From positions 24,166,485 through 24,230,484 of the forward strand of contig NC_134027.1 in assembly GCF_964204645.1 (NCBI RefSeq): 64,000 nucleotides of DNA, written 5' to 3'. The DNA comes from Tubulanus polymorphus. Lineage: Eukaryota > Nemertea > Palaeonemertea > Tubulaniformes > Tubulanidae. The position numbers and the translations under genes are program-made. Positions 1-64,000 of this stretch are shown here, in pieces. The notes under the pieces are model-generated. The model made no database searches. It saw only the letters and a list, made by a program, of their open reading frames with translations, and was not told where the DNA came from. Each line of letters opens with the position of its first letter. Position 1 is the stretch's first letter.

Positions 1-311
1 GAGATCATTAGGATGCATCATTTGCCTAAAGTCTGATGTTGGAGGCTAAAAATCTAGGTGAAAGTTCTGAACTGAATTTTGATACAGTTTGTCGTATTGA
101 TACACATACCATCTAGCGGGATAACTGGTCATTTGTTAGATTGGCTAGCCAAATTGAACTTTTCAAGTTTCATAGATTTGTAGTCAAATCAAGGCTTATC
201 CTGAGTTATATGCTTCTGGGTTAGTATTTGATAGCTACTGTTCCTTTATATAGGTATCAAATTTGCTCGTGGGGTTGAAAGATCTAAGTTGATTTTTTTT
301 CGATTTTTCAG
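1..311 (+). other. Filamin intron, 3' end
   Basis: AT-rich intron ending in a pyrimidine tract before 312. Nothing else was recognised. Confidence 0.7.
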
Positions 312-465
312 TCCATTCGGTACGAACATCTTACCCGCCCACGACGTAACGAAGGTTAAAGTCGACGGAACAGGAATAAAACCTGAAGTTATGGCCAGTT
401 TCCCGGTTACGTTCATGATCGACACGAGAGAAGCCGGAATCGCCGATTTAGAAGTTCAGATCCTT
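312..465 (+). CDS. FLN: Filamin exon: first half of repeat 14
   Basis: The acceptor is TTTTTCAG at 304-311 and the donor CTT|GTAAGT follows 465. The exon starts at the third base of a codon and ends in phase 0. It encodes the A-D strand half of an Ig-like filamin repeat: [13 protein letters not shown], then [12 protein letters not shown]. This corresponds to human repeat 14 (HDASKVKASGPGL). Confidence 0.9.
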
Positions 466-3400
466 GTAAGTATAAATACCCTGCGAAATGCTTCTGTGGC
501 AAGTGAGGATCTACCAGGTTTCGCTAGTGTGCAGTAGGACATCAACTATTGCGACAATAGAGGATTCCTCTTGAAGTGAAGATCCACTGGGTGTCACTAG
601 TGTGCTGTAGGACATCAACTGCTATGGCAATAGAGGATTCCACTTGTGGCAAGTGAGGTTCCTTGGTCTTCCACACTTGCAATAACTCCTCCATGTTTGA
701 TATCAAATTAACTTATCTATTAGAAGTAAATCATTTATCAATGAAAACTTGTAAAATCAGTTCAAAGTTGAAAAAGATGAACTGATTTTGACAATGTAAA
801 ATCATCTGTTAGTTACGCCATCTGGTGATATAGCCGGAGTATCAGTACCTCAATTCGATATGTTTCTGTTACAGGACCCGACCGGTCAGCCGGTTCGACC
901 TCAGATCCTGGATAACGGCGACGGCACGTACACGGTCGCCTACACCCCCGAGGACGTCGGAACGTACCAAATCACCGTGAAATTCGGCGGCCAACCCGTG
1001 CCGAAAGCTCCGTTCAAAGTCGCGTCGAAACGGTGCGGTGACGCGAAAAAATGTTTCATCACAGGTATGTATAATCCGGTCTCACTGTCCCTCAGTACGA
1101 TTCCAGATTCCAAACTTATTCCAGAAACTAGTTCGATATCGTTGAATCTTACTTCTTAGATAGAATGGCCACTGGCAGCCAAGGCAAACTTCAAATTTCG
1201 TAGCAAGTCCACTAGTAATAGATCGCGCCATAGTTTGTTTTTACGCATTTCATATATTTGGCCATTTTGGAATATGGTCCGAACCACTAGAATCGGGCTC
1301 AATTTTGTAGCTCACAATTTTGGTTACTTTGACTGCGGTTCGGACTAACTGATATTCGGTTTCGCTTACTTCGCAAATAGTCGCCTTACTAGCAAAACAG
1401 AAGTTCACCCAGATTTAGAGGAATTTTTGATTCATCAAATTTCGGTGTGGAAAGTTTTAACTTTTGTCATTGACCAAAAGAAATATAAATAGAAGCCATT
1501 TCGAAGCGTCTAGGGAACAAATTCGCCTAGAAATTCAATCAGTTTCGATAATTGATAAATGACCTAATTGACCTCAAGGTGAAGGTCAGTGATTCCTTGT
1601 TGTTTTGGAAACGACCTAGATAGAATGTCAAGTTATGGACAGATGAACCTTTTCGAAAGGTGTAATTCATCATTTCTGGACTGGTTCAGTGCACGGCGAA
1701 GATGTGTTGTATTTTTTTTTTGTTCTCTCTTGATGTACAGTTTTATGATTATTATTACCATCAGCACTGCTTACACCTGTTATCTGCTCGATGATTTATT
1801 ACTGCCAGATGTTGTTTTCAATCGTCAGTGAACTGAGTGTAAAATGAACGTTCTCCTACGAAGATCTATCGGAGTACATCTCAAGAATGTCACCTTGAGT
1901 TGTTTTTAGTCGATGATTCTTATTTTTGCCTTCTTGAATTACCACTGATGCGATAGACTCCCTTAACCTAAATTGATTAGGTCGAAATTGATGTTTTTGG
2001 TACCATCCTCGTAGCACGGGCGGGGCTCGATACAAAAGGAAATACTAAGCAGGAATGTTAGACCGATAACTATCACGACTATCGGTGTTAGATAATTTTG
2101 AAGAAAATTCGCAATTTTCTGAAAGAACGGGTGTCGTCAAATTTGCAGATTCCGACGATCTCGGTCTCGACGAAAAGGGTCATGTCAATGGGAAGGGAGG
2201 GATCCGAACCTCTGAGACCACCCCTTAGATCTACCTCTGCACAAATCTCCTGACACTACAGCCTTTGGTACATACTTCATGAAAGGTCTATTATCGGGCC
2301 TCGTGACTTCATCTTTCATCATCGTCTGCTCGTATTTTTCAGAGGGTCTCGAAGAGTACGTCGTCGTCGGGCAAGAGTCCGTCCTGACGATCAACACGTC
2401 CGAAGCCGGTCAAGGTCAGATCAACTGCCACATCCGTAACCCGGTCGGACAGGAAGCGGACATCGACATCGAAGACAACGGCGACGGAACCGTGTCGATC
2501 TTCTACACGCCGTTAACGCAGGGCGCGTACACTATCAACATCAAGTTCGGCGGTGAGTCCGTACCGCAGGGAACCTTCGTTCAACAGGTATGGAAAAAAA
2601 AAAGTTTTTTGATTCTAATTTTATCGGCAGAAAGCATGCGGATTCAACTGCAAATTTGAACGCGGTTAAAACTGTGTTTAAGTTAAGCTATCCTCACTGG
2701 CTGTGTTAAAAACCGGTGTGTGGTCGGGCTTTAGTAGAAATCTAGGATAAGGCGTGAAGTTTCCATATTATTTTGTAATTTCTATTTTTTTGGACGATTT
2801 ATCATATCGAAAGACAGAATTAAATTATGAAATTAATTTCTTATTGTTCTCATGACCCATCATTGAGACTGTAATAGGGATTGTCCTGATGTTTGATCGA
2901 TTTGATAATTTGTCTATTCGGCGTCCCTAACAAACCCACCAGAGGAATCGAACTCTGAACTTTCTCGATGGTCGGTTGAAATTCCAGAATTTTATTTGTT
3001 GAAATCAAGCGTCATAATCTAATACACCGTTTTAGCTTCAAAAAATTTGCTCGTCGCATTAGATTTCTGATAAAGCCTGACCAAACTCCGAGGAAATGAA
3101 AAAAAAAATAATATCAGATACGTTGAAAGGTTTGCGCTAATCCCTCCCGAGCGATAATTTGTTGTATGTTGTTATCGTTGTTTGTGAATGTGTATTGTCT
3201 TGTTATTATTCTTCATCATATAGCCAACTGTATTCTCCCTGGCAAGCGGCCCTCCTGAAACCCGAAATAAAAGCACTCTCGGTTAAATGCCCTAGTCCGG
3301 TTTTCTCCGATTCTAATGGGGTACCGACAGCACTACTGTGGCAAGCGAGGATTCTGCGATGGTCCGCCAGCTGTCGCTAATGGCATCTGCTTTACTGCGA

Positions 3401-6400
3401 TTAAATTCTGCCTACATTTCTATTAAATTTGAGTAAATTTATCTCACTAGTAAATCAAATTTTTACGGAAATCTATACCACACACTGAAAAAGTGAATCT
3501 CATATCGAAGCCATGTCTTGTTTGATAATATTCAGATTTGGAGCCTAAAAATTCACACAAGTTCGAATATCATCGAAAATGAACTAATTTTCACTACAAA
3601 CGACCCACAGCGTATTGGAGTACCGGTACCTGATCGGGATAACAAACGTGAAAACCTTATTCAAAACAAATCCGGCCAGTTCTTTCATTTGGGTTTTCAA
3701 GAGGTTGAGCTATGAATATTTGATTGTCATCTCCCATCGAACGAGTTGGAACCCCGCATTTTCAGAATAACGTAGAAGCGCCGATCTTGCCCGGGAGAAT
3801 ATGGTATCCGTTTATTCCGAGAGTTTTCAAACAGCTCTCTATTATCACCATCATCGCACATCATCGCCACCAGGTGGAAGCACTCTTTTCGAACGCGACG
3901 CTTAAAATATCTCTGCACCCGAACAACATCGCTGACTATCTCTTAATCGACAACTTGTAAAATCTTTCAGTAACTCGACTGTAGGGATTTAGTGCCACTA
4001 TATACCCGTCGCTCAAAGTCATGTTCGACTCGCATAGTTCGAATTTTTCGCAGGTGGTTTAAACGTTTACACACGGCAGCCGGCACTTAACTCAGCGTCC
4101 CCATCTTGTTTAGAAAAAAATTCATCTCAATTTTTATTATATAAGCTTGGCCCGTGACCATCATACGAGTTTAGCTGTTTTTTGTTAAAACGTTAAAACA
4201 GTAACAAAGATTTATTTATGCATTCCTGAAGAATATCACGATTGCGAATAATTCAATTCAATCGTCAAAATGTCGCCAGTGAATGTCAGGTCAGGTATTT
4301 TATTCAAGTTTTGAATTATTCATTTTCGACAGTATGAAGCAGTATATATGATATCTTTCAAGGGGTCGATAGATTTTCAAGTTACGTAGTTTTCTTTTTT
4401 CGAGAAATCATGACGCCCGTTAGAGATTCGAAGCGACTTATCGCGAGATCTTAAAACCTCAATTTCAACCGATCCGCCAGATCAAGTGTTAAATATATCT
4501 ACGAAGGTTATATGGAAATTGCTCAGAAATGAAAGGGTTAAAAGTGCTAAAAACGATTACCGCGAATCGATATTGATATCAGTTTTGACCGGAAACTAAA
4601 CTTCAACCGATCTGTCGATCTGTCGATCTGCCGATCTGCCGATCTGCTGATCTGGGGTGAAAGAATTAGATTAATCAGTTGTTACATTACTGCTGTAAAT
4701 CAGAACTTCCCGATGATAACTGACTACAGTAAAACCTGTTTTACATTCCTTCCTTCGCCGCTCGTCTCATCCTCGTTCTCCCTCTTCCCCATCTCCTTTC
4801 CCGCCCTGTCCGGGCTCTCGCCTCTATATTGCCCGTGCCTTTCTCCTCTTCCCCTCACACAGGGTGGCACTGACCGTGGTAAACCTGGACAAATAAGGGA
4901 ATTGGAAAACAATCCGGGAAAACTCGGGGAATTCAACAAATTTTACCATAAACCTAGAAAACTCAGGAAATTCAGATAATGCCATTGACCACGTGTTTCT
5001 TAATCAGTACGTGATTCAATGAAAAATGAATGAATTGTAACATTTTAAAATTTCTCTGATTCACTTTGGGAATTTTGTGGAAAAATCAGGGAAAAGGCGA
5101 TTTGCAAATTGTGGAAAGTGACCACCCTGTTAAACACCTTTCAGCTTTCTTCCTACCCTCCCCTCTCTTCTTAACCTTGGCCAATCTCATTACTTTTCTT
5201 TCTCCACATCTATCATTCCCTCCTCTCCATTCTCCCTCTATCTTACCATCACCTCTTTATCTCTTCTCTCCCACTCTATCTCCCTCTCCTCACTCTCTCT
5301 CTCTCTCTCTTGCTGTTGATAATGAACGCACGGTGTATAATATGTAAACCAACTGGTGGAGTCTGTCAGTTCACGGATTATAACTCCATAAACTCAATAA
5401 TTATCAGATCATTGATTAACGACCTAGTACACTTCTGTTAGAGAGCGTATAGATCTTCTGTCGATCTCTTATTCATTTCGGTGAAAAAAAAAACGATTTT
5501 AGCTTTGGCCACGTACTAAACTAGACCACCCCTGACTCGGACGAACTGAGGCCGGCAAAATTGATCTGAGGTATAAAGCAAAGTCCAAGTTAAGGATTGG
5601 AGAATGCGTTAGGAAGTCGGAAAAATTGTTTTGAGCTCGTCAAAAGTCCAAATTTGCCGTGTCCAGGGTTTAGTGTAGAAGCCATCATCATGTAGCTGGG
5701 CGCTATACATTTAGTTACTCGACCACCAGGTGAAGAAATCCATCGCGGCCACCAAAATTTTTTCTCAGTTATTTTGTGTCGCCATCATTTTCATTGGAAA
5801 AAAAAGCAAAAGGTTTATTTGCCATTGATGCTATGAAGCAAAACATTATTCTGGCCATATCCGATGTAAAGTTCGATAAGATCAGCGTATAAGTTCATTA
5901 CCGATTCATCTTTGCTTTACATATCGTGTATTAATAAACGTACATCGTGCTAATATCTATCGTCGATACGAAGCGATATATCAGTCTGGTAGCGAGCGAG
6001 AGAGAGAGGGGGAAAAATAACGCATTACTGTCGACGTTGGTATAACATATAACGTTTATTCGTTCGAAGGTATGCGCCCGTCTGAAAATAGATATCATCC
6101 TGAAAATACCAGCGGCAGCAGCAGCAGCAGTGAGAGATGTTCGGAAAGCTCTTTCAGATATACTCCTGTACGGTTGGGTTGTTTGTGTACGGTTGAATTG
6201 GCTGATACTGGCGGGTATACTGCCAGAAAGAAACAGTGTCTGGCGAGTAGTCTCTCGCTGGTCTCTTGTCAAACCGGGGTTCATGAGTTTGAATCCTGGT
6301 GGTAGCAGCCATTCAGTCTTTCACTGGTTTCTCATCAGAGTTTCTTGGTCGACAACTCTTAAACTTCCCTCTTTATTGTAAGAGTGAAAAAGAAGCCACA

Positions 6401-8435
6401 TGCAAGTAGCACTCAGTGGGTATGCGATCAAGAGATTTGAAAATCCAATATGACTGCTTTGCAGCCATATTTGATTATATAGTTTGTGGAGAGCCTAAAG
6501 CTGAAGAGAGAGCAGTTAAGACATTAATGATGGTAGAAGTTTTTAAAGAAAGTGTCCGACTTTAACCATCAAGATATCAACCATCAGGGTATCACTTGAG
6601 CAGTTTATATTGCCAACCAATAAATTGCGCACTAGAGTAGAAGTAAAAGTAATTTAGAGGGTGATAAAATTGTGGTGGAATATATAATGATTCATCAACT
6701 GAGTATTTTGAAAGATATGTGTTGGGGTAATGTATCAGTTCAATGGATTGGATGGCAAATTACATGGGAATGTTTTGATTGGCAATAAAATGAGCTTAGA
6801 CTGGTCTTAAGTTGTAAAATTGTCTATAGACCCAAAATGAGCTGAGACTAGTCTAAAGTTATGAGATTGGTTATACGTTAACTAAAGTGGGTTTCAAACT
6901 GGTCTTAAGTGGTTTAATTGGTCGTAGAACCAAATTGAGCTTAGGCTGGTAATGTAAGCTCGACTATGCAACGGCAATTGTTCTCCTCTTTGCTGTAGAC
7001 TGATGTATATAATGAGATAGATTTTAGAATTACGGTGAAATTTGTAAGTTCTGAGAATGTGTATTCAATCATCTCAGTAAGTCAGTTGTAGTAGACAGTA
7101 GTTAAGCAGCGGCTAATGGGGTTTAGTTTTCTGTCGGCGCGATGTTTAGGTACAGTTTCTGGTAGATGTTTGAGTTAGCTGTATGTCTGTATACGTGCGC
7201 CATATAACTGCAGTACGTTAAAGTCGTTAAAGTCTGGACGATTCGTTTTAATGAATTAACTCTCATCCGACCGTCTACCCTGACCTATCGTTAGTTGAAT
7301 TACCCGGCAATTTCACTGAAATCTATCGATACGTGATACGATTGAAACTGACAGGACGATATTTCTCAAAACTAAGAATGATTTTCATTCCAACATTCCA
7401 AGTAAAGCTCACGCTCAATTTCATTACCTATGATCGAAAGGCTGACCCCCTAGGCATCAATTTTCAAGATTGGCTCATCTTTAGCCAGATCACCTGGGGA
7501 TGATTTGGCCCTGGCTTAATTGGCGCGGGTCAGGCGCGAGTCAAATTTGGCACGTTCCTAATTAGAGAGGGCTTCCACACGTAAACCACTCATTCAATAC
7601 TAAACAATGCTTAAACAAAGTGAAGTGAGTCATTTCCGGACCAGTTGCAATTTGCATGCAATGATTTGACCTGTGCAAAATTTGGCTCGGGCCTTGTCTG
7701 TTTTTTGGTCGGGACAAACAGGCACAGGCTCATTTGGCACCCGTGTGAACAGTTGTTTCGGGCCAAATTTGGCCTGACCAAAAACTCCACATTAAACTAG
7801 ACACGGTTTAAATAAAAATTGCGGAAAAAATAGCCATTGCGGAATATTCAACGTCATGTTAACGACTTGATAGAAATATTAGGACAAATAGGTTGGGAGA
7901 ATTTTTTGGAAAGTTATGTGTGCTAGGCTGATCTACATCAGAGTATGTATAAGCGCAGACACAATATTTCATACGGTATTATAAACTGTTAGGATGTATG
8001 CGTATATACAGCGCTGCTCAAACCGAAGCGTGGCCTTCGTTTTCTTTCTCGTTCGAGCCACGCGAGAAAAACCTTGAAAAAATAACGGATCGACTTTCAC
8101 TTATTCGCCGGGGTTTTTTTTTTTTTCATTCCCGCAGCGTTGAACGGGGAGATTATACCCGCGGTACTTATAAGGGACCCTGGTAATGAATGATTAGAGC
8201 CTTATCGCCGGTGCTGATAGGCCGTTTGAGAGCCGGCCGGCGATTGGTCGACGCGACGACGCACGCGAGCGAGGTGTTGCTTCGCGAATAGCGCGGCGTT
8301 CGTTCGTGCGTGGCTTATAGCGGCGTCGCTGGCTCGCTTCTGCAACTCGCGGTAATTCGGATTAATCGACGTTGTTGCGAAATTGTTGTTTTTATTTCTC
8401 GCGATAATTCGTGGATACTATCCGTATACTACCGC

Positions 8436-8466
<31 letters not shown>

Positions 8467-11400
8467 ACCGTTGTTGTTGTTGTCTCTGGTGGCGCTCGTC
8501 TGTCGCGCGTGTGTGGAACTTAATTACGAAAATATTAATCAGGGAAACCTAATTATCAATCTTGCTCAATTTACCGTGACCCGTGACCCGGAAAAAACGC
8601 AAACCGATTGTCGGAATATTTTCCAGAGGATAACCCGTGATTGCTAGTTCGATCTGTAAGTTTTTTAATGGTGCGCGTGTTTTTTTATTATACGCGGTGT
8701 GTGTGTGTGTTGTGAACCCCTGATTTTAGTAGAACTACCCCCCTCCCCCTCCCCCTGTCAGCGGTAATTTCACCTCGTCCGGAACTATTGAAAATGATAA
8801 AATCGAAACTCACTCGATGCAAATATGAAACGAAATTTTTTCATCGAATCAGAAATCAAAAAGACACAACCAAGGGGCCACTTACCTGGAAATCATGATA
8901 AAGGAAAATTTCTTTTCTTTAGTCGGAAAATTTTGTAAAACAAAATAGTTTAAAATCAAGGAGAAGTCAGGGAAATTTTTTGAGATTGCTACAAGGTGCG
9001 TAAAATCAAACAGTTTCTGTCAATGACTTTAGTATTCGACTGTGCTAATTTGTTGGATTCTTAGCAAATCAAGTCAAGGAAAACAATATCATATCGGGGA
9101 ATAGTTGGGGAAATACAAGTCAAATAAAATTGACCACCGCGTAGATTTTCTTTCAATCTTTCAAATTTATATTCAGTGGGTTTTTAATTCTGGTATCTGT
9201 TCTCCACGTCTGTAGTGTACAGGCTATTCCGCTACTACTCCGAAAATATCTGAATTCTTCTTATAAGATACTGACGAGCGAACGCCTAATTCTATTGCTA
9301 GTTGTGATCATCAGTAAGTGTGTGGTGCGTTAACGCATGGTTCTCGTAGCGCGAAAATTCCTGACATTTTTCCTGTCCGAAACATAGTCATTAGGCTTCT
9401 ATATAGGGCTTTATACACCTTTCTGTTTGCTAGAAGCCGTGTTCAGTCGATTTAGACGTGTCTCTCATGTTGAGCCATGAAATTCGAATCGCTTTTTATG
9501 TTTTTGTCATATCCCCTTTCAACTTCTAACTTTTACAGCCCATAGGTTCGCAAAGGTTGCTTCATTAGCGGATCCAGCATTTTGAAAAGGGTGGGCGTAA
9601 ATAAAAACAATTTGATAGCACTCCCAAATAAAATTTTGGAAAAATAGACACAATGAGGTGCACTCTGAGTGTACTTTCGTAGTACAATAGAAAGAAAGTA
9701 ATTTATGTGGTGATGAAGATTCAGTTAATCCGCTGTAACGCAATTTAGATTTGTGGCTACCATCCAGCAAACTAGTCAGTTCTATATTCATTGGCTTGAA
9801 AAAATCATGAAAAATTAGGGGGCGCACGCCGCGTATGCCCCGCCTGGTTCAGCCACTGGTTAGACCCGCGTTTAAGTGTAGAAAATCTATTTTTTGTCTA
9901 ATTCGGTTTGTAAATGCCTTCGTTATGCGATTGGAACGCTTTCTTTTTTTCAAAAAACTGCTTTCGTTTTTAAACTTAAGAAGTAAAAAGTGAGAAATTT
10001 TATCAGTTCAAGTACAACGATAACTGTTTACGCTTCGAGATGAACACTCGCAGACTTTTAGAGATAACCGGTCTGTTTACATCATGTGACCACGCGCGCG
10101 AGCGTTCTGATTGGTCGGATAGAAGCAGACGGCTTACATTATACTCCGTTTCAATTTGCATTGAAAAATGCGTACATATGATATTTTGCTCTGTCAAAAT
10201 TTCTATCTATACCAGAAAGAGAATATTATGAATTGTGAATTTTTCTGCAATAATGCTATTGCGTACATACTTCTGAAATTTAATAGGATTTTACATTTGA
10301 ATAAACAGCAGTTTCACGCAGTCATCTCAACATTTCCGAATTATAAAAATCTCATAAAAGTGACATAGGCTGCAGTTGCTCTTAAGTTGGTTAACCAGTG
10401 CATTATTACCATGGTATTGAGCAACTGGCTTGTGTGGGGGTAACACTTTTGGCAAAAAGCATGACTTGACCAGGATTTGAACCAACCACCTCTCGGTCGC
10501 CAGTCTGACACCATATCCATTAAGCTATGAGAACAGGACAGTTTTGTAGGGGTTTATCTATTTATTTATTTATGCAAACATCGATATTGGTTTTCATTCA
10601 CCTGGTATATAGTAATCATAGTTAACTAGTATTGATAGGCGATGGTTATCGTTAATGAGGCCCTGCTCCGGGTTACTCTAATTAAACCCTACATTCCGCA
10701 CAAAATCCCCTGCGATCCACGAATTCCAGCCAGCTTTAGATATACATGAATATACCATGCAGTCCGTTTACACGAAAAAGTTGAACTCAAATTTTTAGTT
10801 TTTTTGCTATTTCCAATGAGGAAAACGATTCAAACTTCACCGTTTTCAATACCAGTATTTCATGAAATCTTGTGTTAGATTTTTGTTGACGTTTATACGA
10901 GGTCTAGATTCAAGTTGAAAAATTGAAAAAAAAGATTACCTTGATTTTCACTCATTTCTGAACATAAATTTCTGAAAAATGAACTAATTTTCACTTGACT
11001 CGGAAATGCTTTGATTTTTACTTAATTTTCAATTTTGACCGTCAATCTTGACTCAAACTTCCTACCACCGCGATAAGACAGTTAGATATTTTAAGTATTT
11101 CAGGATTTCTGTTAATAATACGTAGGTTCGATAGCATTTTTCCAGTTTTTGTTTTCGTAGAAGTATTGAAAAATAGTTAAAAATCTGATTTGTGAAGTGT
11201 TTATAGAGAGCACAGTCATTCCATACCCCCTTCAGTGTTGAAACCTTAAGAACTTTCAAGACTGCACTCATAAAATCAAAATGTTTAGGATATTTATATT
11301 GAGTATTTGATTAAGTTTTTGACCTTTTTTAGAGTGTTTTTCTTGTTTCATCGACTATTTTCCTAGACAGAACTGAAATAAGCTTACATTTAGGCTGGTA

Positions 11401-14400
11401 TTGAGTTGTTAGATTAGCTGTGGAACCAAAAGTAAGCCTAGACTTGAATTAATTCGTTAGATTGGCTATAGTACCAAAATGAGCTTAGACTGGTCGTAAG
11501 TTGTTACATTGGCTAAAACCAAAATTTGCTTAGACTGTTCTTTGGTTGTTAGATTGGCTATAGGACCAAAATGAGCTGGTCTTTAAAACCAGAATGGGTT
11601 CAGTTATGTTTCAACTGGGACCAATTGTCAAGTCATTGCCCATAGCTTTGAACTTTAAAGCGAAATCTCGGTCTGGAATTTCTTCAAAACAGTTGGGATA
11701 TTATAATGTGTGAAAAATTGGGTGAAAATCTGTATTCCTAGAAATTCAAAATAAAAATCTAAGATAAAAAGATAAAAAACTCTGAGAAAAAACTGAATTT
11801 TCGACTTGTCAGATCTTAGCAGGTTTTTTTCTTGTTAGTAGGATGATGTATAAGGAACTTAAGTAGATCAAGGATGAACAGAGGTTTTCGTTAGATAGAA
11901 ATCCATCAAGACCGAAATGATAGCGTACCGATGGGATGATTTAGTTTTATAACCCCCCATCCCTATCTCTCCCTTCTCTTCTCTCCCTCGCTCGTTCTCG
12001 GAGGCTTGCTCAACTCGCTGGTATGCCTGGCCTCGGCTAAACATAGCATAAACCTCGGGGCGTGTGTAAACATAAAACATGAAACTGTTTTCTCCGCGGC
12101 GAGCAGCGAGCAGCGAGCAAGAGAATCTACTGTCGGTGTGTTTCGCTAGTTTTTATATAAAAATACTGCGAATCAGTGAAGAATCGAGTGAGGAATCAAG
12201 TGAGGGATAGATGAGAGGGGTTTATGAGGGTAATGCGCCACTGTTTGCGTACGTTCAAAGGCAGTAAATAAAACTGTCTAATCACTAGAATAGGTTTAAT
12301 CAAGGCGATCCAGTTTCACTGTTATCACTGAATTCTGGAGCCAGCTCCAGAATGCGGTTTGATTGGAGTCTCACACAGTTGTGTGGGTTCAATTTAATTC
12401 TGAATGCAGTTCCACGGTTGTGTGGATCTATTGACTTTAGATCCAGTTCCACAGTTGTGTGGGTTTAATTTGACTCTGGATCCAGTTCTACAGTTGTGAG
12501 GGTTTAATTTGACTCTGGATCCAGTTCCACAGTTGTGGGATATATTTCGATTTCACAGTATTCCAGTCTTGCATCAGGAGTCCTATGTTATTACGATAAG
12601 ATATAAGCAATGATATAGAACGCATTGTACAGTTTTAACGCAAGTCACAATAGCTACAGATTCAGATTTATTGTTCTACAAAATGATAACATTTCTCTTT
12701 TCTCAGAACAAAATAGATACAATATCACATCACAAGTTTACTGTAGGTTCGATGATTAATGGCACAATTTGAGTCGAGCAGTTTCTTCTATAAATACCTG
12801 AACCCTTCGCACTACGGAGATTGCTTAGGTTATGATAGAGAAGACCTGAAGCCCCTACCCCCCTCTGAGAACTGAACCCCCTGCCCTCTGAACCCTCTGA
12901 GACCTGAACCCCCTATACCCTCTGAGACCTGAACCCCTTACCCTCTCTGAGACCTGAACCCCCTACCCCCTCTGAGACCTGAACCCCCTACCCTCTGAGA
13001 CCTGAACCCCCTACCCTCTCTGCCCCGGTTGTATACCGTGTTAGAAGAGTGTTTTCATCGTGTTCTGTTTTGTCGTCATAAATCATAAAATTCAGCGCAT
13101 GTTTGAATCACGTCGTTATCGCGAGGTAAAGGGTTAAAGCCGAAACCACTCTCCCCTTCTATTATACAACACCACTATCATCTATACCGGCGCCCCCTAC
13201 TGGCATGCTTCCACGAAAACTTAACTGCATGCTGCTTTGATTTCAGGCCGTACCGCAAGCAGAATATGACCGTTTGGCGCCGCTGGTAAGTGTTGATTAC
13301 GAAGAAACGAACAGAATTACGAATCGCGGTCGAATTCACTGAGGCGCGATTAATGAGGAATATACAGCGCGATTAGAAAAAATAAAATCCGCGTTGAGAC
13401 TTTTTAGAAACGTTGAATTTTGACTGATATCAAGTTTCTAGGCATTTTCTTCGTTGAAAATGTTTCGGTCGGATCGATTCGAAAAATCGACGTCTGTAAA
13501 TTGTAGAAAAATGAGTTAAATTAGAGGAATCTGTGAAAAAAAGAGTAAAAACGTGCGGAAAATGCATGAAAAGTATCTGTAGAAATATTTTTATCTTAGT
13601 TGAATTTTACTCGCGCCTATGCAATGCACCTCGCGCATCGTCCAAGCATATAATGTGCTTTTATCAAATTGGAAAATTACGTCTTTCCGAAAATGTCGAT
13701 AATTTTTGTCGAGAAAAAGATAAAGATGATATAAATCTTCCTGATTCAAAAACTATGAATGATGACTTAAAATATTTTCATCTGTATCATGATGACAATC
13801 ATAATAATGATAATGATAGCGATGATGATTATTTTGATTCGGTTTTATTTGTTTCGACAGTCTGGTCCTCTCCCCGACGAAGAGATCATCTCCGCTGAAC
13901 AAACTACACGCGCGCACGCAGCCCCGGCCGAGCCCAGTTACCCCGGTGGATACAGACCTGTCGATTTCTGTTTACCCGTTGGTCCCGAATTCAATAAAGT
14001 ATCAGGTACGTTTCATTATTGACGAACTAAACAAAACAACCTTTAGAATATTCATTTGCTTTCTCGAATTTAACCGATTTCACGAAAAGGTCGAACTATT
14101 AAATTTATTTTAGGTAAACCGTATTGACAAAGAGATTAACTTGATTTTAGAGTTAAGCCTTTTTGTGAAACAATACTCAGGGCCCAGTTTCAACAAAAGG
14201 ATTAAGGCCTAAATCGATTTAAGATAGACTGAATAAATGAAAAAATTAAATTGATTTATGAGTTAAACCTTGTCGTGAAACTGGACCCAGGGGTATAATT
14301 TTGAATTCTTAATTACCTCTCAGTACATTCTGACAACCTGTTCTGGCGCTCTACCAGGGCTGCTACTAGCATTTGAATGTTGGGGGGGCAAAGAAACCCG

Positions 14401-17400
14401 AAAAAGGGTTCTTCTGATAGGCCCTAACAAAAACTCTAAGGCCTATAATAAAATGCTTGTCAGTCCTAAATGAAGGATTCTACATTTGATTTCTATTGGA
14501 TATAACAAAAATATTTACAAAAAGGGGCACTTTTCCCAAAATTCTGGAGGGAAACTGCCACCCGCTATGAACGGCCTTGTCTACCTATTCCGGAATCGCA
14601 TAATCTGTAAACCTGATGCAAAGATGCCGGTAGAGAGTTTGTAATCCAGAATTGGTTGTCCTAATCAAGAAAATTTTTCATCTGAAACCTGTGTTAAAGT
14701 CTTCCTTGTTTTCTTTGATCCTAGTTTCTGTGAATGTACCTTCATCCGTTTTTTTGTGTTTTTTTTTGCAGCAAAGATCAAAATGCCGTCTGGTGAAACC
14801 ATCGAGCCGAAAATTGAAGATAACAAGGACGGAACGGTGACCGTTCGTTTCACCCCGAGTGAAGTCGGACAACACGATCTAACCGTCAAATATAACGACA
14901 CACCGATTCAAGGTAAGATTCTCAGAAATCCATTTCTTAACCCTTTCAATGCTGACTAATTAATACCCTATAGTGCTGAAGATAATTTGAAAATTTTAAA
15001 AAATTCCACCCTAGTAATAACGGGAATACCACTATAGTGCGTCTACACCGCAGTGTAGTGTATCATTAGTTACTAGTATTTCACTATGTTTGACAGGTGC
15101 TGCCATTACTAATTACATTAATACACCACTGTGCGGTGTACTAGCAAAATCCATCACTGATTTATACACCGCACTGCAGTGTAGACGCACTGAAAGGGTT
15201 AAAGAGATCGTCATTCGTCAAAACTACGGATGTCGAGACACCGAGAAACTTCGCTACGACTCGCGAATAATGAAGAGTTAGATATAAGTCCCACAATCGC
15301 AAAGTTGAAAAGTTGAAAAATTATCAAAACATGAAGATTTATCTTTGAAAATCAGAATTTTCGGTTTTCCACTAAAAGCTATTATCTATTTCATTCCTGT
15401 GGGAATTTAACAAATTTTTTACCAAAAACCTAGAAATGGAATTTGGATAATGCTATTAACCATGTGTTTATCAGTACATGATCCAATGAAAAATGAATGA
15501 ATTGTAAGTAACATTTTAAATTTCTCTGATTCACTCCGGGAATTTTGTGTAATTTTATCAATTTCATTCCTCTGGGAAATTGACAAATTTTACCAAAAAC
15601 CTAGAAAACTTGGAATTTGGATAATGCTATTAACCATGTGTTTGTCAGTGCATGATTCAATGAAAATTTATCCGATTCACTTGGGGAATTTTATGTAATA
15701 ACGTGGAAAAAAGCAGGGAAACACGGGATTTGTTAATGGGTGGAAAGTGGCCGCCCTGCTTAATACCGAGTGCTCGTCGAGGCATGTGTTGCAGATTCCC
15801 ATTTACTTCGCGAATAATTTCATCCAAATCGAAATGCCCTTTATACACTCAGTAAGACCGGAATTCCAGAATTCGGTAATAAACAAAAATCTATTAACTG
15901 ATTCTGATTGTGATTTCGGGCGCGCGTAATTCGGGTTAAGAGCCATCGTCTCGAACTGCCTTAGAAATTTCAGTCTAATTCAACGACGACGATTGATTGC
16001 GTATTGTTCTCACGCTCGTTCGTAAGAAGTCGGGTTCTTTCCGCCCGCCCGAGACCTGAGTCAAATTCTAATGAATCGATACGACTCGAAATCAACAGTC
16101 GACGCGGCGTAGACGTACGGAGACAATTCGAGGAACGGAGTTTATTTTTCGACGCCCGCCGATTCTACGTACCGTTTACTGGTTTCGCGTTTTTGGATTT
16201 AAATCTGAAGATGTTACTTCATCCAAGTTACTACGGAATTATAGATTAGTTGATAATAAGTGAAAAGCTTAGTTCATAATCATAAATCTGGAAACATCAG
16301 TCCCTGTAATGTCGTTGGACTAATTTTCAACAGATCTTTAGAAAACTTCAGGACCTATTACGTAATTGGAGTTATTTTCAACAGATCTTTAGAGCACTCA
16401 TTCGGAACGAATCGGTTCTTCATCTACAAATGTGGTGAAGAAATCTTCTACGGTTGAAGTCATCGAAACGAAGTTCGACTTCGAGTCTACTCAACCACAG
16501 AGTCGCAGATTTTTCAGTCCTGATAAAAGTGTCCGTAATCCTTATTTTGAGAGATATTCAAGTCATTCGAGACCTGAAAAGTCATCTTTCACATTTACGG
16601 AGACGAAATCAAGCTCTCAGGATATTCTTAGTTGATTTCGATTATTTCGTCAGTTTTCGAAATTTTTCGCTATTATTTCGAAATTTCGAGACCTTTTCTC
16701 TTCGGACGAACTCGGGCTATTGAATCTTTAATCAACTTTTTCTCGAAAGATTGAAAGCTCGAGATCGACCATGAGTTACTACGAGAGGTATGTTTCACGA
16801 GGTGATAGAGGTACGATGGGGAGTTCGTCGGTGTACAACGCATCGCACGGCGGTCGAGCGACGAATTTCGAAATTTCCCGCAACGATCGAAATTCCGATT
16901 TACGTCTGACGAACGGTATTAATGAAAGTTCGGAAAGGTCAACGCTTACCGATAGATATCAAACGGGAAAGAGTTACCATTCGTCGTCCGGATTCGAGAC
17001 CGGAATCGAGACCGGATCGGACATTACCGCCGGCTCGAGCCTCGGTGTCCAGTCGCTAGTGAAAACCGCGTCGAGAAGTTCGAGTCCCGTTCCGGCCGGC
17101 AGTCGCATCATAAAAATCAAAGAACGGACGACGACGTACAGCGTTCCGGACTCGAACTCCGGCGCGGAAAAAACCGAAGACGTCACCGAGATCGTCGACG
17201 TAAAGAGTAAACCGGCCGCATACGCGAATTCCGGTTCGTCGGGTTATCTAACGTCGAGGAGGATGTTGAGTCCGGAAAGAAGTCCGTCGTCGTATCTGGA
17301 GAGGTACGCGTCGTCGTCCTATAACGGCGAGAGTTCACCGTCGAGATACAACCACAGCTCCGGTTACGTACGCTCCAATTATGAAAGTAAGTCGTCTGCT

Positions 17401-20400
17401 GTGGCGAGTCCAGTAACCTCGACAACATCGACAGAAACAACCATGTCTAGAAGTTGGGAGACCGGGGTCAGTGGTGGCAGTGCTGCTGCTGGGCACTCGT
17501 ATCTGGAAAGGTATTCCAGTCCGGCGAGGTCTTCAACCGAAGTGACCGTGACTGAAACAACGTCCGGTCTCGAGTCGGCCCGACCGACTGAAACCGCTTC
17601 AACTTCTAGCACTCGTACGGAAAGAACTGGTTCCTCATCTCTGAACGCGGCGGAGCGATCTTCGACGGTTGAAGTCATCGAAAGCAAGTCCGACTTTGAG
17701 TCGACTCGACCGCTTTCGAGTAATTCATCGGAGTCGCGGCGTTTGAGTCCCGAAATAAGCGGCAGTTCGTATCTGGAGCGATATTCGAGAAGTCACAGCC
17801 CGGAAAAGAAGTCGTCGACTGTCGTAGTTACGGAGAAGAAATCGACCTTGGAGTCGACTCAACCGAGGCAATCGAATTATTTCGAGGGACGGACTTTGAG
17901 TAGTGATAGAAGTGGCGGTAGTTCTTATCTTGAAAGATATTCAAGTCCTGAAGAATCAACTTTCACAGTTACGGAGACAAAGTCAACCTTAGAGTCGACT
18001 CAACCACAGTCGAGTTATTCGGAGTCACGGATTTTGAATCCTGAAAAGTCGTCGACTGTAACCGTTACCGAAACCCGGTCCACCGGTGACGACGTGAAAC
18101 CTCTTCGTTCGGAGTTCAGTTATTCAGCACCAGGTGGCGCTGCTCGCGCCGAAAAGTCGGAAATCTCATCGGTGACAGAATCAACGAATCGTAGGATCGG
18201 TTATCTCGCATCGAGGGCGTTTAGTCCGACGAGAAGTTCGTATCTGGATCGATACTCGATTCACAGCCCGATTACGAATTCTTCTTCGACCGTCGAAGTC
18301 GTGGAAACAAAACGAGACACGACGAATTTGAATCCGACTGAATCGGAAACGCGGTCGGTTACCGAATCGACGAAACCGATTCAGGCGTATTCGTCTCGTA
18401 GTTTGAGTCCGAGAAGTTGGTATCAGCAGCGCTTTTCGAGAAACCCGATGGAATCGTCAACATTCGCCGAGAGTTCGTCCAATTTCAATTCATCTTTATT
18501 ATCGGAGCAATCGACGGCGGAACAGCCGGAAAGATCATCGACTTTCACACTTACCGAGACAGAATCCACTGTAGAGTCGACTCCACAGCAGTCGAGTTAT
18601 TTGGAGTCACGAACTTCGAGTCCTGAAAGAGGAGGCAGTTCTTATCTGGAGCGCTATTCAAGAAGTCAGAGTCCTGAAAAGTCGTCAACTCTAACAGTTA
18701 TGGAAACAAAATCCACTGTAGAGTCGACTCCACAGCAGTCGAGTTATTTGGAGTCACGGACTTTGAGTCCTGAAAGAGGAAGCAGTTCTTATCTGGAGCG
18801 CTATTCAAGAAGTCGGAGTCCTGAAAAGTCGTCAACTCTAACAGTTACGGAAACAAATTCCACTGTAGAGTCGACTCCACAGCAGTCGAGTTATTTGGAG
18901 TCACGGACTTTGAGTCCTGAAAGAGGAGGCAGTTCTTATCTGGAGCGCTATTCAAGAAGTCGGAGTCCTGAAAAGTCGTCGACTATAACAGTTACGGAAA
19001 CAAAATCCACTGTAGAGTCGACTCCACAGCAGTCAAGTTATTTGGAGTCACGGACTCTGAGTCCTGAAAGAGGAGGCAGTTCTTATCTGGAGCGTTATTC
19101 AAGAAGTCAGACTCCTGAAAAGTCGTCAACTATAACAGTTACGGAAACTAAATCCACTGTAGAGTCGACTCCACAGCAGTCGAGTTACTTGGAGTCAGGG
19201 GCTTTGAGTCCTACTACTACAAGCGGCAGATCATATCTCGAAAGATTTTCAAGTCCCCAAAGGTCGTCGACTTTAACCGTTACGGAGAAAACTTCGAATA
19301 CGGAATTGGAAGAACCTGCTCGGGCTGGTTACCCGGAGGCACGTGGGCTTAGGGCGACTGGAAGTCCAGCTCTTTCAGATACAATCGTTACGGAAGCAAC
19401 AATAGAATCAAAACCGCCGATTTCTTATGTGGATAGATATTACAGGCGAGCACCGGAACATCTCATAGTGGAAAAGAAAACCCTGACAGAGTCTCCAGTA
19501 CACCTCGTTGCGGAGAAGGAAACAGTAACAGAGTCTCTGGAGCACCTGGTTGTGGAAAAGACGACCCCGGTAACAGAGTCTCCGGAGCACCTGGTCGTGG
19601 AGAAGACAACTGCGACTGAGTCTCCACAATACCTCATCGTAGAAGAGACAACCACAGTAACAGAGTCTCCTCGTAACATCAGCCCATCGTTTACTAACAC
19701 GACTGAATCGACCTTGACCTCGTACGACTTGACGGGATCTCGAAGCGGAGAACGAACTCCGGTTAAACCGGAGCCCTCGGTTTCGTCGTACTCGCAATCG
19801 TCCGACATCAGCTCCGACGCTCCGATCAACGAGATACAACGGATTCGCGAAACCGAAACGCGAACCATCACCGAAGAGCGTAAGGATTTCCTCACGCCCG
19901 ATTACGTGCCGTCAAGCGGTAGGAAAATTTACACTGTTAACAGGAGCCCGAGTCCAGCAGTAGCCGATCGAGTCACCGTGGAACAGAGGACACGAGCTGT
20001 TAGTCCGCAAGTTCTCAGAGTGCGCGGCCGCGAACAGAAAAAACAACGCAGTCCAAAACTCATTCGAGTACATCGCAGTCCAAGTCCTAATGTTGTTAGG
20101 GTACATCGCGGTCCGAGTCCAAATGTGGTCAGGATACACCGCAGTCCTAGCCCAGTTATAGTGCATCGTAGTCCTAGTCCTAATGTGGTTAAGGTTCATG
20201 GTGGTCAAAGTCCTAAAGTAGTTAGGGTGCATCGCAGTCCAAGTCCGGTTATAGTGCATCGTAGTCCTAGTCCTAATGTGGTTAGGGTTCATCGTGGTCC
20301 AAGTCCTAAAGTAGTTAGGGTGCATCGCAGTCCAAGTCCGGTTAAAGTGCATCGTAGTCCTAGTCCTAATGTGGTTAGGGTAAATCGCAGTCCAAGTCCA

Positions 20401-23400
20401 AAAGTAGTCAGGGTACATCCCAAGCCAAGTCCAATCAGGGTGCATCGCAGTCCAAGTCCGATCAAGGTTCATCGCAGTCCGAGTCCAAATGTGGTTCGGT
20501 TACATCGTAGTCCGAGTCCAAGAGCGGAAAGAAAAGTCATTCAAGTCCAACAGCATTCCGAACCTCTTCACGTGGCATCGGAAAATATTTTACAAGCGCA
20601 GCGAAGTCCGAAAATAGTACACGTACAAAAGCAGGACGTGAGCCCGGCGAGAACGCGAAAACACAAACATAAAAAACATCGTAAAGAAAAGAAAATATTC
20701 GCGGTTCATCGATCGAGGTGGAATGAACCCGCGGTTCTAGCGGACGACGGATCGACGGTCGAAGAGAAAATAGTACAAATACGATATAAAGACGAACCGG
20801 ACGTCGTGAAGTCAGAGGTGAGGAGAGTGCGACGCGTAGAACCGGCGGTTTTTACAACGGTCGCCGAGCCGGTTGTACATCAGCTGAACGGTGAACCCGG
20901 GGTCGTGTTTAGCGGCGCACCGGGACGAGTTCATTTACAGAGAAGCGTAACGCCGGTGAATTCAGGTCACAGAGTCATCCGTATTCATCGCACGCCCGAA
21001 GCAACGCTGTCGACTCGAAGAGGAATCGACGTGCAGTCCGCGCCATCTCCGAATTTTTCGGAATTTCAGCATCGCTTTGTTACGACGCAACGGCGGATCG
21101 AGCCGCAGCAGGTCGTGCAGGTCGAACGAAGCGTCAGCTCGCAACAACCGCAGCAGGTCGTGCAGGTCGAACGAAGCGTCAGCTCGCAACATCCGCAGCA
21201 GGTCGTGCAGGTTGAACGTAGCGTCGGCTCGCAACAACAACAACCTGTCGTGCGGGTCGAACGAAGCGTCAGCTCGCAACAACAACAACCGGTCGTGCGG
21301 GTCGAACGAAGCGTCAGCTCGCAACAACAACAACCGGTCGGCATCATGAAACAAGATGCAGTAATTCCGAAAACAGAACACGCGAAACTGGAAACGAGCA
21401 CGAAGGAGTCTCACCACCACCGCGTTATGACTACGTCTACCGCCGCCGTATCGCCGTCTCCGTCCAACAGAGGGCGCAGTCCGTTCCGTTGGAAGAAAAA
21501 GAAGAAAAACAAGACGAAAAACGACCACAAACGACGCAGAGAGTTCATCGAAGAATACGCGTTCACTAATAGTACGAGCGCCGATAACGGCGTGAAAAAA
21601 TATTCAGCGATGAATAGCTACGTGCCTAAAGCTACTGCTGGGTTAGATAGCCCGCTTAAAGGTATATTCTATATACATTAATGATACAGGCTCCGGCTAT
21701 AAGCTATTTTTAACTGCTAGTTGAACCCCAGCGCGGAGTTGGACGGTTGACCGAATTGGTCTTTAAGATTGTTTTTAGAACTAGAATGAGCTTAGACCGG
21801 TTTATATATGTTAGATTGGTAATAGAACCAAAATGAGCTTAGACCGGTCTTAAGTTGTTAGATTGGCTTTAGAACCAAAATGAGCTTAGACTGGTCTTAA
21901 GTTGTCAGATTTTCTCTAGATCTGACATGAGCTTAGAAAGGTCTTCAGGTGTTAGATCTGCTTTAGAACCAAAATGGGCTCAGACTTGGCTTAAATTTTT
22001 AGATTGCCTATGAAACTCATTGTCTTAAAGGCTATGAAATTGGTCCCCAGTTTTCGTCATTACAAATTTTCTGTTCAGAAAGTATCCTTGTTCATTTGAA
22101 GTAGCCCCTTGAAAATTCCTATATTCACAGTGATAAAGCAATATCGAAGACAAATTAATTAAATGTTGGCCATCTTGTTTTTGTATATTACAGGTAGCCC
22201 GTTCAAGTTCCACGTGGATGCCGTTGATAGTGGATATGTAACCGCGTACGGTCCTGGTTTGAGTCATGGTATGGCTGGAGAGCCTGCCACCTTCAGTATC
22301 AACACTAAACATGCTGGACAAGGTATGTTCATTCTTGTTGAAAATAAGTCATGAGGCCTGTTTTATCCAAAGTCCGCGAACAGAGAATTCCAGAATTGGT
22401 AGACACCAATCGAAACCTGCCTTTGTATTGATTTTGGTAGGGCAGTTTAAGTAGTATTCATTGTTTGGAAAACAATGATATGTTATGAGCTGAAATTCCC
22501 TGAAAATCTACTGGAAGGACGTGGAAATTTTTGATTCCACGTAGGAGCGAAATTGGTGTGAAGTGTTGTTTTCAAAGTTCGGAGTCAAGGGTGACATTGC
22601 GTGTTGAAATGTGTGGGGATTGGCTCGTCTTGAAATTTATTTGGCTGTTATGCTAGAATTCATATTGGGGCAGGTATATGATTTTAGAGGGAAATTCAAA
22701 GGCTGATCTAAGAAACAATATTTTGTGGAATGGGGAAGGACATCCCCTTGCCACCCCCCTTCTGGTTATTTTTTTATCTTAAAATAGGGAATTTCCCCTG
22801 TTATTTATTTGGCTGGTAAATTTCGTTTGACTTTTTGATTGAGTGTCCCATACAGACCCACCACACCTGCCGGGAGCGAAACAGGGGGTTTGATTTTGAA
22901 ATCGGAAATCGAAGTACAAATATAGTTGTGTGATCGGCGGTCGAGTTAACAGAATTTTTTTTTTTTAAATCTAAGTACATAATTGGAAATTCGGTTCCGG
23001 TTCCGGTTCTTTCAAACAATCTTCCATTCAGTCTGAACCCTTCTGGTTATTAGGTTGATCTATGCGAGCGGGTTATCGTATTTCGATATTTCGGGTGAAT
23101 AATATTTGTCAGGGGTGTGTCTGAGTGGGGCTCGTTCGCTTGTAATAATAGTAATTAAGTAAGTCAATGAGTTGTATGAACTTAGTTATTAATTCTAGCA
23201 GTGTCTTTCTCTCTCTGTCTGATACTTGAAAATTTATTCAACGCCGAGCCCGTTCTCTCGATGTTTTCCTTCGCGTAATGTTTTTAGCCGATTTTTAGTG
23301 CGATCGTGAACGTATTCGAAGCATTCCGTTCTTTATTATCTGAAGTGTAAAAATCGTTTTTTTTATACCCCAACGTACGTACTTTATGAACTTTGAATTA

Positions 23401-26400
23401 CTTTTTTAAACAACCGCGGAAAAATTACGTCTTGACGTTTTAAGACTCATCTTCATCAAGTTTATCTTACAGCTCGTAATGATTAACGATCGCAATTTGA
23501 AAAGCCTATACAAGATTGGCAATGCAGAAAATCAAAATCTTCTGGCAGGAATTTGTTTCGTTTATGATAAAATGGCAACGTTTTACCTTCAGTGCGATCT
23601 CAATCCTGGTAGTAAAGGTCTTCGTAGTAACAAATTATTTCCAAATTATAATTTGTGTATCAATTACAAATTGGTTGTTTTTTTTTTCCTTAATGAATTT
23701 GCTAACTATAAAATGAATTTGATTTTCTCAAATTTTCCAAAATTGTCTAGAAAAAGTTGCCGCTAAGCAGAATTTAGAAATCATATTAACTGATAAAGTG
23801 ATGTTCATTTTTCTCGAATGAACTTTCTTCGAAACATTTCAAGCGGCGCTGTTGATACGAGGAATTATTTTTTCAAGTCTTCGTCATAAATCTTTTAAAA
23901 ATGAAGTCAAGATAATGAAACTTCTGAAGTCTTTACGAATCTGGTTCAAAACGACGTTTGCCTGCGTGTCAAGTGTGGGTGTTTTGCCGAAATGATTTTT
24001 GGGTGGATTCGACAATGATTTTCATACCGACGAATACGATAAACACTTGATGACTATAAAAGCTGAGTATTAGGTATGGGTACGTTTCTGTAAGGCCAGG
24101 CAAACCACAAGCTTGGACCTATGAGGTGAATAACGTGAAAAATTGTGAATTCGATGTCTGCTTAAAAAGTTATGAAAAATCTGTGAAAATCCATGAAAAT
24201 CTGTGAAAATTCGAGAAAAGTGTCTGTCAAAATATTTTGTCCCTGTTAACGTCAAGGAACTCAGAATTTATGCACAAGTTGTGTTTAAAGTTTAAGAAAT
24301 TGCAGTTGCGGCACAATTGTGTCTTGAGTCCCCGTTTGAAACTTGGTATCAAGTTGTTAGCGTTTCAAAATAGTATTAATTCTAAGCCTTGACAGCACTG
24401 TACATACATGCTTTGGTCACATAATCACCGAACTTTATTTTTCTATTTATTCTATTCATGTATTAATTTTGTAGCCGATCTGGGATTTGCAGGTATTGTT
24501 AGACGTATATTTATTGCAGGCCACGTGTTCACTCAAACGCTGCATTCACGGGATTTCGCGAGCGAAAAATTCCGCTGAAATATTTTTTTTCGAAAACCTG
24601 TGAATTAGTGTTCGATATAATCTTCTCACTTATAAACAAGTAACTGATTACTATAAATGCAGCCGATAGTTCATAATATTCTAATACGATAGAAAGATTG
24701 CCATCTAATATATCAGATATTTTGCTTGTATATGTATCGCTTTGCCGAATTGATAGCAATCATACAGAATATGAATATGATTATTGGATAATGGACAAAA
24801 ACCAATTTTCTTTGGAGCAGTGTGGGCGAGTGGTTAGAGGGTTGCACTCTGGGATGTCAGGTCATGGGTTCGAACCCCGTACATTGCCGTAGTGTCCCCG
24901 ACATTGCACTTATTCCCATTACCTAATGGGTACCAGGGGCCGGTTGCATAGTCATGGCTTAGACTTAAGACCAGTCTAAGACCAACTTAGTTCTATAGCT
25001 AATCTAACAACTTAACACCAGTCTTAAGATTTAAGACCACTTTTGGGCTTAAGTCACGACTGTGCAACTGGCCCCTGGTCTGATAGATGGCCCCTGAGCG
25101 CTTAGTAATAGCTCGGAGGTCACTTCTCTCCGGGGAGAGATGACTGATACAAAGTTACGTATACAGACTAGGGGTTATAATACCAATCGTATAGTTATGT
25201 TATTGATAACATTCATTGTTGATATCGGACACTTTTAATACTCTACAAATTATTCTTGCTATTGAAACCAGTCTTAATTTGTTATACAAGATTTTTTGAT
25301 AGATGAGCTAAGACTGGTCTTTAACTTCAGCGGGGCCATGGGGCATAATAACTCTCTGACATTTTGCTGTCCGTTAATTTTGATTTTGCTGTACTATCTA
25401 ATAATAACGCAAACCCGAAGATGTGTACATGAATATCACACTGTAACTGCACCTTTGGGGCTGGTTCCATTGAGTTGAATACTTTTCTTTCCTTTTCTAA
25501 CAAAAGATGTCTTAATAGCGTGAAACCGGGTCCCAACCTTAAATGTTAAACTAGAACTATCCGTTGTTGCTGTATGGAATAAGTTTGTGTGAAATTTGGA
25601 ATAATCATTCTTATGGACAAATCTAAATTTTCCCGAATCTGGCCCCTTGTTGATGTCTAGATTCGCATTATAAATCACAACTCTGTTGTAAAACTGTGAC
25701 TAAATCCATCCTCCTTTGTAGGGATTTGAACCCGATGGCATCATTAGACTACCATTACCCTACTTTAAGGTTTGAAAACCCATGTTGCCGCGCAAATGTG
25801 ACAAGAAGCTGTATAGCTACTGGTCAAGTGGACTAGTGTTCTATTGGCCTCCTGGTTTGCACGCTTGCTTTCTATGTACGAGACCCGGGTTCGATCCCCG
25901 GTGAGCGCGTATAATTTCACCATCTTCTTCACCCTTTCAGTGCATCTACTCTGCATCGCAGTGTATAGATCAGCGATAGATTTTTGTAATACATTGCACT
26001 CAGCGATAGATTTTAGTAATACATCGCACCACGGTGTATTTATTTAATCAAACAAAAACTCATATTCTTTTTGATTTAATTCATAATCAGTTATCTATTC
26101 AAAGATGGCAGCACCTGTCAAACATGACGCAATAATTGTAACCAACGATACACCGTCGTGCGGTGTAGACACGCTACAATGCGCTGCGGTGGAATTTTCC
26201 AAAATTTTGATAATTATGTCCAGCATTTAAGGGTAAGAATTGGAAGGGGTTGATTGTTACAGTGTTCATTATGGCAAAGTGACCGGGCGCCGATAGGTTC
26301 AAATCCCTGATTATTTACATGTATCCCGCGTTTCTATGTTTTGTGTAGAATTAAGTCGAAATTTTCGCTCACTGCAATTTTCTCGTCTCTCCGCAGGTGG

Positions 26401-29400
26401 TCTGGCCGTCGCGGTCGAAGGTCCGTCGAAGGCCGAGATCAAGTGCATCGACAACAAAGACGGCACGTGCACGGTGAACTACTTCCCGAGCGCCGCCGGC
26501 GAATACAAGATCATCGTCAAATTCGCCGACAAACACATCGCCGGTTCGCCGTTCACGTCGAAGGTCACGGGTTCGCCGCGCAAGAAGGCGTCGGTGAACG
26601 TCGGTAGCAAGAGCGAGGTTTCCCTGAAGGTCACCGAGACGGACATTTCGAATCTGACGGCGACTATTAAGTCGCCGTCCGGTACCGAACAGCCGTGTAT
26701 GCTGAAGAAACTCGCCAATGGGCATCTAGGTAACTTTTATTCATCGATATCCTACCAAAATTCGTTCACCTTCATTCAGCTCATTTATATCTATATATTC
26801 TTTTAGGCGAGAAGGGGCCGGTTGCTCAAAAGTTCCGGCGTTTAAATACCATAGTAACAATGAATTTTTGATTGTTTCTATTTCAACTATCTACTGGCTA
26901 ACTGTAACCAACTTTTGATCAACCGGCCCAAGATTTATACTAGTCCTGAAAATCCGCAAAAATTCATGGAGATTAGTAATTATTTTTGGAAAAAGTATGA
27001 ATTATTACGATTTTTCCGTGCGAAAGCTATGGAATTTTAGAAATGCGGACGGGATATTTTTTCTCGTGGTTTTAGTATTGTACGTAGACCTAGTATTTGT
27101 AGGCGTAAACTTTCAAAAGCAAAAAAACTAAACCTAGTTTTTGAATCTAGGAAAAAAATGTGGAAAAAAAACCTAGAACGATACTCCTCGTAGGTCTTTT
27201 TGTAATTTGTATCTGTGATGGTTTTATTTTAGGTGGGGCTCCACAACATGGTAATATTAGTTCACTGCTATCGTTTTGTAAACTGTTTGCAGTTGGAAAA
27301 TTATCATGTCTGTGCAATACGTTTTTTTTTTCTATCTTATTTATACGATTAATTCCATTCTGCCATCTGACTGTAATCTGATGATAATTAGGCCTCAGTT
27401 GTTCTCGCCTGCAGCAGCCGGGAAACTAGTTTTCACGCTTTGCGGTGCCACCTGCTGGCCATCTGCTGCGAGAAGTCTGCAGACGTTTTCTGCAATTCAC
27501 TGAACTCCTTTTAGACAAACAGTATTTCAGTAATGAGACGTTTATTAGCTCTTTTCTTTGGTCTATTCCCTAAAAACATTTTTAAAACATCAGATTTGTG
27601 ACAGTTTTGTGGAAGTTTGGAATTGTGTATTTTCTTTCGTAAGTTCAGTCCAAGTGTTTTTTCTCCTAAAGAAGTTGTGGCTACCTAGCAAAGGCCTATA
27701 GTGCTTGCTATAGCCAAAGCATCCAATAACTAATGATTGGGCAGTATATAGGTAAAAACTGACATAGCCAATGGCTGAACTGTACAAATAGCCAATGACT
27801 GAGCAGTATACTTTCCAATAACCAATGACTGGGCAGTGTGTTTTATCAGCCAATGATAGAGCAGTAAGGGCTCAAATAGCCAATCGCTGAACAGTATACT
27901 TACCATAGCCAATGACTGTGCAGTAAAGCCTTCAGTAACAAAAGGCTGAGCAGTTCCTTCTGTATGTTCTATTAGCCAATGATAAAGCAGTATTGGCTGA
28001 AATAGCCAATGGCTGTGCAGTATAGGCTGAAATAGCCAATGACTGTGCAGTATAGGCTGAAAAAGCCAATGGCTGTGCAGTATAGGACCAAGTAGCCAAT
28101 GGCTGTGCAGTATAATATTGTGACCGAAAATTATTTTGAATTTAAACCTTTCGCGGTTGAATAGAGTATATTAAATATAGTTAAGCAGTCTATATTTACT
28201 ATAAATCTGTATTCAATTGGTTTATCATGAACACTGGACTGAACGCTTGTGGTATGATATTCTGTATATTTTTAGGACCTTCCTTAATTTCTCCAGGTGC
28301 ATCATCAATCCATTAATTTACTGTCTTTATTTCAGTGATTAATTCTTCATTTTGCATGAAGGTCGTTTGCACATGAAACATCGCGCACGATTTCTATTCG
28401 GACCCCATTGTCTCTTCTTGTTGTAGATTCGTTTCAAAAAGCACTAACTTAAAATGCTTGACTCGAAAGTTGCAATATCTGCGATGTCTCGTGCGCGTCA
28501 ACCCCGAGTTCGAAATCTTTTCATTTTCATGAAATTTCTCACAAATTCGCATCATCTCAAATTACATGTACCCGCAGTGCCTTTCATTCGATACAATAAC
28601 TATCAATCTATTATCATCATCATGTCACAATATTTGAGACTAGAAATTAGACTAGAAATAGATGAATCATTCTCTTAAGAAGACAACTTGAATGTTGAAA
28701 AGGCGCCAGTTTCAATGACGAGGGCCTTTGATCCATTTCCACATTTTATGAGACCTGAGTCACCAATTCGAACTCAGTAAAACCCAGTTCCACAATTCTT
28801 AGCTAAGATTTGACTTTAGTTGGGTTAAAACATTTGAATTGAACTGATTTTAAAAATGAAGTTTTAGTCAAGCTGACTGACAAACTGTGATATTTTTAAC
28901 AGTTCATTTTAATTAAGATAAGGTCTTCTATACATTATTAGTTCCATGCCTCACAAATCGCAAAAGTATCAAATGCTTGGTACAGTGGATACTGAGCGCT
29001 GACCTGTGGAACTGGCTACACGTCCTTTTACGGGAAGCAAATTTATCATTCGAAGCCACTTTCTGATTCTCGATGACTTATCAAATAAACTGAAGGCTAG
29101 ATAGCTTCATTTGTCTATAAACCCGGAACGCAAAGTACTAACCGCGCTAATTAATACCGAACCCTTAGTATCACAGTAGAAATACCCGTCATAGACCCTC
29201 GTAGAGTACACTCTGGTTGGTGCTTCTTACTAACTATACTCATCATATCAACTCATACGAAAACAACAACAATAACATCGTTCATTTGAAAACATCTCAT
29301 CATGCAGTGCAGTGAGGATGGACATCTTTTTCCTGAAGAAATAACGCGCGATAATGAAGAAAAACTGTTAGAGGATTGGCATTTCGACTCATTTCAAAAC

Positions 29401-32400
29401 TGATGACGTTTTGAAAAATAGCTCATAGTATTGAGTCGAAACTCTCTAAGTTTTTCATCATAATTGTGGTTTTTCGTCTGAATTATAGACAGTCACTTGT
29501 ATACAGAAACCAACCTTCTCAGTCTCACTTAGCATCATTAGTGTCTCGATTAAGCTGAGAATTTCGACTTAAGTCCATAGACTATCTAGATCTGGATACC
29601 GGATATGGAACCAAAATTAGCTTAGACTATGATCTTAGACTTTAGATTGGCGATAGAACACTTGAAGATTTTACCCTAGTACATATTAGATTTTAGATGA
29701 GACACTTTTAGGAATCCCCCCTTAAAATAGTAGATATAGACGTAATGTAATCCTAGTAGATACAATGAAATAACCATCCATCCGTTTACATAGATTGACT
29801 CTATCTTACTCTGTATCCTGTCTACTCATCTCAACGTCAATGTGAATTGTGACGATATTCTTTTGGAAAAACTTTTGTATCATAAAATACATTCATCATA
29901 CTCCGATTTTATACTCCTCTAAGCGACCTCACCAAGGTCGTGCGGATACCCGTTCCCAAGCGAATTTGTCGCCGTGAAAATTTTCGATAATCGATTTTTC
30001 TTTTCTTTCTTTTTTTCTCGCGCGCTTTCAATTTAGGAATCTCGTTCACGCCTAAAGAGACCGGCGAACACCTGGTGAACGTACTCCGCAACGGTAAACC
30101 CATCCCGAACAGTCCGTTCAAAATACACGTCGGAGAAAGCGAGCTCGGTAACGCCGCCAAGGTCAAGGTCAGCGGACCAGGGTTGAAGGGCGGCATGGCG
30201 CACCAGAAAAACGATTTCACGGTCGACACGAAAAATGCCGGTTAGTATTTTTTCAATCACTCGTTTTGACCCTGTGTGGTGCAGGGACACTGTTCGTGTG
30301 TTCTTAACTGTGGTTGGTGAACTGCGAACCTAAGCCATTTACCATGGTTACTGGAATCAGTTGATGACGAAAGGCCCCTCGGCCCCAGTTACTGGGATTT
30401 GTTAGTGATTACTGATAAATTTGAACATAAATTTGAAAAGGATTGTTGGGGGTCTTGCCTTCCTTGATTACTGATTACTTTAATATTTGGTTCAGCAACC
30501 AGTTCCATTGTCGAGTCTTAGGTCCAAGAGTCATTTTGAATCTAACCACAAGTCTTAAGTTGTTAGATTGGCTATAGAACTAAAAATACCTAAGGTCTGA
30601 AGTCTAAGTCATGGAACTGGCTCCTGGAGGTCGGAAGGGATGTTTATGATTCTTTGACTGTCGAATGACTCCATGCGACTTCTAATCATCTTACAGGTTA
30701 CGGCGGTTTGAGTCTGTCGATCGAAGGTCCGAGCAAAGCCGACATCGAGTGCAAAGATAACGAGGACGGTTCGTGCAACGTCTCCTATCGTCCGTCGGAG
30801 CCGGGAACGTACATCGTCAACATCAAATTCGCCGATAAGCACGTGCCGGGCAGTCCGTACACGGTACGCGTCGGGGGTGAACCGTCGCAACGTCTCACCG
30901 AGAAAATCACTCGACAGAGGACGGCGGCCAACTTCTCCGACATCGGCAGTCAGTGCGAACTGAGCTTGAAGATACCCGGTAGGTACACTGATCGTCATCT
31001 TGGTCAATTTCAGAGTTAATGAGCAAACCCACAGTTGTTGATTGAACAGTTTATTTTCCTCCAGTTTTGACTAAACTTGATCAAGTTAGTTGTCGAATAA
31101 ACACTATAATCCGTGTATACTGTAGATAAATGAAGAAATCCCACGCTTCGAATTTAAAATTAAACGATCAAATTTATTATTATGTTTATTACGATCGAAT
31201 TTATTATTATGTTTATTATTACGTTGTGGTTTCATAATGATAAATTTGATCGTATAATTTTACATTCTAAGCGTGGGATTTCTTCATTTATCTTGATCAA
31301 GTTGATAAGTTATTTTTGTTTCTCTGATGATGAAGTTTAGTGAAAACATTGAAGCTGTAAGAAAAATTGTAGAAAATTGTACGATTGTACGATTGTAGAA
31401 TAACTGTGGGTACGCCTGATGATGGCTAATAGTCATTAGACGAAACGATGCGCTCACATATTTATACACTTCAATTCAAGAACGTTTCATCTTTGGCTGA
31501 ATCATTGTAGGATTCTCTTATATCGTCGATTTCATTAAATCAATTCTACTTGGAAGTCGTTCATGTTCATCCAATTACACATTTCATCACGCTTTCAATT
31601 CAAACAAGATATATCATTTATGATTACTGTAATTAACTGTGTGTGTGTGTGTAATCAATAAGCAATCACGTATGGATTCGTAATCTGTAAGTAGTAAATT
31701 TCTTGAACGGAGAGTTTTTTTTTTTTACTGGGATCGATTTTTCGTCAATTTCGTGGCTCGCTTAAATTCGTTGAAGAATTGAATACACTTATGCACAAAA
31801 TACCCGCAAACCCAATCTATCAACTATAATGATTTCACTTTCTTCAAACACGGTGGGAGAAGATCGTGACTCCAACACCTCACCACACAATACACCTTCT
31901 GTCAATTCAGTCTTGAAAAAAATCTGGATCAGATTTCAAAGATGGATACTAACTATAACCCTGACAAAAATTGCTACGAAAAGCTATGCAAAGCCCATAA
32001 AAAAATTAGTGACATGTTTTTAAGATTGATTCATTGCGTCAAAGGTGTCGGTGGTTACATCCGGCGGACCTGACTGCTGACAAAAATTTCAAAATACTCC
32101 AAAAATCAGAATAATTTCCAGTTCGTTTTCAATTTGACTACTATTTTTGAAGTCCAATTCTCTCCATTTTTGGGTGAATGCTACTGCAGTTAAAGATATC
32201 GGGTTGTCTGGTCTGATTCCGGGTTAAAGTTAGTAGCCGACTACATGGAAAAACTGGAGCTCAGAGGGGCCGTGTCACAGACTTCAGTTTCCATATAGTA
32301 ATGATACCAATGAAACCTTGAAAAACCTATGAAGCTTGAAGTCACTTGTGAACGAAGCCCCCTGGTTTTAGTTTTCATCCGTAAAGCCTGAGCACATTTC

Positions 32401-35400
32401 AGAATATATACATATATATATTTATATACCCTGCAATTCATGTCGTAAAAAACTCGTCAAATTTATTGTCATCAAATCTGTCTTGTAAAATGGCCGCAGA
32501 ATTCCTGGACCCCAGTGTGTTAAATCAATATGACATGATCAAGTTCATACTTAGTTCAAATACCATTAAACTACGAAATGTTCCACAAATTTTTTAACTC
32601 TGCGAAAGTAAAGACAATGATGGTGGCCACTGACCTGGAAAACTCGGAAAACTCAGGGAATTAGCAAAACCAGGGAATTTGACAAATTTTGCAAAAGATG
32701 ACCTGGAAAACTCAGTTATTGATTACGCATTTCTTTGTCAATACGGGATTGTACTAAGACTGAAAAGATGAGGCAAAAAGTCAGGGAATTTGTACATTCG
32801 TGGAAATAGGCCACACTGAAAATTAGAATGCATTAATTTTGATTCTAAGCTTAAACTGGGCCAGGGTCAAATTGTCCTAAATTGTAAGATGATTATTTGT
32901 GAAGATATTTGTGATGATATTTGTTGTTTTTTTTGCGTGCACGCGTTGCAGGTACGAGTCCGTTCGACATGCAGGCGTCGGTGTTGAGTCCCGGCGGACA
33001 TACGGAACTGTGCGACATCATGAACCGTGACGACAATCACTACAGCATCAAATTCGTGCCGAAAGAAATCGGTATCCACACGGTCAGCGTTAAACACAAG
33101 GACGTTCATATCCCTGGTGAGTTGTCGATAAACCGACCGGTCGTAACTTAAAATCCATGAAAGCTGTGTTTTCAGTTTGCTGGAATTTTAGAGGGGGCTG
33201 CATTATGACATCTTTGCTGCTGAGTAGCAAGGCTTTCGATCCTCCAAAAAATACAGGACCCAGTTCCACAGTTGTGAGTTAAGATTTGACTCAGAGTTAA
33301 CTCATTGAAAATGAACTAATTTTAACTCAGAGTTAACACTAACTCAGAACTGTGGAACTGGATCCAGAAGATTAAGCTTGAATTTGGTGAAGTCTTCTCT
33401 ATTTTTCGCATTAGTTCAATTTGTTATCAGCATTGATAGAATTATATTAACATGCGCTCTGGTAGGGGTAGAAGATATTTTATAAGGGGTAGTTGATTCT
33501 CAGAAAATCATTTTGAAAAAAATGATTTAGCTGAAAGGTTATCTTTAACATCTATGAATTGTATGGTTTTCACCATAACTGTAGTGAACTGATTTAAATC
33601 TCAGTATAGTTAACGAATAAACACCCGCAGTAGATTTGTAGAACAAATTTATTTTCTAACAGTTTCGAGGTTAATTCTAAACCTCATACAATGTTGTCAC
33701 AACAGTTGTCACCCTATTGATCGGACTTGAGCAGAGTCTGCTGTATTATTCACTCACATACCTATATTTTCTTGTTTTATAGGCAGTCCATTCCAATTCA
33801 CGGTTGGACCGATGACCGAGGGAGGTGCCCATAAAGTTCGCGCGGCTGGACACGGTTTGGAACACGGAGAAGTAGGAATCCCGGGTGAGTATACCTTGAT
33901 TTCCTCTCGAAATATCCATCTATTTGATTACTTTCGTCGTCATTCATGCTAATTTATGCTAATTTATTCGCGATTCCAGGTGAATTTAACATCTACACTC
34001 GTGAAGCCGGTGCTGGTGGTTTGTCCATCGCGGTCGAAGGTCCGTCGAAGGCTGAAATCAACTTCGAAGACAGAAAGGACGGATCATGCGGAGTTGGGTA
34101 CACCTGCAGTGAACCAGGTATGTAATCATGTAAAAGGAAATCTTCAGCACGGTGCAATTGCATATTTGTGGGATTGAGACTGGTCTTAAGTTGTATGATT
34201 GGTCATGGGACCAAAATTAGCTTAGACTAGTCTTAAGTTCTTAGATTGGTTATAGAACCGAATGGGTTTAGACTGGCCTTAACTGGTTTGACACTAACTG
34301 CTTTTCTGGGTGAAGCAGGAAGTGTTTGACATGAACCAGTTAAGGGTTGAGCTTTGCTATAGAACCAAAATGAGCTTAGACTGGTCTTAAGTTGTTAGAT
34401 TGGCTATAGACCTAAAATGAGCTCAGACTGGTCTCAAGTTGTTAGATTGGCTATAGGACCAAAATGAACTTAGACTGGTTGTTAGATTGACTATAGAACC
34501 ATATTGGTGTTAGACTAATCTTGAGATTGAGTATATGTTGTATTTTTCTCTGCAGGAGAGTACACGGTATCGGTTAAATTCAACGACGAGCACATCCCCG
34601 ATTCGCCGTTCAAAGTCTACGTCAGCCCCGAGAATAAGGAAGCTCGTAAGATCAGCGTGCTCGCTCTACAAGACAAGGGTCTGCAGGTACGAACGACACA
34701 CTGCATGAGGGATGAAAAAACTTACAAATTACGTAGTGGAATTGACATTTCAACTCGATGCTCAGAGCTATTTTGAGAATTAGAGTCAAAATCCTCTTAT
34801 TAGTTTTATTTTAAAATTGTTTTTTGAATACTATTGAGAGTGCTTGGTGAATGGGCACTCTGCCAAACCTATGTTATATCCAGGCAGAAAATTACGGGAA
34901 GGAGTAATTGGGATAGTTTCCGGTTGAAATAGTGTGTTGTCGGTCCACGTCGGTGCATGCTAATGTGGGATTGCTAGTTTGCTGTACTTCCTGAAAAAAA
35001 TTAGAAAGACGGGGTTAATTTTTATTAGATTCGGGTTTAAATTTGTAATGACGCGGTTTGCGTAATTCGTTCTCTCTCCGATTTCAGCCCGGACGACCGG
35101 CCGCGTTTACGCTCGATATGAACGGAGCGAACGGCGAATTGAAAGCGTTCGTCGTTTCGCCGTCCGGCGCCGAAGAGGAAGCTCTCATTCAACCGATCGA
35201 CGATGGTACGTGCGTCGCTAATTTAAACGATCAGAATTTTTCTCTCGTTAATCGCTAATTATTAATTGATAGAATTACGTGTAGAGTATTCCTTTACGCC
35301 GATAGCGCGCGCAGCGAAAATAACAATTTCGATACTCAGTTCGCCCACGGACTCATAAGGCCTTATTTAACCCTTTCGGTGCTGACCAATTAATTCCCTC

Positions 35401-38400
35401 AAGTGCTGGAGATAATTCGTAAATGTTTGAAAAATTCCCCACTGCATCAAATAGCAGGCATCAGCTGTAATGTGTCTGCACTGCGGTGCGGCGTATCGTT
35501 AGTTACTTATTTCTAACTGTTTGTCAGGTGCTGCCATCTTGCATTAAAGATGATAAACGTTCACGAATTACATCAATAGCTAAGTCCATCACTGATTTAC
35601 CCACCGCAATGCGGTTTAGTCGCACTAAAAGGGTTAAAACTACTTGAATATGAATTCACCTTCCAGAATTCCACCAGAAATATCAAATTTTTTCAGTACT
35701 CCGTTGCATTTCGTCATAATTTTCCCCCAAAAACATTTCCAAATTTTCTTCTTGATATTTCCATCAGTATTTTCGAGGTAACGATTTGCACAAATTTAAT
35801 TTTCATCGTTTCTCGCAACATCTGAATTCAATTCAACACAATTTTCATTCCTTTCTTTTCCGCAGTCCTTCTAAGATCTCTTGTGGAAAATACTTGTGTA
35901 ATAGAAAAAAATTGTTTTTATTTTTTCCCCTTTTCCCTTCCATATTATGACGCCTTAGAGAAACTATTATTTCAGTCGTCAGTTTAATCGCCGTTCGCCG
36001 TTCTTTTTCTGTATTCCATATTATCAAAACAGGGCCTTAAACGAAATAGAGTCCACGGAGCTTTTCACTTGTTTCACGATTGTGTACTTCTGAACAAGAG
36101 TTACAATCTACTGTTGCAATTAGTGTTTCTTGTTTTCAAGCAGAGCGCTCAAAGTCACGAAACAAGTGAAAATCATTTTATGTTTCGTGTTTTTTTTTTC
36201 ATTCGTGCTGCGCGCGCTAGTCCTTAGTGTAATCTCCCCCGAAAGCATTCATATTGTTCACCTTACTCGCTCTAGATGTTAATTCTCGTTTGAAACAAAT
36301 CCTTCGGAAAAGATCGCTGCCTTCGTAATTCCCCCAATGATGTCATCAAATTAACTGCAGGGACAAGCGGTTTACTCAGTTTCAAGTTGAATATAACCAA
36401 CCGGAGTTTTTAAGGAGATAGCCATCCTTTCCGCAGAAGGGTGCCCGTGCGTCTAGAATAAAAAGTGATTCTTTGGGCCGATTTTGAAATTGATTTTGAT
36501 TTACGAAAGTTATGCGTACATGTAATTAATTGAAATGTAATTTGAAACGTAATTTTTTTTTTTCAATCTCGAAATCCTCAGTTCAAATTTGTAAGTAACG
36601 CTAAAACCTGACGGTTGAAATCCCCTCTGAATACGTGCGCCTTCCCCTTATATACATCACATGCATATTCAACTCAGCCCCCCTACCCCCCATATACCCC
36701 CCATGTACAGCAGAGTGGTGTGTGGCTCCTTTCCTCTTCCTACCTCTCTCTCTCTCTGCCTGGTTTTGAGACCCTTTCCTTCAAATATGAAATTACGCCC
36801 TTAAAGTATATCATTTTTCCTATGATACCTATTATTACTTCCACTTCGTCGTCCTAGAATGCTGGTTATATATTATCCCGGGCCAGGTTTTATAAACCGG
36901 TATCATGCTTGACCCGGGAGTTAACTCAATCGGCGATAATGAATTTAGTTAACAAGCCCTGAGTTAAAGTTGACACCGGTCTTTAAAACCGGCCCGTGCT
37001 GAGTTTGAAACGTTTGACAGGGTTTTTGTATCGGCGTGTAGCATTTTCCCCGATCCCGCTATTTCCCTGCGAGCTGTGTCTACGTTCGAGTTTTAATCCG
37101 AGGCAAGTCGAATTTCAACTCCGACGTTTTCGAACTCGACCGTAGATGTAGCTCGCAAAACATCCCACGTGGTGCCGGCTAATTTCTGAAATGACCTCCC
37201 TCCATAATTTGTCGTAAGATATATCGAACGACGGTTTCGATTTCTTGAAGCGTCAGCCGCGATCACACGCAAGCGTTAGTGATTTATGTATGAGACGATT
37301 TGGCACGGGTCTAATTCGGCCTGCGCTTCAGAAGAGCGCATATTCACACGTAAATTTCTCGCCCTAGAATACTAGAATACTAGAAACTATCGAAATTATG
37401 CTGCGGTAAGTGTCACTAAAGATAATAAGATAGAAACCCACTATTTACAGATTGAAAGAATTTAAAAACCAGAATTTATTTATTTAATCAAAAATATATA
37501 AAAGACACGACGTTTCGATCTCACCGTAGAGATCATCGTCAGGTGTGAGATCGAAACGTCGTGTATTTTATATATTTTAGATTGAATAAATAAATTCTGG
37601 TTTTTAAATTCTTTTAATCTGTAAATAGTGGGATTTTATCTTATTATCCGTTCACCACGTTTGAGTGTGGTTATCGTTCGAAACATGAAAATATTTGACG
37701 AGAGAAATCCCACGACGATTCAGACTTTATTACGAGAAACGTTTCGGCTAAACACTATTAGCCATCATCAGGCGTACTGATGATGGCAGTACGCTTGATG
37801 ATTCTATTCAAGAATTTTTCATCTTTGACTGAATAATTGTGGGATTTCTCTCGTCATCCGTCCAGGGATGAAAACGGCCCATATTGAAAAAGTCGGAAAA
37901 TATTTTCAAAAAAAAAGAATTTTTCAGATTTTTTTTTTTTTGGAACAAAAATCAGTAACTTTTAGCCAAAAAACTTACTTCCTTTTGGTCAAAATGTAAA
38001 TAGTTAGGGCCTGAATTAGAGCCGCTTTTTGAATGAGACGCCATATTGGTTTCTCCGACTCCGCAGCTGTGCTAACAACTGCCGAAAACCATCTTAAGGA
38101 GCAAATTTGCCCCGATTGATGAACGCTTGTGCGATCGCGGCTTGCGTAGCTCGAAATACTTACAACAGGTAAAGGACTATATGAATGAGATATGTGTAAT
38201 TTATTTCAGCAGATGAAGGAGAGACCGGTAAGATGTTCGTGTGTGTAGGAGCTCTATCAAATAACAATAAATTGGCCTAGGAAGATGAATTTTAACCAGA
38301 GTTATCGAATTCATTATTATCATTATTATTATTATTAGTATTTTTATGTAGGGTTCGATATTAAAAAAAGATAGAGCGCTTCCGCCTATTAAACGAGCAC

Positions 38401-41400
38401 AGTTTCAAAGCGATGATGATTAAGAGAAACATTTTAACATTTCGAAACGTGAATATTGTTTCCAGAGCTCGGTTCCACCGGTTGTAGGGTTGAAATTCCA
38501 AGTTCTAGATTCGATGAAATGAACTAAGTTTAAGTCGAAAGTCAAATCTGACCGACGAATGTCCATAAGTCGAGTTATTGAAAACTCTCACAGTTGTGGA
38601 ACCGAGTCTGGATTTGTGCAGTATAGATTTTAGGTGAATTGAATAATGCTTTTTACACGATCGATTTGTAAATCGACGATGCTTTCAGCTTGATTTGGTG
38701 TGGTACATGAATTCATGCTATATCTTCGTTCTTTTCATTCGTAGTTTTTTCATCGCTTTCATTTGCGTTATCATTATCGCATCGACTCTGTGGTGTTCAG
38801 GGTCTAGTTTTATCGACGAGGCATCAATCGGCGGCCTGGACCGTGCGCTTCCTCAGATATTCATACTTCAAATTTTATATTGTCGACACTTCAAACATAT
38901 TGAAAATGTACTAGACACTCCAGACATAAGACATTTTATCAGCACACTTTGACAAACTGATTGTCCACACTTTACATGTGTTCAGGACTTTACCATAGAC
39001 ATTTTTAATTGAAAATGAACTACAAACACCAGACATTAGACATTTTATCAGCTCACTGACAAACTGATGTCCACACTTCACCCTACACTGGTGAATGAGA
39101 GAAGTGGTGGTTCCAGGCTGCATATTGACTCAATTGAATGAAAGTTTACACGATAAACCTTCGAAATCGAATTTGGAAATGAAAAAACTCATAACTGGCT
39201 CCACAGGTCTATGTGAAACTGCATTGTACTCTTTACGTGATAAAAATATTTCATTAAGAGTTCAGTTCTTCTATTTTCATTTATTCCCTGAAGATTTATT
39301 AATTCTCGCGACGAAAATTTATTTATCGGAATTTATTTTCTCGAAATTGACCCGTGCCCCTATTGCACCGAGAAGCATCGAGCGCGCGGTATTTATTCAT
39401 ACGTGCTAGCATTGTTTTGCAGATAAATACGCAGTGAGATTCATCCCACACGAGAACGGACCCTACATGGTACACGTACACTTCAACGACCACCCGATTC
39501 AAGGAAGTCCGTTCAGAATAATGGTCGGAAAGTTCATGGCCGACCCCGGTATGGTTCACGCCGCCGGCGAAGGTCTCGTCAGAGGTCAAACAGGTAAACG
39601 AAACACCGATGATACGCGCCCAAATTTTGTATGAATTTTAACTAGTCATGGCGAGTGCTCCAACTGGGTACTGGTGAAATCAAACTCTCCTTGCTCAATT
39701 CAGAACAAGTCAATTGTTCCCTAATGAATACTGGTCACCTCTTCCTAATCAATGCTGGTCAATTGATTTGCTACCTACTCGATACTGGTCAAGCTGACCA
39801 CGCGCCTTCCATATTTGGTTATGGTTTGGTGAAGTCAACCACATGTCTCAATTGAAATCCCTGCCCTTCAATTTGGGTAGAATTTTAACTGTTTCGAACC
39901 TCTCCCGCGGTCTATTATTCAACTCAGGACTTGACCCGGTTTTTGTATTTATCTAGGTCAACCGGCCAAGTTCGTCGTCGACACGGTCGACGCCGGCTCC
40001 GGAGCCCTCTCCGTTACGATCGACGGTCCGTCGAAGGTGGCGCTGCAGTGCAAGGAAGTGGAAGACGGCTACGAGTTCTCGTACGTGCCGTCTGCTCCGG
40101 GCGATTATCTGATCACGATCAAATACGGCGGCAACTTCCACATCGTTGGCAGTCCGTTCAAGGCTCATATTACCGGTAAGATTTTCTCCTTGAGTATTTT
40201 TCTCTTATGTGTGTTAAACGTTAACCCACATCTACACCACAGTGCGGTGTATAAATCAGTAATTGACTTGGCTAGTACATCGCATTGTAGTGTATGGATG
40301 TTACTGGTATTTGAAATTAGTAATTATCTCTATTGAAAGATGGCTGCACCAAACATTATAAATATTAACTAATGATACACCGCACTACGGTGTAGACGCC
40401 ATAGCATGGATCCCATTTTACATTGCACTGGGGCAGAATTTTCACATTAGATCCATCATTTAAGGGTAAAAATTAGTCCCTGAGAGAGTTAAGTCTGTGT
40501 GAAGTTTGACCCAATATAAATCAATAATTTTCGATCGGTGCTTATCATTTAATGTTGACTATTTTTCGTAGGTCCCGGTAAACCATCTAAGACGGCCGAG
40601 TCGGCTCATATGGCCGTCGAAACTGTCGTCAAATCCGCCGAGGCCAGCAAACTGAACCAGTTCAAGGTCGCCGATTCTCATCCGGATAAGGTCAACTGTA
40701 AAGGTCTCGGTTTGAAGAAAGCGTTCATCAACAGACAAGCTCAATTCACCGTCGAAACGAAAGATGCCGGTAGGTTTGAAATTCAAATAAAACATGAATC
40801 GGCTTAAGATTTGTCTTTACGAATGAGTCACAATACTAAGGCCTTTTTATGAACACTCGATTAGTATATTCGAGTATGCAAAACGTTTTTATGAGCATGG
40901 ATTATGTCATAATCCGTCATTTTTATGAACATTGGTTATCATAATCGATTAGCATACTCAGCATACTCGCTCGGCGAGCAAGTATGCTGATTATCTAATC
41001 CAACCGATATGGTGTTCTCGGTAGAAGTCGCTGCTGAGTAGGCCATAATTGAATAATTTCTACCTGGCGTTTTTATCAACCAACATACCCGGTTATGCTA
41101 ATTGACACTAATCGGCTATATAATCTAAATAGCTAATCTATTTCGATTTTGCTGGTTCATAAAAAGGCCTCTAGTATGTACAGTCGACCCTTACCATCAG
41201 ATCATCTGCGTATATCAGTTATCTGCCCAAAATTTTACTAACATTTAGTTATTGGGCGGTTTGATTTCGAAATCGCTAATCGAAGTAAAAAACATATATA
41301 GTTGGCGGTTGAATTTCCTGTTTAAATCAAAATACAAAATTTCGTGACTTTTAGTGGCGTAGGCATTGAAGTGCAAGTAAAGCGATATGCCGAGATAAAG

Positions 41401-41670
41401 TGGAACTGCTAGATGGGGGGTCTACCCTAGTTTACAAGCTGTCGATGGTAATCAAACAATCTTTCAATCTCGATTTCAGGACACAACATGTTGATGGTCG
41501 GAATCATGGGACCGGGCGGCGTGCCGTGCGAGGAGATACACGTCAAACACGGCCAACGACAAACGTACAACGTCAGTTACCTGGTGAAAGAGAAAGGCGA
41601 CTACCTGCTGATGATCAAGTGGGGCGACGAACACGTGCCCGGCAGCCCGTACCCGATCACCGTCGTTTAA
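312..41670 (+). CDS. FLN: Filamin, 3' portion of the gene (repeats 14-24), partial at 5' end
   Basis: Filamins are dimeric actin-crosslinking and mechanosensing scaffold proteins: an N-terminal actin-binding domain, about 24 Ig-like repeats, and dimerisation through the last repeat. Nineteen exons with consensus splice sites and compatible phases are seen: 312-465, 875-1064, 2343-2587, 13247-13285, 13861-14005, 14772-14912, 22194-22322, 26397-26729, 30037-30240, 30697-30978, 32952-33116, 33783-33884, 33980-34117, 34556-34686, 35088-35205, 39423-39593, 39957-40175, 40572-40769, 41480-41670. Together they encode about 1,097 residues. The family hallmarks recur: [26 protein letters not shown]. 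The order matches human FLN repeat 14 to 24 with hinges before repeats 16 and 24, recognised from family knowledge rather than by alignment. The N-terminal actin-binding domain and earlier repeats are upstream of the window. I am very sure of the family; the repeat numbering is inference. Confidence 0.97.
875..1064 (+). CDS. FLN: Filamin exon: second half of repeat 14 into repeat 15
   Basis: The acceptor is TTACAG ending at 874 and the donor ACAG|GTATGT follows 1064. The exon enters in phase 0 and leaves in phase 1. It encodes DPTGQPV, then [29 protein letters not shown], and the start of the next repeat. Confidence 0.93.
2195..2275 (-). repeat. tRNA-derived SINE fragment
   Basis: Read on the minus strand it has a B-box-like GAGGTTCGGATCC preceded by tRNA-like sequence (GGCTGTAGTGTCAGGAGA). 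It does not fold as a full tRNA, so a SINE relic is more likely. Confidence 0.4.
2343..2587 (+). CDS. FLN: Filamin exon: repeat 15
   Basis: The acceptor is TATTTTTCAG ending at 2342; the exon enters in phase 1 (G|AG gives Glu) and leaves in phase 0 at CAACAG|GTATGG. It encodes [34 protein letters not shown] and [12 protein letters not shown], the last repeat before hinge 1. Confidence 0.93.
4855..5131. mobile_element. MITE with CAGGGTGG inverted termini
   Basis: The left end CAGGGTGGCACTGACCGTGG is mirrored by the right end GTGGAAAGTGACCACCCTG. The inside is full of GGGAAAACTCGGGAATT-like phrases. Related copies lie at 15525-15765 and 32619-32822, and a weaker one at about 8890-9145. It is non-coding and probably a non-autonomous DNA transposon; the superfamily is not certain. 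Confidence 0.65.
6783..6985. repeat. MITE-derived minisatellite, about 47-bp unit
   Basis: Repeats of AGCTTAGACTGGTCTTAAG, then TTAGATTGGCTATAGAACC; the block ends in CGACTATGCAACGGC, a relic of the MITE end. The same unit is at 11383-11600, 21740-22030, 34155-34530 and 53040-53240. Confidence 0.7.
8190..8660 (+). promoter_or_regulatory. CpG-rich patch with possible non-coding first exon
   Basis: Positions 8190-8330 are dense in CG (GCCGGCCGGCG, GCGACGACGCACGCG, GCGCGGCG) and hold an inverted CCAAT motif (GATTGGTCG). A CTG-rich stretch follows, and a good splice donor ATCT|GTAAGT lies at about 8656. This looks like a promoter and 5' UTR exon in the large filamin intron. It could splice to the pyrimidine-preceded AG at 16749, just before the giant exon ATG. 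This is inference; no transcript evidence exists here. Confidence 0.35.
10464..10534 (-). repeat. tRNA-derived SINE head
   Basis: On the minus strand it shows an A box (TAGCTTAATGG) and a B box (GGTTCAAATCC) about 30 bases apart, ending GGTCAAG. The acceptor stem is poor, so it is called a SINE rather than a tRNA gene. Confidence 0.5.
12318..12560 (+). repeat. 39-bp minisatellite, array 1
   Basis: The unit contains ATCCAGTTCCACAGTTGTG, then GGGTTTAATTTGACTCTGG. About five to six copies are present, with the early ones degenerate. The reverse complement of the same unit forms the array at 42205-42512. Confidence 0.8.
12849..13022 (+). repeat. C-rich minisatellite, 22-24 bp unit
   Basis: The unit CTCTGAGACCTGAACCCCCT is repeated about eight times with length variation. 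It lies 230 bases before the hinge micro-exon. Confidence 0.85.
13247..13285 (+). CDS. FLN: Filamin micro-exon (39 nt) in hinge 1
   Basis: The acceptor is TTGATTTCAG ending at 13246 and the donor CTG|GTAAGT follows 13285; phases are 0 in and 0 out, matching both neighbours. It encodes the 13 residues [13 protein letters not shown]. There is no Ig fold here, as expected for the flexible hinge between repeats 15 and 16. The symmetric phase means it could be skipped without a frameshift. It rests on splice signals and frame only, so it is less certain than the repeat exons. Confidence 0.7.
13286..13860 (+). other. Filamin intron within hinge 1
   Basis: AT-rich, ending with a GAT/AATGAT-rich stretch (13784-13835) and a pyrimidine tract. 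No gene was seen. Confidence 0.65.
13861..14005 (+). CDS. FLN: Filamin exon: hinge 1 and start of repeat 16
   Basis: The acceptor is GTTTCGACAG ending at 13860 and the donor TCAG|GTACGT follows 14005 (phase 1). It encodes an acidic and Ala/Pro-rich hinge ([22 protein letters not shown]) and then [14 protein letters not shown]. This parallels the start of human repeat 16, where a similar RPFDLVIPF strand follows hinge 1. Confidence 0.9.
14006..14771 (+). other. Filamin intron with a palindromic element
   Basis: A hairpin-type element spans about 14180-14292 (GGGCCCAGTTTCAACAAAAG mirrored by TTGTCGTGAAACTGGACCC). The rest is unremarkable. Confidence 0.55.
14772..14912 (+). CDS. FLN: Filamin exon: repeat 16
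   Basis: The acceptor is a T-run followed by GCAG ending at 14771; the donor CAAG|GTAAGA follows 14912; phase 1 in and out. It encodes [20 protein letters not shown], then [19 protein letters not shown], matching repeat 16. In the long form its final G joins exon 22194-22322. The giant exon at 16771-21661 competes for the same downstream acceptor. Confidence 0.95.
14941..15198. mobile_element. piggyBac-like MITE flanked by TTAA
   Basis: The ends are CCCTTTCAATGC and GCACTGAAAGGG, flanked on both sides by TTAA (14937-14940 and 15199-15202), the classic piggyBac target and duplication. The interior has CACCGCAGTGTAG-type palindromes and no ORF. A second intact copy is at 35371-35633; degenerate copies are at about 25930-26232 and 40220-40468. 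Confidence 0.75.
15525..15765. mobile_element. Second CAGGGTGG-type MITE copy, incomplete
   Basis: It shares the interior (ATGAAAAATGAATGAATTG, ACCTAGAAAACT) and the right end GTGGAAAGTGGCCGCCCTG with the element at 4855-5131. A further internal duplication lies at 15403-15545. Confidence 0.55.
15910..16200 (+). promoter_or_regulatory. CpG-rich candidate promoter for the short filamin transcript
   Basis: This roughly 290-base patch is clearly richer in CG dinucleotides (GGGCGCGCG, CCCGCCCG, GACGCGGCG) than its AT-rich surroundings. It contains an initiator-like TCAGTC near 15969. It lies 570-860 bases upstream of the ATG of the giant exon. No TATA box was seen at the expected distance. Promoter identity is an inference from composition and position only. 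Confidence 0.35.
16324..16394 (+). repeat. Short direct duplication: ATTTTCAACAGATCTTTAGA twice
   Basis: A 20-base word occurs at about 16324 and again at about 16374, flanked by similar sequence. It lies just upstream of the degenerate repeat unit at 16393 and may belong to the same local duplication history. Confidence 0.6.
16393..16635 (+). pseudogene. Degenerate upstream copy of a repeat unit from the giant filamin exon
   Basis: An open stretch of 80 codons, bounded by stops, reads [12 protein letters not shown], then [35 protein letters not shown] and TFTETKSS. It matches residues encoded at about 17600-17830 inside the giant exon ([43 protein letters not shown]). It has no ATG of its own in frame and ends at TGA 16633-16635. 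It is either a decayed partial duplication of the exon or an additional 5' coding exon whose splice sites I cannot place. The relationship to the exon is clear; its present function is not. Confidence 0.6.
16771..21661 (+). CDS. Giant alternative first exon of filamin (1,630-residue repetitive N-terminus)
   Basis: ATG at 16771 follows an in-frame TAA at 16729. The reading frame stays open for 1,630 codons to a donor AAAG|GTATAT after 21661, in phase 1. The next acceptor downstream is the filamin exon at 22194, which starts in phase 1, giving [14 protein letters not shown]. The predicted protein then carries filamin repeats 17-24 (about 2,423 residues in all) and lacks the actin-binding domain. 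The N-terminus is low complexity. Residues 1-900 are diverged copies of a unit with [22 protein letters not shown] and [18 protein letters not shown]. Then come [13 protein letters not shown] repeats, 15 [11 protein letters not shown] units, and five [12 protein letters not shown] units. Basic clusters [13 protein letters not shown] and [12 protein letters not shown] lie near the end. No known domain was recognised. If unspliced, it would stop seven codons past the donor. That it is a filamin isoform is inference from the splice phase and position. Confidence 0.8.
18571..19206 (+). repeat. 147-bp coding tandem repeat, about 4.3 copies, in the giant exon
   Basis: The phrase beginning GTAGAGTCGACTCCACAGCA recurs at 18571, 18718, 18865, 19012 and 19159, exactly 147 bases apart. 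Each unit encodes 49 residues: [18 protein letters not shown], then [11 protein letters not shown], then [17 protein letters not shown]. Copies differ by only a few bases, unlike the strongly diverged units at 16780-18560, so this block was amplified or homogenised recently. Confidence 0.93.
19450..19673 (+). repeat. Coding repeat (about 16 residues) [13 protein letters not shown], five copies
   Basis: Five consecutive units of the pattern [56 protein letters not shown] and [15 protein letters not shown] lie within the giant exon. Confidence 0.85.
20071..20530 (+). repeat. Coding repeat HRSPSPxVVRV, 15 units of 9 or 11 residues
   Basis: Units alternate between 11 residues ([11 protein letters not shown]) and 9 residues (HRSPSPVIV). 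The RSPSP pairs resemble proline-directed or SR-type phosphorylation sites, which is a family-level guess. The same DNA read on the minus strand gives a long meaningless open frame. Confidence 0.9.
21103..21345 (+). repeat. 45-bp coding tandem repeat [14 protein letters not shown], five copies
   Basis: Fifteen-residue units [15 protein letters not shown] repeat five times with small changes ([15 protein letters not shown]). They lie shortly before the basic tail of the giant exon. Confidence 0.9.
21662..22193 (+). other. Intron between the giant exon and the repeat-17 exon
   Basis: About 530 bases. The central part (21740-22030) is the 47-bp MITE-derived minisatellite (AATGAGCTTAGACTGGTCTT). 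It ends with a normal acceptor TATATTACAG. Confidence 0.7.
22194..22322 (+). CDS. FLN: Filamin exon: end of repeat 16 and start of repeat 17 (shared by both forms)
   Basis: The acceptor is TATATTACAG ending at 22193; the donor CAAG|GTATGT follows 22322; phase 1 in and out. It encodes [20 protein letters not shown], then [20 protein letters not shown]. Two upstream donors, after 14912 and after 21661, are both in the right phase to join here. Confidence 0.96.
22775..23036 (-). repeat. Dispersed repeat family, copy 1
   Basis: On the minus strand it matches 47626-47850: GGAAGATTGTTTGAA, TTCCAATTATGTACTT, ACTCGACCGCCGATCACACA. Partial copies lie near 41245-41335 and 44862-44945. It is non-coding as far as can be seen. 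Confidence 0.6.
24817..25150 (+). mobile_element. tRNA-derived SINE interrupted by a MITE
   Basis: Positions 24817-24887 have a tRNA-like head: ends GCAGTGT and ACATTGC pair over seven bases, A box GGGCGAGTGGTTAG, B box GGTTCGAACCC, T stem intact. The anticodon arm does not fold, so this is not a working tRNA. The body continues to 24940, is broken by a palindromic MITE (24941-25076) and appears to resume (TGGTCTGATAGATGGCCCC). It resembles a Ser/Leu-tRNA-derived SINE. Confidence 0.55.
24941..25076. mobile_element. Palindromic MITE, probable parent of the 47-bp minisatellite
   Basis: The ends GGGCCGGTTGCATAGTC and GACTGTGCAACTGGCCC are inverted. The interior (TTCTATAGCTAATCTAACAA, ACACCAGTCTTAAG) is the reverse complement of one minisatellite unit. 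Confidence 0.7.
25713..25763 (-). repeat. tRNA-like SINE fragment
   Basis: The minus strand reads GGGTTCAAATCCCTAC (B box and T arm) preceded by GGTAATGGTAGTCTAATG. It is too incomplete for a tRNA gene. Confidence 0.4.
25841..25910 (+). repeat. tRNA-like SINE head
   Basis: CCTGGTTTGCACGC (A-box-like) and GGGTTCGATCCCCGG (B box with a perfect T stem) are spaced as in tRNA genes. The acceptor stem does not pair well. Confidence 0.45.
25930..26232. mobile_element. Degenerate copy of the piggyBac-like MITE
   Basis: It starts ACCCTTTCAGTGCATC and ends CAGCATTTAAGGG, with the shared interior (AGATGGCAGCACCTGTCAAA, GCGGTGTAGACACGC). It is in the opposite orientation to the copy at 14941. Confidence 0.6.
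26397..26729 (+). CDS. FLN: Filamin exon: repeat 17 and first part of repeat 18
   Basis: The acceptor is CTCCGCAG ending at 26396; the donor CTAG|GTAACT follows 26729; phase 1 both sides. It encodes [49 protein letters not shown], then the repeat-18 start [19 protein letters not shown]. Within this region human filamins bind integrin tails and GPIb, which suggests a partner-binding role. Confidence 0.97.
26730..30036 (+). other. 3.3 kb filamin intron with a CCAAT-bearing minisatellite
   Basis: It contains a palindromic element (26815-26932, GGGGCCGGTTGCTC mirrored by GATCAACCGGCCC), the repeat array at 27715-28112, a palindromic element of the CCCAGTTCCACA type (28768-29020) and a minisatellite fragment (29560-29655). 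No exon was seen. Confidence 0.6.
27715..28112 (+). repeat. Degenerate minisatellite, about 30 bp, each unit with a CCAAT box
   Basis: The unit ATAGCCAATGACTGTGCAGT (plus about ten bases, TATAGGCTGA) occurs about 14 times; the last four are nearly identical. Most units contain AGCCAAT, the core of a CCAAT/NF-Y site. Confidence 0.85.
30037..30240 (+). CDS. FLN: Filamin exon: rest of repeat 18 and start of repeat 19
   Basis: The acceptor is CAATTTAG ending at 30036; the donor GCCG|GTTAGT follows 30240. It encodes [33 protein letters not shown], then [13 protein letters not shown] and [10 protein letters not shown]. Repeats 18-19 form one of the auto-inhibited mechanosensing pairs in vertebrate filamins. 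Confidence 0.95.
30697..30978 (+). CDS. FLN: Filamin exon: repeat 19 and start of repeat 20
   Basis: The acceptor is CTTACAG ending at 30696; the donor CCCG|GTAGGT follows 30978; phase 1 both sides. It encodes [40 protein letters not shown], then a basic linker EKITRQRTA and [11 protein letters not shown], as in human repeat 20 (ESITRRRRAPS, SHCDLSLKIPE). Confidence 0.96.
31125..31446. mobile_element. Inverted module with hammerhead-like core, possibly Penelope-like
   Basis: The 170-bp hairpin (31125-31295) is followed by CTGATGA at 31416, a short stem (CTAAT/ATTAG) and GAAAC at 31442. Similar modules are at 37421-37871 and 59850-60018. Hammerhead motifs are known from Penelope-like elements; the link here is inference. 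Confidence 0.4.
32619..32822. mobile_element. Third CAGGGTGG-type MITE copy
   Basis: It starts TGGTGGCCACTGACCTGG, has the same GGAAAACTCAGGGAATT interior and ends in GTGGAAATAGGCCACACTG. Confidence 0.55.
32952..33116 (+). CDS. FLN: Filamin exon: repeat 20
   Basis: The acceptor is CGTTGCAG ending at 32951; the donor CCTG|GTGAGT follows 33116. It encodes [38 protein letters not shown] and VHIPG. Confidence 0.95.
33117..33782 (+). other. Filamin intron with a palindromic element
   Basis: Positions 33250-33370 are an almost perfect hairpin: GGACCCAGTTCCACAGTTG and AACTGTGGAACTGGATCC ends around AACTCAGAGTTAA cores. It is related to the 39-bp minisatellite unit. Confidence 0.65.
33783..33884 (+). 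CDS. FLN: Filamin exon: end of repeat 20 and start of repeat 21
   Basis: The acceptor is TTTTATAG ending at 33782; the donor CCGG|GTGAGT follows 33884. It encodes [20 protein letters not shown] and [13 protein letters not shown], very close to vertebrate filamin. Confidence 0.95.
33980..34117 (+). CDS. FLN: Filamin exon: repeat 21
   Basis: The acceptor is GATTCCAG ending at 33979; the donor CCAG|GTATGT follows 34117. The preceding intron is only 95 bases. It encodes [20 protein letters not shown], then [20 protein letters not shown]. Human repeat 21 is the main integrin beta-tail binding site. Confidence 0.96.
34118..34555 (+). repeat. Intron made almost entirely of the 47-bp minisatellite
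   Basis: Positions 34155-34530 contain repeated AATGAGCTTAGACTGGTCTT and GTTGTTAGATTGGCTATAG units, seven or so, some truncated. Confidence 0.75.
34556..34686 (+). CDS. FLN: Filamin exon: end of repeat 21 and start of repeat 22
   Basis: The acceptor is TCTCTGCAG ending at 34555; the donor CTGCAG|GTACGA follows 34686; phase 1 in, phase 0 out. It encodes [20 protein letters not shown], then a linker with [17 protein letters not shown]. Confidence 0.95.
35088..35205 (+). CDS. FLN: Filamin exon: repeat 22, first half
   Basis: The acceptor is CGATTTCAG ending at 35087; the donor GATG|GTACGT follows 35205; phase 0 in, phase 1 out. It encodes [20 protein letters not shown] and [17 protein letters not shown]. 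Confidence 0.94.
35371..35633. mobile_element. piggyBac-like MITE, second TTAA-flanked copy
   Basis: TTAA at 35367-35370 and 35634-35637 flanks CCCTTTCGGTGC and GCACTAAAAGGG. The interior is the same as in the copy at 14941-15198. Confidence 0.75.
37421..37871. mobile_element. Two adjacent inverted modules with hammerhead-like cores
   Basis: Module 1 (37421-37650) is a large hairpin with its arms around ACACGACGTTTCGATCTCAC. Its minus strand has CTGACGA, a GATCTC/GAGATC stem and GAAAC (37510-37542). Module 2 (37695-37865) is bounded by GACGAGAGAAATCCCAC and its inverse, with a minus-strand CTGATGA, a GGCTAA/TTAGCC stem and GAAAC at 37741-37771. Module 1 shares its flank (TTATCTTATTATCCGTTCAC) with 59850-60018. 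Confidence 0.5.
39423..39593 (+). CDS. FLN: Filamin exon: repeat 22, second half, and start of repeat 23
   Basis: The acceptor is GTTTTGCAG ending at 39422; the donor ACAG|GTAAAC follows 39593. It encodes [31 protein letters not shown] and [12 protein letters not shown]. The preceding intron is 4.2 kb. Confidence 0.95.
39957..40175 (+). CDS. FLN: Filamin exon: repeat 23
   Basis: The acceptor is TTTATCTAG ending at 39956; the donor ACCG|GTAAGA follows 40175. It encodes [39 protein letters not shown] and [20 protein letters not shown]. Confidence 0.96.
40220..40468. mobile_element. Degenerate copy of the piggyBac-like MITE
   Basis: It begins TTAACCCACATCTACACC, contains CACCGCACTACGGTGTAGAC and ends CATTTAAGGG. 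It lies in the intron between repeat 23 and hinge 2. Confidence 0.55.
40572..40769 (+). CDS. FLN: Filamin exon: hinge 2 and start of repeat 24
   Basis: The acceptor is TTTTCGTAG ending at 40571; the donor GCCG|GTAGGT follows 40769. A linker ([20 protein letters not shown]) precedes [20 protein letters not shown], the start of the dimerisation repeat. In vertebrate filamins hinge 2 is calpain-sensitive. Confidence 0.95.
41480..41670 (+). CDS. FLN: Filamin last exon: repeat 24 (dimerisation) and stop
   Basis: The acceptor is CGATTTCAG ending at 41479. It encodes [40 protein letters not shown] and [13 protein letters not shown], then TAA at 41668-41670. Human filamin A ends in the near-identical GSPYRVVVP, so this is the natural C-terminus. 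Confidence 0.97.
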
Positions 41671-42204
41671 AAAAAGAGTCGAATCGCTCGTCCGTATCCT
41701 TCCTCGCAACGTCATTCCATCGTTTAATATCTCCAGTTGTTGCCATGACGCGGAAAAAACCCGTCGAACTCGAAGGCGATACCATCGGCGACCTTGACCT
41801 CGAGAGTCGTTTACGACGAGGTCGAGGCCTTGTTGTTTATCGTTCGTTCTCGAGTTCGCTCCGGACGGAAGGATAAGATAAAATGTTCAACTGGTGCTTT
41901 TTATTTCGCTGCCCCCCGATTCATCATCGAAATCATCATCATCGTCGTTGTAGTTGTCGGTGCGTGTTTTTAATCGTGTAGGGTGCGACACTGTCTAAAC
42001 CCCTTAGCTTTACGTGAAATACATACGTAGCGAGTCCTGGAAGCGCAAATACAAATTCGGTAAACCGATTCAGGCCAGTTCCACGAGCGTAGGTTCAGTT
42101 AGAATTAGTCCCTTAGAAGTTAATAATTTCAAAATGAACTTACCGGGTATTCTGACCGGCTACATAGCGGTAGTTGTGGGTAAAATTTGGCCCAAGGGTT
42201 AAGT

Positions 42205-42512
42205 CATTCCACGCCGAGCTGCATAACTGTGGAACTGGATCCACATTCAATGTAAACCCACACAACTGTGGAACCGGATCCAGAGTCAAATTAGACCCAC
42301 ACAACTGTGGAACTGGATCCACGTTGAATGTAAACACACACAACTGTGGAACTGGATCCAGAGTCAAATTAAACCCACACAACTGTGGAACTGTGAATTA
42401 CTGTGAATTAAACCTACACAACGGTCCCGAGTCAAATTGAATCCATGCAACTGTGGAACTGGATCCTGAGCCGATCAAACCTGCACAACTGTGGAACTGG
42501 TTCCAGGTCTGT
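42205..42512 (+). repeat. 39-bp minisatellite, array 2 (inverse of 12318-12560)
   Basis: About seven units of CACACAACTGTGGAACTGG, then ATCCAGAGTCAAATTAAAC. It gives spurious 13-residue-repeat ORFs on both strands. Confidence 0.85.
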
Positions 42513-42958
42513 ATTCGTTACCGCGTTATCTATTTTTCCAATTACATTTTGGAATTCGAAAAATAGCCGCCGTTTTAACAGGATTGATCAATGAAAAAAA
42601 AAAAATATAGGCGTAAAACTCCTTAACCTAGTGAGAGGATACGTGTTGTTGTTAATGTACAGTACAAAAGAAACGATATATATATGCTAATAGAATTAAT
42701 CGAAAAATTGATAAAGCGAATCAAAAATTTAAATGATTGATAATGATATTATTATTACGATTATTATTATTATTATTATTATTATAAATAATAGCGAATA
42801 AAGTACTAAAAAACTGCTGTGTTTTCTAATGCGAAATGAAATGGTATTCGTAGCGTGGAAATTGAGTAGAAATTTTTTTGCGAAATGCATGCATTTGTTA
42901 AATTACGTCGCGTATCTCTTGTGTCGCAGTTCCGTGTCTGTTTTTACGCATTTGTATA

Positions 42959-42960
<2 letters not shown>

Positions 42961-43038
<78 letters not shown>
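42961..43038. repeat. AT dinucleotide microsatellite, about 39 units
   Basis: An uninterrupted (AT)n tract in the filamin 3' flank. A shorter TA tract lies at 44028-44046. Confidence 0.98.
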
Positions 43039-43044
<6 letters not shown>

Positions 43045-44660
43045 TTAGTTCAGAAGAACGTTTCGCTATTTTTGTCCAGCGTTTAGGAAAAAAGAGGCGT
43101 TTAGACGTGAAGGAGAAAAATTGGGGAGGGAAAGACGACATTTTTGGCATACCGCCGATTTTGTACGGACGGACGGAAAGATTTTCACATTAAAAAACGA
43201 AATGGCTGGATTATGCAAATCTAGTGATTTTAGTGCCAACACTGTAATTCAATGTGTATGTATTTCAATGAAACAACATTGATGAAAAGCGACCAATATC
43301 GTTATCATCTTTAAGGGCCAGGCCCGGTTTTACGAAGTTTAAAATTGGCGACAATGTTCACATTTGCGCTTGCTGAAAGCTTGAAGCTAAACGTCGCGTT
43401 TTTGAATACTTTATGAAACCGGTCCCGGAACTGGAAAAACGGTTTGCGGAACGGGTATTTCTTTAAAAAGTTCTGCCCCGATTCGTTACCGTGGACCTAG
43501 CTACGTTTGTGAAGATCTGGGCTTCGTTTTTCGTCGAAGTATTTTTTATGAATGATATGGTAGACTCTGCTCTGGGACTATGTTCGATTGATACAGAATA
43601 ATTGTTTACGAAAAAACGAAGAGAAATTTATATTTGTCGTATATTGCTTAAACCATATTTAGTTAACAGCTAAATTTCGTTTCGAAGAAAGTATCTATAA
43701 CCTCGAGTTCTTAAGCTTAACGTTTTTTAATCACGCGCGTTTATAAGTGTACGTATATAGATACCACACCACTTATATACATTATGCAAATGGCCGATGT
43801 ATCCATCCAATGAATCGACAATTCTTCCAAGTTATATGCAAATTAGCTATTCGTTTACGTGTACAGCGAATGTAATGAAAATTCGAAACAGTAGTAGCTC
43901 GTACTAATGTACTAACCCACCCCCGAAATCTCGGAATGGTCGAGCCCGATGTACTAATCGGTAGTGTTCGTCGGGCCGGCCGTTTAGGGGTGATAGGTCA
44001 CACGCGATATTGTTTGTATGATTTATATATATATATATATATATATACACGTCGTTTTTACATCTTTATACCTTGATTTGTGGAACTGTTCGAAAACTCC
44101 CCGCGGTTGTCCTCGTTCGTCAATATCCAAGAGTAATGTCCGTTAGAATTTTGCTGTTGGTTAGTTGAAATAATTGTAAGGACTGTTCCCCGGGCGTTTC
44201 GGGGCGTGGATCCCGGTAATCCAAAGTGTCCAATCTTACGACGCTGACCAATTCGCTGCGCGTTCAACATCCGATCAAATTACGTGTGAAGGGTAGTTCG
44301 AGACGTTCTGCTCTTGAATGGCGGCCCCTATCCCCCAGTTTTCCTGAAGGCTGGCTGTTAAAAAGACCCGTTGCTGATGGATCCGCCCCTAACGTTCGGT
44401 GCGAACTTTCGTTTGCAGTTATTATTAGAATCTGTACATAGGTGATACAACTGAAAGTGATAAAACTTATATTTATCAGTAACCTTATAATATGTTATGA
44501 TTATGATATTGATATTATATTATATTAGCTTATTATTACAATATATCTATGTCTCCCATATATGTGTATTGAATCCTCGAAATCTATATGATTATAATAT
44601 TATTATGATATTAGTATTCATTCATTTTTGTTGCCTCTTAATAAACTAACATTTTGCTAT

Positions 44661-45477
44661 GGAATGATTTTGTTTTGTCGTTTTCGATTTTGTAGAGCGG
44701 TTTAATTTTTCCGGGGGATTTGATCACGACTATTATAGCCGCAGACTGATTTTGTTTCATATGTCCTCGGGAATTTGCACAAACCACAGCCTGGAGGACA
44801 AGGGAGAGAGCAATTGGAGGTTCAGTTTCAGATTGGAAAGGCTCGTATTTATTTCATATCAAAATAGGGATTGACCCTGTTATTTATTTAATTGGTAGGT
44901 TTATAGACGCACGGGTGAAAGTCGGCGATCGTTTTGAAAAGCCATTGAAATTAAGGATGTCTATTTTCACTCAAGATCATAACATTGTGGCTGAAGTATA
45001 AAACCCTATTGAAAAGCGCAAACAGGAACCATTTCTTTACTTCTGTGGAAACAAAAAAGCAACGTTTTTGGATGTTTGGTCGCCATGAGGCATATTTCTG
45101 CAAAGAGGATTTCTGTTCTCTCTCATAATCTATCCACCCTTGCAGCTAAAGCACTATCGATAGAAAACGACAAGATAACTGGGCACTAGAGGGCATTGTT
45201 CTGTAAAGAGGATTTACACACTTTCGTACGCAGTACTTAAACCAAAACCATATTTCAGAACATCGAAATGCTCTGAATATAAAATGAAATGTAAAAGTAA
45301 AGATTCCGGGCTGCTTTATATGAGATTGAAGTTTGTCGTGTCAGAAAAAGTAAAAATTATGTTGGCATCGCTACATTCGATACAAGGATACATTAAATTG
45401 CATTCCAAACATCGTTGTAAAAAACTGCAAATTCATTTCTACGAAAAGAATTTAAGGCGCTCTTGATCTTGAGTCGT
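44661..45477. other. Intergenic region between the filamin 3' end and the PAN-domain gene
   Basis: No gene was recognised. Part of a dispersed repeat (44862-44945, CAAAATAGGGATTGACCCTG) is present. The two genes converge here. Confidence 0.5.
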
Positions 45478-45483
45478 TTATTT
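45478..45483 (-). terminator. Poly(A) signal of the PAN-domain gene
   Basis: AATAAA on the minus strand, about 120 bases after the stop codon at 45602-45604. Confidence 0.5.
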
Positions 45484-45601
45484 TGTGAAAATTTACACAT
45501 CTTTGATCCAAACCAGTTTCACTGCGAATTGAGTGGCATGTCTACAACGGACATGATAGAGTAATATCATAGCTATGGTGTTCTTTGATGTTTTGGGTTC
45601 G

Positions 45602-46176
45602 TTAAACCGAATACTCAACAGTAAGGTTATCGATGACACCGTTTTTAATTTGGAGATTGAACAGAAAACGAGAAGCATCCCCGGGAAACTCCATTGTCTT
45701 TCCAAAGACGAAGTGTTTCGACATCCGTGCATCGTTAACGTAGAGAATCCCGTCTGCACACCTCAGCGAAAGCCATTTCGAATCACTCAATAGATTTCTA
45801 TCGGTCGTATACGCCAGACTATTTTTTGTCGATAATTCTACGCACGTGACCGGTGAGCTTCGACCCACTTGAAACAGAAGGAGTTTGTTCGACGAAAAAA
45901 ACGAATCTCCGATTCCACGGCGCGAAAAAGAAATCGAGTAGTTTTTTATTTCATCCTTCCCGTCACCGAAACGATAACGGACCAATTCGCTTGACAATGC
46001 TGATACCGATTGACTGCTATCAATCCCTTCGACCAGTGAAAGTTTCACGTTGTTTTTGCCGTCATCGACTGTCATATTCGCGCCGTCGCCGAAAACGATT
46101 CCGCGTTCGGTATCAACTTTTTCAAAATCGAAGAAATAACGGATTTTCGATGGTTTCGAATTGGCGGCTGCGGCAG
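45602..46176 (-). CDS. Exon 3 of the PAN-domain gene: C-terminal globular domain
   Basis: The acceptor is ATACTTTCAG; phase 1 entry gives AAAAANSKPSK. It is open for 190 codons to the stop at 45602-45604. Alternating hydrophobic and polar runs and few cysteines suggest a beta-sandwich. The domain was not recognised with confidence. Confidence 0.8.
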
Positions 46177-49100
46177 CTGAAAGTATACAAAAACTATCTT
46201 GAAAATCAGACGCCTTGCAAAGTAGCATATTGTTCAATATTGTCGACAATGATAACAGGTACCGCTGGCTATTTAGCCCACTGGGGACTTAATAGTCCCA
46301 GCTGCGGACTAATGCGGAATGCTGTAGAAGACGGAATCCATTTAGATGAGAGCCGTGAAATATATTTATGTTTTCCCGCCCTCTTAATGGAAAAAGACGA
46401 GCTTTGTTTGAAATATATCAAATTACATAATGTATGCTATGAAATTCACATATTGTGCTTGGTATTATGAAACGTCAATATTGATGACGTAGTGCACATC
46501 AACTGACACAGAACCGTATACCAGGTGTCAAAGTATGTAAACATTATTGTAACGCTTTTTACGGCGTCAAATAAAAATCTACCGTAAGCATTCAATCTGA
46601 AGCATCCTTTTAACATCGTATTACGACGGTCACTTTGACACTTAATCTTTTTATTTGATTGTCTAAATCACTTTAGAACCAGAACTGAGCAAATTATAGA
46701 AAATTATTTTACCTATAGTGGTGCTGATTTTAATGGTGCTGCTGGGGCTGGGGCTGGGGCTGGGGCTGGAGCTGGAGCTGGAGCTGGAGCTGGGGCTGGA
46801 GCTGGAGCTGGAGCTGGAGCTGGAACTGGAGCTGGAGCTGGAGCTGAAGCTGGGGCTGGAGCTGGGGTTGGGGCCGGTACTGTTACTGTTGGCAGCGGTC
46901 GGTCCACCATTTTTCTTCTGAAACAAAAAACAAATACATTGATTATTCATAAACAACTGTTAACATTCGCAAGTATAATCGAAGTGCAATCGGAAACATG
47001 AGAAATCATTCAATAAGTCCCGGAACTGATTAGTACAAATATCGACTGTCTGCTGTGTAACGTACAGCTCGTTTGGTTAGCGGTAAAAATCCCCAATTAA
47101 TGTTATTGATGAAAAAGAAACACAACTTCAAAACTGCCAGAATAAATTGTAAAAATCATCTACTACGGGTTTTGCTCATTTAATTAACCATACGATGATT
47201 TGCCAAAAAAAAGAATCAAATTCCTTGGGTTTATAGAATCCAGTCGGATTAATCGGATCCCTTGAATGTTATTGCAATCCCGCATTGAATGGTGTCATCG
47301 TTTCATGGGTAGCGAATGTGTGACGGTACGAACTTTAGATTCTCTCAACTCGATCATGAAATAAAACACGAACTTAAAAGCTTGTTGGTTTTTAATCTAG
47401 TCGACACGCGGGACTATCAACTTAGAGGACTTCTACGTCAACATCTAACCAAGGAAAAACTACAATAAACTATCGGACTATTTACACGTAGAAAACGACC
47501 AAAAAAATATAAAAATGGACAAAATGATCTTCAACCTTGTAATGTAGCTATTTCCAAAATCTCGATGTATTAATTAGGCAGCCAATAAAATTAACCCCAA
47601 TCAGTCGCTTGCCGGTTCAGGCTGGTTGGAAGATTGTTTGAACGAACTGGAACCAAAACCGGACCAGAAATTTCCAATTATGTACTTCGATTTAAACAGA
47701 AAATTCTGTCAACTCGACCGCCGATCACACAACTATATCCGTACTTCGTTTAACAATATGTCTCCATGCCTACCAACTGAAGTTTGGTACGTAGGCATGG
47801 AAACATATGATACAATATTCCTACTGCGGCATGTGAGCAAAAAGTAAGTTCACACATTTACCGTCTACGATTAATAAAGGGGCAGCACTTGACGGTTAAC
47901 AATTAGGCCAGCGTGAGTTGGCTCCTGTATAAAACCAACCTGCAGAGAATGCTGCGTGTACACAGGGAAGCGAGTAAAAAAATTGGTGGTAGCCGGAAAG
48001 CTCCGGTAGCAGAGGCAACCAACCCTGGCAAGCAATGATGCATTGATCGAGCCACGTGCGTGATTACACTGGTCAGTTTTAATCATGATTATGCAATTCT
48101 TACACCAAATAAATCAGATTGAATACGAAAATAAATCTGTAGCTCGGCAAATGATCTTAACTTGTAACAGCACATGCATGGAGAATCTGCGAGTCATCAC
48201 TTCCGGTGTGGAGTCGTGACCCGCCATATTGAAATTTGGTAAGTCTTGGAAATTTTCCAGTTTTTTATCCTTGAATTATATCTATGTATTAAGTTAACAG
48301 TTCGGTATTAACCCGGAGATGTAGGTACAATAAACACCGACTCTAAAACTGACCTGAGACCCACCGCCAAACTATATTTAAAGTCGTTTTAGAAGTACGT
48401 CACGTGTGTCGTCACGGTTCGGTGGTCCGCACCTCGCCGCTGCGCTGTGTACGTATGAGGAGGGAGAAAATGTGGAAGTTACATGTGACCCGCTTGTTCA
48501 AAACAAATAATATGAAAATGCAATCAATCTGCTAAAAGAAGCTTTAGTTGTTGTGTGAAGATCGATGTTCGAAACAAACAGTAACAACAGCAGTATACAG
48601 CCAGTTTTGTGTGGAATGAACTAAAATATTGTTATTACTGTTTACAGATTATATTGTGGTGAATATTACCAGTAATAATTACAGTGACCTCCTTTTCTTA
48701 TTGTTACAGAAACAAACAACAGATTTCATCAATCAATCCTTCCTTCAACAGTCAGTTTCAATCAGTTAAAAACTACAATAAAAACTGCCCCCCCCTGTCA
48801 CTGACTGTAACTAGGCTGAGATCTATTAATCATCTTTTAGAAAAGGTTTGTCTCTCATTCATTCAATTGTGTAACTGATATCTATGAATAGTCTACAATC
48901 AACAGATACCACATTGAAATCTAATATTCTTTATTTCAGGCACAATTCCTCTTTACTGTGGTATGAAATAAGATTGAGTCAAGCGCAACGCTGTAGAAGC
49001 ATCAGAGGAGGAGTATCGTAGGAGCTGCAGGAGTATCATCGGTGCTGCAAGAGTATCGTAGGAGCAGCAGGAGTGTCATAGGAGCAGCAGGAGTATCGTA

Positions 49101-52100
49101 GGAGCAGCAGGAGTATCATAGGAGCAGCAGGAGTATCGTAGGAGCAGCAGGAGTATCGTAAGAGTAGCGGGAGTATCATAGGAGCAGCAGGAGTATCATA
49201 GGAGCAGCAGGAGTATCGTAGGAGCAGCAGGAGTATCGTAAGAGTAGCAGGAGTATCATAGGAGCAGCAGGAGTATCATAGGGGCAGCAGGAGTATCATA
49301 GGAACAGCCGGAGTATCATAGGAGCAGCAGGAGTATCGTAGGAGCAGCAGGAGTATCGTAAGAGTAGCAGGAGTATCATAGGAGCAGCAGGAGTATCATA
49401 GGAGCAGCAAGAGTATCATAGGAGCAGCTGAATGAATCACAGTAGAGATAAGATAAGTAGTTTTAGAATTATGTGTTCATTCATACCACTATTGATAGAG
49501 GAGTTGAAGATGTTCAGGACCAGAGTTCAGTTTATCTTCTAACAGACTAAAACTAAATGAAGAATCATTATAACGGTTATTGAATATATCTCCAGCAAGG
49601 ATCTGTATCCATCTTCAGCTCACTTCACACACAGCTATAGATCAGAGTTCCGTACAGCAACCACTGAATCAACCTAATCGTAACAACTGAAATAATGATA
49701 ACACATTCTATATGAATACATATGAAGCACATCTGAAAACAAAGTGATAGAAAAATAGAAAGTTGTAAAATGTTTTCTGACGCAGTTTGATTTGTGTCTG
49801 ATTGTAACTGTAGAAGTTTCACTCATTGTTTCAGTCTAATTGAGATATAACTGATGTACATATAACACTGACTGTGTAACACTGCAGTCATTTATTCACT
49901 TATTCCTCCTCAGTTTGAAGAATGTTTGTTCTCTCATCTTCATTAGCGATAAGAATCATTCTCATCTGTGTAACTACAACATCGTAACATTCCTACTTAT
50001 TCAATCATAGAGGGAATGAGGAGTATGAGGTTTGGGTATGGAATGGGACAGGGTATGGTGTAGTTGACAGTTGGGGTAGGAAAGGGTAATGTGATGAGGT
50101 AAGGTCGGTAGGATGATGCAGGGTTGTTTGATGTGGTTGGATTCGATGATGGTTTAATATAGAACTGTTCGGGGGTAAGTGATGTAAGTAGTAGTGTACG
50201 GTGTGTATGTTCGGAGGGTGTATGATAACGGAATGAAAGGTTGCTGGTAGAGGATGGTACAGTAGCATCCTCACTCACCAGGGCTCGGGTTGCTTCCTGC
50301 TGAAGCTCACGTCTACACAAACGCTGCCCGCAACTTTATCCATCGGTCTGTTGGAATACAAGGAATTATTCAGCCAATGAAAATTATGGAAATATACATT
50401 ATTCTTGTGTTGGACCCTCGGTAAGCGAAAACTCTATCGACCACCAGTGATGCCAGTCACAATGAGGGGTACATGTTTTACTATTGGCAATTATCCTTCA
50501 ATAAACTTTGATAAAGGATAAGTTGATGTCAGCAGCGGAGAATACAGAGTTCCGGATCGGGAAAACAACATCATAGGAAATCATTGTATTTTTCTGAGTT
50601 CGTCCACAGGTCAAGGGTCAAGGTCTAATCATGTGACCTGGCAGTGACTTGTCTGCCAACACGGCAACCCATCCACTCTCCACCTATGGGCGGCCATTCC
50701 CGCCAAAAATCAGCGTTTCGTCTATTTTTCTGTACTTCGACAAAATGTCATAGTACACCGCCAAAATGTGTTAGCGTAACGTCAAATTGTGTAATGCGGC
50801 TAAATAACAGAGGAGGGCGACACTGTACGGACAGTATTTTGCGGTATTTTTCTCGCATTGCGATCATCTCAAGGTCGTTTTATTGAAATAATTTTGCGAG
50901 TATCAAATCGACAAATCGTATCATATTCCCTAAACCCAATAAAATGATTTTATTGTTACTTTAGTTAGTTAATACTATAATATATAGTAATAATGTACGG
51001 TAAAATAGCGGAAGTAAATACTTTGCCGTAAACCTATGGAAGCCCTGAGACGACATCTTGAGTTCATGAGTTCCGAGTTCATAACTTCCTGAGTTCTCAA
51101 GTTCATGAGTTCGTCTAATGACAAAAAGCCTGCGATACCGAAACGTCGAATGTAAACACGATGCTCTATCAAAGTCCCGCGTCTCAGGCTTAGACGACAC
51201 TGAATAACCAGCGATTAATGGTATGTTGAAGGGCGCCTCCGTTCCTCCTCTGGTAGGTAGCTCGGATTTTCTGTGCGCGGGCTAGAGAGAAGGGTGACTC
51301 CGAATAACCGGTGACTCTCGATGAATCTGCTCGGGTTTTAATGATGAAAAAGATAACAAACGCTCGTTATGAGAAATTTTTAAACATCTATTTATTTTCT
51401 ATAAACCATCAAGAAAGCTGATGTCTGATGATAGACTGGTTGCCGGTCGACTTCATATGACTGCCAGTGCAGAATTGGGGACAGTCAACCAGTCTTGGTT
51501 GATGCTGGACATCATTTTTTTAGTTAATTCATGACGTAATCGGATTTAACATCCTTATAATAGGATTCTTTATGTCGCATAATTTCATAGTGTTGTACAT
51601 GCCCAAATAAACTCGAAATATCTTCACCAAGAATCTTAGTGTCTGATGTACCACAGTTGTACCACAGTTGGTTACACTAGGATCGTAGAGCGACGGAGAT
51701 CACTGGTGGAGACAACCACTGCCAGTGCTGGGTGAAGAAATATCATAAACTCTGGAAGTTATGAACTTGGGAACTCATGAACCCAAGGTGTCGTCTCAGG
51801 GCTTCCATATAGGGCCTCCATACCTGAGACGACATCTTGAGTTTATGAGTTCCGAGATAACTAATAAAGTAATAATAAATTCATTTTATTGGGTTTAGGG
51901 AATATGATACGATTTGTCGATTTGATACTCGCAAAATTATTTCAATGAGACGGCCTTGAGATGATCGCAAAGCGAGAAAAATACCGCAAAATACTGTCCG
52001 TACAGTGTCGCCCCCTGTGTTATTTAGCCGCATTACACAATTTGACGTTACGCTTACACATTTTGGCGGTGTACTATGACATTTTGTCAAAGTACAGACA

Positions 52101-55100
52101 AATAGACGAAACGCTGATTTTTGGCGGGAATGGCCGCCCATATCCACCCGCCCGACCCCTGGCAGTGACCTGTTCACCCACACGGCACCCCACCTATTCT
52201 CCACCCGCCCGACCCCTGGCAGTGACCTGTTCACCCACACGGCACCCCACCTACTCTCCACCCGCCCGACCCCTGGCAGTGACCTGTTCGTCCGGCAGTG
52301 GTCTAAAGCCTGGCCTTAATCGACACTGCGATTGGAGACAACTAGTTGCCGGGCAGTTTTTGGCGCATGAGAACAACTGGCTGGATACAATCAGTGTGAG
52401 CTAGCTTACGATTGGTTAGCGTCCATCTATCTCCAGTTCCAGCTAGTTGCTATGTTCTACTTTTGAGCAACTAGTTGTACTCAGTTACTGTCATATCCGT
52501 CGATGTGAACGCTCCATAATCAAAAACACATGGTTGTTACTGACTAAAACAAAGCAACGAGTCACATGACTTGAGATGCCCTCAAGAATATTTGCTAGAT
52601 AACACATCTCAGATGCTGTCGATGTGTGCGCGCTATGGACCTAGCGACCGGCATGAGCCATACAGTTGCTGGTTTTCATTAGATGGGTACTCGCTCACTA
52701 GCAACTAGTTGTCTCCAGTCGCTTTGTCGATGTATGCTTAGCTTTATAGACATATGAAGGAAGTTTCATCAGTGTTTTGTGAGTTTCAGCGGAAGGCGAC
52801 CAGACCCTGGTGAGTGAGGATGTGTAGTAGTGATGCTGGTATGGTATGTGTAAGGTAGGGGGCGATGTGTGTAGAGTGTTAAGGATAGGGTAAGGTACAG
52901 TTAGAGGAATACGAAAGTGTAAGTTTGGGTAATGTGGGGTCAGGATGTTTGGTGTTGTTGAGGTGAGGGTGAATTCAGTAGATGTCAAGTGTGCAAGTGG
53001 CAAATTTGGAAAAGTATTTTTGAGTCATACCTAAGAAAATGGGCTTTTAAAATCATTTGACCAGTCTTATTAGATTGACTTAAGAACTAAAATGGTCTTA
53101 CCCTGGTCTTAAGTTGTAAGATTGGCTATAGAACCTAAATGAGTTTAGACTGGTCTTAAGTTGTTAGATTGGCAATAGAACCAAAATGAGCGTAGACAGG
53201 TCTTAAGTTGTTAGATTATTGTTAGAACCAAAATCAGTTAGAACCAAAAATCAAAAAGACTTAGTGGCAAATTTGGAAAAATGGATTCAGGTCTGATCCG
53301 TGTGATCCAGTTGACCTAGGATTATTTGATTAGAGTCAGACTCATTGATTACGTAGGGGGTAATAGATGGAGCCACAGTTTGTGCTTTGAACAATGGTGA
53401 GTGATGCTCTTGGCGTTTCACTCACCAGGAGAAAGTCCCCCCCCATAACTTCTTTAGATAGAAATCTCCAGATAGAATTCTGTTTTTGTCTTATTTGTCT
53501 GTGTATATATGTCTGGAAATGGTGACATGGATGGTGATAGGACAGCACGGCCTGGGTGATGTTGGGGTAGGGTAATGTGATTCAGAGAAAGTGGTCCAGT
53601 CCGGACTGGTATTACCTCCTTCCCGCGCTTACTATTCCACAATCTCTATATGAGATACATCGAGAATGATGCTATTGCAGATTGAATTCATCGATTCATT
53701 TAGGAATTGAAACTTGTTTCATTGAACAAATGTTACTGCATATAAACAATATCATCAAACAATGATATGATTGTGATTGACCATAGTGAACCACTGCCCT
53801 AGTGCAGTTTTATGTCACAAAAAGCTTTTTTCCACTCGATACAACAGATGATAGTGCTACCAATCAGAATGCCTGTGTATGCAAGTAATTTTTGTAGGGG
53901 ACAAGCAAAATTTCAGATATGCTTGCCCCCCTGGGAAAGTGGATTTCATTCCTTAGATGGGACCCTGTAAAAGCACTGATTGAGATGGATTTAAACCCAG
54001 TTCAATTACTATATTTCCTATATATTCACTTACCGCCTGGTGGTACTGATACAGAGCATGGAAAGATAGATAGAGAGAGAGAGAGAACGAGAGAGAGCCA
54101 TAAGAAAAAGAAAGAACATGAAAAGAGTGGGGTCCGAGAGCAATTCGAAGGTTTAGAGTCATACACGCTTAGATGGCGGGCAGGGGTCTATTCCTACCTC
54201 GACTCAAAAAGAAAAAAGATTGAAAAGAAAGGTGAGCTTAAAGCCACCAAGCACAAAAGTGGGGTCAAAAAGGTAGTCCACTACTGGCTTAGAGAGCGGG
54301 CAGTGGTCTATTCCTACCTCACTTGCTTAAAATGTTTGCAAAAAATGGCAAATAAGAAAGTGTGTGAGAGTGAGAGTAAGAGAGAGGAGGTGCTGAGATT
54401 CATGTATCACTGGGCGTAACGTGACAAATATAAGAAATAATTCACAGAAAATCTTGAATAATTGTGTTGTGGGTTCAGAGTCTATTTTTCATCAGTTTGC
54501 TATTTGTAAAGCTTGTAGTCTGGTAAAAACTATTCAGAGATTTGTGAATTAGAAGATTTTGCCGTCATTTTCTTCATGAATCGTGCAATTGTTAAAATGA
54601 ATCATGTGACACACATGTAAAATACTGTTACTGATTCATCATTGTTTGATGGTGTCTTAATATTCAATATGTTGCAGGTATCGTCTCCTAGTATTTCACA
54701 TGGAATTGAGGAGTAGTCTGAGGGATTGGGAGGGTTGGAGAAGCATTGAGATATCTAAAGGGTGCGGCCTGGAGGAGGCTGAGAGATGGAGCGACCCCAT
54801 CAATCACTCATCACACTCTGTGCTGTCCTAGCTCCACCCCTTATAACATCGCGTACCTCCCAACCTTCCACATACACCACCCCCGACCTCACCCTCACCT
54901 CAACAACACCAAACATCCCGTCCCCGCATTACCCAAACTTACACTTTCATATTACTCTAACTGTACCTTACTCTATCCTTAACACTCTACACACACCGCC
55001 CCCTACCTTACACATACCATACCAGCATCACACCTGTACCGCCCTCTACCAGCAACCTTTCTCCATTATCATACACCTCCCTAACTATACATTGTACACT

Positions 55101-56018
55101 ACCACATACATACACCCCAAACAGTTCTATATTAAACTGATCATCTAATCCAGCCATATCAAACAACCCTGCATCATCCAACCTGATCTTACCTTATCAC
55201 ATTGTCCTATCCTCCCCTAACGTGTCAACTCCCATACCCTGTCTCATTCCATACCCAAGCGCCATACTCCTCATTCCCTCTATGATTGAATAAGTAGGAA
55301 TGTTACGATGTTGTAGTTGGATGAGAATGGTTCTTATCGCTAATGAAGATGAGAGAACAAACATTCTTCAAACTGAGGAGGAATACGTGAATAAATGACT
55401 GCAGTGTTACACAGTCAGTGTTACATGTACATCAGTTATATCTCTATTAGACTGAAACAATGAGTGAAACTTCTACAGTTACAATCTGACACAAATCAAA
55501 CTGCGTCAGAAAACATTTTACAACTTTCTCATTTTCTATCACTTTGGTTTCAGATGTGCTTCATGTGTATTCATATTGAATGAGTTATCATTATTTCAGT
55601 TATAATGATTAAGTTGATTCAGTGGTCGCTGTAAGGAACTCTGATCTATAGCTGTGTGTGAAGTGAGCTGAAGATGGATACAGATACTTGCTGGCGACAA
55701 ATTCAATAACTGTTATAATGATTCTACATTTTGTTTTTAGTCTGTTAGAAGATTTACTGAATTCTGGTCCTGAACATGTTTCAACTCCACACGATAGCTG
55801 GTATGTGTATGACAACAGAATTTCAAAAGTTTATACCATGAATTTGATAAATTGAAGAATCTGTTATTTTCATTTCAGTGTCAATCATTGCTGGGGAGTT
55901 GTAGAATCTGATATAGAACTGATTTTCACAGTCAGCTACACACATTAACGGTATGTATTACATGTGTATGGATACAATTTGAATAAATCACACTAGTTCT
56001 GCCTCCTCCTCCTCCTCC

Positions 56019-56074
<56 letters not shown>

Positions 56075-59000
56075 TAGTTCTGCCTTCTCACCATCATCAT
56101 CTAGTTCTGCCTCCTCCTCAGTAGCAGTGTGCATCCTGAGGAAGCAATCAGTCATCCTGCAATCACATGTTGCCCGCTCTTAAGGAGGTCAGGTGACGTT
56201 GGGGCTTTAGTTCACCTCGGTTTTGGCTTCTCAGTAACTGTTTGAGTTTGGAGCTGCATCTTACCTGACTAGATTGGCTGACCAGCTTGTATCGTTAATG
56301 ATTCTACATTTTTGTTTTAACCTGTTAGGAGATGACCAATTACCAGAAGACCAGGGATGACCAATTTACCAATTGCCAGGGATGACCAATTGCCAGATGA
56401 CCAGAAATGACCAATGGCTAAGCAATGACCAGCGATTACAGATTGCCAGCATAATTGTATGATTGATTTTCTGTTTGTGAATGAACTTGAGAACAGTCAC
56501 TGTTCTTAAATCCTATCAGTTACAGCCATGTTTTGATAAAATCTCTTGCATTATCACCTCTAAACCTCTTGCACAATCACCTCTAAACCTCTTACACAAT
56601 CACTTCTATCTCATCTCTATAATAAATACTCTTATTTTAACTCTCATCAATCAAAATGTGGTTGTCATTGATGTTCACAGAAACTGGAATCCCAGAATCT
56701 ATTTTGTACACCTGAAAAAATTTATTTATTATTGTGTTGTTTATTCGGCGCGATCTGTGGTGATTCAATCATGTGATCCGTTCAAGTTTTTTTAAATGTC
56801 AACTCCCTCCAAAATTCTGGATCCGATGTTATCCATTGTAGTTTAGACCATAGAACAGAGTTTTATGTTGATGTTTATGAACTTAAGTCTAAAATCGCTA
56901 ATTTGAAACTTTGTTTAAATCATCATTTCACTTGTCCAAATCCTCGATTGTCAATCTTCCATATCCGAAACCCGGATCTAGATTTTGGAATGTTAACGTA
57001 ATGATAAAACTGGTTTGGGCGACAACTTCAGTTGATGTAATTATCTCTAAACGCCATTCAAACCACTATTCCGTCGCCGTAGACCAGTTTTGTCATTTAT
57101 CGCTTTCGCATCCTCCCGAACACGTGTGTGGCGAACGAATCGTCACGTGGGGATGCGGCCCGGAACCCGTTCATTGAATGTGAGTGGAGTTTCGCGTGTA
57201 TGTCTGATTGGACGGTTGGACTGGTTGCCTGTCCAATACTGCACTGAAATCCCAAAAGGCAAGGTTTGAAATCGATTTCGGTTTGTTCAGGAAACCGCTT
57301 TGCGAGCGTTTGCAACATCAAACCGACTTTTCCAACATGGCCGAATAAGGCGATTTCTGCGTTTTCGTTCTGTCGCATTTGTTCACACTATGGTAAAAAC
57401 GGTTTATGACGCAATAAACCGATTGCTTCGATGCTTTGACAAATGGACTCATCCACATATCCAGCATAATGTTGACCCTTCTTGGCAATAGCCATATGTT
57501 ATGGGCTAGAATTATTTCGATGAAATCTTCGTACGCTTCCCAGTTCGACATATGAACCAATTAGGCAGAAACCCGTTATCGCTGCTATGCAGCTATATTT
57601 GACACTTGATATTACATGTTTATATAATTGATATCATCTTTTTCATTGTCGTCAGCATTAAGCAATATGTGTGTTGTTTTTCAAGGCGTCAATATACTTT
57701 CAAGTTCGTTTTCTTGTTTATCTTATTTCTAGCAAATATCGATTCCCCGAGTAAATTTGCCCAGTACGTCACGGGCTGCGTGCAAATAATAGATAGATTG
57801 TCTCTTAAGCACCGAACTTGACTCCACATTCTATTGAAAACTGATTGCGTTCACCTATCATGACATTGAAGCTACAAGTAGGCCAGGTATAGGTACAGAT
57901 AATACATGTATAGTGATGTTTCCAGAATGCGAAAACAAGAAAACTAACTTTAAAGTTTAGTGATGCCTCGAAGAAAAATAACACATGTATAGCTTGATAT
58001 TGCCGACAATAAATAACATAAAATAAATCATATAATATTAATGATCAAATATAGCTGCAAAGCAGCGATAACGGGTTTTTGCAGAATTCTGTTCAACGGT
58101 CAACACGGTTTTATGAAGGTCGACAAACAGTCAATTAGACCATGGACGTACAAACTAGATCTAGTTTATATATACGTCCATGATTAGACCTACTTGAAAC
58201 CATGGACAACTGGACCAGATTGCCTTATTACTCTGGAAAATCGACTGTTAGGCCATAATAAGTGTTTATTGATTTCAACAAAGCATTTGACGAGGTACAA
58301 CATCGGCCATTACTAAACAAGCTACCAGCAAACAGTATCAATGATAGGTCGCTTTAATGGCTCAGTAGTTATCTCTGAACGTAAGTTATTATCGATTTGA
58401 ATATAACCATTGTTGGATTTAGCGGCAACCAGTCTAGCCCCGATATATTGATGACGTGGTGCACATCCCCATCAAAAATAGGATAAGGGTTATGAAATAT
58501 ATACTAATTCAATTACAAAATCAACGCCAAAATTCACTTTTTTTATCTTAGAACGCCAATATCGATGACGGAGTGCACATCGACTCACACAGAGCCCCCT
58601 TTAAGGTAACACATGTATCATTGTAACGGTTTTTGCGACGTCAGAAAAATCCCAATGGCCCAGTCGCACAGTTCTGACTTAAGTCCAAAGTGATCTTAAA
58701 TTGGTCGTTACTAGTCGTTAGATTGGTTTTAGAACTGAGGTGGTCTTCGACTTGTCAAAGGGTGAAAGATTGTTAATACACCGAATATCTACTTTTTGAT
58801 TGATATATTTGATGGCAATAGAAATGTTTAGTTGATTGATAATGAGCCGACCTTATGCCGAATGAGAATATTAATTAGCTTTCCATAATTTCTAAGCGAT
58901 CCGACTAGCGCCTAACAGTAAAATTCATTTAGACTTTACGAAATTGTTTTAAAAGTAAACCTACCTTGTAGTACTCCGTTTTGTCATTGGTGGTGCTGCA

Positions 59001-59288
59001 CACGTTGTCAGTATCGACGTCATAAAGGTTACAATGTCCCTCGTTGAACGACATGGCCGAACATTTCTCATCGTTCGCGCAATCACGAGCGCAGCCGACG
59101 ACGTTGCGAACATCGCTGTTTCCAATCATACCAGTATTTTTCGCCCAGTTTTCTGAATTTTTCTCGCCGCGTTCGTCGCCTCTCGGACATTCTGGCAGTC
59201 GAGTGAATTTCTGAAAGCGGCTCTCAATCGAAACCTCAGCGGCGACAACACAAAATACGCCGACTAGTAAAATGATGTTTGTTTTCAT
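45602..59288 (-). CDS. Secreted PAN/apple-like protein with Ser/Pro linker, three exons
   Basis: The exons are 59288-58965, 46917-46713 and 46176-45602, read on the minus strand: 367 residues. Phases fit (0 then 1) and all splice sites are GT-AG. Residues 1-17 (MKTNIILLVGVFCVVAA) are a signal peptide, so the protein should be secreted. Residues 35-105 carry six cysteines in a PAN/apple-like spacing, including CARDCANDEKCSAMSF and HCNLYD. Residues 109-177 form a Ser/Pro tract. The remaining 190 residues look like a beta-rich globular domain (RYFFDFEKVDTERGIVFGDG, SLRCADGILYVNDARMS, NGVIDNLTVEYSV), perhaps of the concanavalin/laminin-G type; that fold assignment is weak. PAN domains usually bind proteins or sugars. 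The exact product was not recognised, and further exons within the 12 kb intron cannot be excluded. Confidence 0.75.
46177..46712 (-). other. Intron 2 of the PAN-domain gene
   Basis: About 536 bases, AT-rich. The phrase GATGACGTAGTGCACATCAA (about 46483-46502) recurs near 58450 and 58566 with small changes, so it includes part of a dispersed repeat. Confidence 0.5.
46713..46917 (-). CDS. Exon 2 of the PAN-domain gene: microsatellite-encoded Ser/Pro tract
   Basis: The acceptor is TTTTGTTTCAG and the donor ACTATAG|GTAAAA. In the frame that joins both neighbours it reads KKNGGPTAANSNSTGPNP, a run of about 45 mostly Ser and Pro residues, then STIKISTTI. Another frame of the same DNA would give a Pro-Ala tract but stops at the exon end. 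Confidence 0.7.
46738..46872. repeat. GCTGGR hexanucleotide microsatellite inside exon 2
   Basis: About 22 units of GCTGGG or GCTGGA on the plus strand. Because the unit is six bases long and contains no stop, frames on both strands stay open through it. Confidence 0.95.
47626..47850 (+). repeat. Dispersed repeat family, copy 2
   Basis: It matches the reverse strand of 22775-23036 over most of its length (TTCCAATTATGTACTTCGAT, ACTCGACCGCCGATCACACA). Confidence 0.6.
49006..49433 (+). repeat. 20-bp minisatellite, about 21 copies
   Basis: The unit GGAGCAGCAGGAGTATCATA repeats with an exact 20-base period; variants swap CGTA for CATA or AGAGTAGC for GGAGCAGC. There are higher-order blocks (for example 49141-49260 recurs near 49321-49420). 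Confidence 0.95.
50685..52142. mobile_element. Foldback transposon with about 270-bp TIRs and 6-bp target duplication
   Basis: The left end TATGGGCGGCCATTCCCGCC is exactly inverted at the right end, and near-identity continues for about 270 bases (GTCATAGTACACCGCCAAAA, ATCGTATCATATTCCCTAAA). TCCACC flanks both sides (50679-50684, 52143-52148). The 57-bp repeat unit lies on both sides in direct orientation. There is no transposase ORF inside. Confidence 0.75.
52145..52300 (+). repeat. 57-bp tandem repeat, nearly three copies
   Basis: CACCCGCCCGACCCCTGGCA starts at 52145, 52202 and 52259. A diverged unit (50641-50684) lies on the other side of the foldback element. Confidence 0.9.
53040..53240. 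repeat. 47-bp MITE-derived minisatellite, another array
   Basis: Units of AATGAGTTTAGACTGGTCTT, then AAGTTGTTAGATTGGCAATAG. Confidence 0.7.
55997..56073. repeat. CTC then CAT trinucleotide microsatellite
   Basis: (CTC)n passes into (ATC)n of about 17 units. The adjoining phrase TCTAGTTCTGCCT recurs. Confidence 0.95.
57564..58082. mobile_element. Non-autonomous TIR element, about 520 bp
   Basis: GCAGAAACCCGTTATCGCTG at the left is mirrored by CAGCGATAACGGGTTTTTGC at the right; the TIRs are about 38 bases with few mismatches. No transposase was seen inside. The superfamily was not recognised. Confidence 0.7.
58262..58395 (+). pseudogene. LINE reverse-transcriptase remnant
   Basis: It reads VFIDFNKAFDEVQHRPLLNK, then LP, INDRSL, a stop, WLSSYL and a stop. 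The FIDFNKAFD block and the WLSSYL block are hallmarks of non-LTR retrotransposon RT domains. The stops show it is dead. Confidence 0.75.
58965..59288 (-). CDS. Exon 1 of the PAN-domain gene: signal peptide and PAN-like domain
   Basis: It starts with a true ATG at 59288 and ends TACTACAAG|GTAGGT in phase 0 (108 codons). A TATATA box on the minus strand at 59358-59353, about 70 bases upstream of the ATG, could position transcription. Confidence 0.8.
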
Positions 59289-59849
59289 GGTCGCGTGTTG
59301 AAATTCGCGGTTCGATGTGGTGGATGACTACATCAAACTGATAACATACATGTATATATTCGAGAGTAAACCTATATGAGACATTCGAAGCTCAAATCTC
59401 ATTGGATCTGCATCATGAATGTTTCGTCCCTGTTCCGCGAATCGCAAATGCTATTTGGTAAATCGTTTTCTATGCAAAAAAAAAAATTGTTTAATGCGAT
59501 AATAAACCGCTGAAACCTGTGTGATCGCCTGTAAACTTGGAAGGTATCCATAAAGACTGGACCCTGAAGCACAAACTGAAAATACGGTTTCTTTGTACGA
59601 TATATATTGAAATAAGCAGTTATTTGCTCATCGATAGAGAATTGTACATATATAAGAATGCCCACCATCAAAATGGAATGAAAATGACTCCATCATCATT
59701 TTCTTTTGTAGAAGAAAGCCATCCGCTTGATTAGAATAAGGCAATATCTAGACCATACATTTCTTTATTTTTCATTCAGAATGGCGTGAAATCTTATGGA
59801 TGAATTAAATTGGATGAGAATTTAGTTCTTCAAAAAATTTAAAATACAT

Positions 59850-60018
59850 GGGAGCATCAGGTGTCACCTGACGATGATCTCTAGGGTGAGATCGAAACGT
59901 CGTGTATCTCATATTCCAGATTTCTTGAATAAATAAATTCTCGATTTTTAAATGCTTTTAATTTGTACGTAGCGGGTTTTTATCTTATTATCCGTTCACC
60001 ACGTTTGAGTGTGGTTAT
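59850..60018 (+). mobile_element. Single hammerhead-like module
   Basis: CTGACGA at 59868, a stem GATCTC/GAGATC and GAAAC at 59894, then ATAAATAAATTCTCGATTTT and a shared tail to GTTCACCACGTTTGAGTG. It has the same tail as 37560-37675. Confidence 0.5.
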
Positions 60019-60949
60019 TGGACTGAAATCGTTTTTTTTTTTGTCAATTCATGTTTCGCTTTTTCCATAAAAGTCTACCTAGAACATTTGATGGGTTATT
60101 TTTTCTCGCATGGGCTATTTATTTTTTCTAATTGAATGATTTGACATATAACTCATCCACTTTGGATGTACCTTTTCCTAAGACCTCATAACTAAGTTAA
60201 AGTCTATGGTTTATTACGCAGGTAATCTCTTATATCTCGGCATCACTACTTCTGTAATTCTTCTTGACGATAAGGCTACTTGCTTTTTCAACCTTTTGTG
60301 AAATCCATTGTCAGCTCTGATCCTTAGCATATAGTTTACTGTAGCCAGTGTGGATTTAATCGAGATTTCTCAATTGCAGAAACTCAGTTTTTTCTTTTAA
60401 TATTTCGTTATCACGAGGTTCCATTGATATTTTCGGGCGGACATCAAATTTCTGGCATGCTGCCAACTCGATACGGAATGTGCTGTGTGGCGGTGCTGGA
60501 AAGATTTTCAGAGGAGAAAATAGCGTGTTCATGCAATATAGTACGTTTAGTGCCAACAATGCGGTATGTATCTCAAATACAACATCAATATATGAAAAGC
60601 AAACAATATTACCATTACCATCACAGGGGCAGATTCAGGAATTAAGCAAAACTTCTAGCCGTAGTTTTAGCACAGTAAGAAGAGCGAACATCTATTCTAA
60701 ATGACAGTGCGTAACATGGATCAAAATTCTCATTATATTCGTCACTTTTTTGACTGGTAGGGGTATTTTCTCTATTGATTTATGTCGACAATGAAGATAT
60801 TTGAATCCCTTTTCAAACTGAAACCTGAGTAAAGATTTCCATGCGCGAGCTTTATTCAGATATGATTATGACGTGCGGAACCTATAGAAAGCGTTATATC
60901 TCTGATTAACTCAACAGAAAATAAACGAGACCAAATTGACGGTTTTAGA
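60019..60949. other. Intergenic region upstream of the GPCR
   Basis: AT-rich. No further gene, repeat or clear promoter element was recognised. Confidence 0.5.
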
Positions 60950-61942
60950 ATGTCCGACAATAATCAATCTTCCACAATTCACGAGTGTTTCAGTGAACGT
61001 TTCTGGGAGGACGCAGAACACCGATTGTATATTCGAGCCTTCGGTGTTACAGTTGTAAGCGTTATCGGTTTAGTCCTCAACTGTTTGAGTTTTATTATTT
61101 TGAGACGCATGTACTCGAGTGTGGTCGCTACATACTACCTGCTCAGCATCCTCGCTGTCGTCGATTCTCTTTATCTCGTTACGAGTTTTTGTTTTTCCAG
61201 CCTTCCTGATTTCATAGGACTTTGGGAATTGGGCTACATTAATTATCACTACCTCGCTAATTATTTTCTCGGGTCTTATACGAGATATAACACAACAGTT
61301 ACCTATTTGACCGTTAAGATGTATCGAAACTGGTTGATAGCAATGATCAGTATTGAGCGCTGGTTGCAACTGTCGTTCCCGCTGAAATCCCGAGCTTTCA
61401 TTACTCAAAAAAGATGTACGTTCTCTGTCGTGGGTCTGTTTATATTCTGTTTTTTGACACATGTGTATCGTTGGCGTTATGATACCTTGATACCTAGATA
61501 CAATGATTGTCCGTTGTTTAATCGTATAATGTTAGCCCAGGGTGTTCTTCCTGCTGGAAGGTTGGCTGGTCGTTTAACAAACATCATATTCGTCGTAACG
61601 ATGCCGTTTGCATTTCTCTCAATTACTAATATTGCATTGATCAGAATCGTAATGAGAGCAACATCACAACGTAAAAAGATGTCCAAGTCATCTTCAGTCG
61701 GCGCTGCAGGTGACATACAGGCTACAATGTTAGCCATTTCCTCAGTTATCGTCTATCTTATTTGTGAAAGTCCATTGGTGATTGACCGAATTCTAAGTTT
61801 GATGGGAATGCGTATGTATTTGCGCCCTTTAAAAGCCTTTTTATCGCAACTTGACTCGTGTGTAAATTTTTGTCTGTACTGTCTGTCTAGTGTCAAGTTT
61901 AGGAATATTATCCGTAGTACATTTTGCAACCAATGTCGCTAA
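60950..61942 (+). CDS. Intronless rhodopsin-class GPCR (orphan, peptide-receptor-like)
   Basis: The 330-residue product starts at ATG 60950 and shows seven hydrophobic segments. TM1 has GLVLNCLSFIIL with the conserved Asn, TM2 LAVVDSLYL with the conserved Asp, and TM3 ends in ISIERWLQLSFPL, where ERW replaces the usual DRY. TM5 is IIFVVTMPFAFLSI with the conserved Pro. TM6 has LICESPLVI, keeping the Pro but not the CWxP Trp. TM7 is NFCLYCLSSVKFR, a variant NPxxY followed by a basic helix 8. This pattern is common in the large single-exon invertebrate receptor expansions related to FMRFamide-type peptide receptors. The ligand is unknown. It should act in the plasma membrane through G proteins. 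Confidence 0.88.
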   Translation: MSDNNQSSTIHECFSERFWEDAEHRLYIRAFGVTVVSVIGLVLNCLSFIILRRMYSSVVATYYLLSILAVVDSLYLVTSFCFSSLPDFIGLWELGYINYHYLANYFLGSYTRYNTTVTYLTVKMYRNWLIAMISIERWLQLSFPLKSRAFITQKRCTFSVVGLFIFCFLTHVYRWRYDTLIPRYNDCPLFNRIMLAQGVLPAGRLAGRLTNIIFVVTMPFAFLSITNIALIRIVMRATSQRKKMSKSSSVGAAGDIQATMLAISSVIVYLICESPLVIDRILSLMGMRMYLRPLKAFLSQLDSCVNFCLYCLSSVKFRNIIRSTFCNQCR

Positions 61943-62821
61943 ACAGCGCTCCTAATTCTTATGAAATCAAACATATACGTTGGGGAGGTCTTAAAAAGAT
62001 GTTGTCTTGATAGGTCTATTTTTGTAGAAAATATCAAAAGATACATAATGTACGCTCGATTTGAAGTGTAGGGAATGAGCGCAGTGGCAGACGCCCGACC
62101 ACCTGCGATCAGTTTAGCCCTTGGAAACTGGGCCCTGGAAGATGTCCACCCGAGTCACGAATCTCTAGCAGAAAAATAATGTACATGTAGATAATGAGAG
62201 ACTGAATTTGGGGCACTGATCAGATCACTCTGATATTGTAGTATTTGATAAGAATAATTCAGAAACTTTTCAAAAAGTTTTCCCCTCGAAAATTCGGTTA
62301 GTGACAAGGGGGTTCGGGAGCGATGTAGGGCCCTAGGCAAGCCGCGAGAGGATGATGTGTCGGTAGTTAATACAGAAGAAATTGTTTATTCAGTTATGAT
62401 GTAGAAAAAATCGAACCGGAAGATAAGATAAGATATTTATGTTACTCCAACCATAAATTGTACGTGGAGGCAAGATTGAATACAAAATATGAAATATGAA
62501 AATTTACAAAACATGAACAGAATTATATACATATATACATACAGACAAAACAAAATAGGGAAATGATTCCATAACAAAATTTAAAGTCTAATCTTCAGTA
62601 AAACTATTTACAGACAATGCAAGTACAGAGATTGAATTATGTACAGCAAGATATATCACACGTATATACACAATATACGGAAGGGATTTGTATAAACTTA
62701 AACCTAACTGGATAAATTAAGCTATTTGTGGGGTAGGATTCCTTAATATTTCAAAGTTTCTGGATATACTTAAATGAGTAGAATTATCACGCAGATCACT
62801 TAGCAAGTGCATGTCGGGAAT
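61943..62821. other. Intergenic region between the GPCR and the retroelement
   Basis: No gene was seen. AGATAAGATAAGATATTTAT at about 62420 looks like a short LINE or simple-repeat tail. The retroelement LTR begins at 62822. Confidence 0.5.
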
Positions 62822-63017
62822 TGTTATATGTCAGTTACCAGTAACGCACTCCCCTCAGTTCATGTAACCCCGCCCGCATGAACTTATGCTGTAGCGAGTA
62901 GATAAATAAATCAGAGTTTACTTAGACACCAAACATATTGGTCGTTGTTCACCTCTCCGGCGGTCTTGCTTATTTTACTCAAACCTGGACCATTTAATGT
63001 GGCAATCATAGCCCACA
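62822..63017 (+). mobile_element. 5' LTR of a BEL/Pao retroelement
   Basis: It begins TGTTATATG and ends GCCCACA (TG...CA). It is only 196 bases, with a TATA-like GATAAATAAATC in the middle. A primer-binding site follows three bases later. The 3' LTR is outside the window, so the exact ends are inferred. Confidence 0.65.
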
Positions 63018-63020
63018 TTT

Positions 63021-63038
63021 TGGTGCCGTGACCAGGAT
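63021..63038 (+). promoter_or_regulatory. Primer-binding site of the retroelement
   Basis: TGGTGCCGTGACCAGGAT starts three bases after the LTR. Its leading TGG and position are those expected for a tRNA primer-binding site. Confidence 0.6.
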
Positions 63039-63070
63039 ATACAAACAGTAAATTCAGAAACTCAGCCAAG

Positions 63071-64000
63071 ATGCCGTCGAAAGAAGAGATAATGCGAAAT
63101 GCGCAAATTCGACAGATGACGAAACTTTTTGATCAGGCGAGGAAGTTACTTCATTCGGAAAGTGACGAAAGCCTAGACAAATTGTCTGGCGTCATAACTA
63201 GAATACGTACAAAATTGGAAGTTATCGCAGGATATGATTCGGAACTGATTGCGAACGCAGAGTTAGGGAAACTCGAAGACCTCGTATGTGAAACCGATGA
63301 TTATATGAACGAAATAAACATCGAACTATCAACCTTCATCGGATACCTCGAACGGAAAAAGAATCAAATCGAACCGACAACGCGCATGAAATCCGAGCAA
63401 CAAAAAACTGCGAAAAGACCGATCCAGTTGCCGAAGTTATCTTTGCCAACATTCGATGGCGATATTCTGAAATGGCAAACGTTCTTCGATGGGTTTTTCT
63501 CGGCAGTTGATAGTGATGAGAACTTAACGAATATCCAAAAGTTCCAATATCTGTCCGCACAGCTAAAGGGCGACGCAGCAAAAACGATCGAAAACCTGAG
63601 TTTAACAAACGAAAATTATAATCAAGCTTTGGAACTTTTGTTAAACCGGTACGGGACACCACACAAAATTGTGGCCGCATACATGAAAGCGTTGTGGGAG
63701 CTTTCACCACCGAGTGATCGCGACAACTCACTACGGAATTTCTATGACTCTCTGGAATCTTATATTCGTGGATTAAATTCACTCGGAAAATCCGAAGAAT
63801 CGTACGGAGATCTGTTAGTACCCATCATAATGGAAAAACTACCGAGCGGAACTAAACAACAGATTACCAGAGACCACGGTAACAATGCTTGGAGCCTGAC
63901 TGATCTAAGAAAGTCACTCCTTAATGAAATTGAGGCCTTCGAGGCTAGTATCGAAAGCCTTACGATAGAGGATGATTTTCCCACCAACTCGCCGACCGTG
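63071..64000 (+). CDS. BEL/Pao retroelement gag-like protein (DUF1759), partial
   Basis: The frame runs from ATG 63071 without a stop to the window end (310 codons), and starts 53 bases after the LTR. The N-terminus is helical and charged, as in gag. Residues from about 117 contain LPKLSLPTFDGDILKWQTFF, then FQYLSAQLKGDAAKTIENLS, ALELLLNRYGTPHKIV and MEKLPSGTKQQI, the hallmark pattern of the DUF1759 capsid-like region of Pao/BEL elements. In such elements protease, RT and integrase follow in the same polyprotein, here beyond the window. The open frame and plausible LTR suggest a young copy. Confidence 0.85.
   Translation, partial: MPSKEEIMRNAQIRQMTKLFDQARKLLHSESDESLDKLSGVITRIRTKLEVIAGYDSELIANAELGKLEDLVCETDDYMNEINIELSTFIGYLERKKNQIEPTTRMKSEQQKTAKRPIQLPKLSLPTFDGDILKWQTFFDGFFSAVDSDENLTNIQKFQYLSAQLKGDAAKTIENLSLTNENYNQALELLLNRYGTPHKIVAAYMKALWELSPPSDRDNSLRNFYDSLESYIRGLNSLGKSEESYGDLLVPIIMEKLPSGTKQQITRDHGNNAWSLTDLRKSLLNEIEAFEASIESLTIEDDFPTNSPTV

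What the first reader, a model, noticed from the sequence alone, without database searches (positions are those of the whole stretch)
16771..22322. A 4.9 kb exon gives filamin a giant repetitive alternative N-terminus
The sequence shows a 1,630-codon frame with its own ATG, an in-frame stop 42 bases before it, and a phase-1 donor (AAAG|GTATAT after 21661). That phase matches the next acceptor, the repeat-17 exon of filamin at 22194, and the joint restores the usual G-SPF motif. The result would be a 2,423-residue protein with filamin repeats 17-24 (mechanosensing pairs and dimerisation repeat) but no actin-binding domain. Drosophila cheerio is known to make a short C-terminal filamin; here the short form would carry a large low-complexity domain I do not recognise. 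No acceptor between the stop at 16729 and the ATG has the right phase for cassette use from exon 14772-14912, which favours an alternative first exon.
Basis: partly seen in the sequence, partly recalled or inferred. Interest (0 to 1): 0.88.

Follow-up and report, generated by a model that had tools for sequence, protein, structure and literature searches.

The report
Giant orphan first exon in filamin
Inside a filamin gene of a ribbon worm lies a single 4.9-kb protein-coding exon, with no relative found in our searches, that is placed to give the cell-scaffold protein filamin a long disordered front end in place of its actin-binding head; that it is really spliced this way has not been shown by any RNA.

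Summary
Window 16771-21661 is a 1,630-codon frame (stop at 16729, donor AAAG|GTATAT) in a 7.3-kb intron of a filamin gene of the ribbon worm Tubulanus polymorphus. Joined to 22194 it reads through to filamin's stop: 2,423 residues, eight filamin repeats, no actin-binding domain. New here: the frame is under protein-level selection. In a 93-bp tandem array third codon positions vary more than the others (18 of 31 against 10 of 62, Fisher P 7e-5), while a decayed partial copy just upstream shows no such bias. A donor this good, in phase, so close to the stop is expected 0.01 times by chance; no AATAAA lies at 16700-26400; no strong in-phase acceptor offers cassette use. Against: no transcript could be examined, and no homologue or annotated Tubulanus protein with the exon was found. 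Filamins lacking the actin-binding domain are known in fly and worm; the giant disordered N-terminus is what is new. Best reading: an alternative first exon encoding a long phosphorylatable arm on a dimeric scaffold. New variant of a known kind.

The parts
16771..21661 (+). Giant exon: 1,630-codon frame from ATG to phase-1 donor
   Evidence: selection; single copy
16729..16731 (+). In-frame TAA upstream of the ATG
21662..21667 (+). Donor GTATAT (site score 6.3; 13 other donors of the gene 2.2-11.2 leave-one-out)
18547..19212 (+). 147-bp x 4.5 tandem array ([28 protein letters not shown] unit)
20067..20459 (+). 93-bp x 4.2 tandem array ([11 protein letters not shown] units), third codon positions most variable
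21111..21340 (+). 45-bp x 5.1 tandem array ([15 protein letters not shown] unit)
14772..14912 (+). Standard upstream filamin exon (repeat 16), phase-1 donor, joined to 22194 in P0001 and P0003
22194..22322 (+). Shared filamin exon: last strand of repeat 16 and start of repeat 17
26397..41670 (+). Span of the remaining 12 filamin exons to the stop codon (exon list)
   Evidence: identical to the C-terminus of P0001
16393..16615 (+). Decayed partial copy of the giant exon (79% and 75% identity in two blocks), differences without codon-position bias
15751..16250 (.). CpG-rich block, possible promoter or 5' end (weak: one of 44 such blocks in the window)

Best explanation
The 4.9-kb frame is a translated alternative first exon of the filamin gene. 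Transcription starts inside the 7.3-kb intron, between 14913 and 16770; translation starts at 16771; the donor at 21661 splices in phase 1 to 22194. The product is a 2,423-residue filamin without the two CH domains: a 1,630-residue, cysteine-free, Ser/Thr-Pro-rich, mostly disordered arm followed by repeats 17-24 with the mechanosensing and ligand-binding pairs and the dimerising last repeat. Shown: open frame, protein-level selection in its repeats, donor, in-phase join, eight filamin repeats, single copy. Inferred: promoter, transcript, protein. Proposed mechanism (inference): dimers formed through the last repeat carry two long arms whose Ser/Thr-Pro sites are phosphorylated by proline-directed kinases; the arms place the scaffold repeats on something other than F-actin (microtubules, intermediate filaments or muscle attachment structures) and set its reach, much as the fly's short filamin works at synapse and Z-disc without the actin-binding domain.
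For: Frame and join. Not chance. Selection: 93-bp array varies at 5, 5 and 18 of 31 columns at codon positions 1, 2, 3 (P 7e-5), 26 of 28 self-matches keep the frame, and the upstream copy shows no bias. Donor: 93 of 3,975 GTs score as high; 0.010 in-phase sites expected in the 20 bases before the stop; no AATAAA at 16700-26400; no donor of 4.5 or more at 14930-16770. No strong in-phase acceptor. A at -3 of the ATG. 75 Ser/Thr-Pro sites against a mean of 33.7 and maximum of 47 in 300 shuffles; 84% of windows predicted unfolded. Eight Filamin repeats downstream. Precedents for short filamins.
Against: No RNA seen. P0001 and P0003 skip the exon. No protein in the length range 897-2852 matches the exon at E 0.001 or its last 376 residues at E 1, so an annotated Tubulanus product is unlikely to exist. 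Codon usage does not match the filamin exons (mean score -0.10 against 0.35; third-position GC 0.48 against 0.67). The 147-bp and 45-bp arrays do not reach significance alone (P 0.40 and 0.06). The donor is the third weakest of the 14 scored (its score is on the full matrix, theirs leave-one-out). No TATA motif at 14913-16770. One ATTAAA lies at 22158. EB1-type motifs, which would support a microtubule target, are absent.
Confidence: 0.68

Rival explanations
1. A separate gene nested in the filamin intron: same strand, ending at the stop 21679-21681 with its own 3' end, not fused to filamin.
For: The frame has its own ATG and stop; one ATTAAA at 22158; a T-rich stretch follows it.
Against: No AATAAA from 16700 to 26400; a donor-like site in phase 20 bases before the stop is expected only 0.010 times by chance.
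Confidence: 0.13
2. Cassette or 3'-exon use: the giant exon, or part of it, is spliced from an upstream filamin exon and lies inside a full-length filamin of up to about 4,000 residues, or ends one after repeat 16.
For: The donor at 14912 is phase 1; an in-phase AG at 18128 scores 3.7, within the range of the gene's real acceptors (-3.2 to 13.0).
Against: Of 99 in-phase AGs at 16732-21639 none scores above 3.7; no in-phase AG lies between the stop at 16729 and the ATG, so the conserved-looking start would be lost; a 3'-exon would also need a poly(A) site, and no AATAAA is there.
Confidence: 0.12
3. A silent or recently dead exon: once coding, no longer expressed.
For: Absent from the public protein models seen.
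Against: No stop or frameshift in 4.9 kb, while an adjacent partial copy has drifted without codon-position bias.
Confidence: 0.07

Closest known systems
Drosophila cheerio short filamins (FLN90; CherA)
   Same: Filamin without the actin-binding domain that keeps the C-terminal repeats: last 8 Ig-like domains in CherA (PMC5521747, passages), nine predicted in FLN90 (PMC5173320, passages)
   Different: The passages describe no large added N-terminal domain; here 1,630 residues are added
C. elegans FLN-1C
   Same: Alternative transcriptional start; encodes only the final 9 filamin repeats (PMC3143143, passages)
   Different: Only repeats are described in the passages, with no giant N-terminus
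C. elegans FLN-2 (FLN-2C, FLN-2D)
   Same: Isoforms without actin-binding domain from alternative starts, in a filamin interrupted by large nematode-specific regions (PMC3143143, passages): a precedent for big lineage-specific sequence in an ABD-less filamin
   Different: FLN-2 is a divergent filamin with about 20-23 repeats; sequence not compared here
Long mollusc filamins and Lineus longissimus isoform X3
   Same: Lineage-specific enlargement of filamin
   Different: Inserts are extra Ig repeats (by eye) or, in Lineus, a 267-residue coiled-coil-like stretch; 8 of 120 fetched proteins examined; none matches the giant exon
Mytilus edulis filamin model X30 (P0033)
   Same: Model without a CH-domain annotation
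   Different: Keeps most rod-1 repeats and only replaces the start

Membership tests
Filamin | Filamin/ABP280 repeats with a C-terminal dimerisation repeat | tested here: met
   Eight PF00630 stretches in the 793-residue part; its last 93 residues match solved last-repeat chains such as 3cnk, 8pa0 and 1v05 (that these are dimerisation repeats is recalled)
Filamin | N-terminal actin-binding domain of two CH domains | tested here: not met
   No Pfam family in the 1,630-residue part and no CH in the rest; the standard isoform P0001 has two CH stretches
Short filamin isoforms lacking the actin-binding domain (FLN90/CherA/FLN-1C type) | C-terminal 8-9 repeats only, no CH domains | tested here: met
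   if the join is real
Short filamin isoforms lacking the actin-binding domain (FLN90/CherA/FLN-1C type) | Own transcription start inside the gene | not testable with these tools
   No RNA data; indirect signs only
Proteins with the short linear F-actin motif (SFM) | VxxLxxxFE or a relaxed form | tested here: not met
   0 strict and 0 relaxed matches in the arm; motif from passages of PMC13364712, relaxed form my own
EB1-binding microtubule plus-end proteins | [ST]x[IL]P motif (recalled) | tested here: not met
   0 matches, 2.4 expected in shuffles

The most novel reading that the evidence does not exclude
A nemertean-lineage exon with no detectable ancestry arose inside a filamin intron and swaps filamin's actin-binding head for a 180-kDa disordered, phosphorylatable arm, turning a mechanosensing actin crosslinker into a scaffold for another filament system or assembly: one gene with two mechanically different dimers, chosen by promoter.
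Probability: 0.35. Interest if true: 0.65.

Novelty: new variant of a known kind. Interest (0 to 1): 0.47.

Why it matters
Short filamins without actin binding do synaptic and Z-disc work in fly; how such forms are aimed is not settled. A natural short filamin with a 1,630-residue arm under selection would show one route: a new N-terminus supplied by an alternative first exon. It would also be a clear case of a very large orphan coding exon growing by in-frame tandem duplication inside an old, conserved gene.

Tried and rejected
Chance open frame: rejected. Transposon or gene-family origin: by DNA the genome search found the exon once plus two pieces of its upstream decayed copy; by protein, 12 matches were itself, the decayed copy and ten that cover only residues 1090-1250, the RSPSP stretch (29 of 325 candidates scored). 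Homologue in long mollusc filamins: inserts of 80 or more residues were examined in 8 of the 120 fetched proteins; they are Ig repeats by eye, or a Lineus coiled-coil-like stretch, and Lineus X7 had none. BLAST of the exon plus 10 filamin residues against all 120 gave nothing better than E 0.016, over the 15-residue junction. Codon usage as coding evidence: did not support it. CpG-rich block as promoter: one of 44 such blocks, so not specific. Upstream block 16393-16632 as an extra coding exon: open for 80 codons, but no codon-position bias and no donor of 4.5 or more follows before 16770. NG86 counts on the RSPSP cores (pS 0.57, pN 0.09) were set aside because I picked the cores by peptide pattern; NG86 on five 147-bp units gave pS 0.22 and pN 0.18, and on the 45-bp units pS 0.22 and pN 0.08. 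Motifs in the arm: SFM, WH2-type, EB1, LC8, 14-3-3 (R..[ST].P), PP2A and WW gave 0 matches; PxxP gave 1 against 8.7 expected. The other long frame with a filamin repeat, at C4 near 11,005,495, shows no match to the exon at E 1.

Limits: the three protein searches each scored about 8,000 candidates out of 5.8 billion sequences and were bound by length; repetitive words could have crowded out distant relatives. Of 2,500 hits the best 120 were listed. The P0001 cluster has 4 members, of which I saw the representative only.
Full report
What is there. The window holds the 3' part of a filamin gene on the + strand. From 16771 an ATG opens a frame of 1,630 codons; the nearest in-frame stop upstream is at 16729, and past the donor at 21661 (AAAG|GTATAT) the frame would close at 21679-21681. 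The stretch lies in the 7,281-base intron between filamin exons 14772-14912 and 22194-22322. I rebuilt the downstream gene by splice sites and reading frame: 13 exons from 22194 to the stop at 41668-41670. The filamin part from SPFKFHVD on is identical to the C-terminus of public protein P0001, filamin-C-like isoform X4 of Tubulanus polymorphus, and the contig length given for that protein, 27,807,848, equals that of contig C3 in which the window lies. The organism is therefore taken to be this ribbon worm (Nemertea).

Is it coding? An open frame of this length has a probability near 1e-31 at the stop frequency of the other frames, and the next longest stop-to-stop frame in the window has 356 codons. 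Stronger is the evidence of selection. The exon is rich in in-frame tandem repeats: 147 bp x 4.5, 93 bp x 4.2 and 45 bp x 5.1. Of 28 self-matches 26 keep the reading frame, and among those up to 92% identical the mismatch rates at codon positions 1, 2 and 3 are 0.118, 0.129 and 0.277; these matches overlap, so the rates are descriptive. In the 93-bp array, chosen by DNA alone, 5, 5 and 18 of 31 columns vary at the three positions (Fisher P 7e-5); the 147-bp array (P 0.40) and the 45-bp array (P 0.06) do not decide. A natural control sits just upstream: 16393-16615 is a partial copy of the exon (79% and 75% identity to 17608-17711 and 17895-17989), and there the differences fall evenly (13 of 66 third positions, 26 of 133 others, P 1.0). 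The exon keeps its protein while the copy drifts. The non-repetitive ends of the exon could not be tested this way. Codon usage gave no support: the exon does not share the filamin exons' preferences.

Is it joined to filamin? The donor scores 6.3 on a matrix from 13 donors of this gene, whose leave-one-out scores run from 2.2 to 11.2; 93 of 3,975 GTs on the strand score as high, and 0.010 such in-phase sites are expected in the 20 bases before the stop. There is no AATAAA from 16700 to 26400 and one ATTAAA, at 22158. The phase match itself means little, since 12 of the 13 introns modelled are phase 1. The exon ends D-S-P-L-K-G before SPF, where the standard exon reads D-T-P-I-Q-G; I note the likeness but give it no weight.

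First exon or cassette? None of the three AGs between the stop at 16729 and the ATG is in phase (read); of 99 in-phase AGs from 16732 to 21639 the best, at 18128, scores 3.7 against -3.2 to 13.0 for 14 acceptors of the gene. No donor of 4.5 or more lies at 14930-16770, so a 5' UTR intron is not evident. The ATG has A at -3, and there is no TATA motif from 14913 to 16770. A CpG-rich block at 15751-16250 may mark a promoter, but it is one of 44 such blocks in the window. An alternative first exon fits best; a partial cassette is not excluded.

What the protein would be. The arm is 18.7% Ser and 9.9% Thr, has no cysteine, about 180 kDa and pI 9.8; its first 978 residues vary from acidic to mildly basic in 163-residue segments (pI 5.0-8.8) and the rest is strongly basic (10.1-12.0). 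It holds 75 Ser/Thr-Pro sites against a shuffled mean of 33.7 and maximum of 47 in 300 shuffles; 84% of 51-residue windows are predicted unfolded by a charge-hydropathy rule, against 15% in the filamin part. No Pfam or PDB match was found for it at E 1. The filamin part has eight Filamin repeats and matches 51 distinct solved sequences at E 1e-10, nearly all named filamin. So the likely product is a dimerising scaffold with two long disordered, phosphorylatable arms and no CH domains. What the arms bind is unknown; SFM, WH2-type, EB1 and LC8 motifs are absent, which points, weakly, away from F-actin and from EB1.

Is it known? Short filamins without the actin-binding domain are. [quoted passage not shown] In C. 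elegans, fln-1c comes from an alternative start and encodes the final 9 repeats, and the divergent FLN-2, with large nematode-specific regions, has isoforms without the actin-binding domain (PMC3143143, passages); FLN-2 is thus a partial precedent. The passages that I saw describe no giant added N-terminal domain. The exon itself has no relative that I could find: no hit among proteins of about 897-2852 aa for the whole exon at E 0.001 or for its last 376 residues at E 1, each scoring about 8,000 candidates; nothing beyond the junction among 120 fetched filamins; in the worm's own genome 12 protein matches, being itself, the decayed copy and ten that cover only the RSPSP stretch. The long mollusc filamins examined (6 of those fetched, with 2 Lineus proteins) are long for other reasons. 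A search of the paper library for filamin with nemertea listed one paper, on synaptonemal complex proteins by its title; searches for filamin with 'alternative first exon' and with 'internal promoter' listed none on this by title.

What counts against it. No RNA could be examined. The exon is missing from the public Tubulanus proteins that I could see; had a fused or free protein of that length range been annotated, one search should have found it (inference). Gene models made from limited tissues can miss isoforms, and repeats can be masked, so this lowers but does not remove the case. I put the first-exon reading at 0.68, a nested gene at 0.13, cassette or 3'-exon use at 0.12, and silence at 0.07.

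Verdict. It is a new variant of a known kind, of moderate interest now and higher interest if the isoform and its target are shown.

Noticed in passing
16393-16615: Decayed partial copy of the giant exon's own repeat sequence, in the same frame and upstream of its ATG; useful as a neutral control.
   Followed up: yes
60872-61939: Open 356-codon frame with a weak rhodopsin-type receptor match (PF00001, E 2.2e-5, 24.5 bits, below the cut-off of 30.5).
   Followed up: partly
63032-64000: Open frame at the window's end with DUF1759 (PF03564, E 5e-37), recalled as a domain of BEL/Pao-type retroelements.
   Followed up: no
11390-11577, 21776-22006, 34356-34479, 53070-53217: A 47-bp minisatellite unit recurs as separate arrays through the introns, one of them directly after the giant exon.
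   Followed up: no
49009-49428: 20-bp unit repeated 21 times, AGGAGTATCATAGGAGCAGC.
   Followed up: no
L018 (G000:C4:11000000-11009999), from 5495: A frame of over 1,500 codons with a filamin repeat near its start followed by repetitive sequence; a second giant repetitive exon beside a filamin repeat, unrelated in sequence to the one here.
   Followed up: partly
G000:C9:481254-492478: A further multi-repeat filamin-type locus in the same genome.
   Followed up: no
P0013 (Lineus longissimus filamin isoform X3), after residue 1542: A 267-residue LEQERLEEE coiled-coil-like insert that isoform X7 lacks.
   Followed up: no
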